Shown here piece after piece: positions 1 through 64,000 of a stretch of 64,000 nt of DNA. This DNA comes from Prevotella sp. (GTDB lineage: Bacteria > Bacteroidota > Bacteroidia > Bacteroidales > Bacteroidaceae), in assembly GCA_024681875.1 (NCBI GenBank), contig JAILAA010000006.1:1-64000 (forward strand), in the 5' to 3' direction. A model generated the notes under the pieces. That model made no database searches, was not told the DNA's origin, and saw only the letters and a program-made list of their open reading frames with translations. The position numbers and the translations under genes are program-made. Positions within the stretch are counted from its first letter, which is position 1. Each line of letters starts with the position of its first letter.

Positions 1-50
1 TCGCTGGGAAGAATAACCTTTGCCAGCATCATGTATGGATTCTCGTTCAT
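1..50 (-). CDS. Probable IS transposase N-terminal region, partial at window edge
   Basis: Only the first 16 codons are in the window, reading leftward from an ATG at 48-50. The peptide starts MNENPYMMLAKVILPS. A short leader followed by LAKxxLP resembles the small N-terminal-region protein of ISAon1-type transposases of Bacteroidetes. That resemblance is from memory of the family and is weak on so few residues. A minus-strand TACCTTTG box lies 18 bases upstream. If the call is right, the gene-poor stretch to its right would be the outer flank of an insertion sequence. It could equally be any cytoplasmic protein. Confidence 0.4.
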   Translation of the reverse strand, partial: MNENPYMMLAKVILPS

Positions 51-68
51 TGATATACTATTTGCGAG

Positions 69-76
69 CAAAGGTA
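69..76 (-). promoter_or_regulatory. Bacteroidetes -7 box for the leftward gene at the window edge
   Basis: The minus strand reads TACCTTTG, the commonest form of the TAnnTTTG box. A partial -33 (ATTG, plus-strand CAAT at 99-102) lies 22 bases upstream. The ATG at 50 follows about 18 bases downstream of the box. Confidence 0.5.
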
Positions 77-560
77 CTAACAAATGACGAGAAATAAGCA
101 ATTATACTAATTTTTCAACACAGGTTTTTGCAAGTGACCCATTATTCTCCTAAGAACGTATCTATATCGTTACAAGTGTTTGCTGATGCCCAGTACCCAA
201 ACTTCCGCCCATTCTTTTTTACGAAATAACTTTTTCGTTTTTCTTGAAACAACCAAGGAAATATTGTTGTTTCTGATAAAACCGAGAGGAAATGAACACT
301 CATTAGGAATCACGTTGACCGGGATCTTTCATTCGCAGTATAGACATGACTATTCCCTCATTCCCTCATAATAAAGGGCAGGTAACGGCTCTGTGATATG
401 ATAGAACAGGATGGGAATTATATGAAATTACTAGTATGTAGATGTATGTTGCAGGTATGTCACGATGTAAATTTTCTTTACAAAAAAGGTGCAGAATTTT
501 TGTGGCATCTAGAAGAGGAATGAGGGAATTACAGATTGCCCGAAGCACAAACGGAGTAAA

Positions 561-610
561 AAATGCTGCACAAAGTTTGAGATTCGTGCAGCATTTAACT
601 TTTTTTATTG
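561..610 (+). terminator. Intrinsic terminator-like hairpin without an assigned gene
   Basis: AAATGCTGCAC (561-571) pairs perfectly with GTGCAGCATTT (586-596) across a 14-base loop. The T-rich sequence AACTTTTTTTATT follows on the plus strand. No plus-strand gene was found to end here, so it may serve an unseen small transcript or be left from a lost gene. Confidence 0.55.
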
Positions 611-854
611 ACTATTTGCGTCCAAAACCCATTGACAGACATTACTATGGAGGCTTCCCGTGAAAAAATCTAGGCTCCGCATAAAAAAATCTCGTATCAT
701 TTTTTAAAGCCGAAGATGCACCTTTTTAATAAATAAGCACAATACGCTGTATTACAGCTGATTAGTAATTTCTTCAAAATTCGCTTCTACGGCTTCGGAG
801 GAGCGCTTGGTGGATTTTATTTGAAATATGAGACCTCTAAATGTGATGTTTTCT

Positions 855-2342
855 TTACATTCCGCCTAAGTTCATGCTGATATTCTGCTCGCGATGACAC
901 AAGTGCACCTCCACCTGGGGGAACTTTTTGTGGATATGCTCAGCCAGATGCTGGGCGGAGTAGACGGAACGGTGCTGGCCGCCCGTACAGCCGAAGCTGA
1001 ACATGAGCGAGGTGAAGCCACGGTCGATGTAGCGCTGAACGTGGGTATCGGCCAATGCGTAGACGTGGTCAAGGAAGCGCAGTATTTCACCGTCGTCCTC
1101 CAGAAACTTAATGACGGCCTCGTCCAGTCCCGTCAGGTGTTTGTATTCCTCATAGCGACCAGGATTATGGGTACCACGGCAGTCGAAGACATAGCCGCCG
1201 CCATTGCCGCTCTCGTCCTGGGGTATACCTTTCTTATAGCTGAAGCTGAAGATGCGGACGGTGAGTTTAGAGGTGAGAGTTGAGGGGTGAGGGGTGAGAG
1301 AATTGTGTTGAGAGGGGTGGGGGAGAAGGTGAGAAGCAAGCTGATAGAGCGTGTCAGTCATGTGGGGGTAAGCATCCTTCAAGAGGGGGGCATCCTGTTC
1401 CAAAAGTCGTTTCAGACTGTCAATGGCCGGCGGTATGCTTTTGATGAAGTGTGGCTTGCGTTCGAAGTAGCCGCGATAGCCGTAGGCACCTAATACCTGC
1501 ATCAGCCGGAAAAGCACGAAGAGGCGTAAACGGTTGTTAAAGTCTTCCCTTGAGTATAGTGATATATATTTCTGTGCTTCAGCGTAATAAACATCAAGTA
1601 GCTCTTTTTTCAATTTATCAGGATAGCGTGCTGAAGCCTGCCAAAGGAAGGAAGCCAGATCGTAGTAGATTGGTCCTCGACGTCCTCCCTGAAAATCGAT
1701 GAGAAACAAGCTGTCTGTACCATCTGCGAGCATGATGTTGCGGGCCTGAAAGTCGCGGTAAAGGAACGTAGTGCCCTTCTCTTGGGTCAGATCCTTGGCC
1801 AGTTGACGGAAGTCATATTCAAGGCGCAGTTCATGGAAATCAACACCCGAGGGCTTCAGGAAACAATATTTAAAGTAGTTCAGGTCGAACATCACATTGG
1901 TCTCGTCGAACTCAGGCTGCGGATAGCACACGCTGAAATCGAGACCCTCAGCGCCCTCAAACTGTATGCGCGGCAAGAGGCGCATCACCTGCTTTAAGAG
2001 ATTCTGCTCTTTCTCGTCATATTGACCGCCAGCCTCACGGCCTTTACTTAGAGCATCGAAGAGCGACGTGTTGCCCAAATCCTGTTGGAGATAGAAAAGC
2101 TCGTCGTCACTTACAGCCAACACCTCAGGTACGGGCAGGCTCTTTGACTTGAAATGGCGTGCCAATGTGATGAATGCGTGGTTTTCCTCGCGGCTGGTAC
2201 CCGCACAACCTATCACGGTCTGCCCTTTTTCTTTTCCCAGTCGCACATACACGCGATTGCTGCCGGCACCCGGCATTTTCTCCACGATGACAGGCATTGT
2301 TCCACTCCACAGCCTGTATAGTTCTGTTAATTCCTTTATCAT
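855..2342 (-). CDS. APH-family sugar kinase fused to RapZ C-terminal domain
   Basis: This 495-residue protein has two domains. Residues 1-330 are an aminoglycoside-phosphotransferase-like kinase of the AmgK type. The catalytic loop is YRDFQARN (195-202), keeping Asp and Asn but with Tyr where His is usual; the metal-binding motif is IDFQGG (215-220). Residues 362-495 match the C-terminal domain of RapZ, with the signature CTGGQHRSV near 452-460. In E. coli that domain senses glucosamine-6-phosphate; the N-terminal Walker NTPase half of RapZ is absent here. A low-complexity linker of Ser, Pro, His, Leu and Thr (333-361) joins the domains. A role in amino-sugar or cell-wall-sugar metabolism is inferred. 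It lies 42 bases downstream of the reductase gene with no promoter box between, so they are probably co-transcribed. Confidence 0.85.
   Translation of the reverse strand: MIKELTELYRLWSGTMPVIVEKMPGAGSNRVYVRLGKEKGQTVIGCAGTSREENHAFITLARHFKSKSLPVPEVLAVSDDELFYLQQDLGNTSLFDALSKGREAGGQYDEKEQNLLKQVMRLLPRIQFEGAEGLDFSVCYPQPEFDETNVMFDLNYFKYCFLKPSGVDFHELRLEYDFRQLAKDLTQEKGTTFLYRDFQARNIMLADGTDSLFLIDFQGGRRGPIYYDLASFLWQASARYPDKLKKELLDVYYAEAQKYISLYSREDFNNRLRLFVLFRLMQVLGAYGYRGYFERKPHFIKSIPPAIDSLKRLLEQDAPLLKDAYPHMTDTLYQLASHLLPHPSQHNSLTPHPSTLTSKLTVRIFSFSYKKGIPQDESGNGGGYVFDCRGTHNPGRYEEYKHLTGLDEAVIKFLEDDGEILRFLDHVYALADTHVQRYIDRGFTSLMFSFGCTGGQHRSVYSAQHLAEHIHKKFPQVEVHLCHREQNISMNLGGM
1258..1344. repeat. Low-complexity GGTGAG/GAGGGGTG tract in the kinase-RapZ linker
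   Basis: The plus strand is made almost only of G, A and T in short imperfect repeats of gaggtgag and ggggtgag. In the minus-strand gene it encodes the Ser/Pro/His/Leu-rich linker. Related CTCACC-type tracts occur at 10703-10735, 13157-13173, 26987-27010 and 36511-36530. Confidence 0.7.
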
Positions 2343-2384
2343 ATATTAAATATTAATGCGCGTGTATGAGCGTATAAATCTATA

Positions 2385-3782
2385 CTATGTCCTTGCAGGA
2401 CGCATGACTTCAACGATACGTGCCAGCTGATTAGGAATTCGTATCTGCTGGGGGCACTTTGACAGACAGAGCTCGCAGTCCTGACATTTCTTGGCCCAGG
2501 TGGCTTCGTCGGGCAAAGCTTCGCGGAAACTTTCTATGAACTGTTGCTTACGCTCCTGATAGTTTTCTGCTGTAGGGTCGGGTAGGGGTAAAATATGGTT
2601 GTTGACGGCCTCGTTGTAACAGGCAAAGTTGGCGGGAATGTTGACACCGTAGGGACACGGCATACAATATTCGCAGGTGGTACAGGGAATAGTCGGAATG
2701 CCAGACATCTGGTCGGCAATCGAGGCCAGCAACTGGTTTTCTTGCTCACTACAGGGTAGCAGGGGTGAGAATGTTTCTACATTCTCTACAAGATGCTCCA
2801 TCCGGTTCATACCGCTCAACGTGGTGAGAATGTTGGGGTATGAGCCTACCCAACGGAAGGCCCAGCGAGCTGTACTGTCGTCAGGATGCATGGCACGCAG
2901 CTGGTCTGTCAGCTCTTGAGCCATACGTCCGAAAGCTCCGCCGCGCAAAGGCTCCATAACCACGCATTGCACGCCAGCCTTGAGACATTTGCCATAGAGG
3001 TACTCAGCGTCGGCATCAGAGCGGCGTCCTCCTCGTAATGAGGCATGGCGCCAATCGAGGAAGTTCATCTGTATCTGGCAGAAGTCCCACTGATACTCCA
3101 TCTGGCGGTCGAGCAGCCAGTCGAAGTCGCGCACATCGCCATGATAGCTGAAGCCCAGGTGGCGGATACGTCCGGCTTCTCGCTCACGTAACAAGAAATC
3201 GAGGATTCCGTTGTCAAGGAAACGGCCTTTTAGCGAGTCCATACCTCCTCCGATGGAATGCAGCAGGTAGTAGTCGATATAGTCTACGCGCAAATGCTCG
3301 AGCGATGTCTCATAAAGGCGTTTGGAATCTTCAAAGGACCACAGACGCCGGTTTTGATTCGACATCTTGGTGGCTATATAATATTTATCACGCGGATAGC
3401 GGGCAAGTGCATTACCCGTAAGAACTTCCGATTGACCGCCCATATACATAGGGGCTGTGTCGAAGTAGTTTACTCCGTGTTCAATAGCATAATCAACAAG
3501 AGCGTTCACTTCGTCCTGATTGTTAGGCAGGCGCATCATGCCGAAACCGAGAAGCGAAATCTGCTCGCCTGAGCCCCGCTGGGTGCGGTAGGTCATTTGA
3601 TTGGGAAGCTGCGAACTGGAAACTATCGTCTTATTTGCAAAAGCTGAAAAGGGGTCTAATGCCATCATGGCCATAGCAGAGCCTGTACTAACTCCAAGCT
3701 GGCGCAGGAAGCTTCGTCGGCTTATCAATTGAGGCCGATGCGAAGGATTGGATTCAACGCATTGAGGGGTTAAGTCGTCCAT
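2385..3782 (-). CDS. Tat-exported aldo/keto reductase with C-terminal ferredoxin-type cysteines
   Basis: This is a 465-residue oxidoreductase. The N-terminus carries a twin-arginine export motif (SRRSFLRQLG) followed by a hydrophobic stretch, so the protein is probably folded with cofactors and sent to the periplasm. The aldo/keto reductase barrel follows, with the usual catalytic residues visible: Asp and Tyr in FDTAPMY, Lys in ATKMS and His in LLHSIG. The C-terminal 100 residues hold two cysteine clusters, CTTCEYCMPCP and CQDCELCLSKCP, as in [4Fe-4S] ferredoxin domains. The substrate is unknown. The start is set by the Tat signal and by a promoter 27 bases upstream. Confidence 0.9.
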   Translation of the reverse strand: MDDLTPQCVESNPSHRPQLISRRSFLRQLGVSTGSAMAMMALDPFSAFANKTIVSSSQLPNQMTYRTQRGSGEQISLLGFGMMRLPNNQDEVNALVDYAIEHGVNYFDTAPMYMGGQSEVLTGNALARYPRDKYYIATKMSNQNRRLWSFEDSKRLYETSLEHLRVDYIDYYLLHSIGGGMDSLKGRFLDNGILDFLLREREAGRIRHLGFSYHGDVRDFDWLLDRQMEYQWDFCQIQMNFLDWRHASLRGGRRSDADAEYLYGKCLKAGVQCVVMEPLRGGAFGRMAQELTDQLRAMHPDDSTARWAFRWVGSYPNILTTLSGMNRMEHLVENVETFSPLLPCSEQENQLLASIADQMSGIPTIPCTTCEYCMPCPYGVNIPANFACYNEAVNNHILPLPDPTAENYQERKQQFIESFREALPDEATWAKKCQDCELCLSKCPQQIRIPNQLARIVEVMRPART

Positions 3783-3808
3783 ATTTTTGAATGATTTGGT
3801 TTATTTTG

Positions 3809-3840
3809 CAAAAATAAATATTTCTTGCAGAATAAGCAAA
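3809..3840 (-). promoter_or_regulatory. Promoter of the aldo/keto reductase gene
   Basis: On the minus strand a TTTG -33 box (3837-3840) and TATTTTTG -7 box (3809-3816) are 20 bases apart, a near-ideal Bacteroidetes housekeeping promoter. It probably also drives the kinase-RapZ gene. Confidence 0.75.
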
Positions 3841-3893
3841 CTTTTTAGAAAAAATTACGAAGTCTGTTGCGCAATAATATAAGGAAAAATGAT

Positions 3894-3901
3894 TACCTTT
3901 G
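3894..3901 (+). promoter_or_regulatory. -7 box just before the tamB-like gene
   Basis: TACCTTTG ends 8 bases before the preferred ATG at 3910. No clean TTTG -33 box is present; TGTTG at 3865-3869 is a poor match at long spacing. If used, it would give a leaderless or nearly leaderless mRNA. Confidence 0.5.
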
Positions 3902-3909
3902 CAGGCGCG

Positions 3910-6900
3910 ATGAAGAAACTGAAGAACATCGTCAACTGGACGATATGGAGTTTACTGGCTTTGTACGTCTTTTTTGTTATACTCATCCAGCTTCCATTCA
4001 TGCAACGCTGGATGGGGCAAATTGTGGCTGGCGCTTTGGGCGAGAAGCTGGGAACGACGGTCAGCGTTGGACGTGTGGATGTAGGGCTCTTCAACCGTCT
4101 CATCATCGATGATGTTGTTATCAAAGACCAGCTACAGCAGGATATGCTTAGTGCCCGCCGCATGTCAGTAAAGGTGGAGTTGCTTCCTCTGCTCAGTGGA
4201 CGTGTCAGTATTTCTTCGGCGCAGCTCTTCGGTGCTCAGGCCGTTTTCTATTGCGACAGTGCCGGTGCAGTGCCCAACTACCAGTTTGCCTTAGACGCCC
4301 TGTCTGATAAAGAAAAGAAGGAGCCTTCACGACTTGACCTTCACGTCGGCTCGCTCATCGTGAGGCAGCTGTCGATGAAGTACGACCAGAAGGATGCACC
4401 AGAGACGCCTGGGCGTCTTAACATGAAACATCTTAATGTTAGCGATGTCAGTGCTCACATCTTACTACGCACGCTGACTAACGACTCGATTAATGCCAGT
4501 ATCAAGCGCATTACCCTGCATGAACAGTCGGGTCTTGAATTGGATCGCCTGTCGCTTAAGTTGGAAGCCAATCATCATCATGCACTGCTTACCGGCTTTG
4601 CACTAGAGATGCCAAACACTACTTTAAGTATTGATAGTATTCAGACTTCCTATTCTCTTGACAGTCTGTTAAATACCATTTACTATCGTATTCCTTGCTT
4701 GGAAGGTAAAATTGCATTTGACGACCTCGCACCTGTATTGCCAGAGAATTTCCCTTCCGGCTATGACATGAGCCTTGACGCATCGTTTTTCGGTACGGCG
4801 CATAGCATAAATTGCCGTCAGTTGAATATGGCCCTTTCCGAGGACGCCATGCAACTGTCTGCGTCTGGATATGCCGACAGTTGGGAACGCTCTTTCCAGA
4901 CAAACGTCAAACATTTCAGTGTCAGCAGCGATTTGCTAACACAGTTGCAAGAGTTATTCCCAGACATGCCACCTCTTGTGGGACGTATAGGCAGTATTGA
5001 CATCACAGCCGATGCAGGTACGGATGACTACGGTGACATTCACGCCCAAGGACGGGCCATCACCTCATCAGGCACACTTTCGTGGCATGGCACCATGACT
5101 GAAGATGCGAAAAAATGGACGGCACACATCGACACTGACAGTCTTGACATCGGACGTCTCACTGCCAACAACGAGTTGGGACTACTTGCTGCCAATCTTG
5201 ACGTCAGCGCCATTCAGCAGCAGATTAGCATTATAGGCAGTGTACCACGCATAGACTTGAAAGGTCATAGCTATCACAACCTGAGCGTTGATGCCGTCTA
5301 CACACCCTCGGCTGTCAGCGGCAAGCTAAAGGTCGACGACATGAGTCTGCAAGCCGACATGGAGGGCATATACGAGCGTACGTCACCCAACAATCCGCAC
5401 CTGCAACTGACAGGCATTATCAGCCAATTGGCTCCTCAAGCCATGCATCTTTCCGACCGCTGGGGTGCGGCAACCTTCTCGGCTGTCGTCAACGCCGACA
5501 TCAGCGGCTCGTCAATCGATAATGCTGAGGGCACCATCGATTTGAAGGACTTCACAATGGCGCTCAATGATACCACACAATACTATTTGAACAATCTGTA
5601 CGTGCAAATGGGCAACAACGGACAGCGCTTCCTGCATTTGAGTAGCGACTTCGGCGAAGTACAGTTTACTGGACACAGTAATGGGACTTTCTACTTGCAG
5701 CCTTTTGGCCAGATTATCGGCAAAAGCAGTGTAGCTGACAACGACTTTACCCTTAAGGCAAGCATCACCGACAGCCGCTGGATGCAGACGCTGCTCGATC
5801 TGCCGCTTGACCTGTCTGGACCCCTGGAGGTGGAAGCGCATGTGAATGATGCCGAAGGGAGAATGCAGATAGAAGGAACTATCCCAGCCTTTATCTATAG
5901 TAATGTCAAATACAACAACGGCCGTGTCACACTAACTCGGGAAGGAGACAACACAGCATGTAATGTCAGTGTGACGCGCTTCACGAACAAGGGCACTCCT
6001 TTCTATTTGACCATTTCGTCGCAGGCCAATATGGAAGAGGTCAATTCTGCCCTGTCACTGACCAACTCTGAGAACGATGGCGGCACAGTGAATATGAAGA
6101 CACGCCTATACGTGAACGACAATGGAAAGCGAGAAATACACACAAGTGTCATGCCTGCACTTCTGATGTATAATAACAATATTTGGAAACTGAATCCATG
6201 CGACATAGTATATAGTGACAAGCGCCTGATGGTTGACAACTTTAAACTGTACCATGATGACGAATATTTCATCGTAGATGGTATTGCATCAGTCAACCCA
6301 GAAGATACGCTAAAGATTGACATGAAGGAAATCGACATCGCTACTGTGTTGGAAACCGTAGGATTCCGCAGCGTGCGCTTTGGTGGCCATGCAGCAGGTC
6401 TGGTTTACATCTGTCAGGCCTTCAGCAAGCCAGAGGTTTGGGCTGAACTTGACATTGAAGACTTCCTGTTTCAGGATGCATCGATGGGCAATCTTACTTC
6501 TTTCGCAATATGGAATGGCGAGGATCGGCAGATAGACTTCGAGGCAGCCATCGATGGCATTGATGGTGCTGAGACCTTGGTCGACGGATACATCTCACTT
6601 CAACGTAAAGAGCTCGACTTGGGTATCCGCGCACAAGGTACCAACATAGGCTTTGTTCATTCGTTCACACGCAGTTTCATCGGTCACATTGAGGGACAGG
6701 CTTTCGGTAACGTGCGTCTCTATGGTCCTCTGAAGCAATTAGACATTCTGGGAGATGTGGCTGTTAACGGTAAGGCTTCCATCAAACCCTTAGGCACTAC
6801 TTACACATTTTCTAATGACACGGTACATCTCACGCCGGGTACCATCGGTTTTAGCCAATTCACCGTCAACGACCGCGATGGACATCAAGCCTTGCTGAAT

Positions 6901-8244
6901 GGGGATATCACGCATACACATTTCAAGAATATTCACTTTGATTTGCATGCCGATGCCGAGCAACTGCTTGCCTACAACTTTCCGAAGATGGATGCAGGCA
7001 GCACTATAGGGGGCACGGTGTGGGCAAGCGGTCAGGCTGAGATGCACGGCAGGCCCGGCGAAGTGGCTATTGATTGTGATGTTACGCCAACCCCTGGCTC
7101 TTTCTTCATTTATAACGCCTCTAGTCCTGACGCCATAAACCGCCAGCAGTTTATTACGTGGGGCAATCCTAATCCTGACACATCTTCAACGGATGGAAGT
7201 TCCAGCTCATCCGTCCAACAAGGTAATTCAGGGGGTGGAGGCTCCGATCTTCGACTCAATCTACGTATTAACGCCACGCCAGACGCCACTCTGCGTTTGC
7301 TAATGGACCAGAATTCCGGTGACTACATCACCTTGAATGGTTCTGGTGTGTTACGAGCATCCTACTACAACAAAGAACCCTTTCAGATGTTTGGCACCTA
7401 TGCCATTGAACGTGGCACCTATTCAATGACTATTCAGAATCTGCTGAAAAAGAACTTCCAGTTTCAGCCAGGCAGTACGATGATATTCGGTGGAGATCCT
7501 TACAGTGCCACACTCAACTGGAAAGCCGTGCACACAGTCAATGGCGTATCTTTGTCTGACCTTGGCCTTGGTAACTCATTTACTAGTAACTCCGTCCGTG
7601 TGAACTGCCTGATGAACATCGTAGGGACGGCTGGAGAGCCTCGCGTTGAGTTTGACCTGGAACTTCCCACCCTGAACAGCGAGGAGCAGCAGATGATTCG
7701 CTCCATCATGGCTACTGAGCAAGAACTAAATCAACAGGTTGTTTATCTTTTGGGCATCGGACGCTTTTATCCTCAGGGAGCCAATAACGCCAACACTCAG
7801 GGATATGGACAGACGGAACTGGCAATGCAAAGTATTCTCTCTGGCACTGTCTCATCTCAAATCAACCAGTTGCTGTCTCAGGTCATCAAAAACGACGACT
7901 GGAATTTCGGTGCTAATATCTCTACTGGTAATGAGGGATGGCATAATGCCGAGTATGAAGGCGTTGTCAGTGGTCGCATGCTAAATAATCGCTTGCTGCT
8001 GAATGGACAGTTCGGCTATCGGGATAATGCTACACAGGCTAACCCCTCGTTTATTGGCGACTTCGATATCCAGTACCTGCTTACTCCTGGTGGTAGTCTG
8101 GCATTGAAGGCCTATAACCAAACTAATGACCGTTATTTCACACATTCAGCGCTCAACACCCAAGGCGTAGGTCTCATAATGAAAAAAGACTTTAATGGCC
8201 TGCGTGACCTTTTTACTCATCGCAAGAAAAGGGGTGAGAAATAA
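3910..8244 (+). CDS. TamB-like translocation and assembly module protein (DUF490)
   Basis: This is a very large (1444 residues) inner-membrane-anchored periplasmic protein. It starts with a basic patch and one membrane segment (MKKLKNIVNWTIWSLLALYVFFV), continues as a long beta-rich body typical of TamB/AsmA-like lipid-conducting proteins, and ends in a DUF490-type region with a beta-strand-rich tail (GDFDIQYLLTPGGSLALKAY). TamB proteins bridge the inner and outer membranes and are linked to phospholipid transport and outer-membrane protein insertion. No tamA/BamA gene lies next to it. An ATG at 3889 is also in frame, but a TACCTTTG box at 3894-3901 overlaps that region, so the start at 3910 is preferred; the transcript would then have almost no leader. 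Confidence 0.85.
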   Translation: MKKLKNIVNWTIWSLLALYVFFVILIQLPFMQRWMGQIVAGALGEKLGTTVSVGRVDVGLFNRLIIDDVVIKDQLQQDMLSARRMSVKVELLPLLSGRVSISSAQLFGAQAVFYCDSAGAVPNYQFALDALSDKEKKEPSRLDLHVGSLIVRQLSMKYDQKDAPETPGRLNMKHLNVSDVSAHILLRTLTNDSINASIKRITLHEQSGLELDRLSLKLEANHHHALLTGFALEMPNTTLSIDSIQTSYSLDSLLNTIYYRIPCLEGKIAFDDLAPVLPENFPSGYDMSLDASFFGTAHSINCRQLNMALSEDAMQLSASGYADSWERSFQTNVKHFSVSSDLLTQLQELFPDMPPLVGRIGSIDITADAGTDDYGDIHAQGRAITSSGTLSWHGTMTEDAKKWTAHIDTDSLDIGRLTANNELGLLAANLDVSAIQQQISIIGSVPRIDLKGHSYHNLSVDAVYTPSAVSGKLKVDDMSLQADMEGIYERTSPNNPHLQLTGIISQLAPQAMHLSDRWGAATFSAVVNADISGSSIDNAEGTIDLKDFTMALNDTTQYYLNNLYVQMGNNGQRFLHLSSDFGEVQFTGHSNGTFYLQPFGQIIGKSSVADNDFTLKASITDSRWMQTLLDLPLDLSGPLEVEAHVNDAEGRMQIEGTIPAFIYSNVKYNNGRVTLTREGDNTACNVSVTRFTNKGTPFYLTISSQANMEEVNSALSLTNSENDGGTVNMKTRLYVNDNGKREIHTSVMPALLMYNNNIWKLNPCDIVYSDKRLMVDNFKLYHDDEYFIVDGIASVNPEDTLKIDMKEIDIATVLETVGFRSVRFGGHAAGLVYICQAFSKPEVWAELDIEDFLFQDASMGNLTSFAIWNGEDRQIDFEAAIDGIDGAETLVDGYISLQRKELDLGIRAQGTNIGFVHSFTRSFIGHIEGQAFGNVRLYGPLKQLDILGDVAVNGKASIKPLGTTYTFSNDTVHLTPGTIGFSQFTVNDRDGHQALLNGDITHTHFKNIHFDLHADAEQLLAYNFPKMDAGSTIGGTVWASGQAEMHGRPGEVAIDCDVTPTPGSFFIYNASSPDAINRQQFITWGNPNPDTSSTDGSSSSSVQQGNSGGGGSDLRLNLRINATPDATLRLLMDQNSGDYITLNGSGVLRASYYNKEPFQMFGTYAIERGTYSMTIQNLLKKNFQFQPGSTMIFGGDPYSATLNWKAVHTVNGVSLSDLGLGNSFTSNSVRVNCLMNIVGTAGEPRVEFDLELPTLNSEEQQMIRSIMATEQELNQQVVYLLGIGRFYPQGANNANTQGYGQTELAMQSILSGTVSSQINQLLSQVIKNDDWNFGANISTGNEGWHNAEYEGVVSGRMLNNRLLLNGQFGYRDNATQANPSFIGDFDIQYLLTPGGSLALKAYNQTNDRYFTHSALNTQGVGLIMKKDFNGLRDLFTHRKKRGEK

Positions 8245-8270
8245 CCTGTTTGAAGAAAAGGTTGGTTTTA

Positions 8271-8302
8271 TTTGGAAGAAAAGAATAAATGATGTACCTT
8301 TG
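8271..8302 (+). promoter_or_regulatory. Promoter of the trpB2-miaA operon
   Basis: TTTG (8271-8274) and TACCTTTG (8295-8302) are 20 bases apart, a consensus Bacteroidetes promoter 33 bases before the trpB start. Confidence 0.85.
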
Positions 8303-8335
8303 CACACGCAATAACTAAACTAACCCATTTAAGTT

Positions 8336-9703
8336 ATGAGCAAACAAAAGAAATTCATCCTTCAAGAGAACGAGATTCCTACACAGTGGTATAACATTCA
8401 GGCCGACATGCCCAACAAGCCGCTGCCTCCCATCCATCCGGCAACGAAGCAGCCTTTAGGCGTCGACGACCTGGCACACATCTTCCCGCGCGAGTGCTGC
8501 GTCCAGGAACTGGACACCGAGCACCGCTGGATTGACATCCCCGAGGAAGTGCTGGACAAGTACAAGTTCTACCGCTCTACACCGTTGGTGCGCGCCTATG
8601 GTCTCGAGGAGGCTATCGGCACTCCCGCACACATCTATTTCAAGAACGAGTCGACTAATCCCTTAGGTTCGCACAAAATCAACAGCGCCTTGCCCCAGTG
8701 CTACTATGCCAAGATGGAGGGTACGACCAACGTGACCACCGAGACAGGTGCCGGACAATGGGGTGCTGCCCTGTCGTATGCCGCCAAGATCTATGGACTC
8801 GACTGCGCCGTCTATCAGGTGAAGATCACGATGCAGCAGAAGCCCTATCGCAGCAGCATCATGCGTGCCTTCGGCGCTGTCGTAGAAGGTTCGCCCTCGA
8901 TGTCGACACGTGCCGGTAAGAATATCCTCACCGAAGATCCCACCCACAGCGGCTCTCTTGGCACCGCCATCTCAGAGGCTGTGGAATTAGCCACTACTAC
9001 TCCCAACTGTAAGTACACCCTCGGCTCGGTGCTTAACCATGTGGGGCTCCATCAGACCATCATCGGTCTGGAGGCAGAGAAGCAGATGGCGATGGCTGGT
9101 GAATATCCCGATATGGTGATTGCCTGCTTCGGTGGCGGCTCCAACTTCGGCGGCATTGCTTTCCCCTTCATGCGCCACAACATCCTCGACGGCAAGAAGA
9201 CTGAGTTCATTGCTGCTGAGCCTGACAGCTGCCCGAAGCTGACGCGTGGTAAGTTCCAGTATGACTTCGGCGACGAGGCTGGCTACACGCCGCTGCTGCC
9301 TATGTTCACGCTGGGCCACCAGTTCAAGCCTTCGAACATCCACGCTGGCGGTCTGCGCTATCACGGTGCCGGCATGATTGTGTCGCAGTTGATCAAGGAC
9401 GGTCTGATGCATGGTGTGGACATCCCGCAGTTGGAGACCTTCGATGCCGGACTGCTCTTTGCACGTAGCGAGGGCATCATCCCCGCTCCCGAGAGCTGTC
9501 ACGCCATCGCCGCCACCATCCGCGAGGCAAAGAAATGCATCGAGACGGGTGAGGAAAAAGTCATCCTCTTCAACCTTTCAGGCCACGGACTCATCGATAT
9601 GCCAAGCTACGAGTCGTTCATCAAGGGCGACCTGCAGAACTACACCGTCACCGACGAGATGATTGAGAAAAACGTGAGCGAACTGGAGCAGATTATTAAG
9701 TAA
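8336..9703 (+). CDS. trpB: Tryptophan synthase beta chain, TrpB2 type
   Basis: This 455-residue protein is a pyridoxal-phosphate enzyme that joins indole and serine into tryptophan. The PLP lysine is K114 in NPLGSHKINSA, and the phosphate-binding glycines lie in CFGGGSNFGG. The length and the N-terminal extension (residues 1-75) fit the TrpB2 branch, which usually works without TrpA, rather than the roughly 400-residue TrpB1. No trpA or other trp gene is nearby, which agrees with a stand-alone or indole-salvage enzyme. It heads a run of six plus-strand genes and its stop codon directly abuts the miaA start. Confidence 0.9.
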   Translation: MSKQKKFILQENEIPTQWYNIQADMPNKPLPPIHPATKQPLGVDDLAHIFPRECCVQELDTEHRWIDIPEEVLDKYKFYRSTPLVRAYGLEEAIGTPAHIYFKNESTNPLGSHKINSALPQCYYAKMEGTTNVTTETGAGQWGAALSYAAKIYGLDCAVYQVKITMQQKPYRSSIMRAFGAVVEGSPSMSTRAGKNILTEDPTHSGSLGTAISEAVELATTTPNCKYTLGSVLNHVGLHQTIIGLEAEKQMAMAGEYPDMVIACFGGGSNFGGIAFPFMRHNILDGKKTEFIAAEPDSCPKLTRGKFQYDFGDEAGYTPLLPMFTLGHQFKPSNIHAGGLRYHGAGMIVSQLIKDGLMHGVDIPQLETFDAGLLFARSEGIIPAPESCHAIAATIREAKKCIETGEEKVILFNLSGHGLIDMPSYESFIKGDLQNYTVTDEMIEKNVSELEQIIK

Positions 9704-10738
9704 ATGATCACCATTTTAGGCCCTACAGCCTGTGGCAAGACAACGCTGGCAGTAGCCTTGGCGAAACGGATTGGCGGAGAGATTCTCTCCGCCGATTCCC
9801 GTCAAGTGTACCGACGTATGGACATCGGCACAGGCAAGGACCTGAGTGAATATGACGGCGTGCCCTATCACCTCATCGACATCTGCGAGCCGGGCACGAA
9901 GTACAATCTCTTTCAGTATTTGCAAGACTTCGGCAAGGCTTACCGACTGGTGACAGAGCGAGGTACCGTACCCATCCTTTGTGGCGGTACGGGCCTCTAT
10001 TTAGAAGCTGTGCTAAAGGACTACCAGTTGTCGCCTGTGCCTCAGAATCCGGAATTACGTAAGCAGTTGGAAGGCAAGTCGCTGGAAGAATTGACAATGA
10101 TGCTTAAAGAGCTGAAGCGACGCAACGGCACCCACATGCACAACACCACTGACGTGGATACAGCCCAAAGGGCCATCAGGGCGATAGAGATAGAGATGGA
10201 TAGACTCTCCCCCAACCCCTCCCTTGTAGGGAGGGGAGGAATTACCCATAAGGCGGAAGCAAAAAAAGAAACCTACGAAGAAAAGAGTTTGGGCTTGCAA
10301 GGTATTTGCTCCCCTCCCTACAAGGGAGGGATTGGAGGAGAGTCTGGAGAGTCTTTTTTATTTGGTCTCCTCATCCCCCGCGACCTGCGCCGTGAGCGCA
10401 TCACGCAGCGGTTGAAGACGCGCCTGGAGGAAGGGATGGTTGACGAAGTGCGCGGCCTATTGGACGAGGGAATTTCTGCGGAAGACCTAACCTACTACGG
10501 TTTGGAGTACAAATACGTCACGGAGTACGTCACGGGAGTATTGAGCTATGACGAGATGTTCCGCCAGCTGGAGATTGCTATCCACCAGTTTGCCAAGCGA
10601 CAGATGACGTGGTTCAGAGGCATGGAGCGTCGCGGCCTTACTATCAACTGGATTGATGCCACCCTACCCACAGAAGAGAAAGTGGCACAAATCCTGCACA
10701 TTTCTCACCTCTCACCTCTCACCACTCATCACTTATAA
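9704..10738 (+). CDS. miaA: tRNA dimethylallyltransferase with an in-frame repeat insertion
   Basis: MiaA transfers a dimethylallyl group to A37 of tRNAs that read UNN codons. The P-loop GPTACGKT lies at residues 6-13, followed by SADSRQVYR and GGTGLYL. At 344 residues it is about 40 longer than usual. The extra length is residues 167-214, encoded by an element with inverted-repeat ends (10202-10345); homology resumes at IPRDLRRERI. The element is 144 bases, so the frame is kept. The last residues (SHLSPLTTHHL) come from a CTCACC-type tract and look like a gained tail. The ATG follows the trpB stop with no gap, implying coupled translation. Confidence 0.92.
   Translation: MITILGPTACGKTTLAVALAKRIGGEILSADSRQVYRRMDIGTGKDLSEYDGVPYHLIDICEPGTKYNLFQYLQDFGKAYRLVTERGTVPILCGGTGLYLEAVLKDYQLSPVPQNPELRKQLEGKSLEELTMMLKELKRRNGTHMHNTTDVDTAQRAIRAIEIEMDRLSPNPSLVGRGGITHKAEAKKETYEEKSLGLQGICSPPYKGGIGGESGESFLFGLLIPRDLRRERITQRLKTRLEEGMVDEVRGLLDEGISAEDLTYYGLEYKYVTEYVTGVLSYDEMFRQLEIAIHQFAKRQMTWFRGMERRGLTINWIDATLPTEEKVAQILHISHLSPLTTHHL
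10202..10345. repeat. MITE-like element with 38-base inverted ends inside miaA
   Basis: The left arm (10202-10239) and right arm (about 10308-10345) are inverted copies with only a few mismatches. Each arm holds a small hairpin core, CCCCTCCCT-TGT-AGGGAGGGG. About 70 bases lie between the arms. The length is 48 codons and the reading frame stays open. The two arms are translated as SPNPSLVGRGG and CSPPYKGGIGGES. Direct-oriented relatives of the same arm lie in uvrD at 58659-58695 and 58912-58949. Confidence 0.85.
10703..10735 (+). repeat. CTCACC tandem tract at the end of miaA
   Basis: Several imperfect copies of ctcacctct and cactcat run through the last codons of miaA and end a few bases before the next gene. 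The tract seems to have extended the miaA reading frame. Confidence 0.7.
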
Positions 10739-10739
10739 C

Positions 10740-11669
10740 ATGGAAGACAATCGTTGGGGAATCCTCTACTGTCCGCGCAAAGGCATCAAGAGCAAGCGCA
10801 AGCGCTGGGAACGGCTGCAAAGGGAGCTGGATCTGCGCGATGTTCACTATGACATGGTTCAGAGCGAGAACACTGATAGTGTGGAACGACTGGTGACGAT
10901 GCTCATCCGCAATGGCTACAAGACCATCGTCGTAGTGGGCGGCGACTCGGCTCTCAATGACGCAGCTAACTGCCTAATGCACGAGGAGCGAAAGGTGCGC
11001 GAAAGTGTGGCCTTGGGAGTGGTTCCCAATGGCTCGCTCAACGACTTTGCACGTTTTTGGGGATTCAGCGACGACAATGACTCGCAAACCGTTGAATGGC
11101 TGACAAAACACCGCACACGACGTGTGGATTTGGGGCGTATTCGTTATCACGACAAAAACGGTATGCCGCAGCACCGCTATTTCCTCAATTGCATCAATAT
11201 TGGCACTACTGCCGACATCATGAATCTCAGACAGCAGACACGACGTATTCTCTGGTCTCGTACTCTGTCGTTCTTCACATCCATCATTCTGAAAATCTTC
11301 CACCGCAAGGACTACAAGATGCAGCTTTACGTCAACAGCGAGACTATTGGCCGTCGCATCATGACTGTCTGCGTAGGCAACGCACGTGGTTATGGTCAGA
11401 CGCCCAGTGCTGTGCCTTACAATGGGATGCTGGATGTCACCGTTGTATACGACCCAAAGATGATGCAGCTCTTCAGTGGCTTGTGGCTCCTCATCAGCGG
11501 TCGATTCCTCAACCATCGCAGCGTGCACCCCTATCGCACCCGCGAGCTTGTGGTGAAAGAGTCACGACATGCCCTAGTTGGCATCGACGGCCGCTTGATT
11601 CCTACGCCTTCAGGTGAATATACCATCACAATAGAGCAGGAAGTCATCAATTTCCTCATACCAGAATAA
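10740..11669 (+). CDS. Diacylglycerol kinase-like (DAGK/YegS) lipid or sphingoid kinase
   Basis: This 309-residue cytoplasmic protein belongs to the DAGK catalytic superfamily. The nucleotide-binding motif reads VVVGGDSALND, where the family usually has GGDGTxNE, and a second motif reads VPNGSLNDFAR, where PxGTxNDFAR is usual. The core is therefore recognisable but both Gly-Thr pairs are altered. The substrate is probably a lipid alcohol such as diacylglycerol or a sphingoid base, the latter being plausible in Bacteroidales. The start at 10740 was chosen over an upstream in-frame position inside miaA. Its stop overlaps the next possible start (TAATG). Confidence 0.8.
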   Translation: MEDNRWGILYCPRKGIKSKRKRWERLQRELDLRDVHYDMVQSENTDSVERLVTMLIRNGYKTIVVVGGDSALNDAANCLMHEERKVRESVALGVVPNGSLNDFARFWGFSDDNDSQTVEWLTKHRTRRVDLGRIRYHDKNGMPQHRYFLNCINIGTTADIMNLRQQTRRILWSRTLSFFTSIILKIFHRKDYKMQLYVNSETIGRRIMTVCVGNARGYGQTPSAVPYNGMLDVTVVYDPKMMQLFSGLWLLISGRFLNHRSVHPYRTRELVVKESRHALVGIDGRLIPTPSGEYTITIEQEVINFLIPE

Positions 11670-11707
11670 TGTATTTAGTAAATGTGAAGACAGATAAGAT
11701 ATTGAAT

Positions 11708-12334
11708 ATGAAAGCCGCACTCTTCGACCTCGATGGTGTGGTATTCGACACAGAGCCTCAATACTCTGTGTTCTGGGGTGAACAATGCCGCTTGTACCAT
11801 CCGGAGCGGCCTGGCTTAGAGCATGAGATAAAAGGCTCAACGCTGGAGCAGATATTCGAAATAGGGTGGTGTGGAGCGTTGGAGCCTGAACGCGAAAAGG
11901 TGGTGGAACGCCTGAACGCTTTCGAGGCACAGATGCGTTTGGACTATGTGGCAGGTTTTGAAACGTTTGTTACAGACTTACGAAGCAAAGGAATAAAGAC
12001 TGCTGTGGTGACAAGTTCGAACCGACAGAAGATGTCGAATGTCTACGTGAAGCACCCTGAGTTCGAGGGCTATTTCGATGCTATACTCACCAGTGAGGAC
12101 TTTGCAGAGAGTAAGCCGTCGCCCGACTGCTACCTGCGCGCAGCCAATCGACTTAACGTATCCCCAGATGACTGTATAGTGTTTGAGGACAGTATCAACG
12201 GACTACGTTCAGGTTGTGCGGCTGGTATGATGGTTGTGGGGCTGCTCACCACCAATCCTTTAGAAAAGGTTCGCGAATTAAGCGACATTCAAATACCCGA
12301 TTACACAAATTTCTCATTAAGAATAAAGCATTGA
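11708..12334 (+). CDS. HAD-superfamily phosphatase, beta-phosphoglucomutase-like
   Basis: This 208-residue enzyme carries all the HAD motifs: the nucleophile Asp pair in [11 protein letters not shown] at the extreme N-terminus, Ser/Thr in VVTSSNR, Lys in ESKPSPD and the acidic pair in VFEDSINGL. The cap domain is of the helical C1 type used for phosphosugars. Its substrate is unknown. An in-frame ATG at 11669 overlaps the previous stop codon and would add 13 residues before the HAD fold; the start at 11708 fits the family better, but translational coupling from 11669 cannot be excluded. It is a middle gene of the trpB-miaA run. Confidence 0.85.
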
Positions 12335-12335
12335 T

Positions 12336-13157
12336 ATGGCTGGATATTTAGTCAGCGACGAGCGCAAGGTAACGACGCGTCGCTTCATTGAGATGAAACA
12401 GAAGGGTGAGAAAATCAGTATGCTCACCTCCTATGATTTTACTACCGCAGGCATTGTAGACCGTGCCGGCATTGACGGCATTCTCATCGGTGACTCGGCT
12501 TCCAACGTGATGGTAGGCAATAGTACGACACTGCCCATGACAGTCGACCAAATGATTTATCATGCCCGAGCCGTGGTGAATGGTGTGAAGCGTGCCCTCG
12601 TAGTGTGCGACATGCCCTTCGGAAGCTATCAGACAGGCGTGCACGACGGTGTTGTCAATGCCATCCGCATCATGAAGGAGAGCGGTTGCGATGCTGTGAA
12701 GATGGAGGGTGGAGCGGAAATCCTCGACACGGTGAAAGCCATTCTCGACGCAGGCATTCCCGTGATGGCACACTTGGGCCTAACCCCGCAGAGTATCAAC
12801 AAGTTTGGAGGCTATGCCGTGCGGGCCAAGGAAGAGAAGGAGGCCGCCAAGCTGCTTTCCGACGCGAAAGCATTGTCAGAGGCTGGATGTTTTGCCGTGA
12901 CCTTGGAGAAAGTACCCGCCACGCTGGCCGAACAGGTGACGCGTGAAATCAGCGTGCCTACCATCGGTATCGGTGCAGGCGTACATTGCGACGGTCAGAT
13001 ACTTGTCGTAGCCGACATGCTTGGACTCACGCAGGGCTTCTCGCCCCGTTTCCTGCGTCGCTATGCCGACTTGGGTTCTATAATGACCGACGCTATCGGA
13101 CAGTATGTCACTGACGTGAAGGAAGGCAGCTTCCCCAACGAAAGTGAATCCTACTAA
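12336..13157 (+). CDS. panB: 3-methyl-2-oxobutanoate hydroxymethyltransferase
   Basis: PanB makes ketopantoate from alpha-ketoisovalerate and methylenetetrahydrofolate, the first committed step of pantothenate and CoA synthesis. At 273 residues it has the family length. Visible motifs include [46 protein letters not shown] and the conserved IGIGAG. panC and panD are not in this window. It follows the HAD gene by one base and is probably in the same operon; CoA supply fits the thioesterase just downstream. Confidence 0.95.
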
Positions 13158-13173
13158 CTCTCACCTCACACTT
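13157..13173 (+). repeat. Short CTCACC tract between panB and the thioesterase gene
   Basis: The sequence aactctcacctcacact directly follows the panB stop. It matches the low-complexity family seen at the end of miaA and inside other genes. Confidence 0.5.
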
Positions 13174-13186
13174 TTAACCACAGAAA

Positions 13187-13930
13187 ATGGAAAAAGTAGG
13201 ACGTTATGAGTTTTTGGCCGAGCCGTTCCACTGTGACTTCAGCGGACGGCTCTTCATGGGCCATCTGGGCAATCATTTGCTTAATGCAGCCGACTTCCAC
13301 AGCACAGACCGCGGCTTCGGCATGAAATACCTGATGACGATACAGCGTTCTTGGGTGCTCTCACGTCTTGCCATCGAGATGACGGAGATGCCCGAGCAAT
13401 ATACACGCTTCATTGTTGAGACATGGGTTGAAAATGCTATGCGCTTTTTCACAAGCCGCAACTTCCGCATCTGTTCGCCCGACGGTACGAAGGTCTATGG
13501 TTATGGCCGCAGTATTTGGGCGATGATTGATACCGAGACGCGCCAGCCCACCGATATCTTCTCCATCGACAACGGCGCCATCAACGACTGGATTGTCAAC
13601 GACAAGGAGTGTCCCATCGCCAAGGGGGGACGCGTAAAGATGAGTAATGAGGCACAGCTAGTGCACACCATCGATACCTATTATAATGATGTGGACATCA
13701 ATGGCCACATCAACTCGGTAAAATACATTGAACATGTGCTCGATTTGTGGCCCATCGACTGGTACCGCGAGCACCAGCTGAAGCGTTTCGAGATTGCCTA
13801 TGTGGCTGAGGCACATGGCGGCGACCAACTGTCATTTTTCCGTGAGCAGGGCGACGATGGCTCTTTTAATGTGCGCATCACAAAAACGGGCAACGTGGAA
13901 GTCGCCCGTGCATGTGTTGTATTGAAATAA
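13187..13930 (+). CDS. Acyl-ACP thioesterase (FatA/FatB family)
   Basis: This 247-residue protein has two hot-dog domains. The catalytic region shows NGHINSVKYIEH (about 178-189), the Asn-x-His-x-Asn pattern of plant and bacterial acyl-ACP thioesterases. It releases free fatty acids from the acyl carrier protein and so sets chain length and can supply fatty acids for export or reactivation. It is the last gene of the trpB-miaA run and is convergent with an acyl-CoA synthetase only 24 bases away, an enzyme that would reactivate such free acids. No clear terminator lies between them. Confidence 0.9.
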   Translation: MEKVGRYEFLAEPFHCDFSGRLFMGHLGNHLLNAADFHSTDRGFGMKYLMTIQRSWVLSRLAIEMTEMPEQYTRFIVETWVENAMRFFTSRNFRICSPDGTKVYGYGRSIWAMIDTETRQPTDIFSIDNGAINDWIVNDKECPIAKGGRVKMSNEAQLVHTIDTYYNDVDINGHINSVKYIEHVLDLWPIDWYREHQLKRFEIAYVAEAHGGDQLSFFREQGDDGSFNVRITKTGNVEVARACVVLK

Positions 13931-13954
13931 GACGAGTTAGCGTCAGTTACATCA

Positions 13955-15682
13955 CTAAACCACCTCAATGCCCTGCTGTTTGCAAAGCTCCAGGCTCATT
14001 TCCTTCAGCTTGAACTTCTGTATCTTGCCGGAGCCCGTAAGCGGGAACTGGTCGATAAAGAAGACATATTTGGGAATCTTGTAGCGGGCAATCTTGCCTC
14101 GGCAAAACAGCTGCACATCCTCGGGTGTCATCTTCACGCCCTCCTCAAGGATGATGAAGGCACCGACGGCCTCACCATATTTCTTTGACGGTACGGCAGC
14201 TACCTGCACGTCGCGTATGCCGGGCATGTGGTAGAGGAATTCCTCTATCTCGCGCGGATAAATATTTTCGCCGCCGCGGATAATCATGTCCTTAATGCGC
14301 CCCGTAATCTTGTAGAAGCCCTGCTCGTCCTTCACTCCTAAGTCGCCGGAGTGCAGATAGCCGTTCTTGTCGATGACCTCAGCCGTAGCCTCAGGATTCT
14401 TGTAGTAGCCCTTCATGACATTGAAGCCCTTGCAGCACATCTCGCCCTGCACGCCGACGGGGCATTCCTCGCCGGTCTCTGGGTTGAGCACCTTCACGTC
14501 GACAAAGGGGAAGTCGCGGCCCACAGTGGTACAGCGCTGTTCGAAGGTGTCATTCAGACAGGTCTGCGTCATGCCCGGTGAAGACTCGGTGAGACCGTAT
14601 ACCGAAGTGATGGTCATATACATCTTCTCTGAGACCTGCTTCATCAATTCTATTGGACAAAGCGATCCGGCCATGATGCCTGTGCGCAGACAGGTCAGGT
14701 CGAACATCGAGAACATGGGGTGGTTCAACTCGGCGATGAACATCGTCGGCACACCATATACCGCAGTACACCTTTCTTTATGGATGGAGGCCAGCACCAC
14801 CAGAGGGTCGAACTTCTCGACCATCACCTCAGTGCAACCGTGCGTCAGACAGTTCATCGTGGCCAGCACCACACCGAAACAGTGGAACAGGGGCACGCAT
14901 ACACAGAGCTTGTCGTCTTGCGTGAAGCCCATGTTTTCGCCGGTGAAATAGCCATCGTTGGAAATGCCGAAATGAGTGAGCATCACGCCTTTTGGGAAAC
15001 CCGTTGTGCCGCTGGTGTACTGCATATTGCAGACATCGTAGCAGCTAACGTTCTTCTTCATCTCGTTGAGCTCATCGTCTTCAATGTTCTGCCCGAGTAG
15101 TAGCAGCTCGGCGGTGTTGAACATGCCGCGATATTTCTCCATGCCGATGTAGACGACATTCTTTAGATAGGGGAAACGCTCGCTGTTCAAATGTCCACGC
15201 TCGCAGGTCTTAAGCTCGGGCAGCATCGTGTAGGTCATATCAACGTAGTTACAGTCCCACGTGCCGTCGGTGATGCAGAGTACCTCCATGTCAGAGTCCT
15301 TGCAGAGATACTCCAGCTCATTCTGCTTGTAGTTAGTGTTCACCGTCACCAGCACGGCGCCGATTTTTGCTGTGGCGTAGAGGAAAGTCAGCCAGTCGGG
15401 TACGTTGGTAGCCCAGATGCCCACGTTGGAGCCTTTCTTCACACCGATAGCGATGAGGCCCTTGGCCAGGTTGTCGACACGCTCGTTGAACTTGCTCCAA
15501 GTGAAGCGCAGGTCACGATCTGAATATACGATATATTCCTTATCTGGTGTGGTCTCAGCCCAGTATTCGAGCCACTGGCCGAGGGTACGTTCATGAAGTT
15601 TATAGCCTACACTTCCCGTCTCAGCAGGATATGTCCTGTCAGGCAATGGACGCCCGGCCATATCTAATTTTACGTTACTCAT
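13955..15682 (-). CDS. AMP-forming acyl-CoA synthetase
   Basis: This 575-residue ligase activates a carboxylic acid, probably a fatty acid, to its CoA thioester through an acyl-AMP. The ANL-family motifs are present: the P-loop [46 protein letters not shown] and the C-terminal lysine region TGSGKIQK. There is no membrane segment or signal peptide. It lies 24 bases downstream of the XRE-cupin regulator gene on the same strand and probably shares its promoter. The exact chain length used cannot be read from the sequence. Confidence 0.92.
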
Positions 15683-15706
15683 TGTTTATTAAGTGATAAC
15701 GGTTTA

Positions 15707-16285
15707 TTAAAACGGGATGTAAACCACAGCCAGAATCTTGGCACTCTTGCCGGGAGCACCGTGCACATGGTGCTTCACGATGGAGTCGTAGAAGATGCTG
15801 TCGCCTTCCTTCAGGGTGTAGGTGTCCTTACCGTAGACAATCTCCACCTCACCGCTCATCACATAGATAAACTCCTCGCCCTCATGTGCAGAGAGCTGGA
15901 ATTCAGGACTGTCCTCGGGGTTGATGTCAATGACAAAAGGCTCCATGTGGCGTCCAGCCTTCTGCTGTGCCAAAGGATGATACTCCATGTGCTTGCGGGC
16001 ATCGGTAGCACCGTTGCTGAAGCTGATGCTGCTATTGCGCTCGCGGTCTTCGGCACGGCATACGACAGGCCCCAGTGCGTCGTTGTCGTCCATAAACGTT
16101 CCGAGGCGTACCCCCAGTGCACGGGCTATCTTGATGAGTGGCCCCAAGGAGGGCAGGTTTACGTCGTTTTCAATGGAAATAATCTGTTCTGCCGTCAGGC
16201 CGCTGCGTTCGGCAATCTCTTCGATGGAGAGGTTCTGTGTCTCCCTGAGTCCCTTGATTTTTGCGCCGACAATGGAATGTGACAT
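15707..16285 (-). CDS. XRE-family regulator with C-terminal cupin domain
   Basis: This 192-residue transcription factor has an N-terminal helix-turn-helix (residues about 8-65; IEEIAERSGLTAEQIISIEN) and a C-terminal cupin barrel (about 115-190; HEGEEFIYVMSGEVEIVYG). Proteins with this layout sense a small ligand through the cupin and usually control a neighbouring catabolic or biosynthetic gene. The neighbour here is the acyl-CoA synthetase immediately downstream, so a fatty-acid-derived signal is a reasonable guess. The gene has its own consensus promoter and probably also regulates itself. Confidence 0.88.
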   Translation of the reverse strand: MSHSIVGAKIKGLRETQNLSIEEIAERSGLTAEQIISIENDVNLPSLGPLIKIARALGVRLGTFMDDNDALGPVVCRAEDRERNSSISFSNGATDARKHMEYHPLAQQKAGRHMEPFVIDINPEDSPEFQLSAHEGEEFIYVMSGEVEIVYGKDTYTLKEGDSIFYDSIVKHHVHGAPGKSAKILAVVYIPF

Positions 16286-16329
16286 ATTCTGTTGAGTATT
16301 TATAATTTATATCATTTCTATAAGAAATG

Positions 16330-16360
16330 CAAAAATACCTATTTGCTTTCACTTTTCAAA
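16330..16360 (-). promoter_or_regulatory. Promoter of the XRE-cupin and acyl-CoA synthetase genes
   Basis: On the minus strand TTTG (16357-16360) and TATTTTTG (16330-16337) are 19 bases apart. The leader to the regulator start is about 40 bases and could hold an autoregulatory operator. Confidence 0.7.
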
Positions 16361-16468
16361 GCAAAAAGATACTTTTTCTTTCATTTTATCACAATTCCTT
16401 GATGTTTTTCAAGTCAAGATGGAAGATGCCTAGGAAATTAAGCAGCTTGGTTAGCTGTGTAAACGAGT

Positions 16469-16508
16469 CATTCCCGTTTCTAAGTCATATCACTTAGAGA
16501 CGGGAATG
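16469..16508. repeat. 17-base inverted repeat between the beta-helix gene and the XRE gene
   Basis: CATTCCCGTTTCTAAGT (16469-16485) and ACTTAGAGACGGGAATG (16492-16508) form a 17-base stem with one mismatch and a 6-base loop. No T-run follows on the minus strand, so it is a poor standard terminator. One arm is amplified next door as a 21-base tandem repeat. Confidence 0.75.
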
Positions 16509-16563
16509 GCTTGTTTAGAAACGGGAATGACCTGTTTAGAAGCGGGAATGACCTGTTTAGAAG
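16501..16563. repeat. Three-copy 21-base tandem repeat at a gene 3' end
   Basis: Three units begin at 16501, 16522 and 16543. Each starts CGGGAATG and ends TTTAGAA plus A or G. Units 2 and 3 are identical and unit 1 differs at three positions. The last unit supplies the stop codon of the beta-helix gene, and a partial unit encodes its final residues. Confidence 0.85.
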
Positions 16564-17969
16564 CGGAAGTGACGTAGCTGGCATCCTTTGGCTGAGCGCT
16601 CGAAATACAAGCCCTTTGCAGGATGAATGATGCGGCGGCCATGTAGGTCGTAGATTTCATTTTCGGTTGTCGGTTGACCTTTGAACATTGACAGTGTGCT
16701 GATGGATGTGGGCTGCGCTACGGGTATGAAGATGACGGTGCCTAAGGAGGCGTCGTCGTGCTTGTGGAAGATAACGGTCTCTATCTGCTCCTCTGTCTGC
16801 TGGCTTACGTTCCAGGTGTTGCCCTGTGCATAGATGGTGTTTGTAGAATTGTTGTAGAGGTCGTAGAGTGCGCCGCTGTTGCCGTTGTTCTTGAAAATGT
16901 TATTGCCGGGGTTATAGTCGGGACTGGCGGGGTCGACGTCAATGCGACCGATGTTCACATCCTTGCATCCGATGACAGTGATGCCCCACAACGAGCCTTC
17001 GATGAGGTTGCCGCTTACGCGTGCGGTGGTTTTTGCGTAGGGGTCGTAAAAGCTGATGCCGCTGCCTCCGTTCATGGGGTTGAGCTCATAGTGGTTGTCG
17101 GTCAGCGTATTGTCCTCGATGCTGATGTCCACCGGTCCTACGGTGCCTATGCCGTAGCGGTTGTTGCTGATGGTGCAGTCGGCTATGGTGGCGTGCGTGT
17201 CGGCAATGGCATAGAAGTTTGAGATGCCGATGCCTCCCACCATTGTTAGCTCTGTGTCGCCTTCTATGGTGCAGCGCCTGACAACGATATTGTCTGCTAC
17301 GGTGAGGTTGATCTGAGGAATGTTGCCGTTGGCTTGTCCGTTGGCGTAGAACTCGCAGTCCTCGATGAGCAGGGGATTGTGGAAGTTGGCGGCCCCGGCA
17401 ATGGCGGCTTTCTTGTTATAGCTGAAGGTGCTGTTGGTGATTTCGAAGGGAGCTCTGTCGGCACCGATGGTGAGGGCAGCCTGACCGATGGCACCATTGT
17501 TGTAATGGAAGGCGCAGTTTTCTACCTTTAGACCCTTCGTCGACATGTTGCGCAAGCCTACATAATAGAATGTGCAGTTCTGGAACAGCGTTTGGCTCTG
17601 CTCGTTGTTCATCACGATGCCTACGGGCTCAACGCCGTCGTAATCGTCATAGGCGCTGTCGAAGGTGCTGCCTTTCGTCAGGTGGAAGTCGGCCTCACCC
17701 TCAATGGTGAGTGTCACCTTGTCGTCGAAGAGTACGGTTACATCGTCTTCCATTGTGAAACTGTCGCCAGCGGCAATGGTGACGTCTTCGTATAATGAAT
17801 AGATGATTTCGCCATCGTCTTCATCCACATACTTGTCTACAACGTCGCTGTATATCTGCGACAGCAGGTTAAGCGTATAGTTTTTTCCGTCGCCTGCCGT
17901 TTTGATTCCCTCTGCGCTTATCTGCTGGGTGGCAGCTGCCAGCAGGCACATCATTACGATTTTCTTCAT
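16557..17969 (-). CDS. Secreted right-handed parallel beta-helix protein
   Basis: This 470-residue protein starts with a clear signal peptide (MKKIVMMCLLAAATQQISAEG). The body, about residues 60-410, is made of short repeated turns such as VENCAFHYNNGA, ITNSTFSYNKKA and IADCTISNNRYGI, typical of pectate-lyase-like parallel beta-helices that bind or cleave polysaccharides. No catalytic residues could be assigned. The C-terminus carries a type IX-like tail (EIYDLHGRRI) followed by residues derived from a tandem repeat, so the original end may be altered. Twenty-nine upstream in-frame codons were discarded because they precede the signal peptide. Confidence 0.8.
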   Translation of the reverse strand: MKKIVMMCLLAAATQQISAEGIKTAGDGKNYTLNLLSQIYSDVVDKYVDEDDGEIIYSLYEDVTIAAGDSFTMEDDVTVLFDDKVTLTIEGEADFHLTKGSTFDSAYDDYDGVEPVGIVMNNEQSQTLFQNCTFYYVGLRNMSTKGLKVENCAFHYNNGAIGQAALTIGADRAPFEITNSTFSYNKKAAIAGAANFHNPLLIEDCEFYANGQANGNIPQINLTVADNIVVRRCTIEGDTELTMVGGIGISNFYAIADTHATIADCTISNNRYGIGTVGPVDISIEDNTLTDNHYELNPMNGGSGISFYDPYAKTTARVSGNLIEGSLWGITVIGCKDVNIGRIDVDPASPDYNPGNNIFKNNGNSGALYDLYNNSTNTIYAQGNTWNVSQQTEEQIETVIFHKHDDASLGTVIFIPVAQPTSISTLSMFKGQPTTENEIYDLHGRRIIHPAKGLYFERSAKGCQLRHFRF

Positions 17970-18023
17970 TATGTTCATTTCTATTATATGATTCTTACCA
18001 AATGTAGTATCTGAGTCGTAAAA

Positions 18024-18047
18024 GAGGGCGATCAATCGATCGCCCTC
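18024..18047 (-). promoter_or_regulatory. Perfect hairpin in the beta-helix gene leader
   Basis: GAGGGCGATC and GATCGCCCTC form a perfect 10-base stem with a 4-base loop. On the minus strand, in the direction of transcription, TTTTAC follows. It lies between the promoter at 18116-18146 and the start codon at 17969, so it could act as an attenuator, a leader-stabilising structure or an operator. Confidence 0.55.
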
Positions 18048-18115
18048 AACCAACACAAAAACTAAACTAGACTTAACTAAAGCAATTCAGACTTTCACAA
18101 GCCCTTATTGCGATG

Positions 18116-18146
18116 CAAAGGTAGGAAAACTATTTGAAATTGCAAA
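18116..18146 (-). promoter_or_regulatory. Promoter of the beta-helix protein gene
   Basis: On the minus strand TTTG (18143-18146) and TACCTTTG (18116-18123) are 19 bases apart. The predicted leader is about 140 bases, long for this window. A second, weaker box (TACATTTG, 17999-18006) lies nearer the gene but lacks a -33. Confidence 0.75.
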
Positions 18147-18184
18147 AGTTTTGTCTGTTTTTTTGCAAGAAACGTGTATAAATT

Positions 18185-19282
18185 TTAAAATTTTGACATT
18201 TTGGACAGTAAATAGTGGTCTAAAATGGTTATTGCGGCCATAGATTCGACTACTGGAACGGCTCGAGGCAGCACACAGGGGTCATGCCTGCCGTGGGCAG
18301 TGAAGGTGGTGGCGTTGCCCTCAATGTCAACGGTCTGCTGTTCGCGTAACAGTGTAGCCACGGGTTTGAACGCTACACGGAAATAGATGTCCTGTCCGTT
18401 GCTGATGCCGCCCTGAATGCCTCCGCTGTGGTTGGTGAGGGTAGGGTGGGGCACGTGGGATTCAGATGTTTTTTGAGTCTGAGGCAGGAAGACATCGTTC
18501 TGCTCAGAGCCGCGTTGCGTGACGCCTGCGAAGCCCTCGCCATATTCAAAGCCCTTTACGGCGTTGATGCTCAGCATGGCGTGTGCCAGCTGGGCGTGCA
18601 GCTTGTCGAATTCCGGCTCACCCAAGCCTACGGGACAGCCTTTGATGACACAGCTGATGACGCCGCCGATGGTGTCGCCCTCTGCTTTTACCTGCTGGAT
18701 AAGGCGTTCCATCTCCGCAGCCTTGGTGCTGTCTGGGCAGCGCACGGCGTTGCTCTCGGTCATGTTGAGGTCGTAATGCCGGTAGTCATATTCCAATGCG
18801 ATGTTGCCCACCTGCGAGGTATAGGCCTCAATGGTGATGCCCATAGGCTTGAGTGCCAGTTTGGCCAGTGCTCCTGCCACGACACGGCTGATGGTGATGC
18901 GTGCTGATGAACGTCCTCCGCCGCGGTGGTCGCGCGTACCATATTTATATAGGTAAGTGAAGTCGGCGTGCGATGGGCGGAACAAGTTGCGAAGCTCATC
19001 GTAGTCGGCAGAGTGCTGATTTTGGTTTCTTACGACAAAGCCGATGGGACATCCCGTTGTGCGCCCTTCGAAGATGCCACTAAGCAGCTCTACCTGATCG
19101 CCTTCCTGACGGGCGGTGGTAATGGCACTTTGTCCTGGGCGACGTCTGTTCAGCTCGCTTTGAATGAATTCGAGGTCAACCTCAATGCCAGCTGGCATGC
19201 CGTCGATGACACCGCCTACAGCAGGGCCGTGGCTCTCGCCGAAGGTGGTCAGCGTGAAAACATTTCCAAATGTGTTCTTCAA
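18185..19282 (-). CDS. aroC: Chorismate synthase with a small low-complexity insertion
   Basis: AroC converts EPSP to chorismate using reduced FMN, the last step of the shikimate pathway. The 365-residue protein shows TTFGESHG near the start, [26 protein letters not shown] and [13 protein letters not shown]. Just before NHSGGIQGG there is an unusual Gln/Thr/Ser/His/Pro run ([16 protein letters not shown]) that looks like an in-frame gain of simple sequence. The best start is TTG at 19282; no ATG is available close by, because a repeat of gagtttagagtt lies directly upstream. It follows slyD by 33 bases and probably shares its promoter. Confidence 0.93.
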
Positions 19283-19286
19283 AACG

Positions 19287-19315
19287 TATGACTCTAAACT
19301 CTTAACTCTAAACTC
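19287..19315 (-). repeat. Two 14-base repeats between slyD and aroC
   Basis: On the minus strand AAGAGTTTAGAGTT is repeated in tandem, with one end change, immediately upstream of aroC. It occupies the site where the aroC start signals should be. Confidence 0.6.
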
Positions 19316-19906
19316 TTAATGATGGCAGTGTCCGCATCCGCAGTCACCGTGATGGTGCTCATGGTCATGGTCGCAGCCGCCTTCGCAGTCGTCGCATCCG
19401 CAGCACTCATGGCTCAGGTGGTTGAGCATATTTTGTATCTCCTGATTAGTGGCCAGTCGATTCTCCAGTACAATACCTGTGAACTGCAGCGTCTGTCCGG
19501 CTAACGGATGATTGGTATCAACGGTGACGCCGTCTTCCTCTACTTTTTCCACCCGTGCCATGAAGCGATGGTCGTCTTCATCCATAAGGGTGATGACGGC
19601 ACCAGGGTAGATATTGTCATGGTCGAAGTGATCGTTGATGGTGAACACCTCACGCTGCACCTTGTGCACTCCCTTCTCGTCGTATTCGCCAAAGGCCTCT
19701 GCTGGCGGCAGGGTGAAGTCAAACTTCTCGCCAGGCTGCATGTCGACGAGTCGCTGTTCGAAACCGTCAAGCGAAAAGCCGAAGCCGCTGATGAAGGTGA
19801 AGGGCTGTCCCTGCTGTGTCTGCTCCTCTAAATGCTTTGTTCCTTCGTCATTGACAGAATAGAGCTGATAGCTGACAGAGATGTACTTGTTATCTTTTTG
19901 ATTCAT
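19316..19906 (-). CDS. slyD: SlyD-type FKBP peptidyl-prolyl isomerase with metal-binding tail
   Basis: This 196-residue cytoplasmic protein folds proline peptide bonds and chaperones proteins. The FKBP core includes FTFISGFGFSLDGFEQRL, and the IF (insert-in-flap) domain lies at about residues 70-135, with GQTLQFTGIVL ending the core. The last 35 residues are very rich in His, Cys and Asp (HECCGCDDCEGGCDHDHEHH), as in SlyD proteins that bind nickel and zinc. The start at 19906 is preferred because a promoter box lies over the upstream alternative. The gene leads aroC. Confidence 0.93.
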   Translation of the reverse strand: MNQKDNKYISVSYQLYSVNDEGTKHLEEQTQQGQPFTFISGFGFSLDGFEQRLVDMQPGEKFDFTLPPAEAFGEYDEKGVHKVQREVFTINDHFDHDNIYPGAVITLMDEDDHRFMARVEKVEEDGVTVDTNHPLAGQTLQFTGIVLENRLATNQEIQNMLNHLSHECCGCDDCEGGCDHDHEHHHGDCGCGHCHH

Positions 19907-19933
19907 AATTATAAAATGTAAGTTTCTTGCCTG

Positions 19934-19965
19934 CAAAGGTACAAAAAGGACGGGAAACAGCCAAA
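19934..19965 (-). promoter_or_regulatory. Promoter of slyD-aroC
   Basis: On the minus strand TTTG (19962-19965) and TACCTTTG (19934-19941) are 20 bases apart. The leader to the slyD ATG is about 20 bases. Confidence 0.8.
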
Positions 19966-20060
19966 GAAATCTTTAAAAACATGAATAAATCAAGAATCTG
20001 GCGATTCTTTGACGTCGGTCAACAAAAAGGGCTGTTTCCGCACACAGTACTGTTTTTTTT

Positions 20061-20091
20061 ATTGCGGAATTAGAATTTCGCCATACCTTTG
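20061..20091 (+). promoter_or_regulatory. Promoter of the small exported protein gene
   Basis: ATTG (20061-20064) and TACCTTTG (20084-20091) are 19 bases apart. The leader to the ATG at 20231 is about 130 bases and rich in ACAAA and AACAC, with no strong structure seen. Confidence 0.7.
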
Positions 20092-20230
20092 CACCGTCAA
20101 AAGGAAATAAAAAGCCTGGCGACACAGGATAACACATTTATTAAAGTAGGGGTGCCGCCCACAACACAAACAAATAAAACACAAACCAACGCAAGCGGCC
20201 CCCGAGTAAAGAAAAGAAAGGAACAAAAAA

Positions 20231-20593
20231 ATGAAAAAGATTGTTTTGATGCTCGTTGCCATGATGACCATGAACATGGCTTACGCTGAGAATGAGAACA
20301 ACAATGCAACTGCAGCGACAGCTAAGGCTTTCGACATGTCGGTTAATATGCGCAAGCTGGCTGTTACGCTGGGTCTGACAGTAGACCAGATGGAGGCTGT
20401 GGCAGACATCCATAACCAGTTCTGCAATGAGATGATGCTGGCCGCACAGGCCGCTGGCGACGAGCGCACCAAGCTGCTCGATGAGGCCGTGAAGAAGGAC
20501 ACGCGCTACATGCACTACGTTCTTGACGAGAAGCAGTACAAGAAGTACCTTCTTCTGCTGAACAACACGCTGCTGAATCGCGGCCTGCGTTAA
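20231..20593 (+). CDS. Small exported helical protein of unknown function
   Basis: This 120-residue protein was not recognised. It has a clear signal peptide (MKKIVLMLVAMMTMNMAYA) and a mature part of about 100 residues that looks all-helical, with alternating charged and hydrophobic residues and no cysteine pairs. It has one mature cysteine, in HNQFCNEM. It has its own promoter, a long leader and a strong terminator, so it is a single-gene unit and may be well expressed. Similar small periplasmic proteins are common in Bacteroidales. A stress or metal-related role is possible, but nothing in the sequence proves it. Confidence 0.75.
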   Translation: MKKIVLMLVAMMTMNMAYAENENNNATAATAKAFDMSVNMRKLAVTLGLTVDQMEAVADIHNQFCNEMMLAAQAAGDERTKLLDEAVKKDTRYMHYVLDEKQYKKYLLLLNNTLLNRGLR

Positions 20594-20611
20594 GCCAGGA
20601 TAACAAAAGAG

Positions 20612-20654
20612 AAAAGGCCTCCGTTCTTATCAAAAGACGGAGGCCTTTTTTTAT
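20612..20654 (+). terminator. Strong intrinsic terminator of the small exported protein gene
   Basis: AAAAGGCCTCCGT (20612-20624) pairs with ACGGAGGCCTTTT (20637-20649) across a 12-base loop and runs into a T tract. Confidence 0.9.
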
Positions 20655-20683
20655 TCACCCTCTATTTACTGATGTTTTCAGAG

Positions 20684-20784
20684 ACGTAAAAGTAAAACAA
20701 CTTGTTTTACTGAAAAAAGGGGCCCCTTTTTTTAAAAACTCATATGACTTTTTCAGTAAAACAACTTGTTTTACTTTTTTTACG
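20684..20784. repeat. Nested inverted repeats, possible cruciform
   Basis: Two identical 21-base near-palindromes (20691-20711 and 20755-20775; AGTAAAACAA...TTGTTTTACT) flank a perfect 20-base palindrome centred on GGGGCCCC (20713-20732). The flanks ACGTAAAA and TTTTACGT extend the outer symmetry. The whole block can fold on itself. It lies between two plus-strand genes, downstream of a good terminator, so a terminator role is not needed. Confidence 0.8.
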
Positions 20785-20862
20785 TGCCACACTTCCCAAG
20801 AAATGACTATATCGCGGATTTTTCAAGCTATTTATCTCTTGGGGGAAAATTCCTATGATTTA

Positions 20863-20894
20863 TTTGCGCTTTTGCGAAAAATAAGCTACCTTTG
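20863..20894 (+). promoter_or_regulatory. Promoter of the glycosidase-Glf-fusion operon
   Basis: TTTG (20863-20866) and TACCTTTG (20887-20894) are 20 bases apart, and the ATG follows 24 bases later. The five genes to 28809 have gaps of 14 bases or fewer or overlap, so this is probably their main promoter. Confidence 0.85.
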
Positions 20895-20917
20895 CAGCCA
20901 TAACAAACCATTGAACT

Positions 20918-23900
20918 ATGAGAATAAAACTGTTCTATTCTTTCCTTTTGTTTTTTTCGGTATCGATGACTCAAAAGGTTCAGGCTCAGAGCGAGCTCTA
21001 CCCCAAGCATTTCGATTTGGAGCAGGTGACGCTGCTGGACGGCCCGATGAAGACGGCCATGAACAAGAATCTGCAGCATTTGATGCAGTATGATGTTGAC
21101 CGACTGCTGACTCCTTTCGTGCGTCAGGCAGGTCTGTCGAAAACCACCGATGCCTCCTCGCCTTATTACCATTGGGAGACGAAGCATCCCAACTTCCCCA
21201 ACTGGGGTGGCGATGCGGGCTTCGACTTGAGTGGCCATGTGGGTGGTCACTACCTGTCAGCCCTCGCCTTGGGGTGGGCCGCCTGTCACGACGAGGACAT
21301 GCGTACGCAGCTGAAGGAGCGCATGGACTATATGCTACAGGTGATGAAGGACTGTCAGGATGCCTACGATAGCAATACCGAGGGCCTTTACGGCTTCATC
21401 GGCGGCCAGCCCATCAACGACTCTTGGAAGGCGCTCTTTCAGGGCGACCTCTCGAAGATTCAGGGCAACTGGGGCTGGGTGCCTTTCTATGTGCAGCATA
21501 AGATTCTGGCCGGTCTGCGCGACGCATATCTCTATGGCAACAGCGAAGTGGCCAAGGAGATGTTCCACAAGATGGCTGACTGGAGCGTGAACCTCATCGC
21601 CAAGGTCAGCGACAGCGACTTCGAGGGCTTCCTCAACTGCGAGCACGGCGGTATGAACGAGTCGATGCTCGATGCCTACCAGCTCTTTAGCGACGCGAAG
21701 TATCTCAAAGCTGCGAAGAAATACACCCATAAGGCTATGCTCAACGGTATGCTGACACTGAACACTACTTTCCTCGACGGCAAGCACGCCAATACGCAGG
21801 TGCCCAAGTTCATCGGCATGGAGCGTATTTTCGAGCAGAGCGGCACGCTGACCAATTATAAGAAAGCTGCCGAGAACTTCTGGCAGGACGTGGCAACTAA
21901 CCGCACCGTCTGCATTGGCGGAAACTCAGTGGGCGAGCACTTCCTTTCGGTGGAGAACAGCAACCGCTACATCGACCAGCTGGACGGGCCTGAGAGCTGC
22001 AACTCGAACAATATGCTGAAACTATCGGAGATGATGGCCGACCGTACCGGTGATGCCAAGTACGTTGACTTCTACGAGGGAACGATGTGGAATCATATCC
22101 TCTCTACGCAAGACCCTGAGACTGGCGGCTACGTCTATTTCACTACGCTGCGCCCCCAGGGCTACCGCGTCTACTCACAGCCCAACCAGGGCATGTGGTG
22201 CTGTGTGGGAACGGGCATGGAGAACCACTCGAAGTACGGGCATTTCATCTATACCCATGACGGAAGCGAGACGCTGTACGTCAATCTATTCACCCCTTCA
22301 CATCTTGAAAGCAGCGACTTTGTCATCACACAGGAAACGTCATTCCCTAACAGCAGTTCTACCATGCTGACCGTTGGCAAGGAAGGCCACTACACCATAG
22401 CCATCCGTCATCCTGCCTGGTCTGGCACGAACTATAGCATCGGCATCAACGGCAGTGTGCTCGACGGTTTAAGCATTGAGAAGGGCGTTGCAAGCTTTGT
22501 TCCAGTCACCCGCGACTGGAAGAAAGGCGACAACATCACCGTCAGTCTTGACCCGCAGCTGCGCTATGAGGAGTGTCCCAACTATACCGACTACATCGCC
22601 TTCAAGTTTGGCCCCATTCTGCTTGGCGCTGCTACCACGGCTCTTTCCCAGGATGACAACAACGACCTTCCCTATGAGCAGCTGCGTAATGAATATGCCG
22701 GCGCAGGCCGCATGGATCACGCGCCGGGCGCCGTGGCCACCTCGAAGAGCCTCATCGATGCTCCTCTGCTCATCGGTGACCGTGCAGACGTGCTCAGTCG
22801 CATCGAGCGCTTGCGCACCGTCGACCTCAAGTTCGTTATTGATGCTTCGCGTCCTGATGTTAGTTCCTATAAGTGGTCGTCGCTGAAGCTTGTTCCTTTC
22901 TATATGATTCACCATCAGCGCTATATGTGCTACTGGTATCAGCAGACTGCCGAAAACTTTGCCAACAGCACGATGGCACAGACAGAGGCTGAGCGCGAGG
23001 CGCTGGAGAAACGTACCATAGACTTCGTGGCACCTGGAGAGCAGCAGAGCGAGGCTGGCCATGATGTTTTGTATAGCAATGGCAGCAGCACTGGCTTGTA
23101 TAACTCAGAGCGCTATCGTGATGCCCGTGCCAACGGCTACATCCAGTATACATTATATAATAATAGCGGCGTGGATGAGCACTTGAGCGTGATGATGCGT
23201 TTCAATCTGGCCGACAAAGGCCGCAAAGCCACGCTGAGCGTAGACGGCACGAAGATAGCCGACATCACCATTCCCACCAGCTATAAGAACAGCGACAGCA
23301 ATGGCTTCTACAACGTGGAGTATGCCATTCCTGCTGAGTTGGCTAAAGGAAAGACAAAGTTTGTTGTGCGGCTGAAAGCCAGCAACAGTACGCTTTGCCC
23401 GGGCATCTATTATGTGCGCCTGATGAGGGACTACAACCCCGAAGCCAAAGCCTACCAGTTTCGCTGCACCGACTGGACGACGGGCGACCCCAGCCGAGTC
23501 GATGCCAGCAACATCACCTACGACACCGAGAAGAATATCATCCATGTGAAGGCAGGTACAGGCGACAACAACGTTGCCTTGACGATGAAATACGAAACGC
23601 TGGATTACGACATTGACAAGTCGCAGACTTTCCTTGTGGTAAGGGGCTCAAACCTGAAGACCACCTCAGGTGCCAGCTATTTGTGGTGGCTCAACGGCGT
23701 CAATCGTGGCTCACAGGTGAATCCGTCTGTTTCAAAGACTATCATAGTCAGTGGCGAGCAGCAGCAGGTGGTGGCTTTCAATATGAAGACCAGTGGACTT
23801 TACGACAACTTCACCGGCGAAAGGCCCAACGTATGCATGGGTGCAACCATCTTCGGCCTTACTTCCACTACGGGCACCAGTCACATCTTCGACATCAACT

Positions 23901-24049
23901 ATGTCAGCAACGTCGACGACTACATTTCTTCAGCTACAGCTGTTGTTTCACCGACTTGGCAGGAAATGCCCGACGTGGAGTATGACTTGGGCGGAAGGCT
24001 TGCCACGGGCAAGGGAATACGCATCAGCAAGAAAGGAAAGCACATATGA
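20918..24049 (+). CDS. GH127/GH146-family glycosidase (DUF1680), probable beta-L-arabinofuranosidase
   Basis: This 1043-residue exported enzyme has a signal peptide (residues 1-24) and an alpha-barrel catalytic domain of the DUF1680 type. The zinc-thiolate site known from beta-L-arabinofuranosidases is visible as ESC (E359, C361) and CC (C428, C429); one of the paired cysteines is the nucleophile in the family. GGNSVGEHF at about 335-343 may hold the acid/base Glu. Beta-sandwich regions fill the C-terminal half, and the tail EYDLGGRLATGKGI is type IX-like. Substrates are arabinofuranosides of plant glycans or possibly related furanosides. It heads an operon with SGNH esterase and UDP-galactopyranose mutase genes. 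Confidence 0.87.
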   Translation: MRIKLFYSFLLFFSVSMTQKVQAQSELYPKHFDLEQVTLLDGPMKTAMNKNLQHLMQYDVDRLLTPFVRQAGLSKTTDASSPYYHWETKHPNFPNWGGDAGFDLSGHVGGHYLSALALGWAACHDEDMRTQLKERMDYMLQVMKDCQDAYDSNTEGLYGFIGGQPINDSWKALFQGDLSKIQGNWGWVPFYVQHKILAGLRDAYLYGNSEVAKEMFHKMADWSVNLIAKVSDSDFEGFLNCEHGGMNESMLDAYQLFSDAKYLKAAKKYTHKAMLNGMLTLNTTFLDGKHANTQVPKFIGMERIFEQSGTLTNYKKAAENFWQDVATNRTVCIGGNSVGEHFLSVENSNRYIDQLDGPESCNSNNMLKLSEMMADRTGDAKYVDFYEGTMWNHILSTQDPETGGYVYFTTLRPQGYRVYSQPNQGMWCCVGTGMENHSKYGHFIYTHDGSETLYVNLFTPSHLESSDFVITQETSFPNSSSTMLTVGKEGHYTIAIRHPAWSGTNYSIGINGSVLDGLSIEKGVASFVPVTRDWKKGDNITVSLDPQLRYEECPNYTDYIAFKFGPILLGAATTALSQDDNNDLPYEQLRNEYAGAGRMDHAPGAVATSKSLIDAPLLIGDRADVLSRIERLRTVDLKFVIDASRPDVSSYKWSSLKLVPFYMIHHQRYMCYWYQQTAENFANSTMAQTEAEREALEKRTIDFVAPGEQQSEAGHDVLYSNGSSTGLYNSERYRDARANGYIQYTLYNNSGVDEHLSVMMRFNLADKGRKATLSVDGTKIADITIPTSYKNSDSNGFYNVEYAIPAELAKGKTKFVVRLKASNSTLCPGIYYVRLMRDYNPEAKAYQFRCTDWTTGDPSRVDASNITYDTEKNIIHVKAGTGDNNVALTMKYETLDYDIDKSQTFLVVRGSNLKTTSGASYLWWLNGVNRGSQVNPSVSKTIIVSGEQQQVVAFNMKTSGLYDNFTGERPNVCMGATIFGLTSTTGTSHIFDINYVSNVDDYISSATAVVSPTWQEMPDVEYDLGGRLATGKGIRISKKGKHI

Positions 24050-24855
24050 AAAACAAGTACATTTCGCTGCTGCTCTGTCTGACGCTGGTCATACCAGCCT
24101 TGCCTCAGTCTTTTACTGAGCACCCGTGGAAAGGGAAGCGTGTAGCCTATTTAGGTGACAGCATCACCGACCCGCGCAACAGCGGCTCGAAGAAAAAATT
24201 CTGGAACTTCCTGCAGGAATGGCTTGACATCACGCCCTATGTCTATGGCGTCAGCGGTAGGCAATGGAATGACGTTCCGAGACAGACCGATCTGTTGATG
24301 AAGGAGCACGGGCAGGACGTGGATGCCATCATCGTGTTCATGGGCACCAATGACTATAACAATGGTGTTCCGGTAGGCCAGTGGTGGGATGAACGTGTTA
24401 CGCAGGTTGAATACGGACATGGCCAGCCTAAGACCATGGTGACGCGACGTCAGCGCACACCGTCGATGGATGCCACTACGTTCAAGGGGCGCATTAACAT
24501 TGCATTGGACTCGCTGAAGCGTACTTTTCCAGAAAAGCAGATTGTCCTGCTGACGCCCATTCACCGCTCAGACTTTCATGCCAACGAGAAGAACTGGCAG
24601 TGCGACGAGTCGTACACCAACCAGTGCGGCGAATATCTCGATGCCTACATCGATGCCGTCAAAGAGGCTGGCAATGTGTGGGCTGTGCCTGTAATAGACT
24701 GGAATTCCACCAGTGGACTCTTCCCCCTGATAAAGGAGCACGAAGTCTACTTCAAGAGCGAGACCGACCTGTTGCATCCCAACGACAAGGGCCATGAGCG
24801 TCTGGCTCGCACGCTGATGTACCAGCTGCTGACACTCCCCTGTACCTTTGAATAG
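24046..24855 (+). CDS. Exported SGNH/GDSL hydrolase
   Basis: This 269-residue protein has a signal peptide followed by the SGNH core: the serine block GDSITDP, an Asn block in GTNDYNN and the catalytic Asp and His in DLLHPNDKGHERLA. Such enzymes remove acetyl or other acyl groups from polysaccharides. Its start overlaps the glycosidase stop (ATGA at 24046-24049), so the two are translationally coupled. They probably act together on an esterified glycan, the esterase exposing the sugar for the glycosidase. Confidence 0.88.
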   Translation: MKNKYISLLLCLTLVIPALPQSFTEHPWKGKRVAYLGDSITDPRNSGSKKKFWNFLQEWLDITPYVYGVSGRQWNDVPRQTDLLMKEHGQDVDAIIVFMGTNDYNNGVPVGQWWDERVTQVEYGHGQPKTMVTRRQRTPSMDATTFKGRINIALDSLKRTFPEKQIVLLTPIHRSDFHANEKNWQCDESYTNQCGEYLDAYIDAVKEAGNVWAVPVIDWNSTSGLFPLIKEHEVYFKSETDLLHPNDKGHERLARTLMYQLLTLPCTFE

Positions 24856-24862
24856 ACAAGGA

Positions 24863-25966
24863 ATGAAACCATACGACTATCTCATCGTGGGAGCAGGCTT
24901 CTTCGGAGCCACCTTCGCTCACTTGGCTACACAGTCAGGCAAGCGCTGTCTCGTAGTAGACAAGCGGAGCCACACAGGCGGCAATGCCTATTGCAAGGAT
25001 GTGGACGGCATTCATGTCCACCTGTACGGCGCACATATCTTCCATACCGGGAACAAAGAAGTGTGGGACTTTGTCAACCGCTTGGCCACCTTCAACCGCT
25101 ACACCAACTCCCCTATTGCCAACTACAAGGGCCGTCTGTTCAACCTGCCGTTCAACATGAACACCTTTTATCAGCTGTGGGGCGTGCGCACTCCTCAGGA
25201 GGCCAAGGCGAAGATTGATGAACAGAGGCAGGAGATGCTGGGACGTGAGCCGCAGAATCTGGAGGAGCAGGCCATCTCGCTGGTAGGACGTGACATCTAC
25301 GAAATACTCGTCAAGGACTACACCGAGAAGCAATGGGGCCGCAAGTGTACTGAACTGCCCGCGTTCATCATCCGCCGTCTGCCTGTACGCCTCACCTTCG
25401 ACAACAATTATTTCAGCGACCCCTATCAGGGAATACCCATCGGCGGCTACAATGTCATCATCGATAAGCTGCTGGCAGGTTCAGAGGTGCGGCTTGCGAC
25501 GGATTTTCTTCAGCATCGTGCAGAATTGAGCGAGCTGGCCACGACAGTGGTCTACAGCGGCGCCATTGACGCTTACTTCGACTATAGTCTTGGCCATTTA
25601 GACTGGCGCACACTTCGCTTCGAACACGAGCGCTTGGAAATACCCGACTATCAGGGCAATGCCGTAATGAACTTCACCGATGCCGACACCCCCTACACAC
25701 GTATTATCGAGCACAAGCACTTTGAATTCGGGCAGCAGCCTTTCACCGTCATCAGCCGTGAGTATAGCAGCGAGTGGACGATAGGGGCCGAGCCTTTCTA
25801 CACCGTTAACGACGAGCGAAACAACCAGTTGGCCGGGCAGTATCGTGAGTTGGCCCGACAGCAACCCCACACCCTCTTCTGCGGTCGGCTGGCAGAATAC
25901 CGCTACTATGACATAGACCAGGTCGTCAGCCGAGCCTTCGAGTGTTGGGCTATGGTTAATCAATAA
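24863..25966 (+). CDS. glf: UDP-galactopyranose mutase
   Basis: Glf converts UDP-galactopyranose to UDP-galactofuranose, using reduced FAD, and supplies Galf for surface polysaccharides. The 367-residue protein begins with the FAD dinucleotide fold (YLIVGAGFFGATFA) and keeps HTGGNAY, HIFHTGNKEVWDF, FNLPFNM and the ERP-type tail region. The start is the ATG at 24863; an in-frame TTG at 24848 is less likely. It is 8 bases after the esterase gene and is the first cytoplasmic sugar-nucleotide enzyme in an operon that otherwise begins with exported enzymes. Confidence 0.93.
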   Translation: MKPYDYLIVGAGFFGATFAHLATQSGKRCLVVDKRSHTGGNAYCKDVDGIHVHLYGAHIFHTGNKEVWDFVNRLATFNRYTNSPIANYKGRLFNLPFNMNTFYQLWGVRTPQEAKAKIDEQRQEMLGREPQNLEEQAISLVGRDIYEILVKDYTEKQWGRKCTELPAFIIRRLPVRLTFDNNYFSDPYQGIPIGGYNVIIDKLLAGSEVRLATDFLQHRAELSELATTVVYSGAIDAYFDYSLGHLDWRTLRFEHERLEIPDYQGNAVMNFTDADTPYTRIIEHKHFEFGQQPFTVISREYSSEWTIGAEPFYTVNDERNNQLAGQYRELARQQPHTLFCGRLAEYRYYDIDQVVSRAFECWAMVNQ

Positions 25967-25979
25967 TAATGAATAGAAA

Positions 25980-27800
25980 ATGCAAGCAATCATACTGGCG
26001 GCGGGAATGGGCCGCAGACTTGGAGAGTACACCAAGAATAACACCAAGTGCATGGTGCCTGTCAATGGTACGCCGCTTATAGACAGGCTGTTAGGTGAAT
26101 TGGTAAAACAAACGCTGCAGCGTGTCATTCTTGTCGTGGGCTATAAGGGACAGGAGCTGAAAGACTATATAGACCACCGCTATGACGACAGGCTGAAGAT
26201 AGAGTATGTCGAAAATCCCGTATACGACAAGACGAACAACATCTATTCGTTGGCACTGGCCAAAGAACAGCTACAGGAAGATGACACTTTGCTGGTGGAA
26301 AGCGACCTGATTTTCAGCGACCGTCTCATCCCGATGGTCTTGGAAAACCCACAGCCCAACCTCGCACTGGTGGCGAAATACGAGAGCTGGATGGACGGCA
26401 CAATGGTAACTATCGACGAGGAAAGTAACATTGTGAACTTCATCTCGAAGGACGCTTTCAACTATGCAGATGCAGACAAGTATTACAAGACGGTAAACAT
26501 CTACAAGTTCAGCCGTGAGTTCTTGCAGACGAAGTATGTGCCATTCCTCGATGCCTATACCAAGGCAGTAGGGTTGAATGAATATTACGAGAATGTCTTG
26601 CGCATCCTCTTGCTGCTGAACAGCCACGACTTGAAGGCGCTGTCCGTCGGTGGTGAAAAATGGTATGAGATAGACGACAAGCAAGACCTTGACATCGCCG
26701 AGGCCATCTTTGCCGACGAGGAACACATGCTTCGCAAATACTATGGGCGCTATGGCGGCTTCTGGCGCTTTCCGCAGATGCTTGATTTCTGCTATCTGGT
26801 TAACCCCTATTTCCCCAGCCGCAGGTTGAAGGACGAGTTGCGTGCCAACTTCGACACGCTGCTCACGGAATATCCGTCGGGCATGAAGGTCAACACGCTC
26901 ATTGCCAGCAAGAGCTTTGGAGTGAGCGAGCAGTACATCGTGCCTGGCAACGGCGCAGCAGAGCTCATCAAGGTGCTGATGGAGACTCACACCTCACACC
27001 TCACAACAGGCTTCATCCGTCCCACCTTCGAGGAATATCCCAACCGCTATGACAAGGACAGGCAGGTGACCTTCGTGCCACAGAACGCCGACTACCGCTA
27101 TACTGCCGACGACTTGATGGCATTCTTTGCCGACAAGGGCATCGCCCAGCTGATGCTTATCAACCCCGACAACCCTTCGGGCAACTTCATCCCCAAGGAC
27201 GACGTGCTGCGCCTGGCGGCATGGTGCGAGGAACGCGCCATTCGCTTAGTTGTAGACGAGAGCTTTGTAGACTTCAGTGAAGACTATACCACGAACTCGC
27301 TGTTGAGCGATGCCACGTTAGAGGCCTATCCCCACATGGCCGTGATGAAGAGCATCTCGAAGAGCTATGGCGTGCCGGGCCTTCGCCTGGGCATTCTCGC
27401 CTCAGCCGACAAGGAGCTCATTGCCTGCATCAAGAAAGAGGTGAGCATCTGGAATCTCAACTCCTTTGCAGAGTTCTTCATGCAGATCTACAACAAGCAC
27501 GAGAACGACTACCGGCACGCCTGCGCCAAGTTCGTGGCCGAGCGTGCCAGCTTCTTTCAGCAGCTGCGCACCATATCCTTCCTGCGTGTCATGCCCTCGC
27601 AGGCCAACTACTTCCTCTGCGAGGTGCTGCCGCCATACAAGGCCAGCGAGATAGTGGTGAGCCTATTGAAACGGCACAACATACTGACACGCGACTGCAG
27701 CCTGAAGCCCGGACTTGACCCTGAAAGGCAATACATGCGCATTGCCGTGCGCAACCATGAGGACAATCAGCGGCTCATAGAGGCGTTAAAAGAATTGTAG
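25980..27800 (+). CDS. Fusion of a LicC-like nucleotidyltransferase and a CobC/HisC-like aminotransferase or decarboxylase
   Basis: This 606-residue cytoplasmic enzyme has two parts. Residues 1-240 are a sugar- or choline-phosphate nucleotidyltransferase (ILAAGMGRRLGEYT, KCMVPVNGTPLI, LVESDLIF). Residues 265-606 are a class I/II PLP enzyme. The PLP lysine is K461 in SISKSYGVPGLRLG, with NPDNPSGNF and VDESFVDF, the last two closer to L-threonine-phosphate decarboxylase (CobC/CobD) than to ordinary HisC. A logical product is a CDP-linked amino alcohol: the PLP half would make phosphoethanolamine or a relative from a phospho-amino acid and the other half would activate it. This is inference. The nearby licD gene would be the transferase. 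A known parallel is PntC, which fuses a nucleotidyltransferase to an aminoethylphosphonate transaminase. Confidence 0.82.
   Translation: MQAIILAAGMGRRLGEYTKNNTKCMVPVNGTPLIDRLLGELVKQTLQRVILVVGYKGQELKDYIDHRYDDRLKIEYVENPVYDKTNNIYSLALAKEQLQEDDTLLVESDLIFSDRLIPMVLENPQPNLALVAKYESWMDGTMVTIDEESNIVNFISKDAFNYADADKYYKTVNIYKFSREFLQTKYVPFLDAYTKAVGLNEYYENVLRILLLLNSHDLKALSVGGEKWYEIDDKQDLDIAEAIFADEEHMLRKYYGRYGGFWRFPQMLDFCYLVNPYFPSRRLKDELRANFDTLLTEYPSGMKVNTLIASKSFGVSEQYIVPGNGAAELIKVLMETHTSHLTTGFIRPTFEEYPNRYDKDRQVTFVPQNADYRYTADDLMAFFADKGIAQLMLINPDNPSGNFIPKDDVLRLAAWCEERAIRLVVDESFVDFSEDYTTNSLLSDATLEAYPHMAVMKSISKSYGVPGLRLGILASADKELIACIKKEVSIWNLNSFAEFFMQIYNKHENDYRHACAKFVAERASFFQQLRTISFLRVMPSQANYFLCEVLPPYKASEIVVSLLKRHNILTRDCSLKPGLDPERQYMRIAVRNHEDNQRLIEALKEL
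26987..27010 (+). repeat. Short CTCACACCTCACA tract inside the fusion gene
   Basis: Imperfect repeats of ctcacacc encode HTSHLTT within the aminotransferase half. They match the low-complexity family seen elsewhere in the window and lie on a probable surface loop between MET and GFIRPTFEEYP. Confidence 0.5.
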
Positions 27801-27804
27801 AGCC

Positions 27805-28809
27805 ATGAAGGTCTGTATCTGTGGCGGAGGCAATCTGGGACATGTCATAGCCGGCTTCGTGTCGGCTCAGCATCCCTTCGAAGTGAGTGTCTTTACGCGG
27901 CATCCCGAGCGATGGCAGCAGGAGCTGATAGTTGAGACCCCGGAAGGAACGGCGCTCACAGGAAAGCTGGCGGATGTAACCAGCGATGCCCGTCAGGCAG
28001 TCACGGGTGCCGATGTAGTGTTGCTGTGCCTTCCGGGATACGCCATTAGGGAGATGCTGTGCGAGATAAGGGAATACCTGACACCTTCAACGGCCGTAGG
28101 CAGCGTTGTCAGCAGCACAGGCTTCTTCTTCGTGGCCGACGAAGTCCTCCCGCCGTCCATCCCCATCTTCGGATTTCAGCGTGTACCCTTCATAGCACGC
28201 ATCATCGACTATGGCCGTCACGCACGCCTTATGGGCTACAAAGACCGTCTTCATGTAGCCATAGAGCATACAGAAAACAAGGAAAAGACACGCCGCACAC
28301 TGGAGCTCATGCTGAAGACACCCGTCTCATTGCTGCAGAGCCATTATGAAGCAAGCCTTTCCAACAGTAACCCGCTGCTGCATCCTTCCCGTCTGTACGA
28401 CCTGTGGAGCGACTGGCATGAAGGCCTTTTTTACGAGCGAGAGCCCCTGTTCTATGAAGAGTGGACAGAAAGGGCCGCACAGCTGTATATCGATATGGAC
28501 AGCGAGTTGCAGCGCCTGTTGCGTGTGCTGCCTGTCAGGAGCGGCAGCATCCCCACGGTGTTAGATTATTACGAGAGCCACGATGCCGTCTCTTTGGCTG
28601 CGAAGCTGCGCAGCATTGAAGCCTTCAAGGGAATCAAGGCCCCCATGAGGCTGACGGCGGGCGGTTATGTGCCTGATTTCGGGAGCCGCTATTTCGTTGA
28701 GGATTTTCCTTATGGCCTGTCTTTCATTCACCAACTGATGCACGCGAAGGGCATCCCGTCGCCAACTATTGACAGAGTCTTGGCCTGGGGTCTGACCACC
28801 AGGCTCTGA
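27805..28809 (+). CDS. NAD(P)-dependent opine-dehydrogenase-like protein
   Basis: This 334-residue protein has an N-terminal Rossmann fold (CICGGGNLGHVIAGF) and a C-terminal helical domain typical of octopine/nopaline dehydrogenases, with SNSNPLLHPSRLYDL carrying the conserved His. Those enzymes join an amino acid to a 2-oxo acid by reductive condensation. Five bases separate it from the fusion gene, so they are almost certainly co-transcribed. It may therefore modify the amino group of the headgroup made by that enzyme, much as N-(1-carboxyethyl) amino acids decorate some O-antigens. Its 3' end overlaps the convergent licD gene by 44 bases. Confidence 0.85.
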   Translation: MKVCICGGGNLGHVIAGFVSAQHPFEVSVFTRHPERWQQELIVETPEGTALTGKLADVTSDARQAVTGADVVLLCLPGYAIREMLCEIREYLTPSTAVGSVVSSTGFFFVADEVLPPSIPIFGFQRVPFIARIIDYGRHARLMGYKDRLHVAIEHTENKEKTRRTLELMLKTPVSLLQSHYEASLSNSNPLLHPSRLYDLWSDWHEGLFYEREPLFYEEWTERAAQLYIDMDSELQRLLRVLPVRSGSIPTVLDYYESHDAVSLAAKLRSIEAFKGIKAPMRLTAGGYVPDFGSRYFVEDFPYGLSFIHQLMHAKGIPSPTIDRVLAWGLTTRL

Positions 28810-29572
28810 AGTGATGCGTGACACGCTGCTCTACAGGCGGCAGGGTCATGTAGTCGCCATAGGTGTGCGACAGATAATCCTGATAGCCGATCATGGTCTT
28901 ATAGGTCTTCCCCTCAAACACGATGTCCGTCTGGGCTGCGATGTCCTCTGCGGGAAAACAATGCCCGATGGTGGGGCCTGCCTCTGTCATGTTGCAGACC
29001 GTGCCTGTTGGCTTGTCGGAGACAATAAGCCTCCTGATGGTGCGCTCTATCTTCTTCACGGACATGGGCCAGTGCTTGTAGACGATGTATGCCAACTTTG
29101 AATAGAGCGGGTTGAAGGAGGAGATCTTGCAACGCCGTATCTTGTAGAGCAGCTTCTTTTTCTTGAACACGCGCTCGCGCTCTGCCATGTCTTCTGTGAC
29201 GTAGTCTACGGGGAAGATGTCTATGTAGACGCCTATCTCATATCCTTCCACCTCGTCTTCCACCATCCTTGTGCGTGTGTCAATGACCTTGGCGAAGGTG
29301 TAGTAGTAGTGCGGCTCTTTCGACGGGCTGAGCAGCCTGTACGTGCCCGTTGCGTCGGCAAACTGCTCCATTATCAGGTCGTAGTCGCGGCGCGGCATGT
29401 AGATGTCTACATCGTCGTCCCATGGGATATAGCCGCCGTGGCGCACGGCTCCGATGAGGGTGCCGCTGGACAGGAAGTAGGTGAGGCCGTGTTGCTGGCA
29501 GAACTGGTGAACGTAGTCGAGGATGCCTAACTGTATGCTGCGGAGCTCTTGTGTGTCGGTGATTGGCTTCAT
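28766..29572 (-). CDS. LicD-family phosphotransferase
   Basis: LicD proteins move a phosphorylated headgroup such as phosphocholine from a CDP carrier to a surface glycan. The 268-residue protein shows the family core: FLSSGTLIGAVRHGGYIPWDDDVDIYMPR (about residues 31-59), with a DDDVD metal site, and YLSHTYGDYMTLPP near the end. The start at 29572 is preferred over a longer frame overlapping asnA. It follows asnA by 11 bases on the same strand. It runs head-on into the opine-dehydrogenase gene, and its last 14 or so codons lie inside that gene. Confidence 0.9.
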   Translation of the reverse strand: MKPITDTQELRSIQLGILDYVHQFCQQHGLTYFLSSGTLIGAVRHGGYIPWDDDVDIYMPRRDYDLIMEQFADATGTYRLLSPSKEPHYYYTFAKVIDTRTRMVEDEVEGYEIGVYIDIFPVDYVTEDMAERERVFKKKKLLYKIRRCKISSFNPLYSKLAYIVYKHWPMSVKKIERTIRRLIVSDKPTGTVCNMTEAGPTIGHCFPAEDIAAQTDIVFEGKTYKTMIGYQDYLSHTYGDYMTLPPVEQRVTHHFRAWWSDPRPRLCQ

Positions 29573-29583
29573 GTTGCTTGCTT

Positions 29584-30621
29584 TCAGATGAGAGGCATTC
29601 CCAGCCGCCGACATTCCTGCCGCATGTCTTCAGGCCAGATGCTGGCCTGTATCTCGCCTACGTGGGCTTTGTGCAGCAGCACCATGCAGAGGCGGCTCTG
29701 GCCTATTCCGCCGCCGATGCTGAGCGGCAGGCGGTCGTGCAGCAGCTGCTGGTGGAAGTAGAGTTGCTGTCTGCTCTCCTGGCCTTCCAGCTTCAGCTGG
29801 CGCAGGAGGCTCTCTTTGTCGACGCGTATGCCCATGGACGAGAGTTCTATGGAGTGTCCGAGAACGGGATACCAGATGAGGATGTCGCCATTGAGGCCTT
29901 TCAGCCCGTTTTCTGCCACGGTGCTCCAGTCATCGTAGTCAGGGGCTCGGCCGTCATGCTTCTCGCCATTGCTCAACAGGCCTCCGATGCCGATGATGAA
30001 CACTGCGCCGTAGGCTTCGCAGATGGCGTCCTCGCGCTCTTTCGGCGTCTTGTCGGGGTACATCCGGAGCAGCTCTTCGGCATGGATGAAATGTGTTTTC
30101 TCGGGCAGGAACGGCTGCAGCTGCGGGTAGGTCTCGCATGTAAGGTATTCGGTACGGCGGATGGCTGCGTAGATGCGCTCCACAACGTTGCGCAGGAAAG
30201 CCAGCGTGCGGTCTTCACGGGCAATGACGGCTTCCCAGTCCCACTGGTCGACATAAAGTGAATGTAGGTTGTCGAGCTCTTCGTCGGCACGTATGGCGTT
30301 CATGTCTGTGTAGACGCCGTAGCCGCGCTCTATTTCGTATTCGGCCAGCGTCAGACGCTTCCATTTCGCCAACGAGTGCACCACCTCGGCACGGGCGTCG
30401 CCCAAATCCTTGATGGGGAAACTGACAGGACGCTCGACGCCGTTCAAGTCGTCGTTGATGCCGAGTCCTTTCAGCACGAACAACGGCGCCGTGACGCGGC
30501 GAAGGCGCAGCTCGGTGCTCAGGTTTTGCTGAAAGAACTCCTTGATGAGTTTGATGCCCTGCTCTGTCTGGCGCATGTCAAGCAGGCGCTTGTAGTTGAT
30601 GGGATAGATGACCTTACTCAT
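29584..30621 (-). CDS. asnA: Ammonia-dependent asparagine synthetase (aspartate-ammonia ligase)
   Basis: AsnA makes asparagine from aspartate, ammonia and ATP through an aspartyl-AMP. The 345-residue protein resembles the core of a class II aminoacyl-tRNA synthetase. Visible blocks include VERPVSFPIKD, SLAKWKRLTLAEYEI, GVYTDMNAIR, YVDQWDWE, LGHSIELSSMGIRVD and LPLSIGGGIGQSRLCM. It is transcribed from its own consensus promoter and is followed by licD. Whether that pairing is functional or accidental is unclear; ammonia and amino-acid supply is a possible link. Confidence 0.95.
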   Translation of the reverse strand: MSKVIYPINYKRLLDMRQTEQGIKLIKEFFQQNLSTELRLRRVTAPLFVLKGLGINDDLNGVERPVSFPIKDLGDARAEVVHSLAKWKRLTLAEYEIERGYGVYTDMNAIRADEELDNLHSLYVDQWDWEAVIAREDRTLAFLRNVVERIYAAIRRTEYLTCETYPQLQPFLPEKTHFIHAEELLRMYPDKTPKEREDAICEAYGAVFIIGIGGLLSNGEKHDGRAPDYDDWSTVAENGLKGLNGDILIWYPVLGHSIELSSMGIRVDKESLLRQLKLEGQESRQQLYFHQQLLHDRLPLSIGGGIGQSRLCMVLLHKAHVGEIQASIWPEDMRQECRRLGMPLI

Positions 30622-30655
30622 ATCTTTTTACCTTGTTTTTTCTTTAATGGCGCCG

Positions 30656-30686
30656 CAAAGGTACAATAAAATAACGTAACGACAAA
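30656..30686 (-). promoter_or_regulatory. Promoter of asnA-licD
   Basis: On the minus strand TTTG (30683-30686) and TACCTTTG (30656-30663) are 19 bases apart, 35 bases before the asnA start. Confidence 0.8.
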
Positions 30687-30854
30687 CTATTTGGCCAAAT
30701 ATTTTGCAAAAAGTAAGCAAATATTGAAATACGCTAACATTTTGTATCGGCCCTTTCTCGCATGCGCATCTATAAATAATGAGAAAAAAGCAGGGACTTT
30801 TGCTATTCTCCGCTTTTTTAATATTCTGGGAAAGATTGTTTCGGAAAAAAACGC

Positions 30855-30862
30855 TACCTTTG
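30855..30862 (+). promoter_or_regulatory. -7 box of the PL11-GH3 operon
   Basis: TACCTTTG lies 71 bases before the PL11 start. The -33 region is weak (ATTG at 30835-30838, 16 bases upstream), as expected for a promoter that needs an activator such as a polysaccharide-utilisation regulator. Confidence 0.6.
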
Positions 30863-30933
30863 CATCCGAGTTCTGTTGTCTGTAACTCATTACCTTTTGA
30901 ACTACTGAAATTTCTAAAAACATACCACACAGC

Positions 30934-33900
30934 ATGAAAAGACTTATTTTAGCGTTATTGGCTCTGGCCACCGGATGGACAAGCCTTTTGGCACAAAGAC
31001 AAACTGACATTCTGGACCGTGGCCTTGTGGCGGTGCCTTCAGGCTCGGGTGCTTTTGTCAGCTGGCGTATCTTTGGCGAGGAGTATTACGATACGCAGTA
31101 CAACCTCTATCGCAACGGTGTGAAGATAGCCGGTCCGCTGAGTGTCTCCAATTACGTTGACCCGGATGGAAGGTCCGGGTCAAAATATCAGGTGGCAGCC
31201 GTCGTTCGCGGCACGGAGCAGGAGAAATGTGCCGAGGTGACACGCCTCAATCAACAGTATATTCAGTTTGCCGTGAAAAGCGTGACAAGCCGTACTGGCA
31301 GCAATATCACCAACGACTACAACATCAACGACATTGCTTTGGCTGACGTCGACGGCGATGGGATGTCGGAATTCATCGTAAAGCGCAACTATGTTGACGG
31401 CAGTTCGGTCGATGCCACCGCCTTTAACCTGTTGGAATGTTACAACATCAAGGGCGACAGGCTGTGGTATATTGACCTTGGGCCCAACATGGTGAGCGGC
31501 CCCGACGAGCAATATGACGCTGTGGGCTATGATTGGGACGGTGACGGCAAAGCCGAAATCCTGCTGCGCGGTGCCGACAACATGATCATCTATCATGCCG
31601 ACGGTACCACAACCAACATCGGCAATATGAATGTCAACACCCGCAACACCGTCAACCAGACTGCCAACATGACCTATACCAACTCTGGGGCGGAATACCT
31701 GCTGTATCTGGACGGACTGACAGGTAAGCCGTATCCCATTGGCAACAACGGACAGCTGTGGATGGACTATCCATTGCCACGTGGAAATGTCAATGACTGG
31801 GGCGACGGCTATGGCCACCGTTCCACGAAGCACTATTTCGGTGCGCCTTTCCTTGACGGACGGCACGCTTTCATCTTCCTCGGAAGAGGTTGTTACACCA
31901 AGCACCACATGAAGGCTTTCTCTGTCAATCCCGACACACATAAGCTTACACAATACTGGGAATGGAAAGGAGAGACGTGGCCCTACTTCGGCCAAGGATA
32001 CCATAACTACGGCATTGCCGATGTGGACTGGGATGGCCGCGATGAAATCGTCTTTGGCTCAATGGTCATCGACGACAACGGCAAAGGACTGCATACGACG
32101 GGTCTCGGACATGGCGATGCCCAGCATTGCTCTGACTTCGACCCCTACCGTCACGGTCAGGAAATCTTTGCCTGCAACGAAGACAGTCCGGCCATGAACT
32201 ACCGCGACGGCACTACAGGAAAGATTTACTATCGCCTGCAGTCGACAAGCGACGACGGAAGAGCCCTATGCGGAAATTTCTCCAACAACTATCCCGGAGC
32301 CATTGGCCATAGTTCACAATCAGGCACCATATCGTGTGTGGCCGACAAAGTCATTAGCGGAGCTCCCGGAGGTTTCACCAACAACTGGCGCATTTACTGG
32401 GACGGCGACTTACTTGAGGAGGGCCTTGACGGAGCCAGCTCCCGTGAAGGAGCAGCCCGTGTCTTCAAGGCTGACGGCAGCATCGTGTTCACTGCCGACG
32501 GCACCGCCAACTGCAACTGGACAAAGAACACCCCCTCTGCTGTTGGCGACATTCTGGGCGACTGGCGCGAGGAGATTGTTCAGCGCACCACAGATAATAA
32601 GTATATACGCGTATACACGACCAACATTTCTACGAAATGGCGTAACTACACTTTATGGCACGACCATCAATATCGTCAGGGTATGGTCTGGGAGAGCATG
32701 GGCTATAACCAGCCCCCTCATGCCAGCTATTTCCTCGGTGAGCTGGAAGGAATAACCATTGCGCCGCCGCCACTCACTATGACGGGCCGCACTGAGGTGA
32801 GTAATAACGGCACCATCGGCACTGAACACAACGACAAGCACGTCATTGTCTGCGAGACAAACGACACGCACATCACCGTTGCTGAAGGCGCTAACCCTTA
32901 TATGGTGACGTTTAACATTCCGTCATGGGTGCAGGGTACTAACAGTACCAATACTTCGGGCAATCCAAACATCCGCTATACCTATTATAACTGCGAGGTC
33001 AGCGGCGCAGCTTTTACGGGTGACATGCGCTTAGTGAAGCAAGGCGACGGTACACTCGTATTGCCTAAGACCGACAACACTTACACCGGCGAGACCAATG
33101 TGTGGGCTGGAACACTTGTCTTCGACGGCACGCTGAAGAACTCTAAGCTCTGGCTCAACCGCTTTGCCAAGCTCATCAGCAATGGCGGCGCTTTCCGTAG
33201 CATCAAAATGGAATACGATGCCCATCTGCTGCCTGGTGGCGAAAGCAACATTGGCACCATCAGCATCGACACACTTACGATGGGTTTCGGTGCCCGTGTC
33301 GTCATTGACCTCAACACCGAAGGAAAGCTGGCCGACAATCTGCAAACCATCTACATGAGTATAGAGAAGAAGAACTGGCAGTACGGTCCTAAATATTTGC
33401 AACCTGTCTTTGAGTTTGTCGTTCCTTCAGGTCAGGATATTCTTGAGGGCAACTACCTTCTGGGTACCATCGAGACGCTGAATGGTAACCTGGACGACAT
33501 CCGCATTGAAGGCTTAGGTACGAAGATGAAAAGCAAATTGGCGCTGGAAGAAGGTAAGCTCTACCTTGTCATAGAAGGAATGCGAGACCCCTCAGATGTT
33601 TTCTGGACTGGCACAGAATCCAACATATGGAACGTGGCTGACACAGAGAACTTCACGAGCAGCGAGGGAGAAAACGACATCTTCGTCAGTGGCGACAACG
33701 TACACTTTGACGACACGGCCTCGAAGTTTACCGTCACTCTCAATGGCGAGCTGGAAGCCGACACCGTATTCGTTTCCAATGAGGCTAAATACTACACATT
33801 CAGCGGCACAGGCAGCTTGGTAGGCAGCACTACGCTTGTGAAGCAGGGCAATGGGTTGCTGACCATCAAGAACGATAACAGCTACACTGGCGGCAACCGC

Positions 33901-35343
33901 CTCTCAGGCGGCATTGTCAGCGTCTCTTCGCTGGCCAATGCCAACCAACCCAAGGGTAATCTTGGCGGCGTGACAAACGTAGGCACCAAGTTCATTATGG
34001 AGAACGGTGCTGAGCTGCGCACCACTGCTGCCGTTACCAATGGCTCACCTATCCGTTTTGAGACCGATGAGGGCGGCATTATCAATAACCAGGCTGACTA
34101 CATTGTCGACAAGGCAATGTCAGGCACTGTCCTCACGAAAAAAGGTGCGGGCTGGATGAAGTTGAACACAGCCAACTCATCCCTCAACCGCCTCGTCATT
34201 GTGGCAGGTACCGTGCAGTGCATCAACGCCAACACACCCGCCAAGACTGTAGAGTATCAGGGAGGCACATTGAACGAGAACACCGGCAGTTCGTATAACG
34301 TCTTTGTACCAAGCGGCAAGACCGGCAACTGGTACATGGCCAACCGCTCCACATATTCCAATAAAGTGACCGGCAGTGGCACGCTTACCGTTTATTGCAC
34401 CACGGAGAAAGGTACCAATTACTACGCTACACGTACGCTTATACAATGCAACTTCAGCGAGTTTGAGGGCATTCTCAAGCCCGCATCAAGCTTGGACGAC
34501 GATGTAAAGCGCTTTACGCTGAACACAAGCACCGGAATGCCAAAAGGCACGATGAACATTGCCTCCGATGTGGAGGTGCAGAACAGCGGCAAGACTTTCC
34601 ACATCGGCAAGCTGTCGGGTACAGGAAAATTGGGCGGCAGCTGCAGGTTCAGCAATGGCACCAGCGTTGGGGCCAATACTTGGCAAGTAGGAAACGACAA
34701 TGACTGGGCGACGAGTGTCCGCGTCACCTCAAATGCCAACTTCCAGAAAGTAGGGAAGGGACGGATTATCTGGAGTGGCGCCAGCGACAACACCGGTACG
34801 ACTACCGTCAGTGAAGGCGAGCTGTGTATGGGCGCCAATGGCTTGCTGGGCACCGGCAAGCTCACCATAGATGAAGGCGCCGTCTTCTCCTGCTCCAGCA
34901 AGACCAAGGTACTGAAAAACTCATCGGTCGTCGTCAACGGAATCCTGTCGGTCAATGCATCTCGCTGTGCCACCAACGTTAGCGACGGTTGTACCAGCTT
35001 CTATTTCGAGAAAGGCCTCACCGTGAATGGTACGATACGCATCACAGCCACTGACCATTCATTACAGCCCGGCGACAGCATACGCATTTTCTCAGCGGCC
35101 TCATTCAGCGGCAAGCCGACATTCGATTTCCAAGACGGCATTGAATGGGATACCAGCCGTATCAGTGAAGGACTGCTCTTCGTGAAAGCCATTGGCGCCT
35201 CCATTTCCGATGTGGTCAATGATGCTACGCCGCGGAATATTTATGACGTGAGAGGGCGGTTAGTACGCCGCAATGCCACTCATACCGAGGGACTCCCTGC
35301 AGGCGTCTATGTTTGTGAAGGACGGAAATTCGTAATCAGATAG
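30934..35343 (+). CDS. PL11-type rhamnogalacturonan lyase with autotransporter-like beta-strand repeats
   Basis: This 1469-residue exported protein has a signal peptide (residues 1-20). Residues 21-610 match rhamnogalacturonan lyases of family PL11 (ALADVDGDGMSEF, YDWDGDGKAEILLRG, VDWDGRDEIVFGS, YFLGELEG), which cut the pectin backbone by elimination. The rest, about 690-1390, is a series of beta-strand repeats with the pattern LVKQGDGTLVL...YTGETNVWAGTLV, seen again as LVKQGNGLLTI and QKVGKGRIIW. Such repeats are known from type V autotransporters, yet the C-terminus here (NIYDVRGRLVRR) is a type IX-like sorting tail. PL11 enzymes are normally near 600 residues, so this is more than twice the usual size. 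It is followed by GH3 in the same operon. Confidence 0.85.
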   Translation: MKRLILALLALATGWTSLLAQRQTDILDRGLVAVPSGSGAFVSWRIFGEEYYDTQYNLYRNGVKIAGPLSVSNYVDPDGRSGSKYQVAAVVRGTEQEKCAEVTRLNQQYIQFAVKSVTSRTGSNITNDYNINDIALADVDGDGMSEFIVKRNYVDGSSVDATAFNLLECYNIKGDRLWYIDLGPNMVSGPDEQYDAVGYDWDGDGKAEILLRGADNMIIYHADGTTTNIGNMNVNTRNTVNQTANMTYTNSGAEYLLYLDGLTGKPYPIGNNGQLWMDYPLPRGNVNDWGDGYGHRSTKHYFGAPFLDGRHAFIFLGRGCYTKHHMKAFSVNPDTHKLTQYWEWKGETWPYFGQGYHNYGIADVDWDGRDEIVFGSMVIDDNGKGLHTTGLGHGDAQHCSDFDPYRHGQEIFACNEDSPAMNYRDGTTGKIYYRLQSTSDDGRALCGNFSNNYPGAIGHSSQSGTISCVADKVISGAPGGFTNNWRIYWDGDLLEEGLDGASSREGAARVFKADGSIVFTADGTANCNWTKNTPSAVGDILGDWREEIVQRTTDNKYIRVYTTNISTKWRNYTLWHDHQYRQGMVWESMGYNQPPHASYFLGELEGITIAPPPLTMTGRTEVSNNGTIGTEHNDKHVIVCETNDTHITVAEGANPYMVTFNIPSWVQGTNSTNTSGNPNIRYTYYNCEVSGAAFTGDMRLVKQGDGTLVLPKTDNTYTGETNVWAGTLVFDGTLKNSKLWLNRFAKLISNGGAFRSIKMEYDAHLLPGGESNIGTISIDTLTMGFGARVVIDLNTEGKLADNLQTIYMSIEKKNWQYGPKYLQPVFEFVVPSGQDILEGNYLLGTIETLNGNLDDIRIEGLGTKMKSKLALEEGKLYLVIEGMRDPSDVFWTGTESNIWNVADTENFTSSEGENDIFVSGDNVHFDDTASKFTVTLNGELEADTVFVSNEAKYYTFSGTGSLVGSTTLVKQGNGLLTIKNDNSYTGGNRLSGGIVSVSSLANANQPKGNLGGVTNVGTKFIMENGAELRTTAAVTNGSPIRFETDEGGIINNQADYIVDKAMSGTVLTKKGAGWMKLNTANSSLNRLVIVAGTVQCINANTPAKTVEYQGGTLNENTGSSYNVFVPSGKTGNWYMANRSTYSNKVTGSGTLTVYCTTEKGTNYYATRTLIQCNFSEFEGILKPASSLDDDVKRFTLNTSTGMPKGTMNIASDVEVQNSGKTFHIGKLSGTGKLGGSCRFSNGTSVGANTWQVGNDNDWATSVRVTSNANFQKVGKGRIIWSGASDNTGTTTVSEGELCMGANGLLGTGKLTIDEGAVFSCSSKTKVLKNSSVVVNGILSVNASRCATNVSDGCTSFYFEKGLTVNGTIRITATDHSLQPGDSIRIFSAASFSGKPTFDFQDGIEWDTSRISEGLLFVKAIGASISDVVNDATPRNIYDVRGRLVRRNATHTEGLPAGVYVCEGRKFVIR

Positions 35344-35363
35344 TCTGCACAAAGACAAATGAG

Positions 35364-37934
35364 ATGATGAAGAAATTATTAGTAATAATCATCGCCATGG
35401 TAGCGACATGGGGAATAAAAGCCCAGTCGCTGCCATTTCAGGACACGTCGTTGAGCGCAGAGCAGCGTGCCGACGACCTATTGAAGCGTCTGACCATAGA
35501 GGAGAAGGCGAAGTTGATGATGAATGCCTCACCTGCCATTGAGCGATTGGGCATCCCCCAGTTTGAGTGGTGGAACGAGGCGCTGCATGGCGTTGGGCGC
35601 AACGGATTTGCCACCGTATTCCCCATCACCATGGCAATGGCAGCCTCATGGGATGATGCGCTGTTGCAGCGCGTATTCGACGCTGTCAGCGACGAGGCGC
35701 GGGTAAAGGCTCAGCAGTCTAAGCGCTCGGGCAGAATCCAGCGTTACCAGAGCCTGTCTTTTTGGACGCCGAACATCAACATCTACAGAGACCCGCGATG
35801 GGGACGCGGCCAGGAAACCTATGGAGAAGACCCGTACCTCACCTCGCGAATGGGCACAGCCGTGGTGCGAGGCCTGCAGGGCCCCGACGATGCCAAGTAT
35901 CGCAAGCTGCTGGCTTGTGCCAAGCACTATGCCGTGCACAGCGGTCCGGAGTGGAACCGCCATACGTTCAACATTGAAGACTTGCCTGAACGCGACCTTT
36001 GGGAGACATATATGCCAGCCTTCAAGGCATTGGTGCAGGATGCTCACGTCGAGGAAATCATGTGCGCCTATCAGCGCATCGATGGCGAGCCCTGTTGTGC
36101 ACAGACTCGCTACGAGCAACAAATCCTGCGCGACGAATGGGGCTTTCAGGGACTTGTCACAAGCGACTGCGGCGCCATCAACGATTTCCTTCCAGACTAT
36201 CATAACGTCGTAGAACTGCGCCAGCAGGCTGCAGCCATCGGAGTGAGAGCCGGCACTGACGTTGAGTGCGGCAGCCTGTACCGCTTTCTCCCAAAGGCTG
36301 TCGAAGAAGGCTGGGTCAGCGAAGAAGAAATCAACACCAGCCTGCGCCGTCTACTCATAGCCCGTATCAAACTCGGTGACTTCGACCCCGACGACATGGT
36401 GCCCTGGACGAAGATTCCGGAAAACGTCGTTGCATCCAAGGAGCACAAGGAACTCGCCCTGCAGATGGCTCGCGAAAGCATCGTCCTGCTGAAAAACAAC
36501 GGAGTCTTACCTCTCACCTCACACCTCGTCGTCATGGGGCCCAACGCCAACGACTCTGTGATGATGTGGGGTAACTACTCCGGCTATCCCACCCACACCG
36601 TCACCGTGTTGCAGGGATTGCGCAGCCTCATGGGACGAAACTTAAAGTATGTGCCGGGATGCGGCCTGACACACAGCGAAGTGAACGAAAGCCGCTATGC
36701 CGGCATCACCGCTCCCGACGGCAGCAAGGGATTGAAGGCCACCTACTGGAACAACGAGCAAATGGAAGGACAGCCAGTGGCCACAGTCCGTTATCCGGAG
36801 CCCGTCAAGCTCAGCAACGGCGGAGCCACCGTTTTCGCCCCCGGCGTGGAGCTGGAGCATTTCTCGGCCCGCTACGAGGGCGTTTTCACAGCCACTGCCG
36901 ACGAGCAGCTGCAGCTCTATGTCGGTGCCGACGACAAAGTGCGCGTCCTGCTCGACGGCGACACCGTTATCAACAACTGGCGTTCACGCGACCGCATCTA
37001 CGAAGCCACTCGCGATTTCACGGTTCAGGCTGGCAAAAAATACAGCATCGTCGTAGAATATGTGCAAGCAACCGACATGGCCATCATGCAGTTAGACGTG
37101 CGCCACAGCTACACACCTACACGTGAGCAGCTGCTCGCCGATATAGGCACCGCAAAGACCGTCGTTTTCGTTGGAGGCATCTCGCCGCGCGTCGAGGGAG
37201 AGCAGATGAAAGTCAGCGACCCTGGCTTCAAGGGCGGCGACCGCACCAGCATCGAGCTGCCGCAAGTTCAGCGCGACATGCTGCGCCTGCTGCACGAGGC
37301 AGGAAAGAAAGTCATCTTCGTCTGCTGCTCCGGCGGCGCCATGGCACTCACACCCGAGATGGACACCTGCGACGCCATCCTGCAGGCATGGTACGGCGGC
37401 GAACAGGGCGGGCAGGCCGTGGCCGAAGTCCTGACAGGCCGCGTCAACCCGAGCGGCAAACTGCCCGTCACCTTCTACAAGGATGACAGCCAGCTGCCCG
37501 ACTTCCTTGACTATCGCATGAAAGGGCGCACCTACCGCTATCTCCGCCACGAGCCACTCTTCCCCTTCGGCTTCGGCCTCAGCTACACATCCTTTCAAAT
37601 CAGTAACCCCGCCTGCACCATGCGCGACGGGCTGCCCGTCGTAACGTGCACCCTGAAGAACACAGGCCGGCGCGAAGGCACTGAGACCGTCCAGCTCTAC
37701 CTGCGTCGTCCTGCCGACGCCGAAGGGCCCCTGAGGACATTGCGGGCCTTCCAGCGTGTTTCGCTGAAGCCCGGCGAGAGCCGCACCGTAGCCATTGCCC
37801 TGTCGCGCCAACAGCTGGAGACATGGGACGCCCAGACCCACACCATGCGCGTTTTGCCCGGCCCCTACGAGCTGATGATAGGCACCAGCAGTGCCGACAG
37901 AGACCTGCAGAAGATGCTTGTGGAGATAAAGTAG
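35364..37934 (+). CDS. GH3-family beta-glycosidase with PA14 insert
   Basis: This 856-residue exported enzyme has a signal peptide (residues 1-20), a GH3 barrel with the substrate motif EALHGV and the nucleophile Asp in LVTSDCGAI (about D267), a PA14 carbohydrate-binding domain (about 454-580) inserted in the second domain, and a C-terminal fibronectin-like domain beginning near the FPFGFGLSYTSF motif. The layout is typical of beta-xylosidases or beta-glucosidases of gut Bacteroidales. It lies 20 bases after the lyase gene and probably removes sugars from the same plant polysaccharide. A short CTCACC tract at 36511-36530 encodes LTSHLV between the two GH3 domains. Confidence 0.92.
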   Translation: MMKKLLVIIIAMVATWGIKAQSLPFQDTSLSAEQRADDLLKRLTIEEKAKLMMNASPAIERLGIPQFEWWNEALHGVGRNGFATVFPITMAMAASWDDALLQRVFDAVSDEARVKAQQSKRSGRIQRYQSLSFWTPNINIYRDPRWGRGQETYGEDPYLTSRMGTAVVRGLQGPDDAKYRKLLACAKHYAVHSGPEWNRHTFNIEDLPERDLWETYMPAFKALVQDAHVEEIMCAYQRIDGEPCCAQTRYEQQILRDEWGFQGLVTSDCGAINDFLPDYHNVVELRQQAAAIGVRAGTDVECGSLYRFLPKAVEEGWVSEEEINTSLRRLLIARIKLGDFDPDDMVPWTKIPENVVASKEHKELALQMARESIVLLKNNGVLPLTSHLVVMGPNANDSVMMWGNYSGYPTHTVTVLQGLRSLMGRNLKYVPGCGLTHSEVNESRYAGITAPDGSKGLKATYWNNEQMEGQPVATVRYPEPVKLSNGGATVFAPGVELEHFSARYEGVFTATADEQLQLYVGADDKVRVLLDGDTVINNWRSRDRIYEATRDFTVQAGKKYSIVVEYVQATDMAIMQLDVRHSYTPTREQLLADIGTAKTVVFVGGISPRVEGEQMKVSDPGFKGGDRTSIELPQVQRDMLRLLHEAGKKVIFVCCSGGAMALTPEMDTCDAILQAWYGGEQGGQAVAEVLTGRVNPSGKLPVTFYKDDSQLPDFLDYRMKGRTYRYLRHEPLFPFGFGLSYTSFQISNPACTMRDGLPVVTCTLKNTGRREGTETVQLYLRRPADAEGPLRTLRAFQRVSLKPGESRTVAIALSRQQLETWDAQTHTMRVLPGPYELMIGTSSADRDLQKMLVEIK
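36511..36530 (+). repeat. Short CTCACCTCACACC tract inside the GH3 gene
   Basis: The tract encodes LTSHLV before VMGPNAN, at the start of the second GH3 domain where most relatives have a few basic residues. It is one more in-frame member of the low-complexity family. Confidence 0.5.
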
Positions 37935-37955
37935 GAAAAAAACTGCGCCATTTTA

Positions 37956-38039
37956 CAGCCTGCAGAATCTGTTTTGCAGGCTGCAGAAATTATTTATCAG
38001 GCTGCAGAATTTTTTTATCAGGCTGCAGATTTTTGGGAC
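37956..38039. repeat. Four-copy 21-base tandem repeat after the GH3 gene
   Basis: Units begin at 37956, 37977, 37998 and 38019. Each starts CAGSCTGCAGA and ends in a T-rich half. The first halves are nearly identical and the second halves vary. There are no spacers, and the array is followed by the terminator at 38104-38140. The period equals that of the unrelated array at 16501-16563. Confidence 0.9.
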
Positions 38040-38103
38040 CTGCCCCCGCGCGGCGATTATAACGATATAAGTTACAAACGTTACATTTCCAAATTATAAA
38101 ACC

Positions 38104-38140
38104 TAAAGAGCCGCAACGGGTGTTCCGCTGCGGCTCTTTA
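38104..38140. terminator. Bidirectional terminator between GH3 and the carbohydrate-binding protein gene
   Basis: TAAAGAGCCGCA (38104-38115) pairs with TGCGGCTCTTTA (38129-38140), and an inner CGG/CCG pair lengthens the stem. It separates convergent genes and can work in both directions. Confidence 0.85.
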
Positions 38141-38150
38141 GAATGCCATC

Positions 38151-40316
38151 TTACTTGGCAGTGATGTTCAGCTTGACCGTCGTAGTGCCCTCCGCTGAGG
38201 AGCCGATGTACAGGCCATGCCAGGCTGTGGCGGCGTCAGTAGGCTCGGCGGTGGACGACTTGATGTTGTATTTCTGCCCGCTCACCATGCCCGTGGCTGT
38301 GATGAAGGTGCAGGAGCTGTTGATGGCTGCAGGCAGCCGGAAGGTGACGAGGTTGTTGCCCGAGGCGTCGGACAGGGTGTTGTAGACGTTGGCCTTGAAG
38401 CTGACCGTGCCGGGGAAGGCGTATCCCTGCGCTGCGCCGCTGACGGTGCCCGACGAGCTGCTCTGTGAGCCGCCTGCGCCGATGGCGATACCTTTGCCGG
38501 TGATTTGTATGTAGTTGTTGTTGTCGCAGTCGAAGGCTTCTTCGGGGCTGCCTTTCGTGGTGTAGGCGAGTACGTTGCCGTGGCCGATGGTGATGGCGCC
38601 TGAGGTGCCTGCGTTGCTGTCGACGGCGTCGTTGCCATTGGAATAGCAGACGGTGGTGCCTCCGTTGAAGATGATCTTTCCCTTGGAGTTGATGCAGTCG
38701 TCGTAGCATTGGAAGTAATGGTTTCCGCCACGTATGTCGATGCTGGTCTTCGACTCGAGTCCCTCAGCGCCGTTGTTCTTTGTAGTGACTTCGGTGGTGC
38801 CGCCGTAGAGGGTGGCGGCGCAGATGGCCTTGATGGCTTTTGCCGATGACGAGCTGTAGGCGCTGCCTGTCTGCACGACGGTGAGGGTGGGGCCGTTGCC
38901 GTCGGCTGTTCCCTGGGTGTAGGAGCCTGTGACGTTGGTCCATGTGCTGCCTCCGCCGCCGGGGCCACCGCCTCCTCCGGGGCCACCTCCTCCGGGGCCT
39001 CCCCAGCCTCCCCAGCCACCGCCACCTCCGCCGCCGTTGGTGGTCTGAGTGCCGTCGCCTGCATAGATGGCCTTGCTGGCATTGCCGCTCATATTGATGG
39101 TGATGGTGCCTCCGTTAAGGGCGATATTCAGGCCTTTCAAGCCTTTTGCCGACTTTACGTCGCTGCTGATGGTGGTGGGAGCAGCGCTGTTGGTGATGGT
39201 GAGCTCGCCTCCATTCGTCTCAATGTCCCATGCCTTCACGCCGCGTCCTGCCGTTCCCTTGACGGTGGCGGTGATGGTGCCTCCGTTCTGCACGAACTTG
39301 CCACAGCTGATAGCTGCGACATAGGAGGGATCGCTGGCATCGCTGGTATCTACGCTGCCACTTGCATTGAGCACGAGGGTGCCGTCGTTGACGTAGGCGA
39401 TGCTGTCGGCCTTGATGCACTTAGCGCCTGCTGCTGTAGTGGTGAGTGTGAGTGTACCGCCGTTGATGTAGATGTTGCCTGAGTCCTCGTCCTCGTGGTC
39501 TGTAGTCTCGCCTGTGGATGTTGCGCCGTCGATGTCGCACTGGATGGCGTCGTCGCCCACGCCGCTGATGGTCAGCGTGCCGCTCTCGATGAGGAGATAC
39601 TCGTCGCATGAGAGTCCGTCCTTCACGGCCTTCAGTATATTGACTGTGCAGTTTTTCATCTGCATGTACTCGGCACTTTTAATGGCGTGTGCCGTGTTGC
39701 CGTAAACGGTCAGCGTGCCTTTTCCTTTCAGCTCTAAATGGCCCTTGCAGTAGAGTGCGGCTTTCTGTGAGCCGTTGGCGCCGTCGGTCAGTGTGTTCTG
39801 TGTGTCTTTCTTTACGCTGAGTTCGATACGTTTGCCGTTCTGGATATCGATGGCGGCACCGGCCGGATTGGTCAGTGTCAGGCCGCACAGCTCGATGGTG
39901 GCCTTGTAGGAGCCTTCCATGTGGAATTCGCCGTCGGTTGATGTGCCGCTGAGCGAGTAGGTGATTTCTTCAGCCACGTCGTCATCCTGTGTGATGCTGA
40001 CATGGGCACCGTTGACGCTGACGGTAAGGTGTTGTGCTACATTTCCGGCTACGCTGACATGTGCCGACGCTCCGTCGTATATGACTGCGACGCTGTTGTC
40101 GGTAACCTTTGTGTCGTCTAAATACATCTGCGCGATGTCGGCGAGGGTGAAGGTCTTTCCCATAATGGTCAGCGTCTGACCGTTCTCATAGGTCATCTCG
40201 CCTGCCTGTGCTGCGGGTATCTGATAGGTGACGCTGCCCACTTCCACGTTCAGCGTCTGAGCTTTCATGACCACTGCTGTCAGCAGGGCAATGGCAAATA
40301 ATAATAGCTTTTTCAT
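38151..40316 (-). CDS. Exported carbohydrate-binding-domain protein with glycine-rich linker (DUF4353-like)
   Basis: This 721-residue protein has a signal peptide (MKKLLLFAIALLTAVVMKA). The body is a repetitive beta-helix-like fold of turns such as LTISGVGDDAIQCD, NIYINGGTLTLTT and KFVQNGGTITATV, matching the carbohydrate-binding (DUF4353) family. Near residues 425-460 there is a run of Gly with Trp and Pro, clearly a flexible linker between two such domains. It has no recognisable catalytic residues. Its start overlaps the stop of the small partner gene upstream (ATGA). It probably binds glycan at the cell surface; a role in adhesion is also possible. Confidence 0.75.
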   Translation of the reverse strand: MKKLLLFAIALLTAVVMKAQTLNVEVGSVTYQIPAAQAGEMTYENGQTLTIMGKTFTLADIAQMYLDDTKVTDNSVAVIYDGASAHVSVAGNVAQHLTVSVNGAHVSITQDDDVAEEITYSLSGTSTDGEFHMEGSYKATIELCGLTLTNPAGAAIDIQNGKRIELSVKKDTQNTLTDGANGSQKAALYCKGHLELKGKGTLTVYGNTAHAIKSAEYMQMKNCTVNILKAVKDGLSCDEYLLIESGTLTISGVGDDAIQCDIDGATSTGETTDHEDEDSGNIYINGGTLTLTTTAAGAKCIKADSIAYVNDGTLVLNASGSVDTSDASDPSYVAAISCGKFVQNGGTITATVKGTAGRGVKAWDIETNGGELTITNSAAPTTISSDVKSAKGLKGLNIALNGGTITINMSGNASKAIYAGDGTQTTNGGGGGGGWGGWGGPGGGGPGGGGGPGGGGSTWTNVTGSYTQGTADGNGPTLTVVQTGSAYSSSSAKAIKAICAATLYGGTTEVTTKNNGAEGLESKTSIDIRGGNHYFQCYDDCINSKGKIIFNGGTTVCYSNGNDAVDSNAGTSGAITIGHGNVLAYTTKGSPEEAFDCDNNNYIQITGKGIAIGAGGSQSSSSGTVSGAAQGYAFPGTVSFKANVYNTLSDASGNNLVTFRLPAAINSSCTFITATGMVSGQKYNIKSSTAEPTDAATAWHGLYIGSSAEGTTTVKLNITAK

Positions 40317-40726
40317 TTGATGGTTATCTTTTTGGTAGTTCCGTTCTGCTTAACGATATAGATTCCTTTCACAAGCGTGTTTTTCAGTTGAGTCATGTTG
40401 TCGAAAGTTCCAAGACGCTCGCCTTTTAATGAATAGGCCTCTATGGATGATGACGGCAAGGCGGGAAGCGCTTCTATTGCAGTAGTGGGATTCATCGCTG
40501 TTTCCGAGAATGCCATAGTGGCCAGCTGGCTGAGCGTAAACGTGGTAGTGCCGTCGCTATTGACGGCTACCAAGCTGCCGTCGGCCACCGTGAGCTTAAG
40601 GCCTTTCGTGGCTATCGAAGTAGTATTGCCTTGAGTATCGGTAAACACTAAATACTTGTAGACAAAGTCGCCGGCTTGGGCCTCTATGGCCATTGCAGCA
40701 AGGATAGTAATAGTCCATTTCTTCAT
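40313..40726 (-). CDS. Small exported protein with type IX-like C-terminal tail
   Basis: This 137-residue protein has a short signal peptide (MKKWTITILAAMAIEAQA) and a mature part of about 120 residues. The first half resembles the start of the downstream carbohydrate-binding protein: both have a short beta-rich segment with an ADIAQM/LSQLATM-type motif. The second half reads EAYSLKGERL...VKGIYIVKQNGTTKKI, a typical type IX secretion tail. No function is recognised. It is the promoter-proximal gene of a two-gene operon and overlaps the next start by 4 bases, so the pair probably works together. Confidence 0.75.
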   Translation of the reverse strand: MKKWTITILAAMAIEAQAGDFVYKYLVFTDTQGNTTSIATKGLKLTVADGSLVAVNSDGTTTFTLSQLATMAFSETAMNPTTAIEALPALPSSSIEAYSLKGERLGTFDNMTQLKNTLVKGIYIVKQNGTTKKITIK

Positions 40727-40768
40727 TGTCGTGTTCGTTTTCTGTTAGAATATTATCCGTTTCTTCTG

Positions 40769-40800
40769 CAAAGGTAGTATTTAGTCCGCAATCGGGCAAA
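40769..40800 (-). promoter_or_regulatory. Promoter of the small exported protein and carbohydrate-binding protein genes
   Basis: On the minus strand TTTG (40797-40800) and TACCTTTG (40769-40776) are 20 bases apart. Confidence 0.8.
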
Positions 40801-40848
40801 ACGTTTCAGCGAACAGGGCATATTCTTCTGCGAACTGCCTGCATCTGA

Positions 40849-41928
40849 CTATTGCCAATACTCCTGGTTCTCGTCAAAGACTCGTTCCAACTCGTCTATC
40901 ATAACCTTGCCGTTTTCAACGTATGCCCTGATCTTGTTTTCGCCTCGCCAGCCTGCGTCAATGAACTGATAGTGATACCAGCCTGCGTTGTCCTTAGTGA
41001 TGCTGATGATTCTGTTTTTGGCATTTTCACTGCCAGGCTTGCCGTCTTGTCCACCAGTACGGAACATCCAGACAGCATAGCCATCGCCATCGTAATCGTA
41101 GTTGTCCCTCAGGTGCTTCAGCAAATCCTCTGTGCAGTGCTCCTCAAGGAACTCGTAATCGTTGTATTCATCATGCTCATACATGGTAGTGATGAATTCC
41201 CTGATGACGGGGTCGCCTTCAAGAGCCTCGTCAATCTCCTTCTGATAGGGGTTGGCTTCACCTTCGTAGACAATGGTACGCTTGTAATAACGCTTGTAAC
41301 TGCCATGTTGTATGGTGCAGAGAAGCCAGTTGCCGTGGCTGTCGTAGTCGGTGAGCTTGATGGAGTATTCGTCATGATCCTCGACAATGCCGCCATGCAC
41401 AGACTCCTCGAACTTGGCCTCTACAATATTTCCGTCGTCGTCGCGCTCATAGGTCGAGCAGGTGTAATTGCCTGTCTGGTTGCTTTCCATGGAGGACTTA
41501 GGCAGCATGGAGCCGTCTTCGTAGATGAGGGAAGTAATCCATGGCTCCTCCGTCTCAAAGCTGATGATGGAGATGCGACTTTTACTGTCGCGGTCGATTT
41601 TGCCTTCGTCAACGTTGCCCTCGACGTCAAACTTGTAGATACTCTTCAGCGTGCCGTTGTCTTTGAACTGCACCGTGACGGGCTCCATGGCCTCTTCAGC
41701 TGTGTATTTGACGGCAATGACTTGGCCACGCAGGTCGAAGGTGGCCAAATCCTGCGTCAAGTAGTCATCCTTCTCGTCGGTGTTCTCTTTGTCAGTTTCA
41801 TCCTCATCGGTCACCTCTTCAGTGTCGTCTGTGTCCTTATCCTTCTTACTTTTCCTTCCGTCGCATGAGGAAAGGGCGAAAAGCATAAAGGCTGTGGCCA
41901 TGACCAGCAAAAAGTCCATTTTTTTCAT
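40849..41928 (-). CDS. Acidic lipoprotein of unknown function
   Basis: This 359-residue protein has a lipoprotein signal (LFALSSC) with the lipid-bearing Cys at about residue 23. A long Lys/Asp/Glu-rich spacer follows (about 24-55), like the charged export signal that sends Bacteroidetes lipoproteins to the outer face of the outer membrane. The mature part contains YD-repeat-like turns (YDSHGNWLLCTIQ, KFDVEGNVDEGK) often seen in secreted Bacteroidetes proteins. No enzyme motif was found. It follows the B3/4 gene by 18 bases and probably is the last gene of the pepT-ligA operon. Confidence 0.7.
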   Translation of the reverse strand: MKKMDFLLVMATAFMLFALSSCDGRKSKKDKDTDDTEEVTDEDETDKENTDEKDDYLTQDLATFDLRGQVIAVKYTAEEAMEPVTVQFKDNGTLKSIYKFDVEGNVDEGKIDRDSKSRISIISFETEEPWITSLIYEDGSMLPKSSMESNQTGNYTCSTYERDDDGNIVEAKFEESVHGGIVEDHDEYSIKLTDYDSHGNWLLCTIQHGSYKRYYKRTIVYEGEANPYQKEIDEALEGDPVIREFITTMYEHDEYNDYEFLEEHCTEDLLKHLRDNYDYDGDGYAVWMFRTGGQDGKPGSENAKNRIISITKDNAGWYHYQFIDAGWRGENKIRAYVENGKVMIDELERVFDENQEYWQ

Positions 41929-41946
41929 TTTTTCTTATTTTTGATG

Positions 41947-42624
41947 TTATTTGTTGTTTCGTCTGTAAACAGACACCTCGCCACCGCTGCTCTGTGCGTA
42001 CTGGCGTAGCAGTTGCTGGATAAAACTTGCATTGTCAACGACACGTTGTTCGTTGCCGTCGTAGCCGTTGATTAGGACGACGAGATGAGTTGTCTGCAAG
42101 GTAATCTTTGTGCGCTCGTTGTCACTTGTCGGAGTTCCTACACCGCCCAGTGCATCGCGGTAAACGGGCAGACCGGCAATGTTCAGCATTCCGCGGCCGA
42201 TGCCCTCATAGGGCTCACCTTCGCGTCCGATGCCAAGTGTCAGCGTGTCGCCCACAAACTTGTCGGCATCGAAGCCACCTATGCTGTAGCCATAGCCGAT
42301 GGAAGCCAGATTGATAAGGTCAACAAGGGTGTCAATCTGATATAGTTCCTTGCCTTGCAACAGGCGGCGTATAAGCTGCTCACTGGCAGGACGGTATCGT
42401 GAAGGATCCTTTCCACATTTCTTATATATTGCGCGCGTAGCGGCTATTGAAGGCAGCTCCTTCACACTCTCGGTGGTCAGTTCATTTCGCAACTGTTCCT
42501 CCAAATCGTGAATCTCTTTCCATAGCGGCTCGCAGAATGTACTATTTACCACGTCCGCCTCAAGGCAAGCTCCGACAAAATCAGGACAAACTTGCGCAAT
42601 CTCTTCTGATACAATGACTTTCAT
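41947..42624 (-). CDS. Stand-alone B3/4-domain protein
   Basis: This 225-residue cytoplasmic protein matches the B3/4 domain, the editing domain of phenylalanyl-tRNA synthetase beta subunit, found here without the rest of the enzyme. Visible blocks are ATRAIYKKCGKDPSRYRPASEQLIRRLL and LVDLINLASIGYGYSIGGFDADK, then GIGREGEPYEGIGRG. Proteins of this class may remove wrong amino acids from tRNA or act on free aminoacyl compounds, but the substrate of this one is unknown. It starts one base after the ligA stop, which implies coupled translation. Confidence 0.85.
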   Translation of the reverse strand: MKVIVSEEIAQVCPDFVGACLEADVVNSTFCEPLWKEIHDLEEQLRNELTTESVKELPSIAATRAIYKKCGKDPSRYRPASEQLIRRLLQGKELYQIDTLVDLINLASIGYGYSIGGFDADKFVGDTLTLGIGREGEPYEGIGRGMLNIAGLPVYRDALGGVGTPTSDNERTKITLQTTHLVVLINGYDGNEQRVVDNASFIQQLLRQYAQSSGGEVSVYRRNNK

Positions 42625-42625
42625 G

Positions 42626-45959
<3,334 letters not shown>

Positions 45960-45992
45960 ACATTAATTATTTATTGTAACATATTTCGTCTG

Positions 45993-46000
45993 CAAAGTTA
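45993..46000 (-). promoter_or_regulatory. -7 box of pepT
   Basis: The minus strand reads TAACTTTG, a TAnnTTTG match, 34 bases before the pepT start. A partial -33 (TTTC) lies about 20 bases upstream. Confidence 0.6.
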
Positions 46001-46058
46001 CATATTTTTTTCTTTTCACGAAATTACGTAGACAAAAAAAAGATTTCTTTGAATCTAC

Positions 46059-46074
46059 GACATAGAGCTATGTC
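46059..46074. repeat. Perfect 16-base palindrome between pepT and carB
   Basis: GACATAGAGCTATGTC is fully symmetric and is followed on the plus strand by a T-run. It lies upstream of both promoters, in a divergent region, so it may be an operator rather than a terminator. Confidence 0.5.
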
Positions 46075-46136
46075 AGTTTTTTTTGCTTTCTGCTTACTTT
46101 TTTTATCTATGAGGACTGTTTTTCTTGAATTTTTCT

Positions 46137-46144
46137 TACCTTTG
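46137..46144 (+). promoter_or_regulatory. -7 box of carB
   Basis: TACCTTTG lies 38 bases before the carB ATG. No clear TTTG -33 box was found at normal spacing. Confidence 0.6.
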
Positions 46145-46182
46145 CAGCCAAAATAGTGACAAATCATCTTTAATACATCACA

Positions 46183-49100
46183 ATGACACAAAAGAAGCTA
46201 AAGAAGGTGCTCGTCTTAGGCTCGGGCGCATTGAAGATCGGCCAGGCCGGCGAGTTTGACTATTCTGGTTCGCAAGCCCTGAAAGCGCTACGCGAAGAAG
46301 GCATCAAAAGCGTGTTGGTGAATCCCAACATCGCTACTATTCAAACCAGCGAAGGCATTGCCGATAAGGTGTATTTCCAGCCAGTCACCACCCACTTTGT
46401 TACAGAAATAATTAAGAAGGAGCGCCCTGACGGCATCCTTCTTGCTTTTGGTGGACAGACGGCTTTGAATTGCGGCACCGAGCTCTATCAGCAAGGTATT
46501 CTCAAGGAGTATGGCGTGGAGGTGCTGGGCACCAGCGTCGAGGCCATCATGAATACTGAGGACCGCGACCTGTTCGTGAAGAAACTGGCTGAGATTGAGC
46601 AGAAGGTGCCCGTCTCGCACGCTGTGGAGAATATGGACGACGCGCTGAAGGCTGCCCGCGAGATTGGCTTCCCCATCATGATCCGCTCGGCTTATGCACT
46701 CGGAGGTCTGGGCTCAGGCATCTGTCCCGACGAGAAGGCTTTTGTGGAATTGGCTGAGAGCGCCTTTACTTTTGCGCCTCAGATATTGGTTGAAGAGAGC
46801 CTGAAAGGCTGGAAGGAGATTGAGTTCGAGTGCATCCGCGATGCCAACGACCACTGCTTCACCGTGGCTTCGATGGAGAACTTCGACCCACTTGGCATAC
46901 ATACTGGTGAGTCGATAGTCGTGGCTCCCACCTGTTCGCTCCGTGAGGAACAGGTGAAGATGCTGCAAGATATCACCATCCGCTGCGTACGTCACTTAGG
47001 CATCGTTGGTGAGTGCAACATTCAGTTCGCCTTCAATGCCGAGACCAACGACTACCGTATCATTGAGATCAACGCCCGTCTGAGCCGCTCGTCGGCTCTC
47101 GCTTCAAAGGCTACGGGCTATCCCCTCGCTTTCGTAGCTGCCAAGATTGCCCTGGGCTACACCCTCGACCAGATTGGTGAGATGGGCACCACGAGCTCTG
47201 CCTATGTCGCTCCTTCGCTTGACTATATGATTTGTAAGATACCTCGTTGGGACTTGACGAAGTTTGCCGGCGTCTCACGCCAGATTGGTTCGTCGATGAA
47301 GAGTGTAGGCGAGATAATGAGCATCGGCCGCAGCTTCGAGGAGATGATTCAGAAAGGCCTGCGCATGATAGGGCAGGGAATGCACGGTTTCGTGGGCAAT
47401 GACCACACGAAGTTCGACAACCTTGACGATGCCCTTCAGAATCCTACCGACCTGCGAATCTTCGCCATTGCTCAGGCTCTAGAGGAAGGCTACACCGTGC
47501 AGCGCATTGAGGAACTGACAAAGATTGACGTGTGGTTCCTGGAGCGCTTGAAGCATATCGTTGACCTGAAGCACGAGTTGCAGAAATTCAACAAGCTGGA
47601 GGAAGTTCCTGACGAGTTCCTGTTGGAGTTGAAGCGCTGTGGCTTCTCCGACTTCCAGATTGCCCGCTTCGTGCTGAAGCCCCAGGGTGGCAACATGGAG
47701 AAAGAAAACCTGGCCGTACGCCAGTACCGTAAGGAGCGCGGCATCCTACCCTCAGTGAAGCGCATTCCCACCGTTGCCTCAGAGCATCCCGAGCTGACCA
47801 ACTACCTGTACTTCACCTACACGCACATTCCCGCCTTCGGCAACGCCCAGGGTGAGCAGTACAAGCCAAAGCACGATATCAACTATTATAATAATGAGAA
47901 GTCGGTGGTCGTCCTAGGCTCAGGTGCTTACCGCATCGGTTCTTCTGTGGAGTTCGACTGGTGCTCCGTCAATGCCATCAACACAGCTCGCAAGCTGGGT
48001 TATAAGAGCATCATGATCAACTATAACCCCGAGACCGTGTCGACCGACTACGACATGTGCGACCGCCTGTACTTCGACGAGTTGTCGTTGGAGCGTGTCC
48101 TCGATGTCATCGACTTGGAGTCGCCGCGTGGTGTCATCGTCAGCGTGGGTGGACAGATACCCAACAACTTGGCCATGAAGCTCTACCGCCAGGGAGTGCC
48201 CGTGCTTGGCACCAGCCCCGTGAACATCGACCGCGCCGAGAACCGCGACAAGTTCTCCGCCATGCTTGATAAGCTTGGCATCGACCAGCCCGCTTGGCGT
48301 GCGCTGACCAGTTTCGACGATGTGAAGCAGTTCGTCGAGGAGGTGGGCTACCCAGTTCTCGTCCGTCCGTCGTATGTCCTTTCAGGCGCTGCCATGAACG
48401 TGTGCTACGACGACGAGGAGCTGCACCGCTTCCTCAACATGGCCACCGAGGTGTCGAAGGAGTTCCCCGTGGTTATCTCGAAGTTCATGACCGAGACCAA
48501 GGAGATTGAGTTCGACGCTGTTGCCGACAAGGGTGAGGTCGTTGAGTATGCCATCAGCGAACACGTTGAATATGCCGGCGTGCACTCAGGCGACGCCACG
48601 ATGGTATTCCCCGCACAGCACATCTATTATAGCACCATCCGACAGATCAAGCATATCAGCCGTGCCATTGCGAAGGAGCTGAACATCAGCGGTCCCTTCA
48701 ACATCCAGTTCCTCGCCAAGAATCGCGAGGTGAAGGTAATCGAGTGCAATCTGCGAGCCAGCCGCTCATTCCCCTTCGTCTCGAAGATTCTGAAGCGTAA
48801 CTTCATCGAGACAGCCACTCGCATCATGCTTGACGCTCCCTACGAGAAGCCCGACCGCTCCGAGTTCGACATCGACCGCATTGGCGTAAAGGCTAGTCAG
48901 TTCTCCTTCGCCCGTCTGCAGAACGCTGACCCCGTGTTGGGCGTCGACATGAGCTCTACCGGCGAGGTAGGCTGCTTGGGCGACGACCTCAACGAGGCCC
49001 TGCTGAATGCCATGATTGCCACCGGCTACCGTCTGCCCAAGAAGAGCGTGCTCATCTCATCAGGCGGCGCCAAGGGTAAGGTCAGCCTGTTGGAGCCTGC

Positions 49101-49446
49101 TCAGCAGCTGGTGAAGAAAGGCTATGATGTGTATGCCACTGGTGGTACCGCCAAGTTCTTCAACGACAACGGCGTCCCCGCTACAAAGGTGCTGTGGCCC
49201 GATGAGGAGGGCGAGAACAAGGTGATGGATTTGATTGCAGCCCACCAGTTCGATCTCATCGTCAACGTGCCGAAGAACCACACGAAGCGTGAGTTGACCA
49301 ACGGCTATCGTATTCGTCGTGGCGCCATCGATCACAACATCCCACTCATCACTAATGTGCGCCTTGCCAAGGCTTTCATTGAGGCTTTCACCGCCATGAG
49401 CGAGGACGATATCAAGATTAAGAGCTGGCAGGAATACAACAACTAA
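46183..49446 (+). CDS. carB: Carbamoyl-phosphate synthase large subunit
   Basis: CarB makes carbamoyl phosphate from ammonia, bicarbonate and two ATP for arginine and pyrimidine synthesis. The 1087-residue protein has two ATP-grasp halves, seen by the duplicated pattern VLVLGSGALKIGQAGEFDYSG near residue 10 and VVVLGSGAYRIGSSVEFDW near 575, and a C-terminal MGS-like regulatory domain (VYATGGTAKFFNDNGV). The small subunit gene carA is not adjacent, unlike in many bacteria. It is a single-gene unit ended by a large perfect palindrome. Confidence 0.97.
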   Translation: MTQKKLKKVLVLGSGALKIGQAGEFDYSGSQALKALREEGIKSVLVNPNIATIQTSEGIADKVYFQPVTTHFVTEIIKKERPDGILLAFGGQTALNCGTELYQQGILKEYGVEVLGTSVEAIMNTEDRDLFVKKLAEIEQKVPVSHAVENMDDALKAAREIGFPIMIRSAYALGGLGSGICPDEKAFVELAESAFTFAPQILVEESLKGWKEIEFECIRDANDHCFTVASMENFDPLGIHTGESIVVAPTCSLREEQVKMLQDITIRCVRHLGIVGECNIQFAFNAETNDYRIIEINARLSRSSALASKATGYPLAFVAAKIALGYTLDQIGEMGTTSSAYVAPSLDYMICKIPRWDLTKFAGVSRQIGSSMKSVGEIMSIGRSFEEMIQKGLRMIGQGMHGFVGNDHTKFDNLDDALQNPTDLRIFAIAQALEEGYTVQRIEELTKIDVWFLERLKHIVDLKHELQKFNKLEEVPDEFLLELKRCGFSDFQIARFVLKPQGGNMEKENLAVRQYRKERGILPSVKRIPTVASEHPELTNYLYFTYTHIPAFGNAQGEQYKPKHDINYYNNEKSVVVLGSGAYRIGSSVEFDWCSVNAINTARKLGYKSIMINYNPETVSTDYDMCDRLYFDELSLERVLDVIDLESPRGVIVSVGGQIPNNLAMKLYRQGVPVLGTSPVNIDRAENRDKFSAMLDKLGIDQPAWRALTSFDDVKQFVEEVGYPVLVRPSYVLSGAAMNVCYDDEELHRFLNMATEVSKEFPVVISKFMTETKEIEFDAVADKGEVVEYAISEHVEYAGVHSGDATMVFPAQHIYYSTIRQIKHISRAIAKELNISGPFNIQFLAKNREVKVIECNLRASRSFPFVSKILKRNFIETATRIMLDAPYEKPDRSEFDIDRIGVKASQFSFARLQNADPVLGVDMSSTGEVGCLGDDLNEALLNAMIATGYRLPKKSVLISSGGAKGKVSLLEPAQQLVKKGYDVYATGGTAKFFNDNGVPATKVLWPDEEGENKVMDLIAAHQFDLIVNVPKNHTKRELTNGYRIRRGAIDHNIPLITNVRLAKAFIEAFTAMSEDDIKIKSWQEYNN

Positions 49447-49464
49447 TTCCTCACGATAACAAGT

Positions 49465-49512
49465 AAGCTCCCCACGATTTTTTCCAACGTTGGAAAAAAT
49501 CGTGGGGAGCTT
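49465..49512. terminator. 48-base perfect palindrome, bidirectional terminator
   Basis: AAGCTCCCCACGATTTTTTC and its exact complement on the other side meet at the centre AACGTT. The arms are 24 bases with no mismatch. A T-rich stretch follows on the plus strand. It lies between convergent genes (carB and the histidine kinase) and probably stops transcription from both sides. Confidence 0.8.
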
Positions 49513-49543
49513 GTTTATTTTCTTTTGTAGCTTGCAAAAAAAA

Positions 49544-50431
49544 TTATATAGGCAGTGTGTAGACGAAGCGTGCACCATCTTTGTAGGATGTGTCAAGCAC
49601 GATGTCGCCACCCAGACGGCGAGCAATGCTACGTGCAACGGTGAGCCCAATGCCTGTACCGTCATAGTATTCATCCAATTGGACAAATTCATCGAAGATG
49701 TGCTCAGCCTCTTCTTCAGGAATACCAATGCCTGTGTCCTCAACGGTCATGCATAGCAGCTGTTTCGTTTGTTGTTCCGTTTGTTGCGACTCAGTCGCAA
49801 CAGACAAGACCACCTTGGCCTTCTCTGTTACAGCTGCGGCACCTCCGTGGGCCTCAGCGGGATGGGTAAACTTCATGGCGTTGTCAAGAAGCAGCACAAG
49901 AGCACGTGTGGCCTGCTGCAGATTCGTGTGTATTATGGCCATTTCGGCCTCTGGTGCAATCTGCATGTCAAAAGTAAGGTGGGTGGCCATAGAGACACGG
50001 CTCTCGTCAACAGCCTGAGCAGGTATCATTACTGCCGGCACATCGTCGTTGCGCTCAATGGCAGTTTCGCTGCTTGCCTCAGCCAACTCCAGCATTTTGT
50101 TCACCAGTCCAGTAATGCGTTGGGTGTTGTCAGCAATGCCCTGGGTCACCTCGTGCTTCATCGCCTCGTCTAACTCCATACCAGATGTGAGAATCTGTGC
50201 AAAGCCGCTAAGAATGTTCAGGGGTGTCCTGATTTCGTGCGATATCTGCTGAATAAAGACGGATTTCATCCTAGAGGACTCCACAGCCTGATCATACAGG
50301 TTCAGTGCTTCCTCGTAACCCAAACCCATATTCTCGAACATCTGGTTCAGCTGTTCGTAGTCCTCCTGCAACTGGCGGTGCTCCTCTTGCAGTTGGCGGT
50401 ATTCATCGACAAGTTGCTGCTCTGGAATCAT
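49544..50431 (-). CDS. Soluble histidine kinase with heptad-repeat N-terminus
   Basis: This 295-residue protein has no membrane segment. Residues 8-50 form a coiled coil with an obvious 7-residue repeat (RQLQEEH, RQLQEDY, EQLNQMF). The kinase core follows: H65 in SHEIRTPLN, then LLLDNAMKF, DTGIGIP and GTGIGLTVAR, all intact. No receiver domain or response regulator is near. It is the third gene of a minus-strand operon with an anti-sigma-type kinase and a STAS protein and overlaps the STAS stop by 4 bases (ATGA). It may feed a signal into that partner switch. Confidence 0.88.
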   Translation of the reverse strand: MIPEQQLVDEYRQLQEEHRQLQEDYEQLNQMFENMGLGYEEALNLYDQAVESSRMKSVFIQQISHEIRTPLNILSGFAQILTSGMELDEAMKHEVTQGIADNTQRITGLVNKMLELAEASSETAIERNDDVPAVMIPAQAVDESRVSMATHLTFDMQIAPEAEMAIIHTNLQQATRALVLLLDNAMKFTHPAEAHGGAAAVTEKAKVVLSVATESQQTEQQTKQLLCMTVEDTGIGIPEEEAEHIFDEFVQLDEYYDGTGIGLTVARSIARRLGGDIVLDTSYKDGARFVYTLPI

Positions 50432-50736
50432 GCCTTTTGCTCGACAGTCATAAACTTGGTAAAGCCCGTCATAGCCAGCACTTTGTAGATTTCCGGGCTG
50501 ACGTTGGTCATCTTGAACTTGCCACGCTTCATAGTAACGGTGCGCATGGTCTTCTGGATGATGCGCAGGCCCGAGCTGGCCATGTAGTTCAGCTCTGTGC
50601 AGTCCATCTCCAAGTCAACACCTTGCTCCTGCAGTGCGGGCTCAATGTCTTTTTCAAATTGTCCAGCGTTCATCGTATCAATGCGCTGTCCTGTCTTAAT
50701 GATGGTCTTGCCACCTTCTTTCAGTATTTGTGTCAT
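50428..50736 (-). CDS. STAS-domain anti-sigma factor antagonist
   Basis: This 102-residue protein is a SpoIIAA/RsbV-like STAS domain. The phosphorylatable serine is probably in NYMASSGLRII (about residues 49-59), at the end of a beta strand and before a helix, as in the family. Such proteins bind and release the RsbW-like kinase according to phosphorylation. The kinase gene lies 10 bases upstream and the histidine kinase gene overlaps downstream. No sigma-B-type factor or PP2C phosphatase gene is in this window. Confidence 0.9.
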   Translation of the reverse strand: MTQILKEGGKTIIKTGQRIDTMNAGQFEKDIEPALQEQGVDLEMDCTELNYMASSGLRIIQKTMRTVTMKRGKFKMTNVSPEIYKVLAMTGFTKFMTVEQKA

Positions 50737-50746
50737 ATTATTATGC

Positions 50747-51160
50747 TTATTGCTTGATTGATTTTTTCATTGTGAGGATGTTGTGCCCGTTGATGCGCTG
50801 ATAGGAAACTTCATCCATGATTTGCTTAGTAATGAAAATGCCCATGCCTCCCAGTTCCCTGTCGGCGGGATTAATGCTGAGGTCATTCTCTTTGCGTGTC
50901 ATCGGGTCAAAGGCACGTCCTTCGTCGCTAAGAGTAAATGTGATGCTGCCGTTATCTGTCTGGGCAGTCAGACTGATAGGGGCTACTGTTCCTTCTGGAT
51001 AGGCATAGAAAATGACATTTGACACCATCTCCTCAAGAACAAGGTTGAAGTTCATAGTCAGCTCAGGGTCGAGACGAAGCTCGTTGCTGATTTCTTCAAC
51101 GAACAAGTTCACTTGTTGCAAATCGTCTATCTTGTTGCGGATATGAATTTCCTTGGTCAT
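50747..51160 (-). CDS. RsbW-like anti-sigma factor serine kinase (GHKL ATPase)
   Basis: This 137-residue protein is a small GHKL ATPase of the RsbW/SpoIIAB type. The N box is NLVLEEMVSNVIFYA (about residues 40-54) and the glycine-containing lid region is GGMGIFITKQIMD. In the classical partner switch it phosphorylates a STAS protein and holds a sigma factor. Bacteroidetes generally lack sigma-B, so the target here is unknown. It is the first gene of the operon. Confidence 0.9.
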   Translation of the reverse strand: MTKEIHIRNKIDDLQQVNLFVEEISNELRLDPELTMNFNLVLEEMVSNVIFYAYPEGTVAPISLTAQTDNGSITFTLSDEGRAFDPMTRKENDLSINPADRELGGMGIFITKQIMDEVSYQRINGHNILTMKKSIKQ

Positions 51161-51234
51161 TCCGTACTGCTGTTTTTAGTTGTTCTGCCCACATTGGCTC
51201 TTCGGGGGAAGCTCCCGCACATATTCCAACGCTG

Positions 51235-51266
51235 CAAAGATAATAAAAAACGAATGACGGGCCAAA
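51235..51266 (-). promoter_or_regulatory. Promoter of the RsbW-like, STAS and kinase operon
   Basis: On the minus strand TTTG (51263-51266) and TATCTTTG (51235-51242) are 20 bases apart. It is back-to-back with the yicC promoter. Confidence 0.75.
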
Positions 51267-51283
51267 GAAAAGCCTGTTTTTCT

Positions 51284-51314
51284 TTTGTCTTTCTGTTGTT
51301 TTTTTTTAACTTTG
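51284..51314 (+). promoter_or_regulatory. Promoter of yicC-gmk-nadD
   Basis: TTTG (51284-51287) and TAACTTTG (51307-51314) are 19 bases apart, 29 bases before the yicC start. Its -33 box is only 17 bases from that of the divergent operon, so the two promoters may compete or share control. Confidence 0.75.
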
Positions 51315-51343
51315 CACCTGTATTTCGCAAATATTACTTCTAT

Positions 51344-52219
51344 ATGATACAGTCAATGACTGGCTATGGCAAAGCTGTCGTGGCCTATAACAACAAAAAA
51401 ATTCACGCCGAGGTCAAATCGCTTAACTCCAAGCAGCTGGATTTGCAGACACGTATTACCCCGCTGTACCGTGAGAAAGAAATGGAGATACGTCAGATGA
51501 TAGCGCAGCAGATTGAACGCGGCAAGGTGGACTTTGCGCTCTGGATTGAGCAGGATACATGCGTTGAAGCCACACCTGTAAATGCAGCTCTCATAGAAAA
51601 CTATTTCAAGCAGCTGAAGGCAATCGCCCAGCAGACGGGTATCCCTGAGCCCGAAAACTGGATGAGTATGTTGGTACGGATGCCAGACGTTTTGACCCAT
51701 GCTGAAATAGAGCAGCTTGACGACGACGAATGGCGTGCAGCCCGCCAAGCCGTAGAGCAGGCTCTTGACGCGCTGGTCAGTTACCGCCGTCAGGAGGGGG
51801 CCGCACTTGAAAAGAAATTCAATGAGAAAATCGACAACATTGAGCGTCTTCTGGCTTCGATAGAGCCTTACGAGAAGAGCCGCGTGGAGAAAATCCGCCA
51901 GCGCATTACCGACGGACTCTTGCAGATACCGGGAGTTGAATACGACAAGAATCGTTTGGAGCAGGAGCTTATCTACTACATTGAGAAGCTGGATATCAGC
52001 GAGGAGAAGCAGCGCCTTACCAATCATCTGGCCTATTTCCGTGAAACGATGGCTAATGGTCACGGACAGGGTAAAAAGCTTGGATTCATCGCGCAGGAGA
52101 TGGGACGTGAAATCAATACTACTGGCTCAAAGTCTAATCAGGCGGAGATGCAGAACATTGTAGTCCAGATGAAGGACGAGCTGGAACAAATCAAGGAACA
52201 GGTACTAAACGCTTTGTAA
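51344..52219 (+). CDS. yicC: YicC-family endoribonuclease
   Basis: This 291-residue protein matches YicC, a ribonuclease linked to small-RNA turnover and stationary-phase fitness. The N-terminus IQSMTGYGKA and SLNSKQLDLQTRI are family marks, as is the C-terminal region GKKLGFIAQEMGREINTTGSKSN. The start at 51344 is set by the MTGYGK motif and by a promoter that overlaps the longer frame. It is followed two bases later by gmk, the usual gene order in many bacteria. Confidence 0.93.
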   Translation: MIQSMTGYGKAVVAYNNKKIHAEVKSLNSKQLDLQTRITPLYREKEMEIRQMIAQQIERGKVDFALWIEQDTCVEATPVNAALIENYFKQLKAIAQQTGIPEPENWMSMLVRMPDVLTHAEIEQLDDDEWRAARQAVEQALDALVSYRRQEGAALEKKFNEKIDNIERLLASIEPYEKSRVEKIRQRITDGLLQIPGVEYDKNRLEQELIYYIEKLDISEEKQRLTNHLAYFRETMANGHGQGKKLGFIAQEMGREINTTGSKSNQAEMQNIVVQMKDELEQIKEQVLNAL

Positions 52220-52220
52220 C

Positions 52221-52793
52221 ATGGCCAAACTTTTAATTGTAAGTGCTCCTTCAGGAAGCGGTAAGTCTACGATTGTGAACTGGCTCATGCAAGAGCATCC
52301 TGAGTTGATGCTTTATTTCTCTATCAGTTGCACGTCAAGAGCACCACGTGGCACGGAGCAGAACGGTGTGGAGTATTTTTTTCTTACGCCTGAGGAATTC
52401 AGAGAAAAGATTGAGAACAACGAGTTCCTTGAATATGAGGAAGTCTATGCCGACCGCTTTTACGGCACGCTCAAGGCGCAGGTGGAACGTCAGTTAGAGG
52501 CTGGACAGAATGTTGTGTTCGATGTTGATGTAAAAGGTGGCGTTAACATCAAACGCTATTATGGCAAGCGGGCGATGAGCCTGTTCATACAGCCGCCGTC
52601 AGTCGAGGAGCTGAGAAGGCGCCTGGAAGGTCGCGGCACCGATACGCCCGAAGCCATCGAAAACCGTCTGGCCAAGGCTGAGTATGAGTTGACGTTTGCC
52701 CCACAGTTCGACCATATCGTTGTGAACGACGACTTGGAAAACGCTAAGCAGGAAACATTGCAATTGGTTTCATCTTTCCTCAAAGACTCATAA
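52221..52793 (+). CDS. gmk: Guanylate kinase
   Basis: Gmk phosphorylates GMP to GDP. The 190-residue protein begins with the P-loop SAPSGSGKST and has the GMP-binding blocks SCTSRAPRGTEQNGVEYFF and FLEYEEVYADRFYGT, then VVFDVDVKGGVNIK. The length is typical. It sits between yicC and nadD in a three-gene operon. Confidence 0.97.
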   Translation: MAKLLIVSAPSGSGKSTIVNWLMQEHPELMLYFSISCTSRAPRGTEQNGVEYFFLTPEEFREKIENNEFLEYEEVYADRFYGTLKAQVERQLEAGQNVVFDVDVKGGVNIKRYYGKRAMSLFIQPPSVEELRRRLEGRGTDTPEAIENRLAKAEYELTFAPQFDHIVVNDDLENAKQETLQLVSSFLKDS

Positions 52794-52826
52794 GTCTCAT
52801 CAGGCTTACTAGCTCCAACAACCCCC

Positions 52827-53408
52827 ATGAGGATAGGAATCTTCGGCGGATCGTTTAACCCCATTCATGTGGGACATATCACACTTGCCCATCAGCTTTG
52901 CCAACTGGCAAAGTTAGATGAGGTGTGGCTGATGGTGTCGCCTCAGAATCCGCTGAAACAAGGACGAAACGATTTGCTTGACGACCGGCTACGTTTTCAG
53001 CTGGCGCGTCTCGCCTTACACGGCGAAGAGAAAATCGTGGCTAGTGACTTTGAGTTAAAACTGCCAAAGCCTTCCTATACATGGAATACTATGCAGTGTC
53101 TGCGTCAAGCTTTTCCACACGATACATTTTTATTATTAATAGGTGGAGACAACTGGCAGAACTTCCACAGATGGTATCATGCTGATGATATTCTACGCGA
53201 ATACCAGCTTGTGGTTTATCCACGCCGTGGTAGTGAAAACAGTTATCAATCTGTTCCCGAAAACGTTACGATAGCTGAAACTGATCTTTTGGATGTGAGC
53301 AGCACCGATATTCGTCAGCGAATAGAATGTGGTGAAGCAATTGCAGACCTTGTCCCCAAGACTATTGTCCCCCTGGTCAGGCGCCTTTATTCCGTAGCCA
53401 AGCCTTAA
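52827..53408 (+). CDS. nadD: Nicotinate-nucleotide adenylyltransferase
   Basis: NadD adenylylates nicotinate mononucleotide on the way to NAD. The 193-residue protein begins GIFGGSFNPIHVGH, the HxGH motif of nucleotidyltransferases, and ends with the ISSTDIRxR-type block VSSTDIRQRI. It is the last gene of the yicC operon and its stop lies one base from the end of the convergent glycosyltransferase gene. Confidence 0.96.
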   Translation: MRIGIFGGSFNPIHVGHITLAHQLCQLAKLDEVWLMVSPQNPLKQGRNDLLDDRLRFQLARLALHGEEKIVASDFELKLPKPSYTWNTMQCLRQAFPHDTFLLLIGGDNWQNFHRWYHADDILREYQLVVYPRRGSENSYQSVPENVTIAETDLLDVSSTDIRQRIECGEAIADLVPKTIVPLVRRLYSVAKP

Positions 53409-53409
53409 T

Positions 53410-54342
53410 CTACGAAGAGAATATTTGCCGCGATTTTCTGCGCAGCCAGGCTTTGTAGAGATGTACAGGCCAATAGGCCAAGCGTGGCGGTAGGAAAAAA
53501 GCAATGCGGTCAGCCAGAGGAAAACGTCGGTTCAGACGGCCTTTCAGCTCCTTCTGATAGTATTCGCGCCGTACATGAAACTGACGCTTGTCCAAAAACA
53601 CCTCGTATGTCTTCACCTGACGACGGCGATACCAGTATTCCATCTGCGGCCATAGCGGCTGAAGCGAATCAAAAAGCACCTTATCGTAGAGCATCTCATG
53701 CTGCAGCGTGACATGACGGTCGTTGGGTATTCCTTGGTTATAGACATAGTTGCTTTGTGCGATGCAGTAGACTTTGGGTCGTTTGCACAGACACCGTATA
53801 TGCAGCAAGATGTCTTCGCCACAGATGAGGTCACGCGGCATATCGAGGCACCCTTGCAGCAGTTCACGACGGAAAAGGATACCACAATGCGATGGGAACG
53901 AGTTATACGTAGCCAGATAGTCGGCAATGATTGTTTCAGGCTCAATAAAGCCACGGTTGCCAGTGTCGAAAATATCGCCACGTTGATTCTGATAAGGAGC
54001 GATAACCTCGTCGGCACCGCTGGTCATCATGGCCTCGTAGGAAAGGCGCAATGCGTGGGGTAGCAGTTCGTCGTCGGCATCACAGAACATCACATATTCT
54101 CCCTTGCTTTCTTCCAAGCCACGACGGCGTGCTGCCGTAACACCGCCATTTTGCGTATGGATGACACGAAGGCGCTGCTGTTTGCAAGCCACTTCGTCGC
54201 AGATACGGCCCGAAGCGTCTGTAGCACCGTCGTCAACGGCTATCACCTCATAGTCGTCAAAGTCCTGAGACAATGCACACACAAGGCATTTCTCAACATA
54301 AGCCTCCTTGTTGTAGACCGGTATGATGACAGTACACTTCAT
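53410..54342 (-). CDS. Family 2 glycosyltransferase
   Basis: This 310-residue enzyme has a GT-A fold. The N-terminus VIIPVYNKEAYVEKCL, then AVDDGATDASG and the metal-binding FCDADDE are typical of GT2 enzymes that build surface polysaccharides. The C-terminal third is rich in Arg and aromatic residues and may sit at the membrane. The start at 54342 overlaps the flippase stop by 4 bases (ATGA). Together they suggest a small surface-glycan operon. The sugar donor cannot be read. Confidence 0.9.
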   Translation of the reverse strand: MKCTVIIPVYNKEAYVEKCLVCALSQDFDDYEVIAVDDGATDASGRICDEVACKQQRLRVIHTQNGGVTAARRRGLEESKGEYVMFCDADDELLPHALRLSYEAMMTSGADEVIAPYQNQRGDIFDTGNRGFIEPETIIADYLATYNSFPSHCGILFRRELLQGCLDMPRDLICGEDILLHIRCLCKRPKVYCIAQSNYVYNQGIPNDRHVTLQHEMLYDKVLFDSLQPLWPQMEYWYRRRQVKTYEVFLDKRQFHVRREYYQKELKGRLNRRFPLADRIAFFLPPRLAYWPVHLYKAWLRRKSRQIFSS

Positions 54343-55775
54343 AGCTGTTTCTTTCGGACAAAACTGATACATTCTTCCAGCGTTTTTACACGAAGCGACA
54401 GCATAATGCCGAGGTAAATCAAAGCAGCTATGACGACTCGCAGCGCGAGGCGCATCCATAGCACCTCGGTCCATGTCGTGGCATAATAGGTGGCAGCCAT
54501 GACAGCCAAGGCTATGAGGGCAAAGGGCAACGTGTCCTTCAGCATGTCCAGCGTGGTGATGGGCTGGATACGCCTAAGGGCGATGTGCCAGGCCAGGAGA
54601 TATACCATGTTCAGGATGGAGAATGCTGCTACCATTGCCTCAACACCTAAGGGGAACAGACTGAGCGTGAGCACCGTCTGCAAGACTATCTGCGCTGCAA
54701 CGAGTACCAGGTAAATGTCGCTGCGTCCTCGACTGATGATAAAGTTCTGGTAGATGGCGTGCAAGGGCATGAACGCACCACCGAGGCAGAGTATCTGCAA
54801 TAGCGGTACTGACGGTAGCCATTTCTCGCCAATGGTGAGCACAATAAACTCATGCGCCACCAAGGCAAGGCCGAACATCAGGGGGAATGAGACGAATGCG
54901 GTGAAGCGCAACATCTTACGGAACACGCGTTCGCGGCGTTTCTCCTCATCGCCAGCCTGCGTCATCACGGGCTGGGCCACCTGTGCCATGGTGTTGGTGA
55001 TGAATGAGTGGCCCATGGTGTTCCACTTGCTGGCCTGACTGAATTGTCCTACCACACCAATAGGCAGCAGCTTGCCGAAGATGAACGTCAAGACGTTCTG
55101 GCTGACGATGGTCAGCAGGTTGGTCAGCAACATCTTTGACGAGAATCCCAGCATACTACGGATAGGGCCGAGGTCGATGGGCAGTAACGGCTTCCACTGA
55201 GTAAAATACCATTTGATGACCACCGCCACGCCAATATAAATAAGCTGCTGATATACCAAACTCCAGTAGCCGTAGCCATGAAAGGCGAGCCACATGCCCG
55301 CACTGCCCGACATCACCAGAGCCGTTATTGCGGCGATGGCCAGTTCGCGATTGTGCAATTCAATCCAAAGCTTGGCGTTGGGTACAATACCTGCGGCCGA
55401 CAGGGGAATGGCTAGGAATATCACACGTGAGACCTCGGTGAGCACAGGCTGGTTAAAGAACTGCGCAATGAGCGGAGCGCAGAAAAAAAGGACCGCATAC
55501 ATCAGACTGCCAGCCATCATGTTAAACCAGAAGACGGCGCTATAGTCACGTTTCGTGGGCGGCTTCAGATTGGCCAGTGCCTGCGAAAAGCCTGCTGACT
55601 GGATGCATCCCGCCAGCAGAGTGAAGATGGTAAGCACCGCCACGAGGCCATAGTCGGACGTTGACAGCTTGCGTGCCAGCACAATGCCGAACACCAAGTT
55701 CAGCACCTGTGTCGTTCCGTTGTTCACGGCACCCCACGCAATGCCTCGGGCTGTCCTTTCTTTCAGGTTATCCAT
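54339..55775 (-). CDS. Wzx-like polysaccharide flippase (MOP family)
   Basis: This 478-residue protein has about 12-14 membrane segments and the start RTARGIAWGAVNNGTTQVLNLVF, typical of WzxC-type exporters that move lipid-linked sugars across the inner membrane. It forms a two-gene operon with a glycosyltransferase. A box TACTTTTG lies 11 bases before the start (55786-55793), so the mRNA leader would be very short. The other polysaccharide genes of the window (glf, licD) are about 25-30 kb away. Confidence 0.9.
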   Translation of the reverse strand: MDNLKERTARGIAWGAVNNGTTQVLNLVFGIVLARKLSTSDYGLVAVLTIFTLLAGCIQSAGFSQALANLKPPTKRDYSAVFWFNMMAGSLMYAVLFFCAPLIAQFFNQPVLTEVSRVIFLAIPLSAAGIVPNAKLWIELHNRELAIAAITALVMSGSAGMWLAFHGYGYWSLVYQQLIYIGVAVVIKWYFTQWKPLLPIDLGPIRSMLGFSSKMLLTNLLTIVSQNVLTFIFGKLLPIGVVGQFSQASKWNTMGHSFITNTMAQVAQPVMTQAGDEEKRRERVFRKMLRFTAFVSFPLMFGLALVAHEFIVLTIGEKWLPSVPLLQILCLGGAFMPLHAIYQNFIISRGRSDIYLVLVAAQIVLQTVLTLSLFPLGVEAMVAAFSILNMVYLLAWHIALRRIQPITTLDMLKDTLPFALIALAVMAATYYATTWTEVLWMRLALRVVIAALIYLGIMLSLRVKTLEECISFVRKKQL

Positions 55776-55785
55776 ATTCGTGATG

Positions 55786-55793
55786 CAAAAGTA
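55786..55793 (-). promoter_or_regulatory. -7 box of the flippase-glycosyltransferase operon
   Basis: The minus strand reads TACTTTTG, ending 11 bases before the ATG. No good -33 box is present. Confidence 0.5.
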
Positions 55794-55835
55794 GTATAAA
55801 AAAATGAATGACCCATATTTTTTCCATACTTTTTA

Positions 55836-55867
55836 TTTGCACAGGTGGGAAGAAATAAGTAATTTTG
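55836..55867 (+). promoter_or_regulatory. Promoter of the pseudokinase operon
   Basis: TTTG (55836-55839) and TAATTTTG (55860-55867) are 20 bases apart, 21 bases before the ATG at 55889. Confidence 0.75.
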
Positions 55868-55888
55868 CCTTTCAAAAAATATTCAAGT

Positions 55889-57175
55889 ATGAACTACGAA
55901 GAAATGCTTAGTGCTCAAGAAGGAGTGGCTGTGCGGCGTGAGTCGCTGCCTTTTGGCTTCTTTTACCGGAATCAAATAGACCGTAAATATCGCTACGTAG
56001 TTGAGCTGCGCCCAGACTTGGTGGACAGTATCGTTTTCAACGAGGCTTTACGAAAAGACCAGAAGCTGGCAGCTGAAACAGGTGATGCTCATCAGCTGCA
56101 CTACGAGTTGCATGAAGACAGCGGCGGCATCTATGAGGTTGAGCTGCAATCGGGCAGCTATCTCACACTTGCCCAGCTGCTCAATGCTCAGCCAGCTATC
56201 GTGGCTCAGAAAGGCTTTGTGGGCGCCACCCTCAATGCTGTCATGGATTTGGCTGACAAGCTGCATGAACGGGGCATCTACCTGTTATGCCTCTCTCCGC
56301 AAAACGTCTTTGTGCGCAAAGGTGAAAACACACCATTACTCCTCTTACATGGTTCATCTTTCCTCTGCATGAAGGAACAGCAGCTGCTCTATAAAGGCTA
56401 TGAGCACGACGTAGCTCCCGAAGTGCTTGAAGAAGGAAAGGCCGACGAGCGCAGCGATGTCTATGCCCTAGGGCGTTTCATCGAGCATCTGCTGGAAAGC
56501 AGTGAGCTGGGCTATGAGTATAAGGGCGTGGTGAAGAAAGCCACTGCCGAAGACCCCGACAAACGCTATGCTACCGTGCATGAGATGCGCAGCGCTATCA
56601 GCAACAAGCGCAACACGCGCCGATCGCTCTGGTTAACCCTGGCTGCCTGTGCTGTTGTTGCCGTTCTGGTTGCCGTATTCTTCGGGCTTGTCCGCGAGCC
56701 AAGCACCGTGGAGTTTATCGACGACAATGGCGTAAAGGCCAAGGAAGATCCCTTTGCCGAAGTCTACGACGATGAATATATCGACGATCAAGAGCCCTAT
56801 GTTGATCCGGAGATAGTCGGTTATCTCGACTCCATAGAGCCCATGACCGACGTAGAGGTGAAATCGCTTTCCGACTCTATCAAGGTTAACGAGCAGCTCA
56901 ACTCAATCTTCCGACGTCGCTTCGAGCAGAAGGCCAGAGCTCAGCTCGGCACCATCTATGGCAACGAGGAGAGCGGCTCGTCAGAGAACGATTATATTGC
57001 CAAAAGCGAGAAGGTGATAACCGACCTCTACAACTATGCCAACGAACTGAGCCGTGAGACGGGAATAAATGCCAATGATGCCAGTAGCCTGGCTACGCAG
57101 ATTATTGCGCAACTGCAGGCCGAATTACAGGAGGGCGTGAAGCGCAACGGCGCCATGACAACCCCTAACGAATAA
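55889..57175 (+). CDS. Membrane-anchored serine/threonine pseudokinase-like protein
   Basis: This 428-residue protein has a cytoplasmic kinase-like domain (about residues 30-240), one membrane segment (246-266) and an acidic extracytoplasmic part. Several kinase landmarks are present: LHERGIYLLCLSPQNVFV sits where LHxxGIxHxDIKPxNILI should be, and VAPEVLEEGKADERSDVYALG is a good APE-to-helix-F match. The catalytic Asp of the HRD motif is replaced (LLCLSPQN, 132-139), and HGSS stands where DFG is expected. No glycine-rich loop is clear. It is therefore probably catalytically dead and acts as a scaffold or sensor. A TTG at 55865 was rejected because it overlaps the promoter. DUF4494 and YggS genes follow closely. 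Confidence 0.75.
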   Translation: MNYEEMLSAQEGVAVRRESLPFGFFYRNQIDRKYRYVVELRPDLVDSIVFNEALRKDQKLAAETGDAHQLHYELHEDSGGIYEVELQSGSYLTLAQLLNAQPAIVAQKGFVGATLNAVMDLADKLHERGIYLLCLSPQNVFVRKGENTPLLLLHGSSFLCMKEQQLLYKGYEHDVAPEVLEEGKADERSDVYALGRFIEHLLESSELGYEYKGVVKKATAEDPDKRYATVHEMRSAISNKRNTRRSLWLTLAACAVVAVLVAVFFGLVREPSTVEFIDDNGVKAKEDPFAEVYDDEYIDDQEPYVDPEIVGYLDSIEPMTDVEVKSLSDSIKVNEQLNSIFRRRFEQKARAQLGTIYGNEESGSSENDYIAKSEKVITDLYNYANELSRETGINANDASSLATQIIAQLQAELQEGVKRNGAMTTPNE

Positions 57176-57209
57176 TATCCGTAGTCAAGAATCAAATAAT
57201 TAGAATAGA

Positions 57210-57710
57210 ATGAGAAGCAGAACAGCTAAATGGTTTGAATGTAAAATCCGCTATGAGAAGACCATGGACGATGGTCTTCAGAAAAAAGTCACCGAGTCAT
57301 ACGTTGTTGATGCCCTTTCCTTCACCGAAGCCGAGAAACGCATCATGGAGGAGATGTCGTCGTTTATCAGCGGCGAGTTTGAGGTGAACGACATCAAGCG
57401 GGCCGCCTATGAGGAAATCTTCTTCAGTGACGATGCAATGGTCGACCGTTGGTACAAAGCCAAACTACAGTTTATCACCATCGACGAAAAGACCGAGAAG
57501 GAAAAACGCACTAATGTCAGCTTCCTCGTCCAGGCGGGTACCCTGAACGGCGCCGTGAAGAATATCGACGAAGTGATGGGAGGCTCTATGATAGACTATG
57601 TCATCGCTGCCGTTAGCGAGACAACCCTCATGGATGTCTACGAATATAAGAAAGCCGTGACTACTGACTCCCAGAAGGAAGAGCAGGATAAACCCGAGTT
57701 TGAGTCATAA
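57210..57710 (+). CDS. DUF4494-domain protein
   Basis: This 166-residue cytoplasmic protein belongs to DUF4494, a family confined largely to Bacteroidetes and of unknown function. It starts TAKWFECKIRYEKTMDDG and contains VDALSFTEAEKRI and WYKAKLQFITIDEKTEKEK. The fold appears to be two similar beta-alpha halves, since FEC/YKAK-type strands and the EVN/DEV helices recur. It lies between a pseudokinase gene and YggS, 34 and 12 bases away, and is surely co-transcribed. Confidence 0.88.
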   Translation: MRSRTAKWFECKIRYEKTMDDGLQKKVTESYVVDALSFTEAEKRIMEEMSSFISGEFEVNDIKRAAYEEIFFSDDAMVDRWYKAKLQFITIDEKTEKEKRTNVSFLVQAGTLNGAVKNIDEVMGGSMIDYVIAAVSETTLMDVYEYKKAVTTDSQKEEQDKPEFES

Positions 57711-57722
57711 ACCCAATCATAC

Positions 57723-58397
57723 ATGATGTTCCCCGTCAAGGAAAACCTGCACCGCGTTCTCAGCAGCCTGCCGGAAAACGTCAGACTCGTTGCCATCAGC
57801 AAATACCATCCTTCCGAATACATTATGGCTGCTTACGAGGAAGGGCAACGCGTGTTCGGCGAGAGCCACGAGCAGGAATTGCGTCAGAAGCACGAACAAT
57901 TGCCAGAAGATATCGAATGGCACTTCATTGGACATCTGCAGACCAACAAGGTAAAGTACATCGTTCCCTATATCACAATGATTGAGGCCGTTGACTCGCT
58001 CAAGTTATTGCGAGAGATTGAGAAGCAGGCCGATAAGGCGGGTAGGGTAGTGAAGGTGCTACTCGAACTGCACATTGCAGAAGAAGCCACCAAGTACGGC
58101 CTCACTCCAGATGCCCTGCGCCAGTTGCTTTGCGATGGCGAATGGCGCCAGATGAGCCACGTGCGCATCTGTGGTCTGATGATGATGGCCAGCAATACCG
58201 ACGACAAAGCGCAGATAGCAAACGAGTTTCAACAGGCAGCCGACATCTTCGACGAGGTGAAGCAGCAGTTCTTTGCCTCTGACGATGCCTTCTGTGAGCG
58301 TTCGTGGGGCATGAGTGCCGACTATCCCATAGCCATTGCGCATGGCTCCACGATGGTGCGCATCGGCACCGACATCTTCGGTCCGAGGGTATATTAG
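57723..58397 (+). CDS. YggS-family pyridoxal phosphate homeostasis protein
   Basis: This 224-residue protein matches YggS/PLPHP. The PLP lysine lies in LVAISKYHP (about residue 27), and FGESHEQELRQKHEQ, WHFIGHLQTNK, VLLELHIAEEATKYG and the phosphate-binding SWGMSADYPIAI are clear. It holds and distributes PLP and affects amino-acid and keto-acid balance. It is the last gene of the operon and ends at a strong two-way terminator. Confidence 0.95.
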   Translation: MMFPVKENLHRVLSSLPENVRLVAISKYHPSEYIMAAYEEGQRVFGESHEQELRQKHEQLPEDIEWHFIGHLQTNKVKYIVPYITMIEAVDSLKLLREIEKQADKAGRVVKVLLELHIAEEATKYGLTPDALRQLLCDGEWRQMSHVRICGLMMMASNTDDKAQIANEFQQAADIFDEVKQQFFASDDAFCERSWGMSADYPIAIAHGSTMVRIGTDIFGPRVY

Positions 58398-58410
58398 CAT
58401 GGAGTACAAA

Positions 58411-58449
58411 ATATCAAAAAAGGCCCCAAATCGGGGCCTTTTTTGATAT
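58411..58449. terminator. Bidirectional terminator between yggS and uvrD
   Basis: ATATCAAAAAAGGCCCC (58411-58427) and GGGGCCTTTTTTGATAT (58433-58449) form a perfect 17-base stem with a 5-base loop. The T/A runs within the stem allow termination in both directions. Confidence 0.92.
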
Positions 58450-58492
58450 TTTTACCCTCCATCGTTTCTGAGTGCCTTTTCCTGATCTGTTA

Positions 58493-60916
58493 TCAGGGCT
58501 TCACAATTTTGTAGCGGGCAAACTTCAGCAGGAGCTGCTTGGTGCCGGCATTGCGGAAGTCGACCGTGGCTTTCTCGTTGTCGCCTGTGCCCTCGAGACG
58601 GACTACAGTGCCGATGCCGAAACGCTGGTGCTCGATGACAGTGCCTTCGCGAAGAAGAAGACTCTCCCCCTGCCCCTCCCTTGTAGGGAGGGGAGTAGTT
58701 ACATTGGCATTAGCCCTTGGCGAGGAGGAAGCTGCTGAGCTGGTATTCCTTAAGGATGAAAGGGGTTTGAATCGTCCGCCACTGGCGGTGTGAAGCAGTT
58801 GCTTGAATTGGGGCGATAGCGGGTCGACGGCGGGTTCAGGCTTGGAGCGAGGAACGGCACGCCGCATGGGGTCAGCTTTAAACTGTGTAGCCACGGGGTG
58901 TGCATTCTGAAGACCCACCCCCGGTCTCTCCCTTGCAGGGAAGGGAGCAAAATGATTATTTCCATCTACATGCAGCAGCTGCGGGTCGATGTCGCGGATG
59001 AAGCGCGACGGCGTGTCGAACTCCATGCGGCCGAAGCGGAAACGGTTTTCGGCGCAGGTCAGGATGCAGTGCTTCTCGGCACGGGTGATGGCCACGTAGA
59101 GCAGACGGCGCTCCTCCTCTAATTCGCGCATGGAATTGGTGCACATGGGCGACGGGAAGATGTTTTCTTCCAAGCCCACGATGAACACGACGGGGAACTC
59201 CAGGCCCTTGGCCGAGTGGATGGTCATCAGCGACACTTTGGGCTGGTCGCTGTCCTTGTCGCTGTCGAGGTCGGTGAGCAGCGCCACCTCCTGCAGGAAG
59301 TCGGTCAACGCTATCTCGTTGCCCATGTCTTCCTCGCGTCGGCTCTCCACAAAGTCCTGCATACCAGCGAGAAACTCCTGCAGGTTCTCTTGTCGCGACA
59401 GGTCCTCGGGGTTGCGGCTGCTGTAGATGTCCTTGGCGATGCCGCTCTCCTGTATGATGGCGTGGCCCAGCTGGTAGGCATCTTCCGAGGCCAGTCTGGT
59501 GCGCCAGCCCTCAATCAACTGTCGGAAGGCTTCAAGCTTTGTCGCCGTTCCTTTGGTTACGTCCAAACGGAAGAGCACGGGCTGCGAGATGACCGTCCAC
59601 AGCGAGACGCCATGCTGCGTGGCGGTGCCGATGATTTTCTGCACCGTCGTGTCGCCGATGCCTCGGGTAGGGTAGTTGATGATGCGTCGCAGCGCCTCCT
59701 CGTCGTCGGGGTTGGTGACGGTGCGGAAATAGGCGATGACGTCCTTGATCTCCTTGCGCTGGTAGAACGACAGGCCGCCGTAGATGCGGTAGGGGATGTT
59801 GTCCTTGCGCATCTGTTCCTCGAAGCTGCGGCTCTGGGCGTTGGTGCGGTAGAGGATGGCGAAGTCGTTCCATTGCAGATGGTCACTGCGGCGCAGTCGC
59901 TTGATGTCGTTGCACACAATCATCGCCTCCTCGCGGTCGCTCTGTGCGGGTTTCAACTGCAGCTTCTCGCCGTGCTCGTTGCGACTGTAGACGTCCTTCG
60001 GTATCTGGCGCTCGTTCTTGCGGATCAGACTGTTGGCAGCCTCGACGATGAGCTGCGTGGAGCGGTAGTTCTGTTCCAGCTTGAAGAGCCGGGCGTTGGT
60101 GTAGGCCTCGCGGAAGTTGAGGATATTGTCGATGTTGGCGCCGCGGAAGCTGTAGATGCTCTGGGCATCGTCGCCCACCACGCAGACGCGCTGGCGCTCA
60201 CGGGTCAGCTGATAGACAATGCGCTGCTGGGCATAGTTCGTGTCCTGATACTCGTCGACGAGCACATACTGGAACTTCTCGACATACTTCTGGCGGATGT
60301 CCTCGTGCTCGTTGAAGAGCAGGAACGTCTGCACCAGCAGGTCGTCGAAGTCCATGGCGTTGGCCTGACGGCAGCGCATTGCGTACATTCTATATATACT
60401 GGCCACCTGCGGGTGCTTCGGGTCGAAGAGCGAGCAGTTGCCGAAAGCGTCGGGCAGGATGAGATGGTTCTTCGCCATCGAAATCTGGTCGGCCACGGTG
60501 TTGGGCTTGTACACCTTGTCGTCGAGCTGCATCTCGTGGATGATGTTCTTCACTAACGAGCGGGCGTCGCTTTGGTCGTAGATGGTGAAGTTCGACTGGT
60601 AGCCGATGGTCTGGGCCTCGTTGCGCAGGATGCGGGCGAAGATGCTGTGGAAGGTGCCCATCTGCAGGTATCTGGCGCGCTCTTCGCCTACCAGCCTTGC
60701 GATGCGTTCCTTCATCTCGCGTGCCGCCTTGTTGGTGAAGGTCAGGGCGAGAATGTTCCACGGTGCCAGATAATATTGTTGCAGCAGGTAGGCAATCTTA
60801 TAGGTCAGTACACGCGTCTTGCCCGAGCCCGCCCCTGCTATGACCAGCTGCGCGCCGTCGCAGTAGACCACGGCGTCGCGCTGGCTGTCGTTAAGTTCAT
60901 TCAGAAGATTCTCCAT
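58493..60916 (-). CDS. UvrD/PcrA-type DNA helicase with in-frame repeats in the C-terminal linker
   Basis: This 807-residue superfamily I helicase unwinds DNA 3' to 5' in repair. Visible motifs are the Walker A AGAGSGKTRVLTYK (about residues 27-40), the Q-motif region LNDSQRDAV, DEYQDTN, GDDAQSIYSFRGA, LEQNYRST and VAITRAEKHC. The C-terminal part carries the usual flexible linker and ends HQRFGIGTVVRLEG, a Tudor-like end. The linker holds two repeat-derived peptides, APFPARERPGVG (about 657-668) and TPLPTREGQGES (about 742-753). The start at 60916 is set by ENLLNELNDSQ. It is the last gene of the recJ-nhaC-uvrD operon. Confidence 0.95.
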   Translation of the reverse strand: MENLLNELNDSQRDAVVYCDGAQLVIAGAGSGKTRVLTYKIAYLLQQYYLAPWNILALTFTNKAAREMKERIARLVGEERARYLQMGTFHSIFARILRNEAQTIGYQSNFTIYDQSDARSLVKNIIHEMQLDDKVYKPNTVADQISMAKNHLILPDAFGNCSLFDPKHPQVASIYRMYAMRCRQANAMDFDDLLVQTFLLFNEHEDIRQKYVEKFQYVLVDEYQDTNYAQQRIVYQLTRERQRVCVVGDDAQSIYSFRGANIDNILNFREAYTNARLFKLEQNYRSTQLIVEAANSLIRKNERQIPKDVYSRNEHGEKLQLKPAQSDREEAMIVCNDIKRLRRSDHLQWNDFAILYRTNAQSRSFEEQMRKDNIPYRIYGGLSFYQRKEIKDVIAYFRTVTNPDDEEALRRIINYPTRGIGDTTVQKIIGTATQHGVSLWTVISQPVLFRLDVTKGTATKLEAFRQLIEGWRTRLASEDAYQLGHAIIQESGIAKDIYSSRNPEDLSRQENLQEFLAGMQDFVESRREEDMGNEIALTDFLQEVALLTDLDSDKDSDQPKVSLMTIHSAKGLEFPVVFIVGLEENIFPSPMCTNSMRELEEERRLLYVAITRAEKHCILTCAENRFRFGRMEFDTPSRFIRDIDPQLLHVDGNNHFAPFPARERPGVGLQNAHPVATQFKADPMRRAVPRSKPEPAVDPLSPQFKQLLHTASGGRFKPLSSLRNTSSAASSSPRANANVTTPLPTREGQGESLLLREGTVIEHQRFGIGTVVRLEGTGDNEKATVDFRNAGTKQLLLKFARYKIVKP
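58659..58695. repeat. Palindromic repeat in uvrD, copy 1
   Basis: The plus strand begins AGACTCTCCCCC and contains the hairpin core CCCCTCCCT-TGT-AGGGAGGGG. It is nearly identical to the left arm of the miaA element and encodes TPLPTREGQGES on the minus strand. Confidence 0.85.
58912..58949. repeat. Palindromic repeat in uvrD, copy 2
   Basis: This is a more diverged copy in the same orientation, with TCTCCCTTGCAGGGA at its core. It encodes APFPARERPGVG. The 216 bases between copies encode ordinary linker sequence. Confidence 0.75.
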
Positions 60917-60929
60917 TGTAATCAATATA

Positions 60930-62225
60930 TCAGTGGGCACTCTGCTTTGAATATCTGTGAGGATAGCGCAGCAGGATGGCAAGGAGCGCGGCAATGAGAA
61001 TGGCTAATGGATAGTAGAGCGTAGGGAGTATCTCTACAGGACTGATGGCGGCCAGTCCTGCTGCCATCAGCAGTTGTGCGCCGTAGGGTATTAGTCCTTG
61101 GACAGCACAGGAAAATGTGTCTAACAACGAGGCACACTTACGTGGGTCGAGACCGTACTTTAAGCCTATTTTACGCGCTATGCCGCCAACGGTAATGATG
61201 CTCACGGTGTTGTTGGCTGTGCAGAGATTGACGATGCTCACCAATGCGGCTATCGACAGCTCGGCCCCTCTCATGCCCGTGATGTGACGTGTCAAACTAC
61301 GTATGATATAGTCTATACCGCCATTATGGCTGATGACTTCCAACAGACCTCCTGCCAGCATGGTGATGACTATGAGCTCGCCCATGCCCACGATACCATC
61401 GCCCATGGCCTGCGTCCAGCTGAATATGTCGGCAAATCCGCCAGTAAACAGACCGATGATACCCGTGAGAACGATGCCCAGCGTCAGCACAGCCATGACG
61501 TTAAGACCAAAGACGGCTGTCAGCAGCACCACCAAGTATGGGAGCACTTTCACGGTCTCCACTTCAGGAACATGCTGTGGCGAACTGATGCCCTGACCTA
61601 AGAAAACATATAGAGCGAGCACGACGACTGCAGCAGGCACAACAATAAAGCTGTTCACCCGGAACTTGTCGCTCAGCCGACAGCCTTGTGTCTGTGTGGC
61701 TACTATCGTAGTGTCGCTGATGAATGAAAGATTGTCGCCGAAGAACGAGCCGCCTACCACAGCTGCCACCAACATGGGGACTGAAGCGCCTGTCTGCTCT
61801 GCTACGCCTGCAGCGATGGGCGTTAGCGCCACAATAGTACCGACACTCGTGCCTATGGATAGCGAAATGAAACAGGCGGCGAGGAAAAGCCCGGCCAGCA
61901 TGGCCTGCCCAGGCAGAAGAGACAGGGCAAGGTTGACAGTGGCATCGATAGACCCCATTGCACGGGCAGAATGTGCAAAGGCCCCAGCCAAGACGAACAC
62001 CCACACCATGAGCATCATCTGACTGTTGCCCGCACCGTGGCTGAATACGTCGATTCTGTCGCGTAGTGTGCCACGCGAAATGCTAACAGCATAAATAGAA
62101 GCCGTCAAAAACGCCACGGTGATAGGCACCTTATAGAAATCGCCCGCAACGATACTCGTCACCAGATAGAGGGCGACAAACACCAACAGCGGGCTGAGTG
62201 CCAAAAAACCTTGCCTGCGACTCAT
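60930..62225 (-). CDS. NhaC-family Na+/H+ antiporter
   Basis: This 431-residue membrane protein has about 11-12 hydrophobic segments and the NhaC marks SIGTSVGTIVALTPI, VVGGSFFGDNLSFISDTTI and NTVSIITVGGIARKIG. It exchanges sodium or a small organic anion for protons, and related members move malate and lactate. It is between recJ and uvrD in a minus-strand operon, with 13 bases to uvrD. A GTG at 62228 is an alternative start. Its role next to two DNA repair genes is not explained by the sequence. Confidence 0.9.
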   Translation of the reverse strand: MSRRQGFLALSPLLVFVALYLVTSIVAGDFYKVPITVAFLTASIYAVSISRGTLRDRIDVFSHGAGNSQMMLMVWVFVLAGAFAHSARAMGSIDATVNLALSLLPGQAMLAGLFLAACFISLSIGTSVGTIVALTPIAAGVAEQTGASVPMLVAAVVGGSFFGDNLSFISDTTIVATQTQGCRLSDKFRVNSFIVVPAAVVVLALYVFLGQGISSPQHVPEVETVKVLPYLVVLLTAVFGLNVMAVLTLGIVLTGIIGLFTGGFADIFSWTQAMGDGIVGMGELIVITMLAGGLLEVISHNGGIDYIIRSLTRHITGMRGAELSIAALVSIVNLCTANNTVSIITVGGIARKIGLKYGLDPRKCASLLDTFSCAVQGLIPYGAQLLMAAGLAAISPVEILPTLYYPLAILIAALLAILLRYPHRYSKQSAH

Positions 62226-62235
62226 CACTCGTCAC

Positions 62236-63957
62236 TCAAGCCTCTGACGGCTTAATATCCTCAATTTGAAGCTGTACCTCACTACGCTTGTAGATATTCT
62301 CCTCAATTGTGTAGATGATGTCGAAGGAGCGCTTTGACTTGATATAGCGGGCTGCAGCACTCTGTCCGAAAGCTATACCATTCATCACATTGCTGGAGCG
62401 GGAATCGACAAGTTCGAGCTTGATGTGTTCCTGCTGACGTCCCACAACCTTAGAAGTGCCATAGTCGTAGACGTGGCGCGTACAGAACAGCGGTTTGGGA
62501 TTGTCAGGGCCATGTGGCGCCAGCTTCTTCAAGTCGTTGTGCAGTTTCTTTGTTATGTCTTTAAAGTCCAACTCTGCTTCAATCTCCATGGCGGCTTCCG
62601 TCTGCTCCGGCATGATGTGGCTGTTGACGTAGTCTTGGAATCGGCGGCGGAAATCGGGTATGTTTTCCGTCTTCAGCGTCAGGCCTACAGCATAGGTATG
62701 TCCGCCGAAGTTCTCCAACAGGTCACGGCAGCTTTTGATGGCACTATATATGTCATATCCGGCCACAGAGCGTGCCGAGCCCGTTGCGATACCGTCCTGA
62801 CATGAGAGCACGACGGTGGGACGATAATACATTTCCGTAAGGCGAGAGGCAACAATGCCTACAACACCTTTTTTCCAACCGTCGTTGTAGAGTACAATGG
62901 CTGGCTGATGCTCCTGGCTCTCTAAGCGCTCCACAATCTGGTTGGCCTCTTCGCTCATCTGCTTGTCGATGTCCTTGCGCTGCTCGTTATATTCGTTAAT
63001 ATGTATGGCTTCCTGCAAAGCACGCTTGTAGTCACGCTCCACAAGCAGGTCGACAGTCTCGGTGCCGTTCATCACGCGTCCGCTGGCGTTGATGCGGGGA
63101 CCGATTTTGAATACAATGTCACTCATGGTGATGTCGCGCCCGGCTAAGCCACTGATTTCAATAATGGCCTTCAAACCAATGGACGGGCTTTGGTTGAGCT
63201 GTTTCAGGCCGTGGAAGGCAAGGATGCGGTTTTCACCCATGACAGATACCATGTCGGCAGCAATGCTGACAGCGCAGAAGTCGAGTAGGGGAATGAGCTG
63301 CGAGAAGGGTATACCGTTATTCTTTGCAAAAGCCTGCATGAACTTGAAACCTACGCCGCAGCCGCAGAGATCTTTGAAGGGATAGGTTGAGTCGGTGCGT
63401 TTTGGATTAAGAATGGCTACAGCGCATGGCAGTTCGTCATCAGGCACATGGTGATCGCAGATGATGAAGTCGATGCCCATATCCTTGGCTCGACGTATCT
63501 CGTCAATAGCCTTGATGCCGCAGTCAAGCACGATAATGAGCTTCACACCAGCCTCCTGCGCGTGGTCGAGGCCCTTCTGGCTGATGCCATAACCCTCTTC
63601 GTAACGTGAAGGAATGTAATACTCTATGTTGGAGTAGAATTGCTGGAGAAAGCGGTAAACGAGCGCTACGGCTGTACAACCGTCAACGTCATAATCGCCA
63701 TAGACCATGATACGCTCTTTACGACCCATCGCATCGTTAAGGCGATCGACAGCGACATCCATATCGTTCATCAGGAAGGGATCGATAAGTTCGCTCAACA
63801 GAGGTCTCAGAAATCGCTTTGCTGCAGACTCAGTCCGTATGCCACGTTCGATGAGGAGGCTGGCCATAACAGAGCTGGTGCTTAGTTTCTCGGCCAGCTC
63901 CTTAGCCTGCTGTAATCGCTCGGGTGTGGGAGGTTGATAGTTCCATTTAGAATTCAT
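62236..63957 (-). CDS. recJ: Single-stranded-DNA-specific exonuclease
   Basis: RecJ degrades single-stranded DNA 5' to 3' during recombination and repair. The 573-residue protein has the DHH-family motifs MVYGDYDVDGCTA, VLDCGIKA, ICDHHVPDDELP and the DHHA1 pattern GGHTYAVGLTL, with a C-terminal OB domain. The gene is complete and begins 44 bases from the window end. Seven to ten bases separate it from nhaC, so it is the first gene of the operon in view. A partial box, CACTTTTG, lies at 63990-63997. Confidence 0.95.
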   Translation of the reverse strand: MNSKWNYQPPTPERLQQAKELAEKLSTSSVMASLLIERGIRTESAAKRFLRPLLSELIDPFLMNDMDVAVDRLNDAMGRKERIMVYGDYDVDGCTAVALVYRFLQQFYSNIEYYIPSRYEEGYGISQKGLDHAQEAGVKLIIVLDCGIKAIDEIRRAKDMGIDFIICDHHVPDDELPCAVAILNPKRTDSTYPFKDLCGCGVGFKFMQAFAKNNGIPFSQLIPLLDFCAVSIAADMVSVMGENRILAFHGLKQLNQSPSIGLKAIIEISGLAGRDITMSDIVFKIGPRINASGRVMNGTETVDLLVERDYKRALQEAIHINEYNEQRKDIDKQMSEEANQIVERLESQEHQPAIVLYNDGWKKGVVGIVASRLTEMYYRPTVVLSCQDGIATGSARSVAGYDIYSAIKSCRDLLENFGGHTYAVGLTLKTENIPDFRRRFQDYVNSHIMPEQTEAAMEIEAELDFKDITKKLHNDLKKLAPHGPDNPKPLFCTRHVYDYGTSKVVGRQQEHIKLELVDSRSSNVMNGIAFGQSAAARYIKSKRSFDIIYTIEENIYKRSEVQLQIEDIKPSEA

Positions 63958-64000
63958 TATGCTGTTCCTTTTTTATTCTCTTTCTGGGGCAAAAGTGCCT

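What the first reader, a model, noticed from the sequence alone, without database searches (positions are those of the whole stretch)
25980..29572. Possible new headgroup pathway: cytidylyltransferase-PLP fusion, opine dehydrogenase and LicD
The sequence shows a nucleotidyltransferase fused to a CobC-like PLP enzyme (DESFVDF, NPDNPSG, SKSYGVPGLRLG), followed 5 bases later by an opine-dehydrogenase-like gene, with a LicD gene convergent to it. Family knowledge: LicD transfers CDP-carried phospho-headgroups; CobC/CobD-type enzymes decarboxylate phospho-amino acids; PntC already shows a nucleotidyltransferase fused to a transaminase. Inference: the fusion may make and activate a phospho-amino-alcohol in one protein, the dehydrogenase may N-carboxyalkylate it, and LicD may attach it to a glycan. 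I do not know of a described pathway with these three parts together.
Basis: partly seen in the sequence, partly recalled or inferred. Interest (0 to 1): 0.8.

Follow-up and report, generated by a model that had tools for sequence, protein, structure and literature searches.

The report
Swappable opine-type phosphoethanolamine headgroup pathway
Prevotella-like bacteria carry a conserved gene trio (a cytidylyltransferase fused to a decarboxylase-like enzyme, an opine-type dehydrogenase and a LicD transferase) that is predicted to make an amino-acid-like phosphoethanolamine group and likely attach it to surface sugars, and the dehydrogenase gene is often replaced by one of an unrelated reductase family.

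Summary
Of 129 fusion loci read, 80 have an opine dehydrogenase (ODH) next after the fusion and 32 an OCD/mu-crystallin reductase, none both. In 201 genomes of the family, 38 of 42 with the fusion have ODH or OCD, against 13 of 159 without. ODH and LicD are one polypeptide in 8 of the loci and in 81 of 120 listed database proteins. The ODH/OCD slot changes as often as shuffled labels on the fusion tree, by clean single-gene replacement. Where the fusion is absent, the same ODH follows a complete 2-aminoethylphosphonate pathway (G716) and OCD a PEP mutase (G408). So the amine is most likely a 2-aminoethyl phosph(on)ate, and the fusion likely makes CDP-ethanolamine from phosphoserine, the isostere of FrbH's reported substrate. 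The expected headgroup, N-(1-carboxyethyl)ethanolamine phosphate, is listed for Proteus mirabilis O-antigens (PMC9630907). No enzyme step has been assayed; CobD and HisC models are matched only below their cut-offs.

The parts
25980..27800 (+). Fusion protein, 606 aa: N-terminal LicC/PntC-type cytidylyltransferase domain (PF12804, residues about 1-245) and C-terminal class I/II PLP domain (PF00155, residues about 252-606, Schiff-base lysine K461)
   Evidence: K23, D109, D232, D233 in 127 of 127 rows, K461 126, R587 126, R591 120 of 127 (L121, L161, L168 left out of those rows); AlphaFold2 model mean pLDDT 92.2
27805..28809 (+). Opine/octopine-dehydrogenase family gene (PF02317), 334 aa; the exchangeable reductase slot
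   Evidence: H193 and D300, which align with H212 and D329 of octopine dehydrogenase 3c7a, are invariant in 81 of 81 rows (L072, L133, L169 left out)
28766..29572 (-). LicD-family transferase (PF04991), convergent, overlapping the ODH by 44 nt
24848..25966 (+). UDP-galactopyranose mutase (glf), 13 nt upstream of the fusion; context, would supply galactofuranose for a surface glycan; same order in L001
   Evidence: (TIGR00031 391 bits, cut-off 304)

Best explanation
The trio most likely builds and attaches an opine-type surface headgroup: the fusion is predicted to decarboxylate O-phospho-L-serine and activate it with CTP to CDP-ethanolamine, the ODH would reductively join a 2-oxo acid (likely pyruvate) to the amine, and LicD would move the finished N-(1-carboxyalkyl)-phosphoethanolamine onto a glycan. 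Shown here: the gene order and its conservation, ODH-LicD single chains, the single-gene exchange of ODH for an OCD/mu-crystallin reductase, and ODH and OCD next to 2-aminoethylphosphonate or PEP-mutase genes in genomes without the fusion. Inferred: the substrate (phosphoserine rather than phosphothreonine), the order of decarboxylation and CMP transfer, whether the reductase acts before or after activation, the keto acid, the stereochemistry and the acceptor. The exchange of ODH for OCD would change the N-substituent (a different keto acid or the opposite epimer), i.e. it would act as an antigen switch.
Confidence: 0.62

Rival explanations
1. The PLP domain decarboxylates phosphothreonine, so the headgroup is N-carboxyalkyl-aminopropanol phosphate; otherwise the pathway is as in the best explanation.
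Against: The same ODH family sits behind a 2-aminoethylphosphonate pathway, which gives a two-carbon amine; by sequence the closest solved structure is SMUL_1544, 146 bits vs 104 for CobD, recalled to be a serine-phosphate decarboxylase; the CobD match is under its cut-off.
Confidence: 0.15
2. The PLP domain is a transaminase that makes a phospho-amino-alcohol from a phospho-keto compound (for example serinol phosphate from dihydroxyacetone phosphate, as stated for Cj1437), which the first domain activates; ODH and LicD then act on it.
Against: CobD 1lkc and SMUL_1544 score highest by fold, and 6oux highest by sequence; the R587/R591 pair (RIAVR) is also in CobD 1lc5 and 6oux, though not in P. 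gingivalis CobD 3fkd (that HisC lacks the second arginine is recalled); the PntC-AEPT hit spans both domains at 22 A rmsd and its PLP domain is class V.
Confidence: 0.15
3. ODH and OCD make a free or glycan-bound amino-acid opine (like carboxyethyl-lysine) unrelated to the phospho-headgroup; they are merely neighbours in variable surface loci.
For: Other opine-type substituents occur on glycans (recalled); distant ODHs sit in polysaccharide loci without the fusion (L179, L181, L182).
Against: Co-occurrence 28 of 42 vs 10 of 159 for ODH, 4-nt overlaps, ODH-LicD single chains, and two alternative reductases in one slot; same reductase behind the phosphonate pathway.
Confidence: 0.08

Closest known systems
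FrbH (FR-900098 biosynthesis)
   Same: PF12804 cytidylyltransferase that acts on L-2-amino-4-phosphonobutyrate, a phosphoserine isostere; its catalytic lysine (K38, PMC6697681 passage) has a likely counterpart in invariant K23; recalled to carry a fused PLP decarboxylase and to give CMP-3-aminopropylphosphonate
   Different: Antibiotic pathway, phosphonate substrate, no opine dehydrogenase or LicD known to me; its sequence was not compared here
PntC-AEPT (6pd1/6pd2) and the Pnt surface phosphonate logic
   Same: Cytidylyltransferase fused to a PLP enzyme making an activated aminoethyl headgroup, with LicD-like genes in the neighbourhoods described (PMC6697681 passages)
   Different: PLP domain is a class V transaminase using a phosphonate; here it is class I/II and decarboxylase-like
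Lic-1 pathway (LicA-LicC-LicD, phosphocholine)
   Same: CDP-activated headgroup transferred by LicD to a glycan (PMC10434233 passages)
   Different: Choline is taken up and phosphorylated; here the headgroup would be made de novo and N-carboxyalkylated
Cj1436 L-serine-phosphate decarboxylase and SMUL_1544 (6oux)
   Same: Cj1436 decarboxylates serine phosphate to ethanolamine phosphate for a capsule (PMC12409886 passage); SMUL_1544, titled a decarboxylase and recalled to act on serine phosphate, is the closest solved sequence
   Different: Stand-alone enzymes without a cytidylyltransferase domain; the Campylobacter product ends as an amide
N-[(R)-1-carboxyethyl]ethanolamine phosphate of Proteus mirabilis O-polysaccharides
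   Same: Exactly the predicted headgroup (PMC9630907 passages)
   Different: No gene for it is named in the passages found in the Proteus O-cluster paper (PMC5560731); Proteus genomes could not be searched here

Membership tests
CobD threonine-phosphate decarboxylase (TIGR01140) | score at or above the curated cut-off 290.55 bits | tested here: not met
   190.0 bits
HisC histidinol-phosphate transaminase (TIGR01141) | score at or above the curated cut-off 276.55 bits | tested here: not met
   147.8 bits
FrbH-type CMP-transferase/decarboxylase fusion | N-terminal PF12804 with a conserved lysine, C-terminal PLP domain with Schiff-base lysine | tested here: met
   K23 in 127 of 127 and K461 in 126 of 127 rows; that K23 equals FrbH K38 rests on the motif as described in PMC6697681, not on an alignment; FrbH's PLP domain is recalled
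FrbH-type CMP-transferase/decarboxylase fusion | sequence relationship to FrbH itself, and CMP transfer plus decarboxylation activity | not tested
   FrbH sequence was not in hand; activity needs an assay
PntC-AEPT | class V aminotransferase domain (PF00266) | tested here: not met
   PLP domain is PF00155, no PF00266 match
Octopine/opine dehydrogenase family (PF02317) | gathering score 30 bits, and catalytic His/Asp | tested here: met
   103 bits; H193/D300 align with H212/D329 of 3c7a, invariant in 81 of 81 rows; the role of H212/D329 is recalled
Opine dehydrogenase activity | NAD(P)H-dependent reductive condensation of an amine with a 2-oxo acid | not testable with these tools
   needs an assay
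LicD (PF04991) | gathering score 22.6 bits | tested here: met
   156.9 bits
Lic-1 phosphocholine pathway | LicA choline kinase and LicB transporter with LicC and LicD | tested here: inconclusive
   the genes beside the trio (glf, GDSL, AsnA) are neither; an APH-RapZ_C protein at 855-2342 matches Choline_kinase only under its cut-off; most window ORFs were not scanned and the genome is not held

The most novel reading that the evidence does not exclude
Prevotella use a modular 'opine headgroup' system: one protein makes CDP-ethanolamine straight from phosphoserine and CTP (a one-enzyme bacterial shortcut to the Kennedy-pathway intermediate), and a scarlessly swapped reductase (ODH or OCD) writes one of two N-carboxyalkyl variants, probably opposite epimers, on the headgroup before LicD or a TagF-type transferase attaches it; the same reductases also decorate aminoethylphosphonate. 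The cassette exchange is a serotype switch that works at the level of a single carbon centre.
Probability: 0.4. Interest if true: 0.85.

Novelty: new variant of a known kind. Interest (0 to 1): 0.72.

Why it matters
If true, it gives a genetic route to a glycan substituent known by structure from Proteus O-antigens (N-carboxyethyl-ethanolamine phosphate) whose genes I did not find in the held library (searches; passages of PMC5560731), a de novo bacterial source of CDP-ethanolamine, and a kind of surface variation in common rumen and gut bacteria in which an unrelated reductase family, not a glycosyltransferase, is swapped. Each step is testable with three enzymes and a cultured strain.

Tried and rejected
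Plain HisC: rejected as best reading (score under cut-off, CobD and SMUL_1544 rank first, separate HisC in P. ruminicola KHT3: L171, 343 bits against 276.55), but not excluded.

The trio as chance neighbours: rejected by the 201-genome sample and the single chains.

OCD as a passenger gene: unlikely, because it replaces ODH exactly between 94% and 91% identical flanks in L045/L049, and likewise in L142/L147 (93%, 97%) and L003/L016 (90%, 83%); but several OCD genes stand alone elsewhere in the genome.

Lineage drift of the slot: 31 ODH/OCD changes on a FastTree of the fusions, 200 shuffles give 28.5 on average (23-33); 16 of 35 sister pairs differ. So the slot carries no more phylogenetic signal than random labels; the tree is a quick one with some weak branches (support median 92, lower tenth 18), which can inflate changes.

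PEP mutase as a control: in 34 of 201 genomes, so its presence in the 4 fusion-less genomes with close ODH or OCD is suggestive, and the direct adjacency (L180, L204, L177) carries the weight.

Searches that led nowhere: papers on carboxyethylamino headgroups (0) and on opine dehydrogenase with LicD (0); Proteus O-cluster paper: no opine, ethanolamine, carboxyethyl or cytidylyl text, Morganella paper: none of the terms; PDB profile search with the PF04464-like cluster (0 hits); PEP mutase near the 129 fusions (0 of 129; near the fusion in L207, L208, L209 by similarity); ODH relatives on plasmids (2 records; L221 opened, no LicD annotated). VIA-align rows cover residues 252-606; the N-terminal domain was judged by Pfam, phmmer (1jyk, 6pd1) and conserved residues. 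The PF04464 assignment of the ten slot-3 proteins is weak: the 9 aligned (of 10) match at E up to 1, best 9e-10, the first at 17.6 bits under the cut-off of 22.1; the relative in L180 passes it (37.2).

Rows dropped or changed before counts: L169 left out as the same contig as L037; L081-L119 (short copies of later-fetched loci) not counted; L132 counted as 'other' although one search places OCD right after its fusion (33 OCD with it); tree and fusion conservation left out L121 (remote), L161 (split), L168 (degenerate) and L169, so the 127 rows are 126 loci plus the window; ODH conservation left out L072, L133, L169.
Full report
WHAT IS THERE. The window (relatives are Prevotella-like; one database protein cluster is 99% identical to the fusion) has glf (24848-25966), the fusion (25980-27800) and ODH (27805-28809) in one row on the plus strand with gaps of 13 and 4 nt, then LicD (28766-29572) and asnA (29584-30621) on the minus strand. 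Pfam, NCBIfam and PDB sequence searches give PF12804 plus PF00155 for the fusion, PF02317 for the ODH and PF04991 for LicD. Likely catalytic residues are intact across relatives: K23, D109, D232, D233 in 127 of 127 rows, K461 in 126 of 127; ODH H193 and D300 in 81 of 81 (rows left out are told under Tried and rejected).

HOW WIDESPREAD. The fusion (E <= 1e-60) is in 42 of 201 genomes drawn from the family of P. ruminicola KHT3, 8 of 198 from its order and 2 of 296 from its phylum (the reference genome is counted in each). More remote relatives exist elsewhere: in Fusobacterium vincentii (49% identical) a LicD lies upstream with two genes between; in Gloeothece verrucosa (35%) an annotated methyltransferase and then LicD follow directly. 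So fusion plus LicD occurs without the opine step, and another possible N-modifying enzyme can stand in the middle (the methyltransferase's role is inferred).

THE REDUCTASE SLOT. Neighbourhoods of 129 loci (80, 49) were read with an ORF caller and HMMs. Directly after the fusion lies ODH in 80 and an OCD/mu-crystallin protein in 32 (PF02423 in the three scanned; NCBIfam neighbours include SbnB and pyrroline-2-carboxylate reductase, all under cut-off); 17 have neither there (one cut by the contig end). No locus has both. Genome counts agree: ODH in 28 of 42 fusion-positive and 10 of 159 fusion-negative genomes, OCD in 11 of 42 and 3 of 159; within the 42, one has both (G357, its OCD a better PF02423 match, E 1e-53, not in the slot), 27 ODH only, 10 OCD only (3 of them on another contig), 4 neither (G358, G418, G432, G461). 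On a tree of 127 fusions the ODH/OCD state of 114 rows needs 31 changes; 200 shuffles need 23-33. Pairs of loci show the exchange directly: L045 and L049 align at 94% through the fusion and at 91% from the next gene on, with ODH in one and OCD in the other. The window's sister in the tree, L001, has OCD. Two ODHs (L064, L072) are inverted.

THE TRANSFERASE SLOT. LicD lies within 2.5 kb of the fusion in 79 of 129 loci and a PF04464-like (CDP-glycerol glycerophosphotransferase) protein in another 10, never both (the PF04464 match is weak for most); L167 has PF01066 (CDP-alcohol phosphatidyltransferase) after its ODH. Known members of all three families use CDP-alcohols (recalled). ODH and LicD are one ORF in 8 of 129 loci, and 81 of the 120 proteins listed for such a query carry both Pfam domains; four are 913-934 aa, and the two read end in what looks by eye like a glycosyltransferase. 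LicD by itself is common (149 of 201 genomes; 41 of the 42 fusion-positive and 108 of 159 others), so presence says little; adjacency and single chains carry the weight.

WHAT THE AMINE IS. Thirteen genomes of the sample have ODH or OCD without the fusion; eight were opened. G472 (L180) has the same ODH subfamily (HMM E 2e-138) behind NTP transferase, PEP mutase, a TPP decarboxylase and an aminotransferase piece that looks broken, and before a PF04464 protein. G408 (L177) has OCD right behind a PEP mutase. G376 has a lone OCD. G370, G319, G484 and G307 have distant members, G373 a contig-end piece. A search of the 37 genomes of G472's genus found ODH in 12: nine lie beside a fusion, one (G700) alone with a fusion on another contig, and two beside phosphonate genes: G472 and G716. 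In G716 (L204), which has no fusion, PEP mutase, phosphonopyruvate decarboxylase and AEP aminotransferase pass NCBI's equivalog cut-offs and ODH overlaps the last by 4 nt. In G408's genus 8 of 19 genomes have OCD: two beside a fusion (G422, G492), one behind PEP mutase (G408), five alone, of which four have a fusion elsewhere (G337, G464, G720, G722) and G376 has a PEP mutase elsewhere. So 20 of 20 have the fusion or a PEP mutase. The base rate of PEP mutase is 34 of 201 (28 of 159 fusion-negative), and most such genomes have neither reductase, so the link is shown by the adjacent loci rather than by these counts. L207, L208 and L209 hold the fusion, ODH and PEP-mutase-like genes together, but none of the 129 first loci does. 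The simplest reading is that ODH and OCD act on a 2-aminoethyl phosphate or phosphonate, free or CMP-bound, and that the fusion is the phosphate-ester counterpart of the AEP-CMP pathway.

WHAT THE PRODUCT IS. N-[(R)-1-carboxyethyl]ethanolamine phosphate is listed among P. mirabilis O-polysaccharide components (PMC9630907, a figure legend and the glossary). In the Proteus O-cluster paper (PMC5560731) a term search found no opine, ethanolamine or carboxyethyl text. That ODH and OCD families may give opposite configuration at the new centre is recalled and untested, hence the epimer-switch idea.

STATUS OF THE CLAIMS. Shown: genes, order, conservation, exchange, single chains, phosphonate neighbours. 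Inferred from families: reactions. Unknown: acceptor, keto acid, stereochemistry, order of steps. Ordinary: each enzyme family is known, and CDP-headgroup transfer by LicD is textbook. New as far as searched: the opine step in that pathway and its swapping; no paper joining opine dehydrogenase with LicD was found in the held library (related searches), which lacks most subscription journals.

Noticed in passing
L219 (Priestia megaterium plasmid pBM700) and L218 (Erwinia rhapontici plasmid): 32-33% relatives of the fusion sit near an AAC(3)-family N-acetyltransferase and ATP-grasp genes; in Priestia a 1-deoxy-D-xylulose-5-phosphate reductoisomerase gene follows, which recalls FR-900098/fosmidomycin-type clusters with a self-resistance target (recalled).
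   Followed up: no
L172 (P. ruminicola KHT3, G001:C26:179900-182400): An unfused HisC-like gene directly followed by a stand-alone PF12804 transferase, with a LicD about 0.8 kb further on the other strand (coordinates): a possible second headgroup pathway.
   Followed up: partly
L207:4041-5180 and L209:4306-5445: An iron-type alcohol dehydrogenase (scanned in L207: best model TIGR03405, under cut-off) between phosphonopyruvate decarboxylase and the fusion: possibly a hydroxyethylphosphonate branch in the same operon.
   Followed up: no
L076:3547-5289, and similar proteins in L078 and L079: A sulfatase-fold protein (PF00884 in L076) follows the reductase region where LicD is missing; could be a further transferase type.
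   Followed up: no
L133:9981-12341: A divergent ODH (29%) is followed by an alanine dehydrogenase/PNT-family protein, perhaps a third reductase type.
   Followed up: no
window 53413-55775: A family-2 glycosyltransferase overlapping a Polysacc_synt_3 flippase about 24 kb from the trio; by eye it resembles flippases that follow the module in other loci (e.g. L001).
   Followed up: no
window 20918-24049 and 30934-37934: The trio is flanked by plant-polysaccharide genes (GH127, rhamnogalacturonan lyase 11; a GH3-like gene by eye), not by a capsule cluster.
   Followed up: no
window 855-2342: A protein joining an APH-type phosphotransferase to a RapZ C-terminal domain.
   Followed up: no
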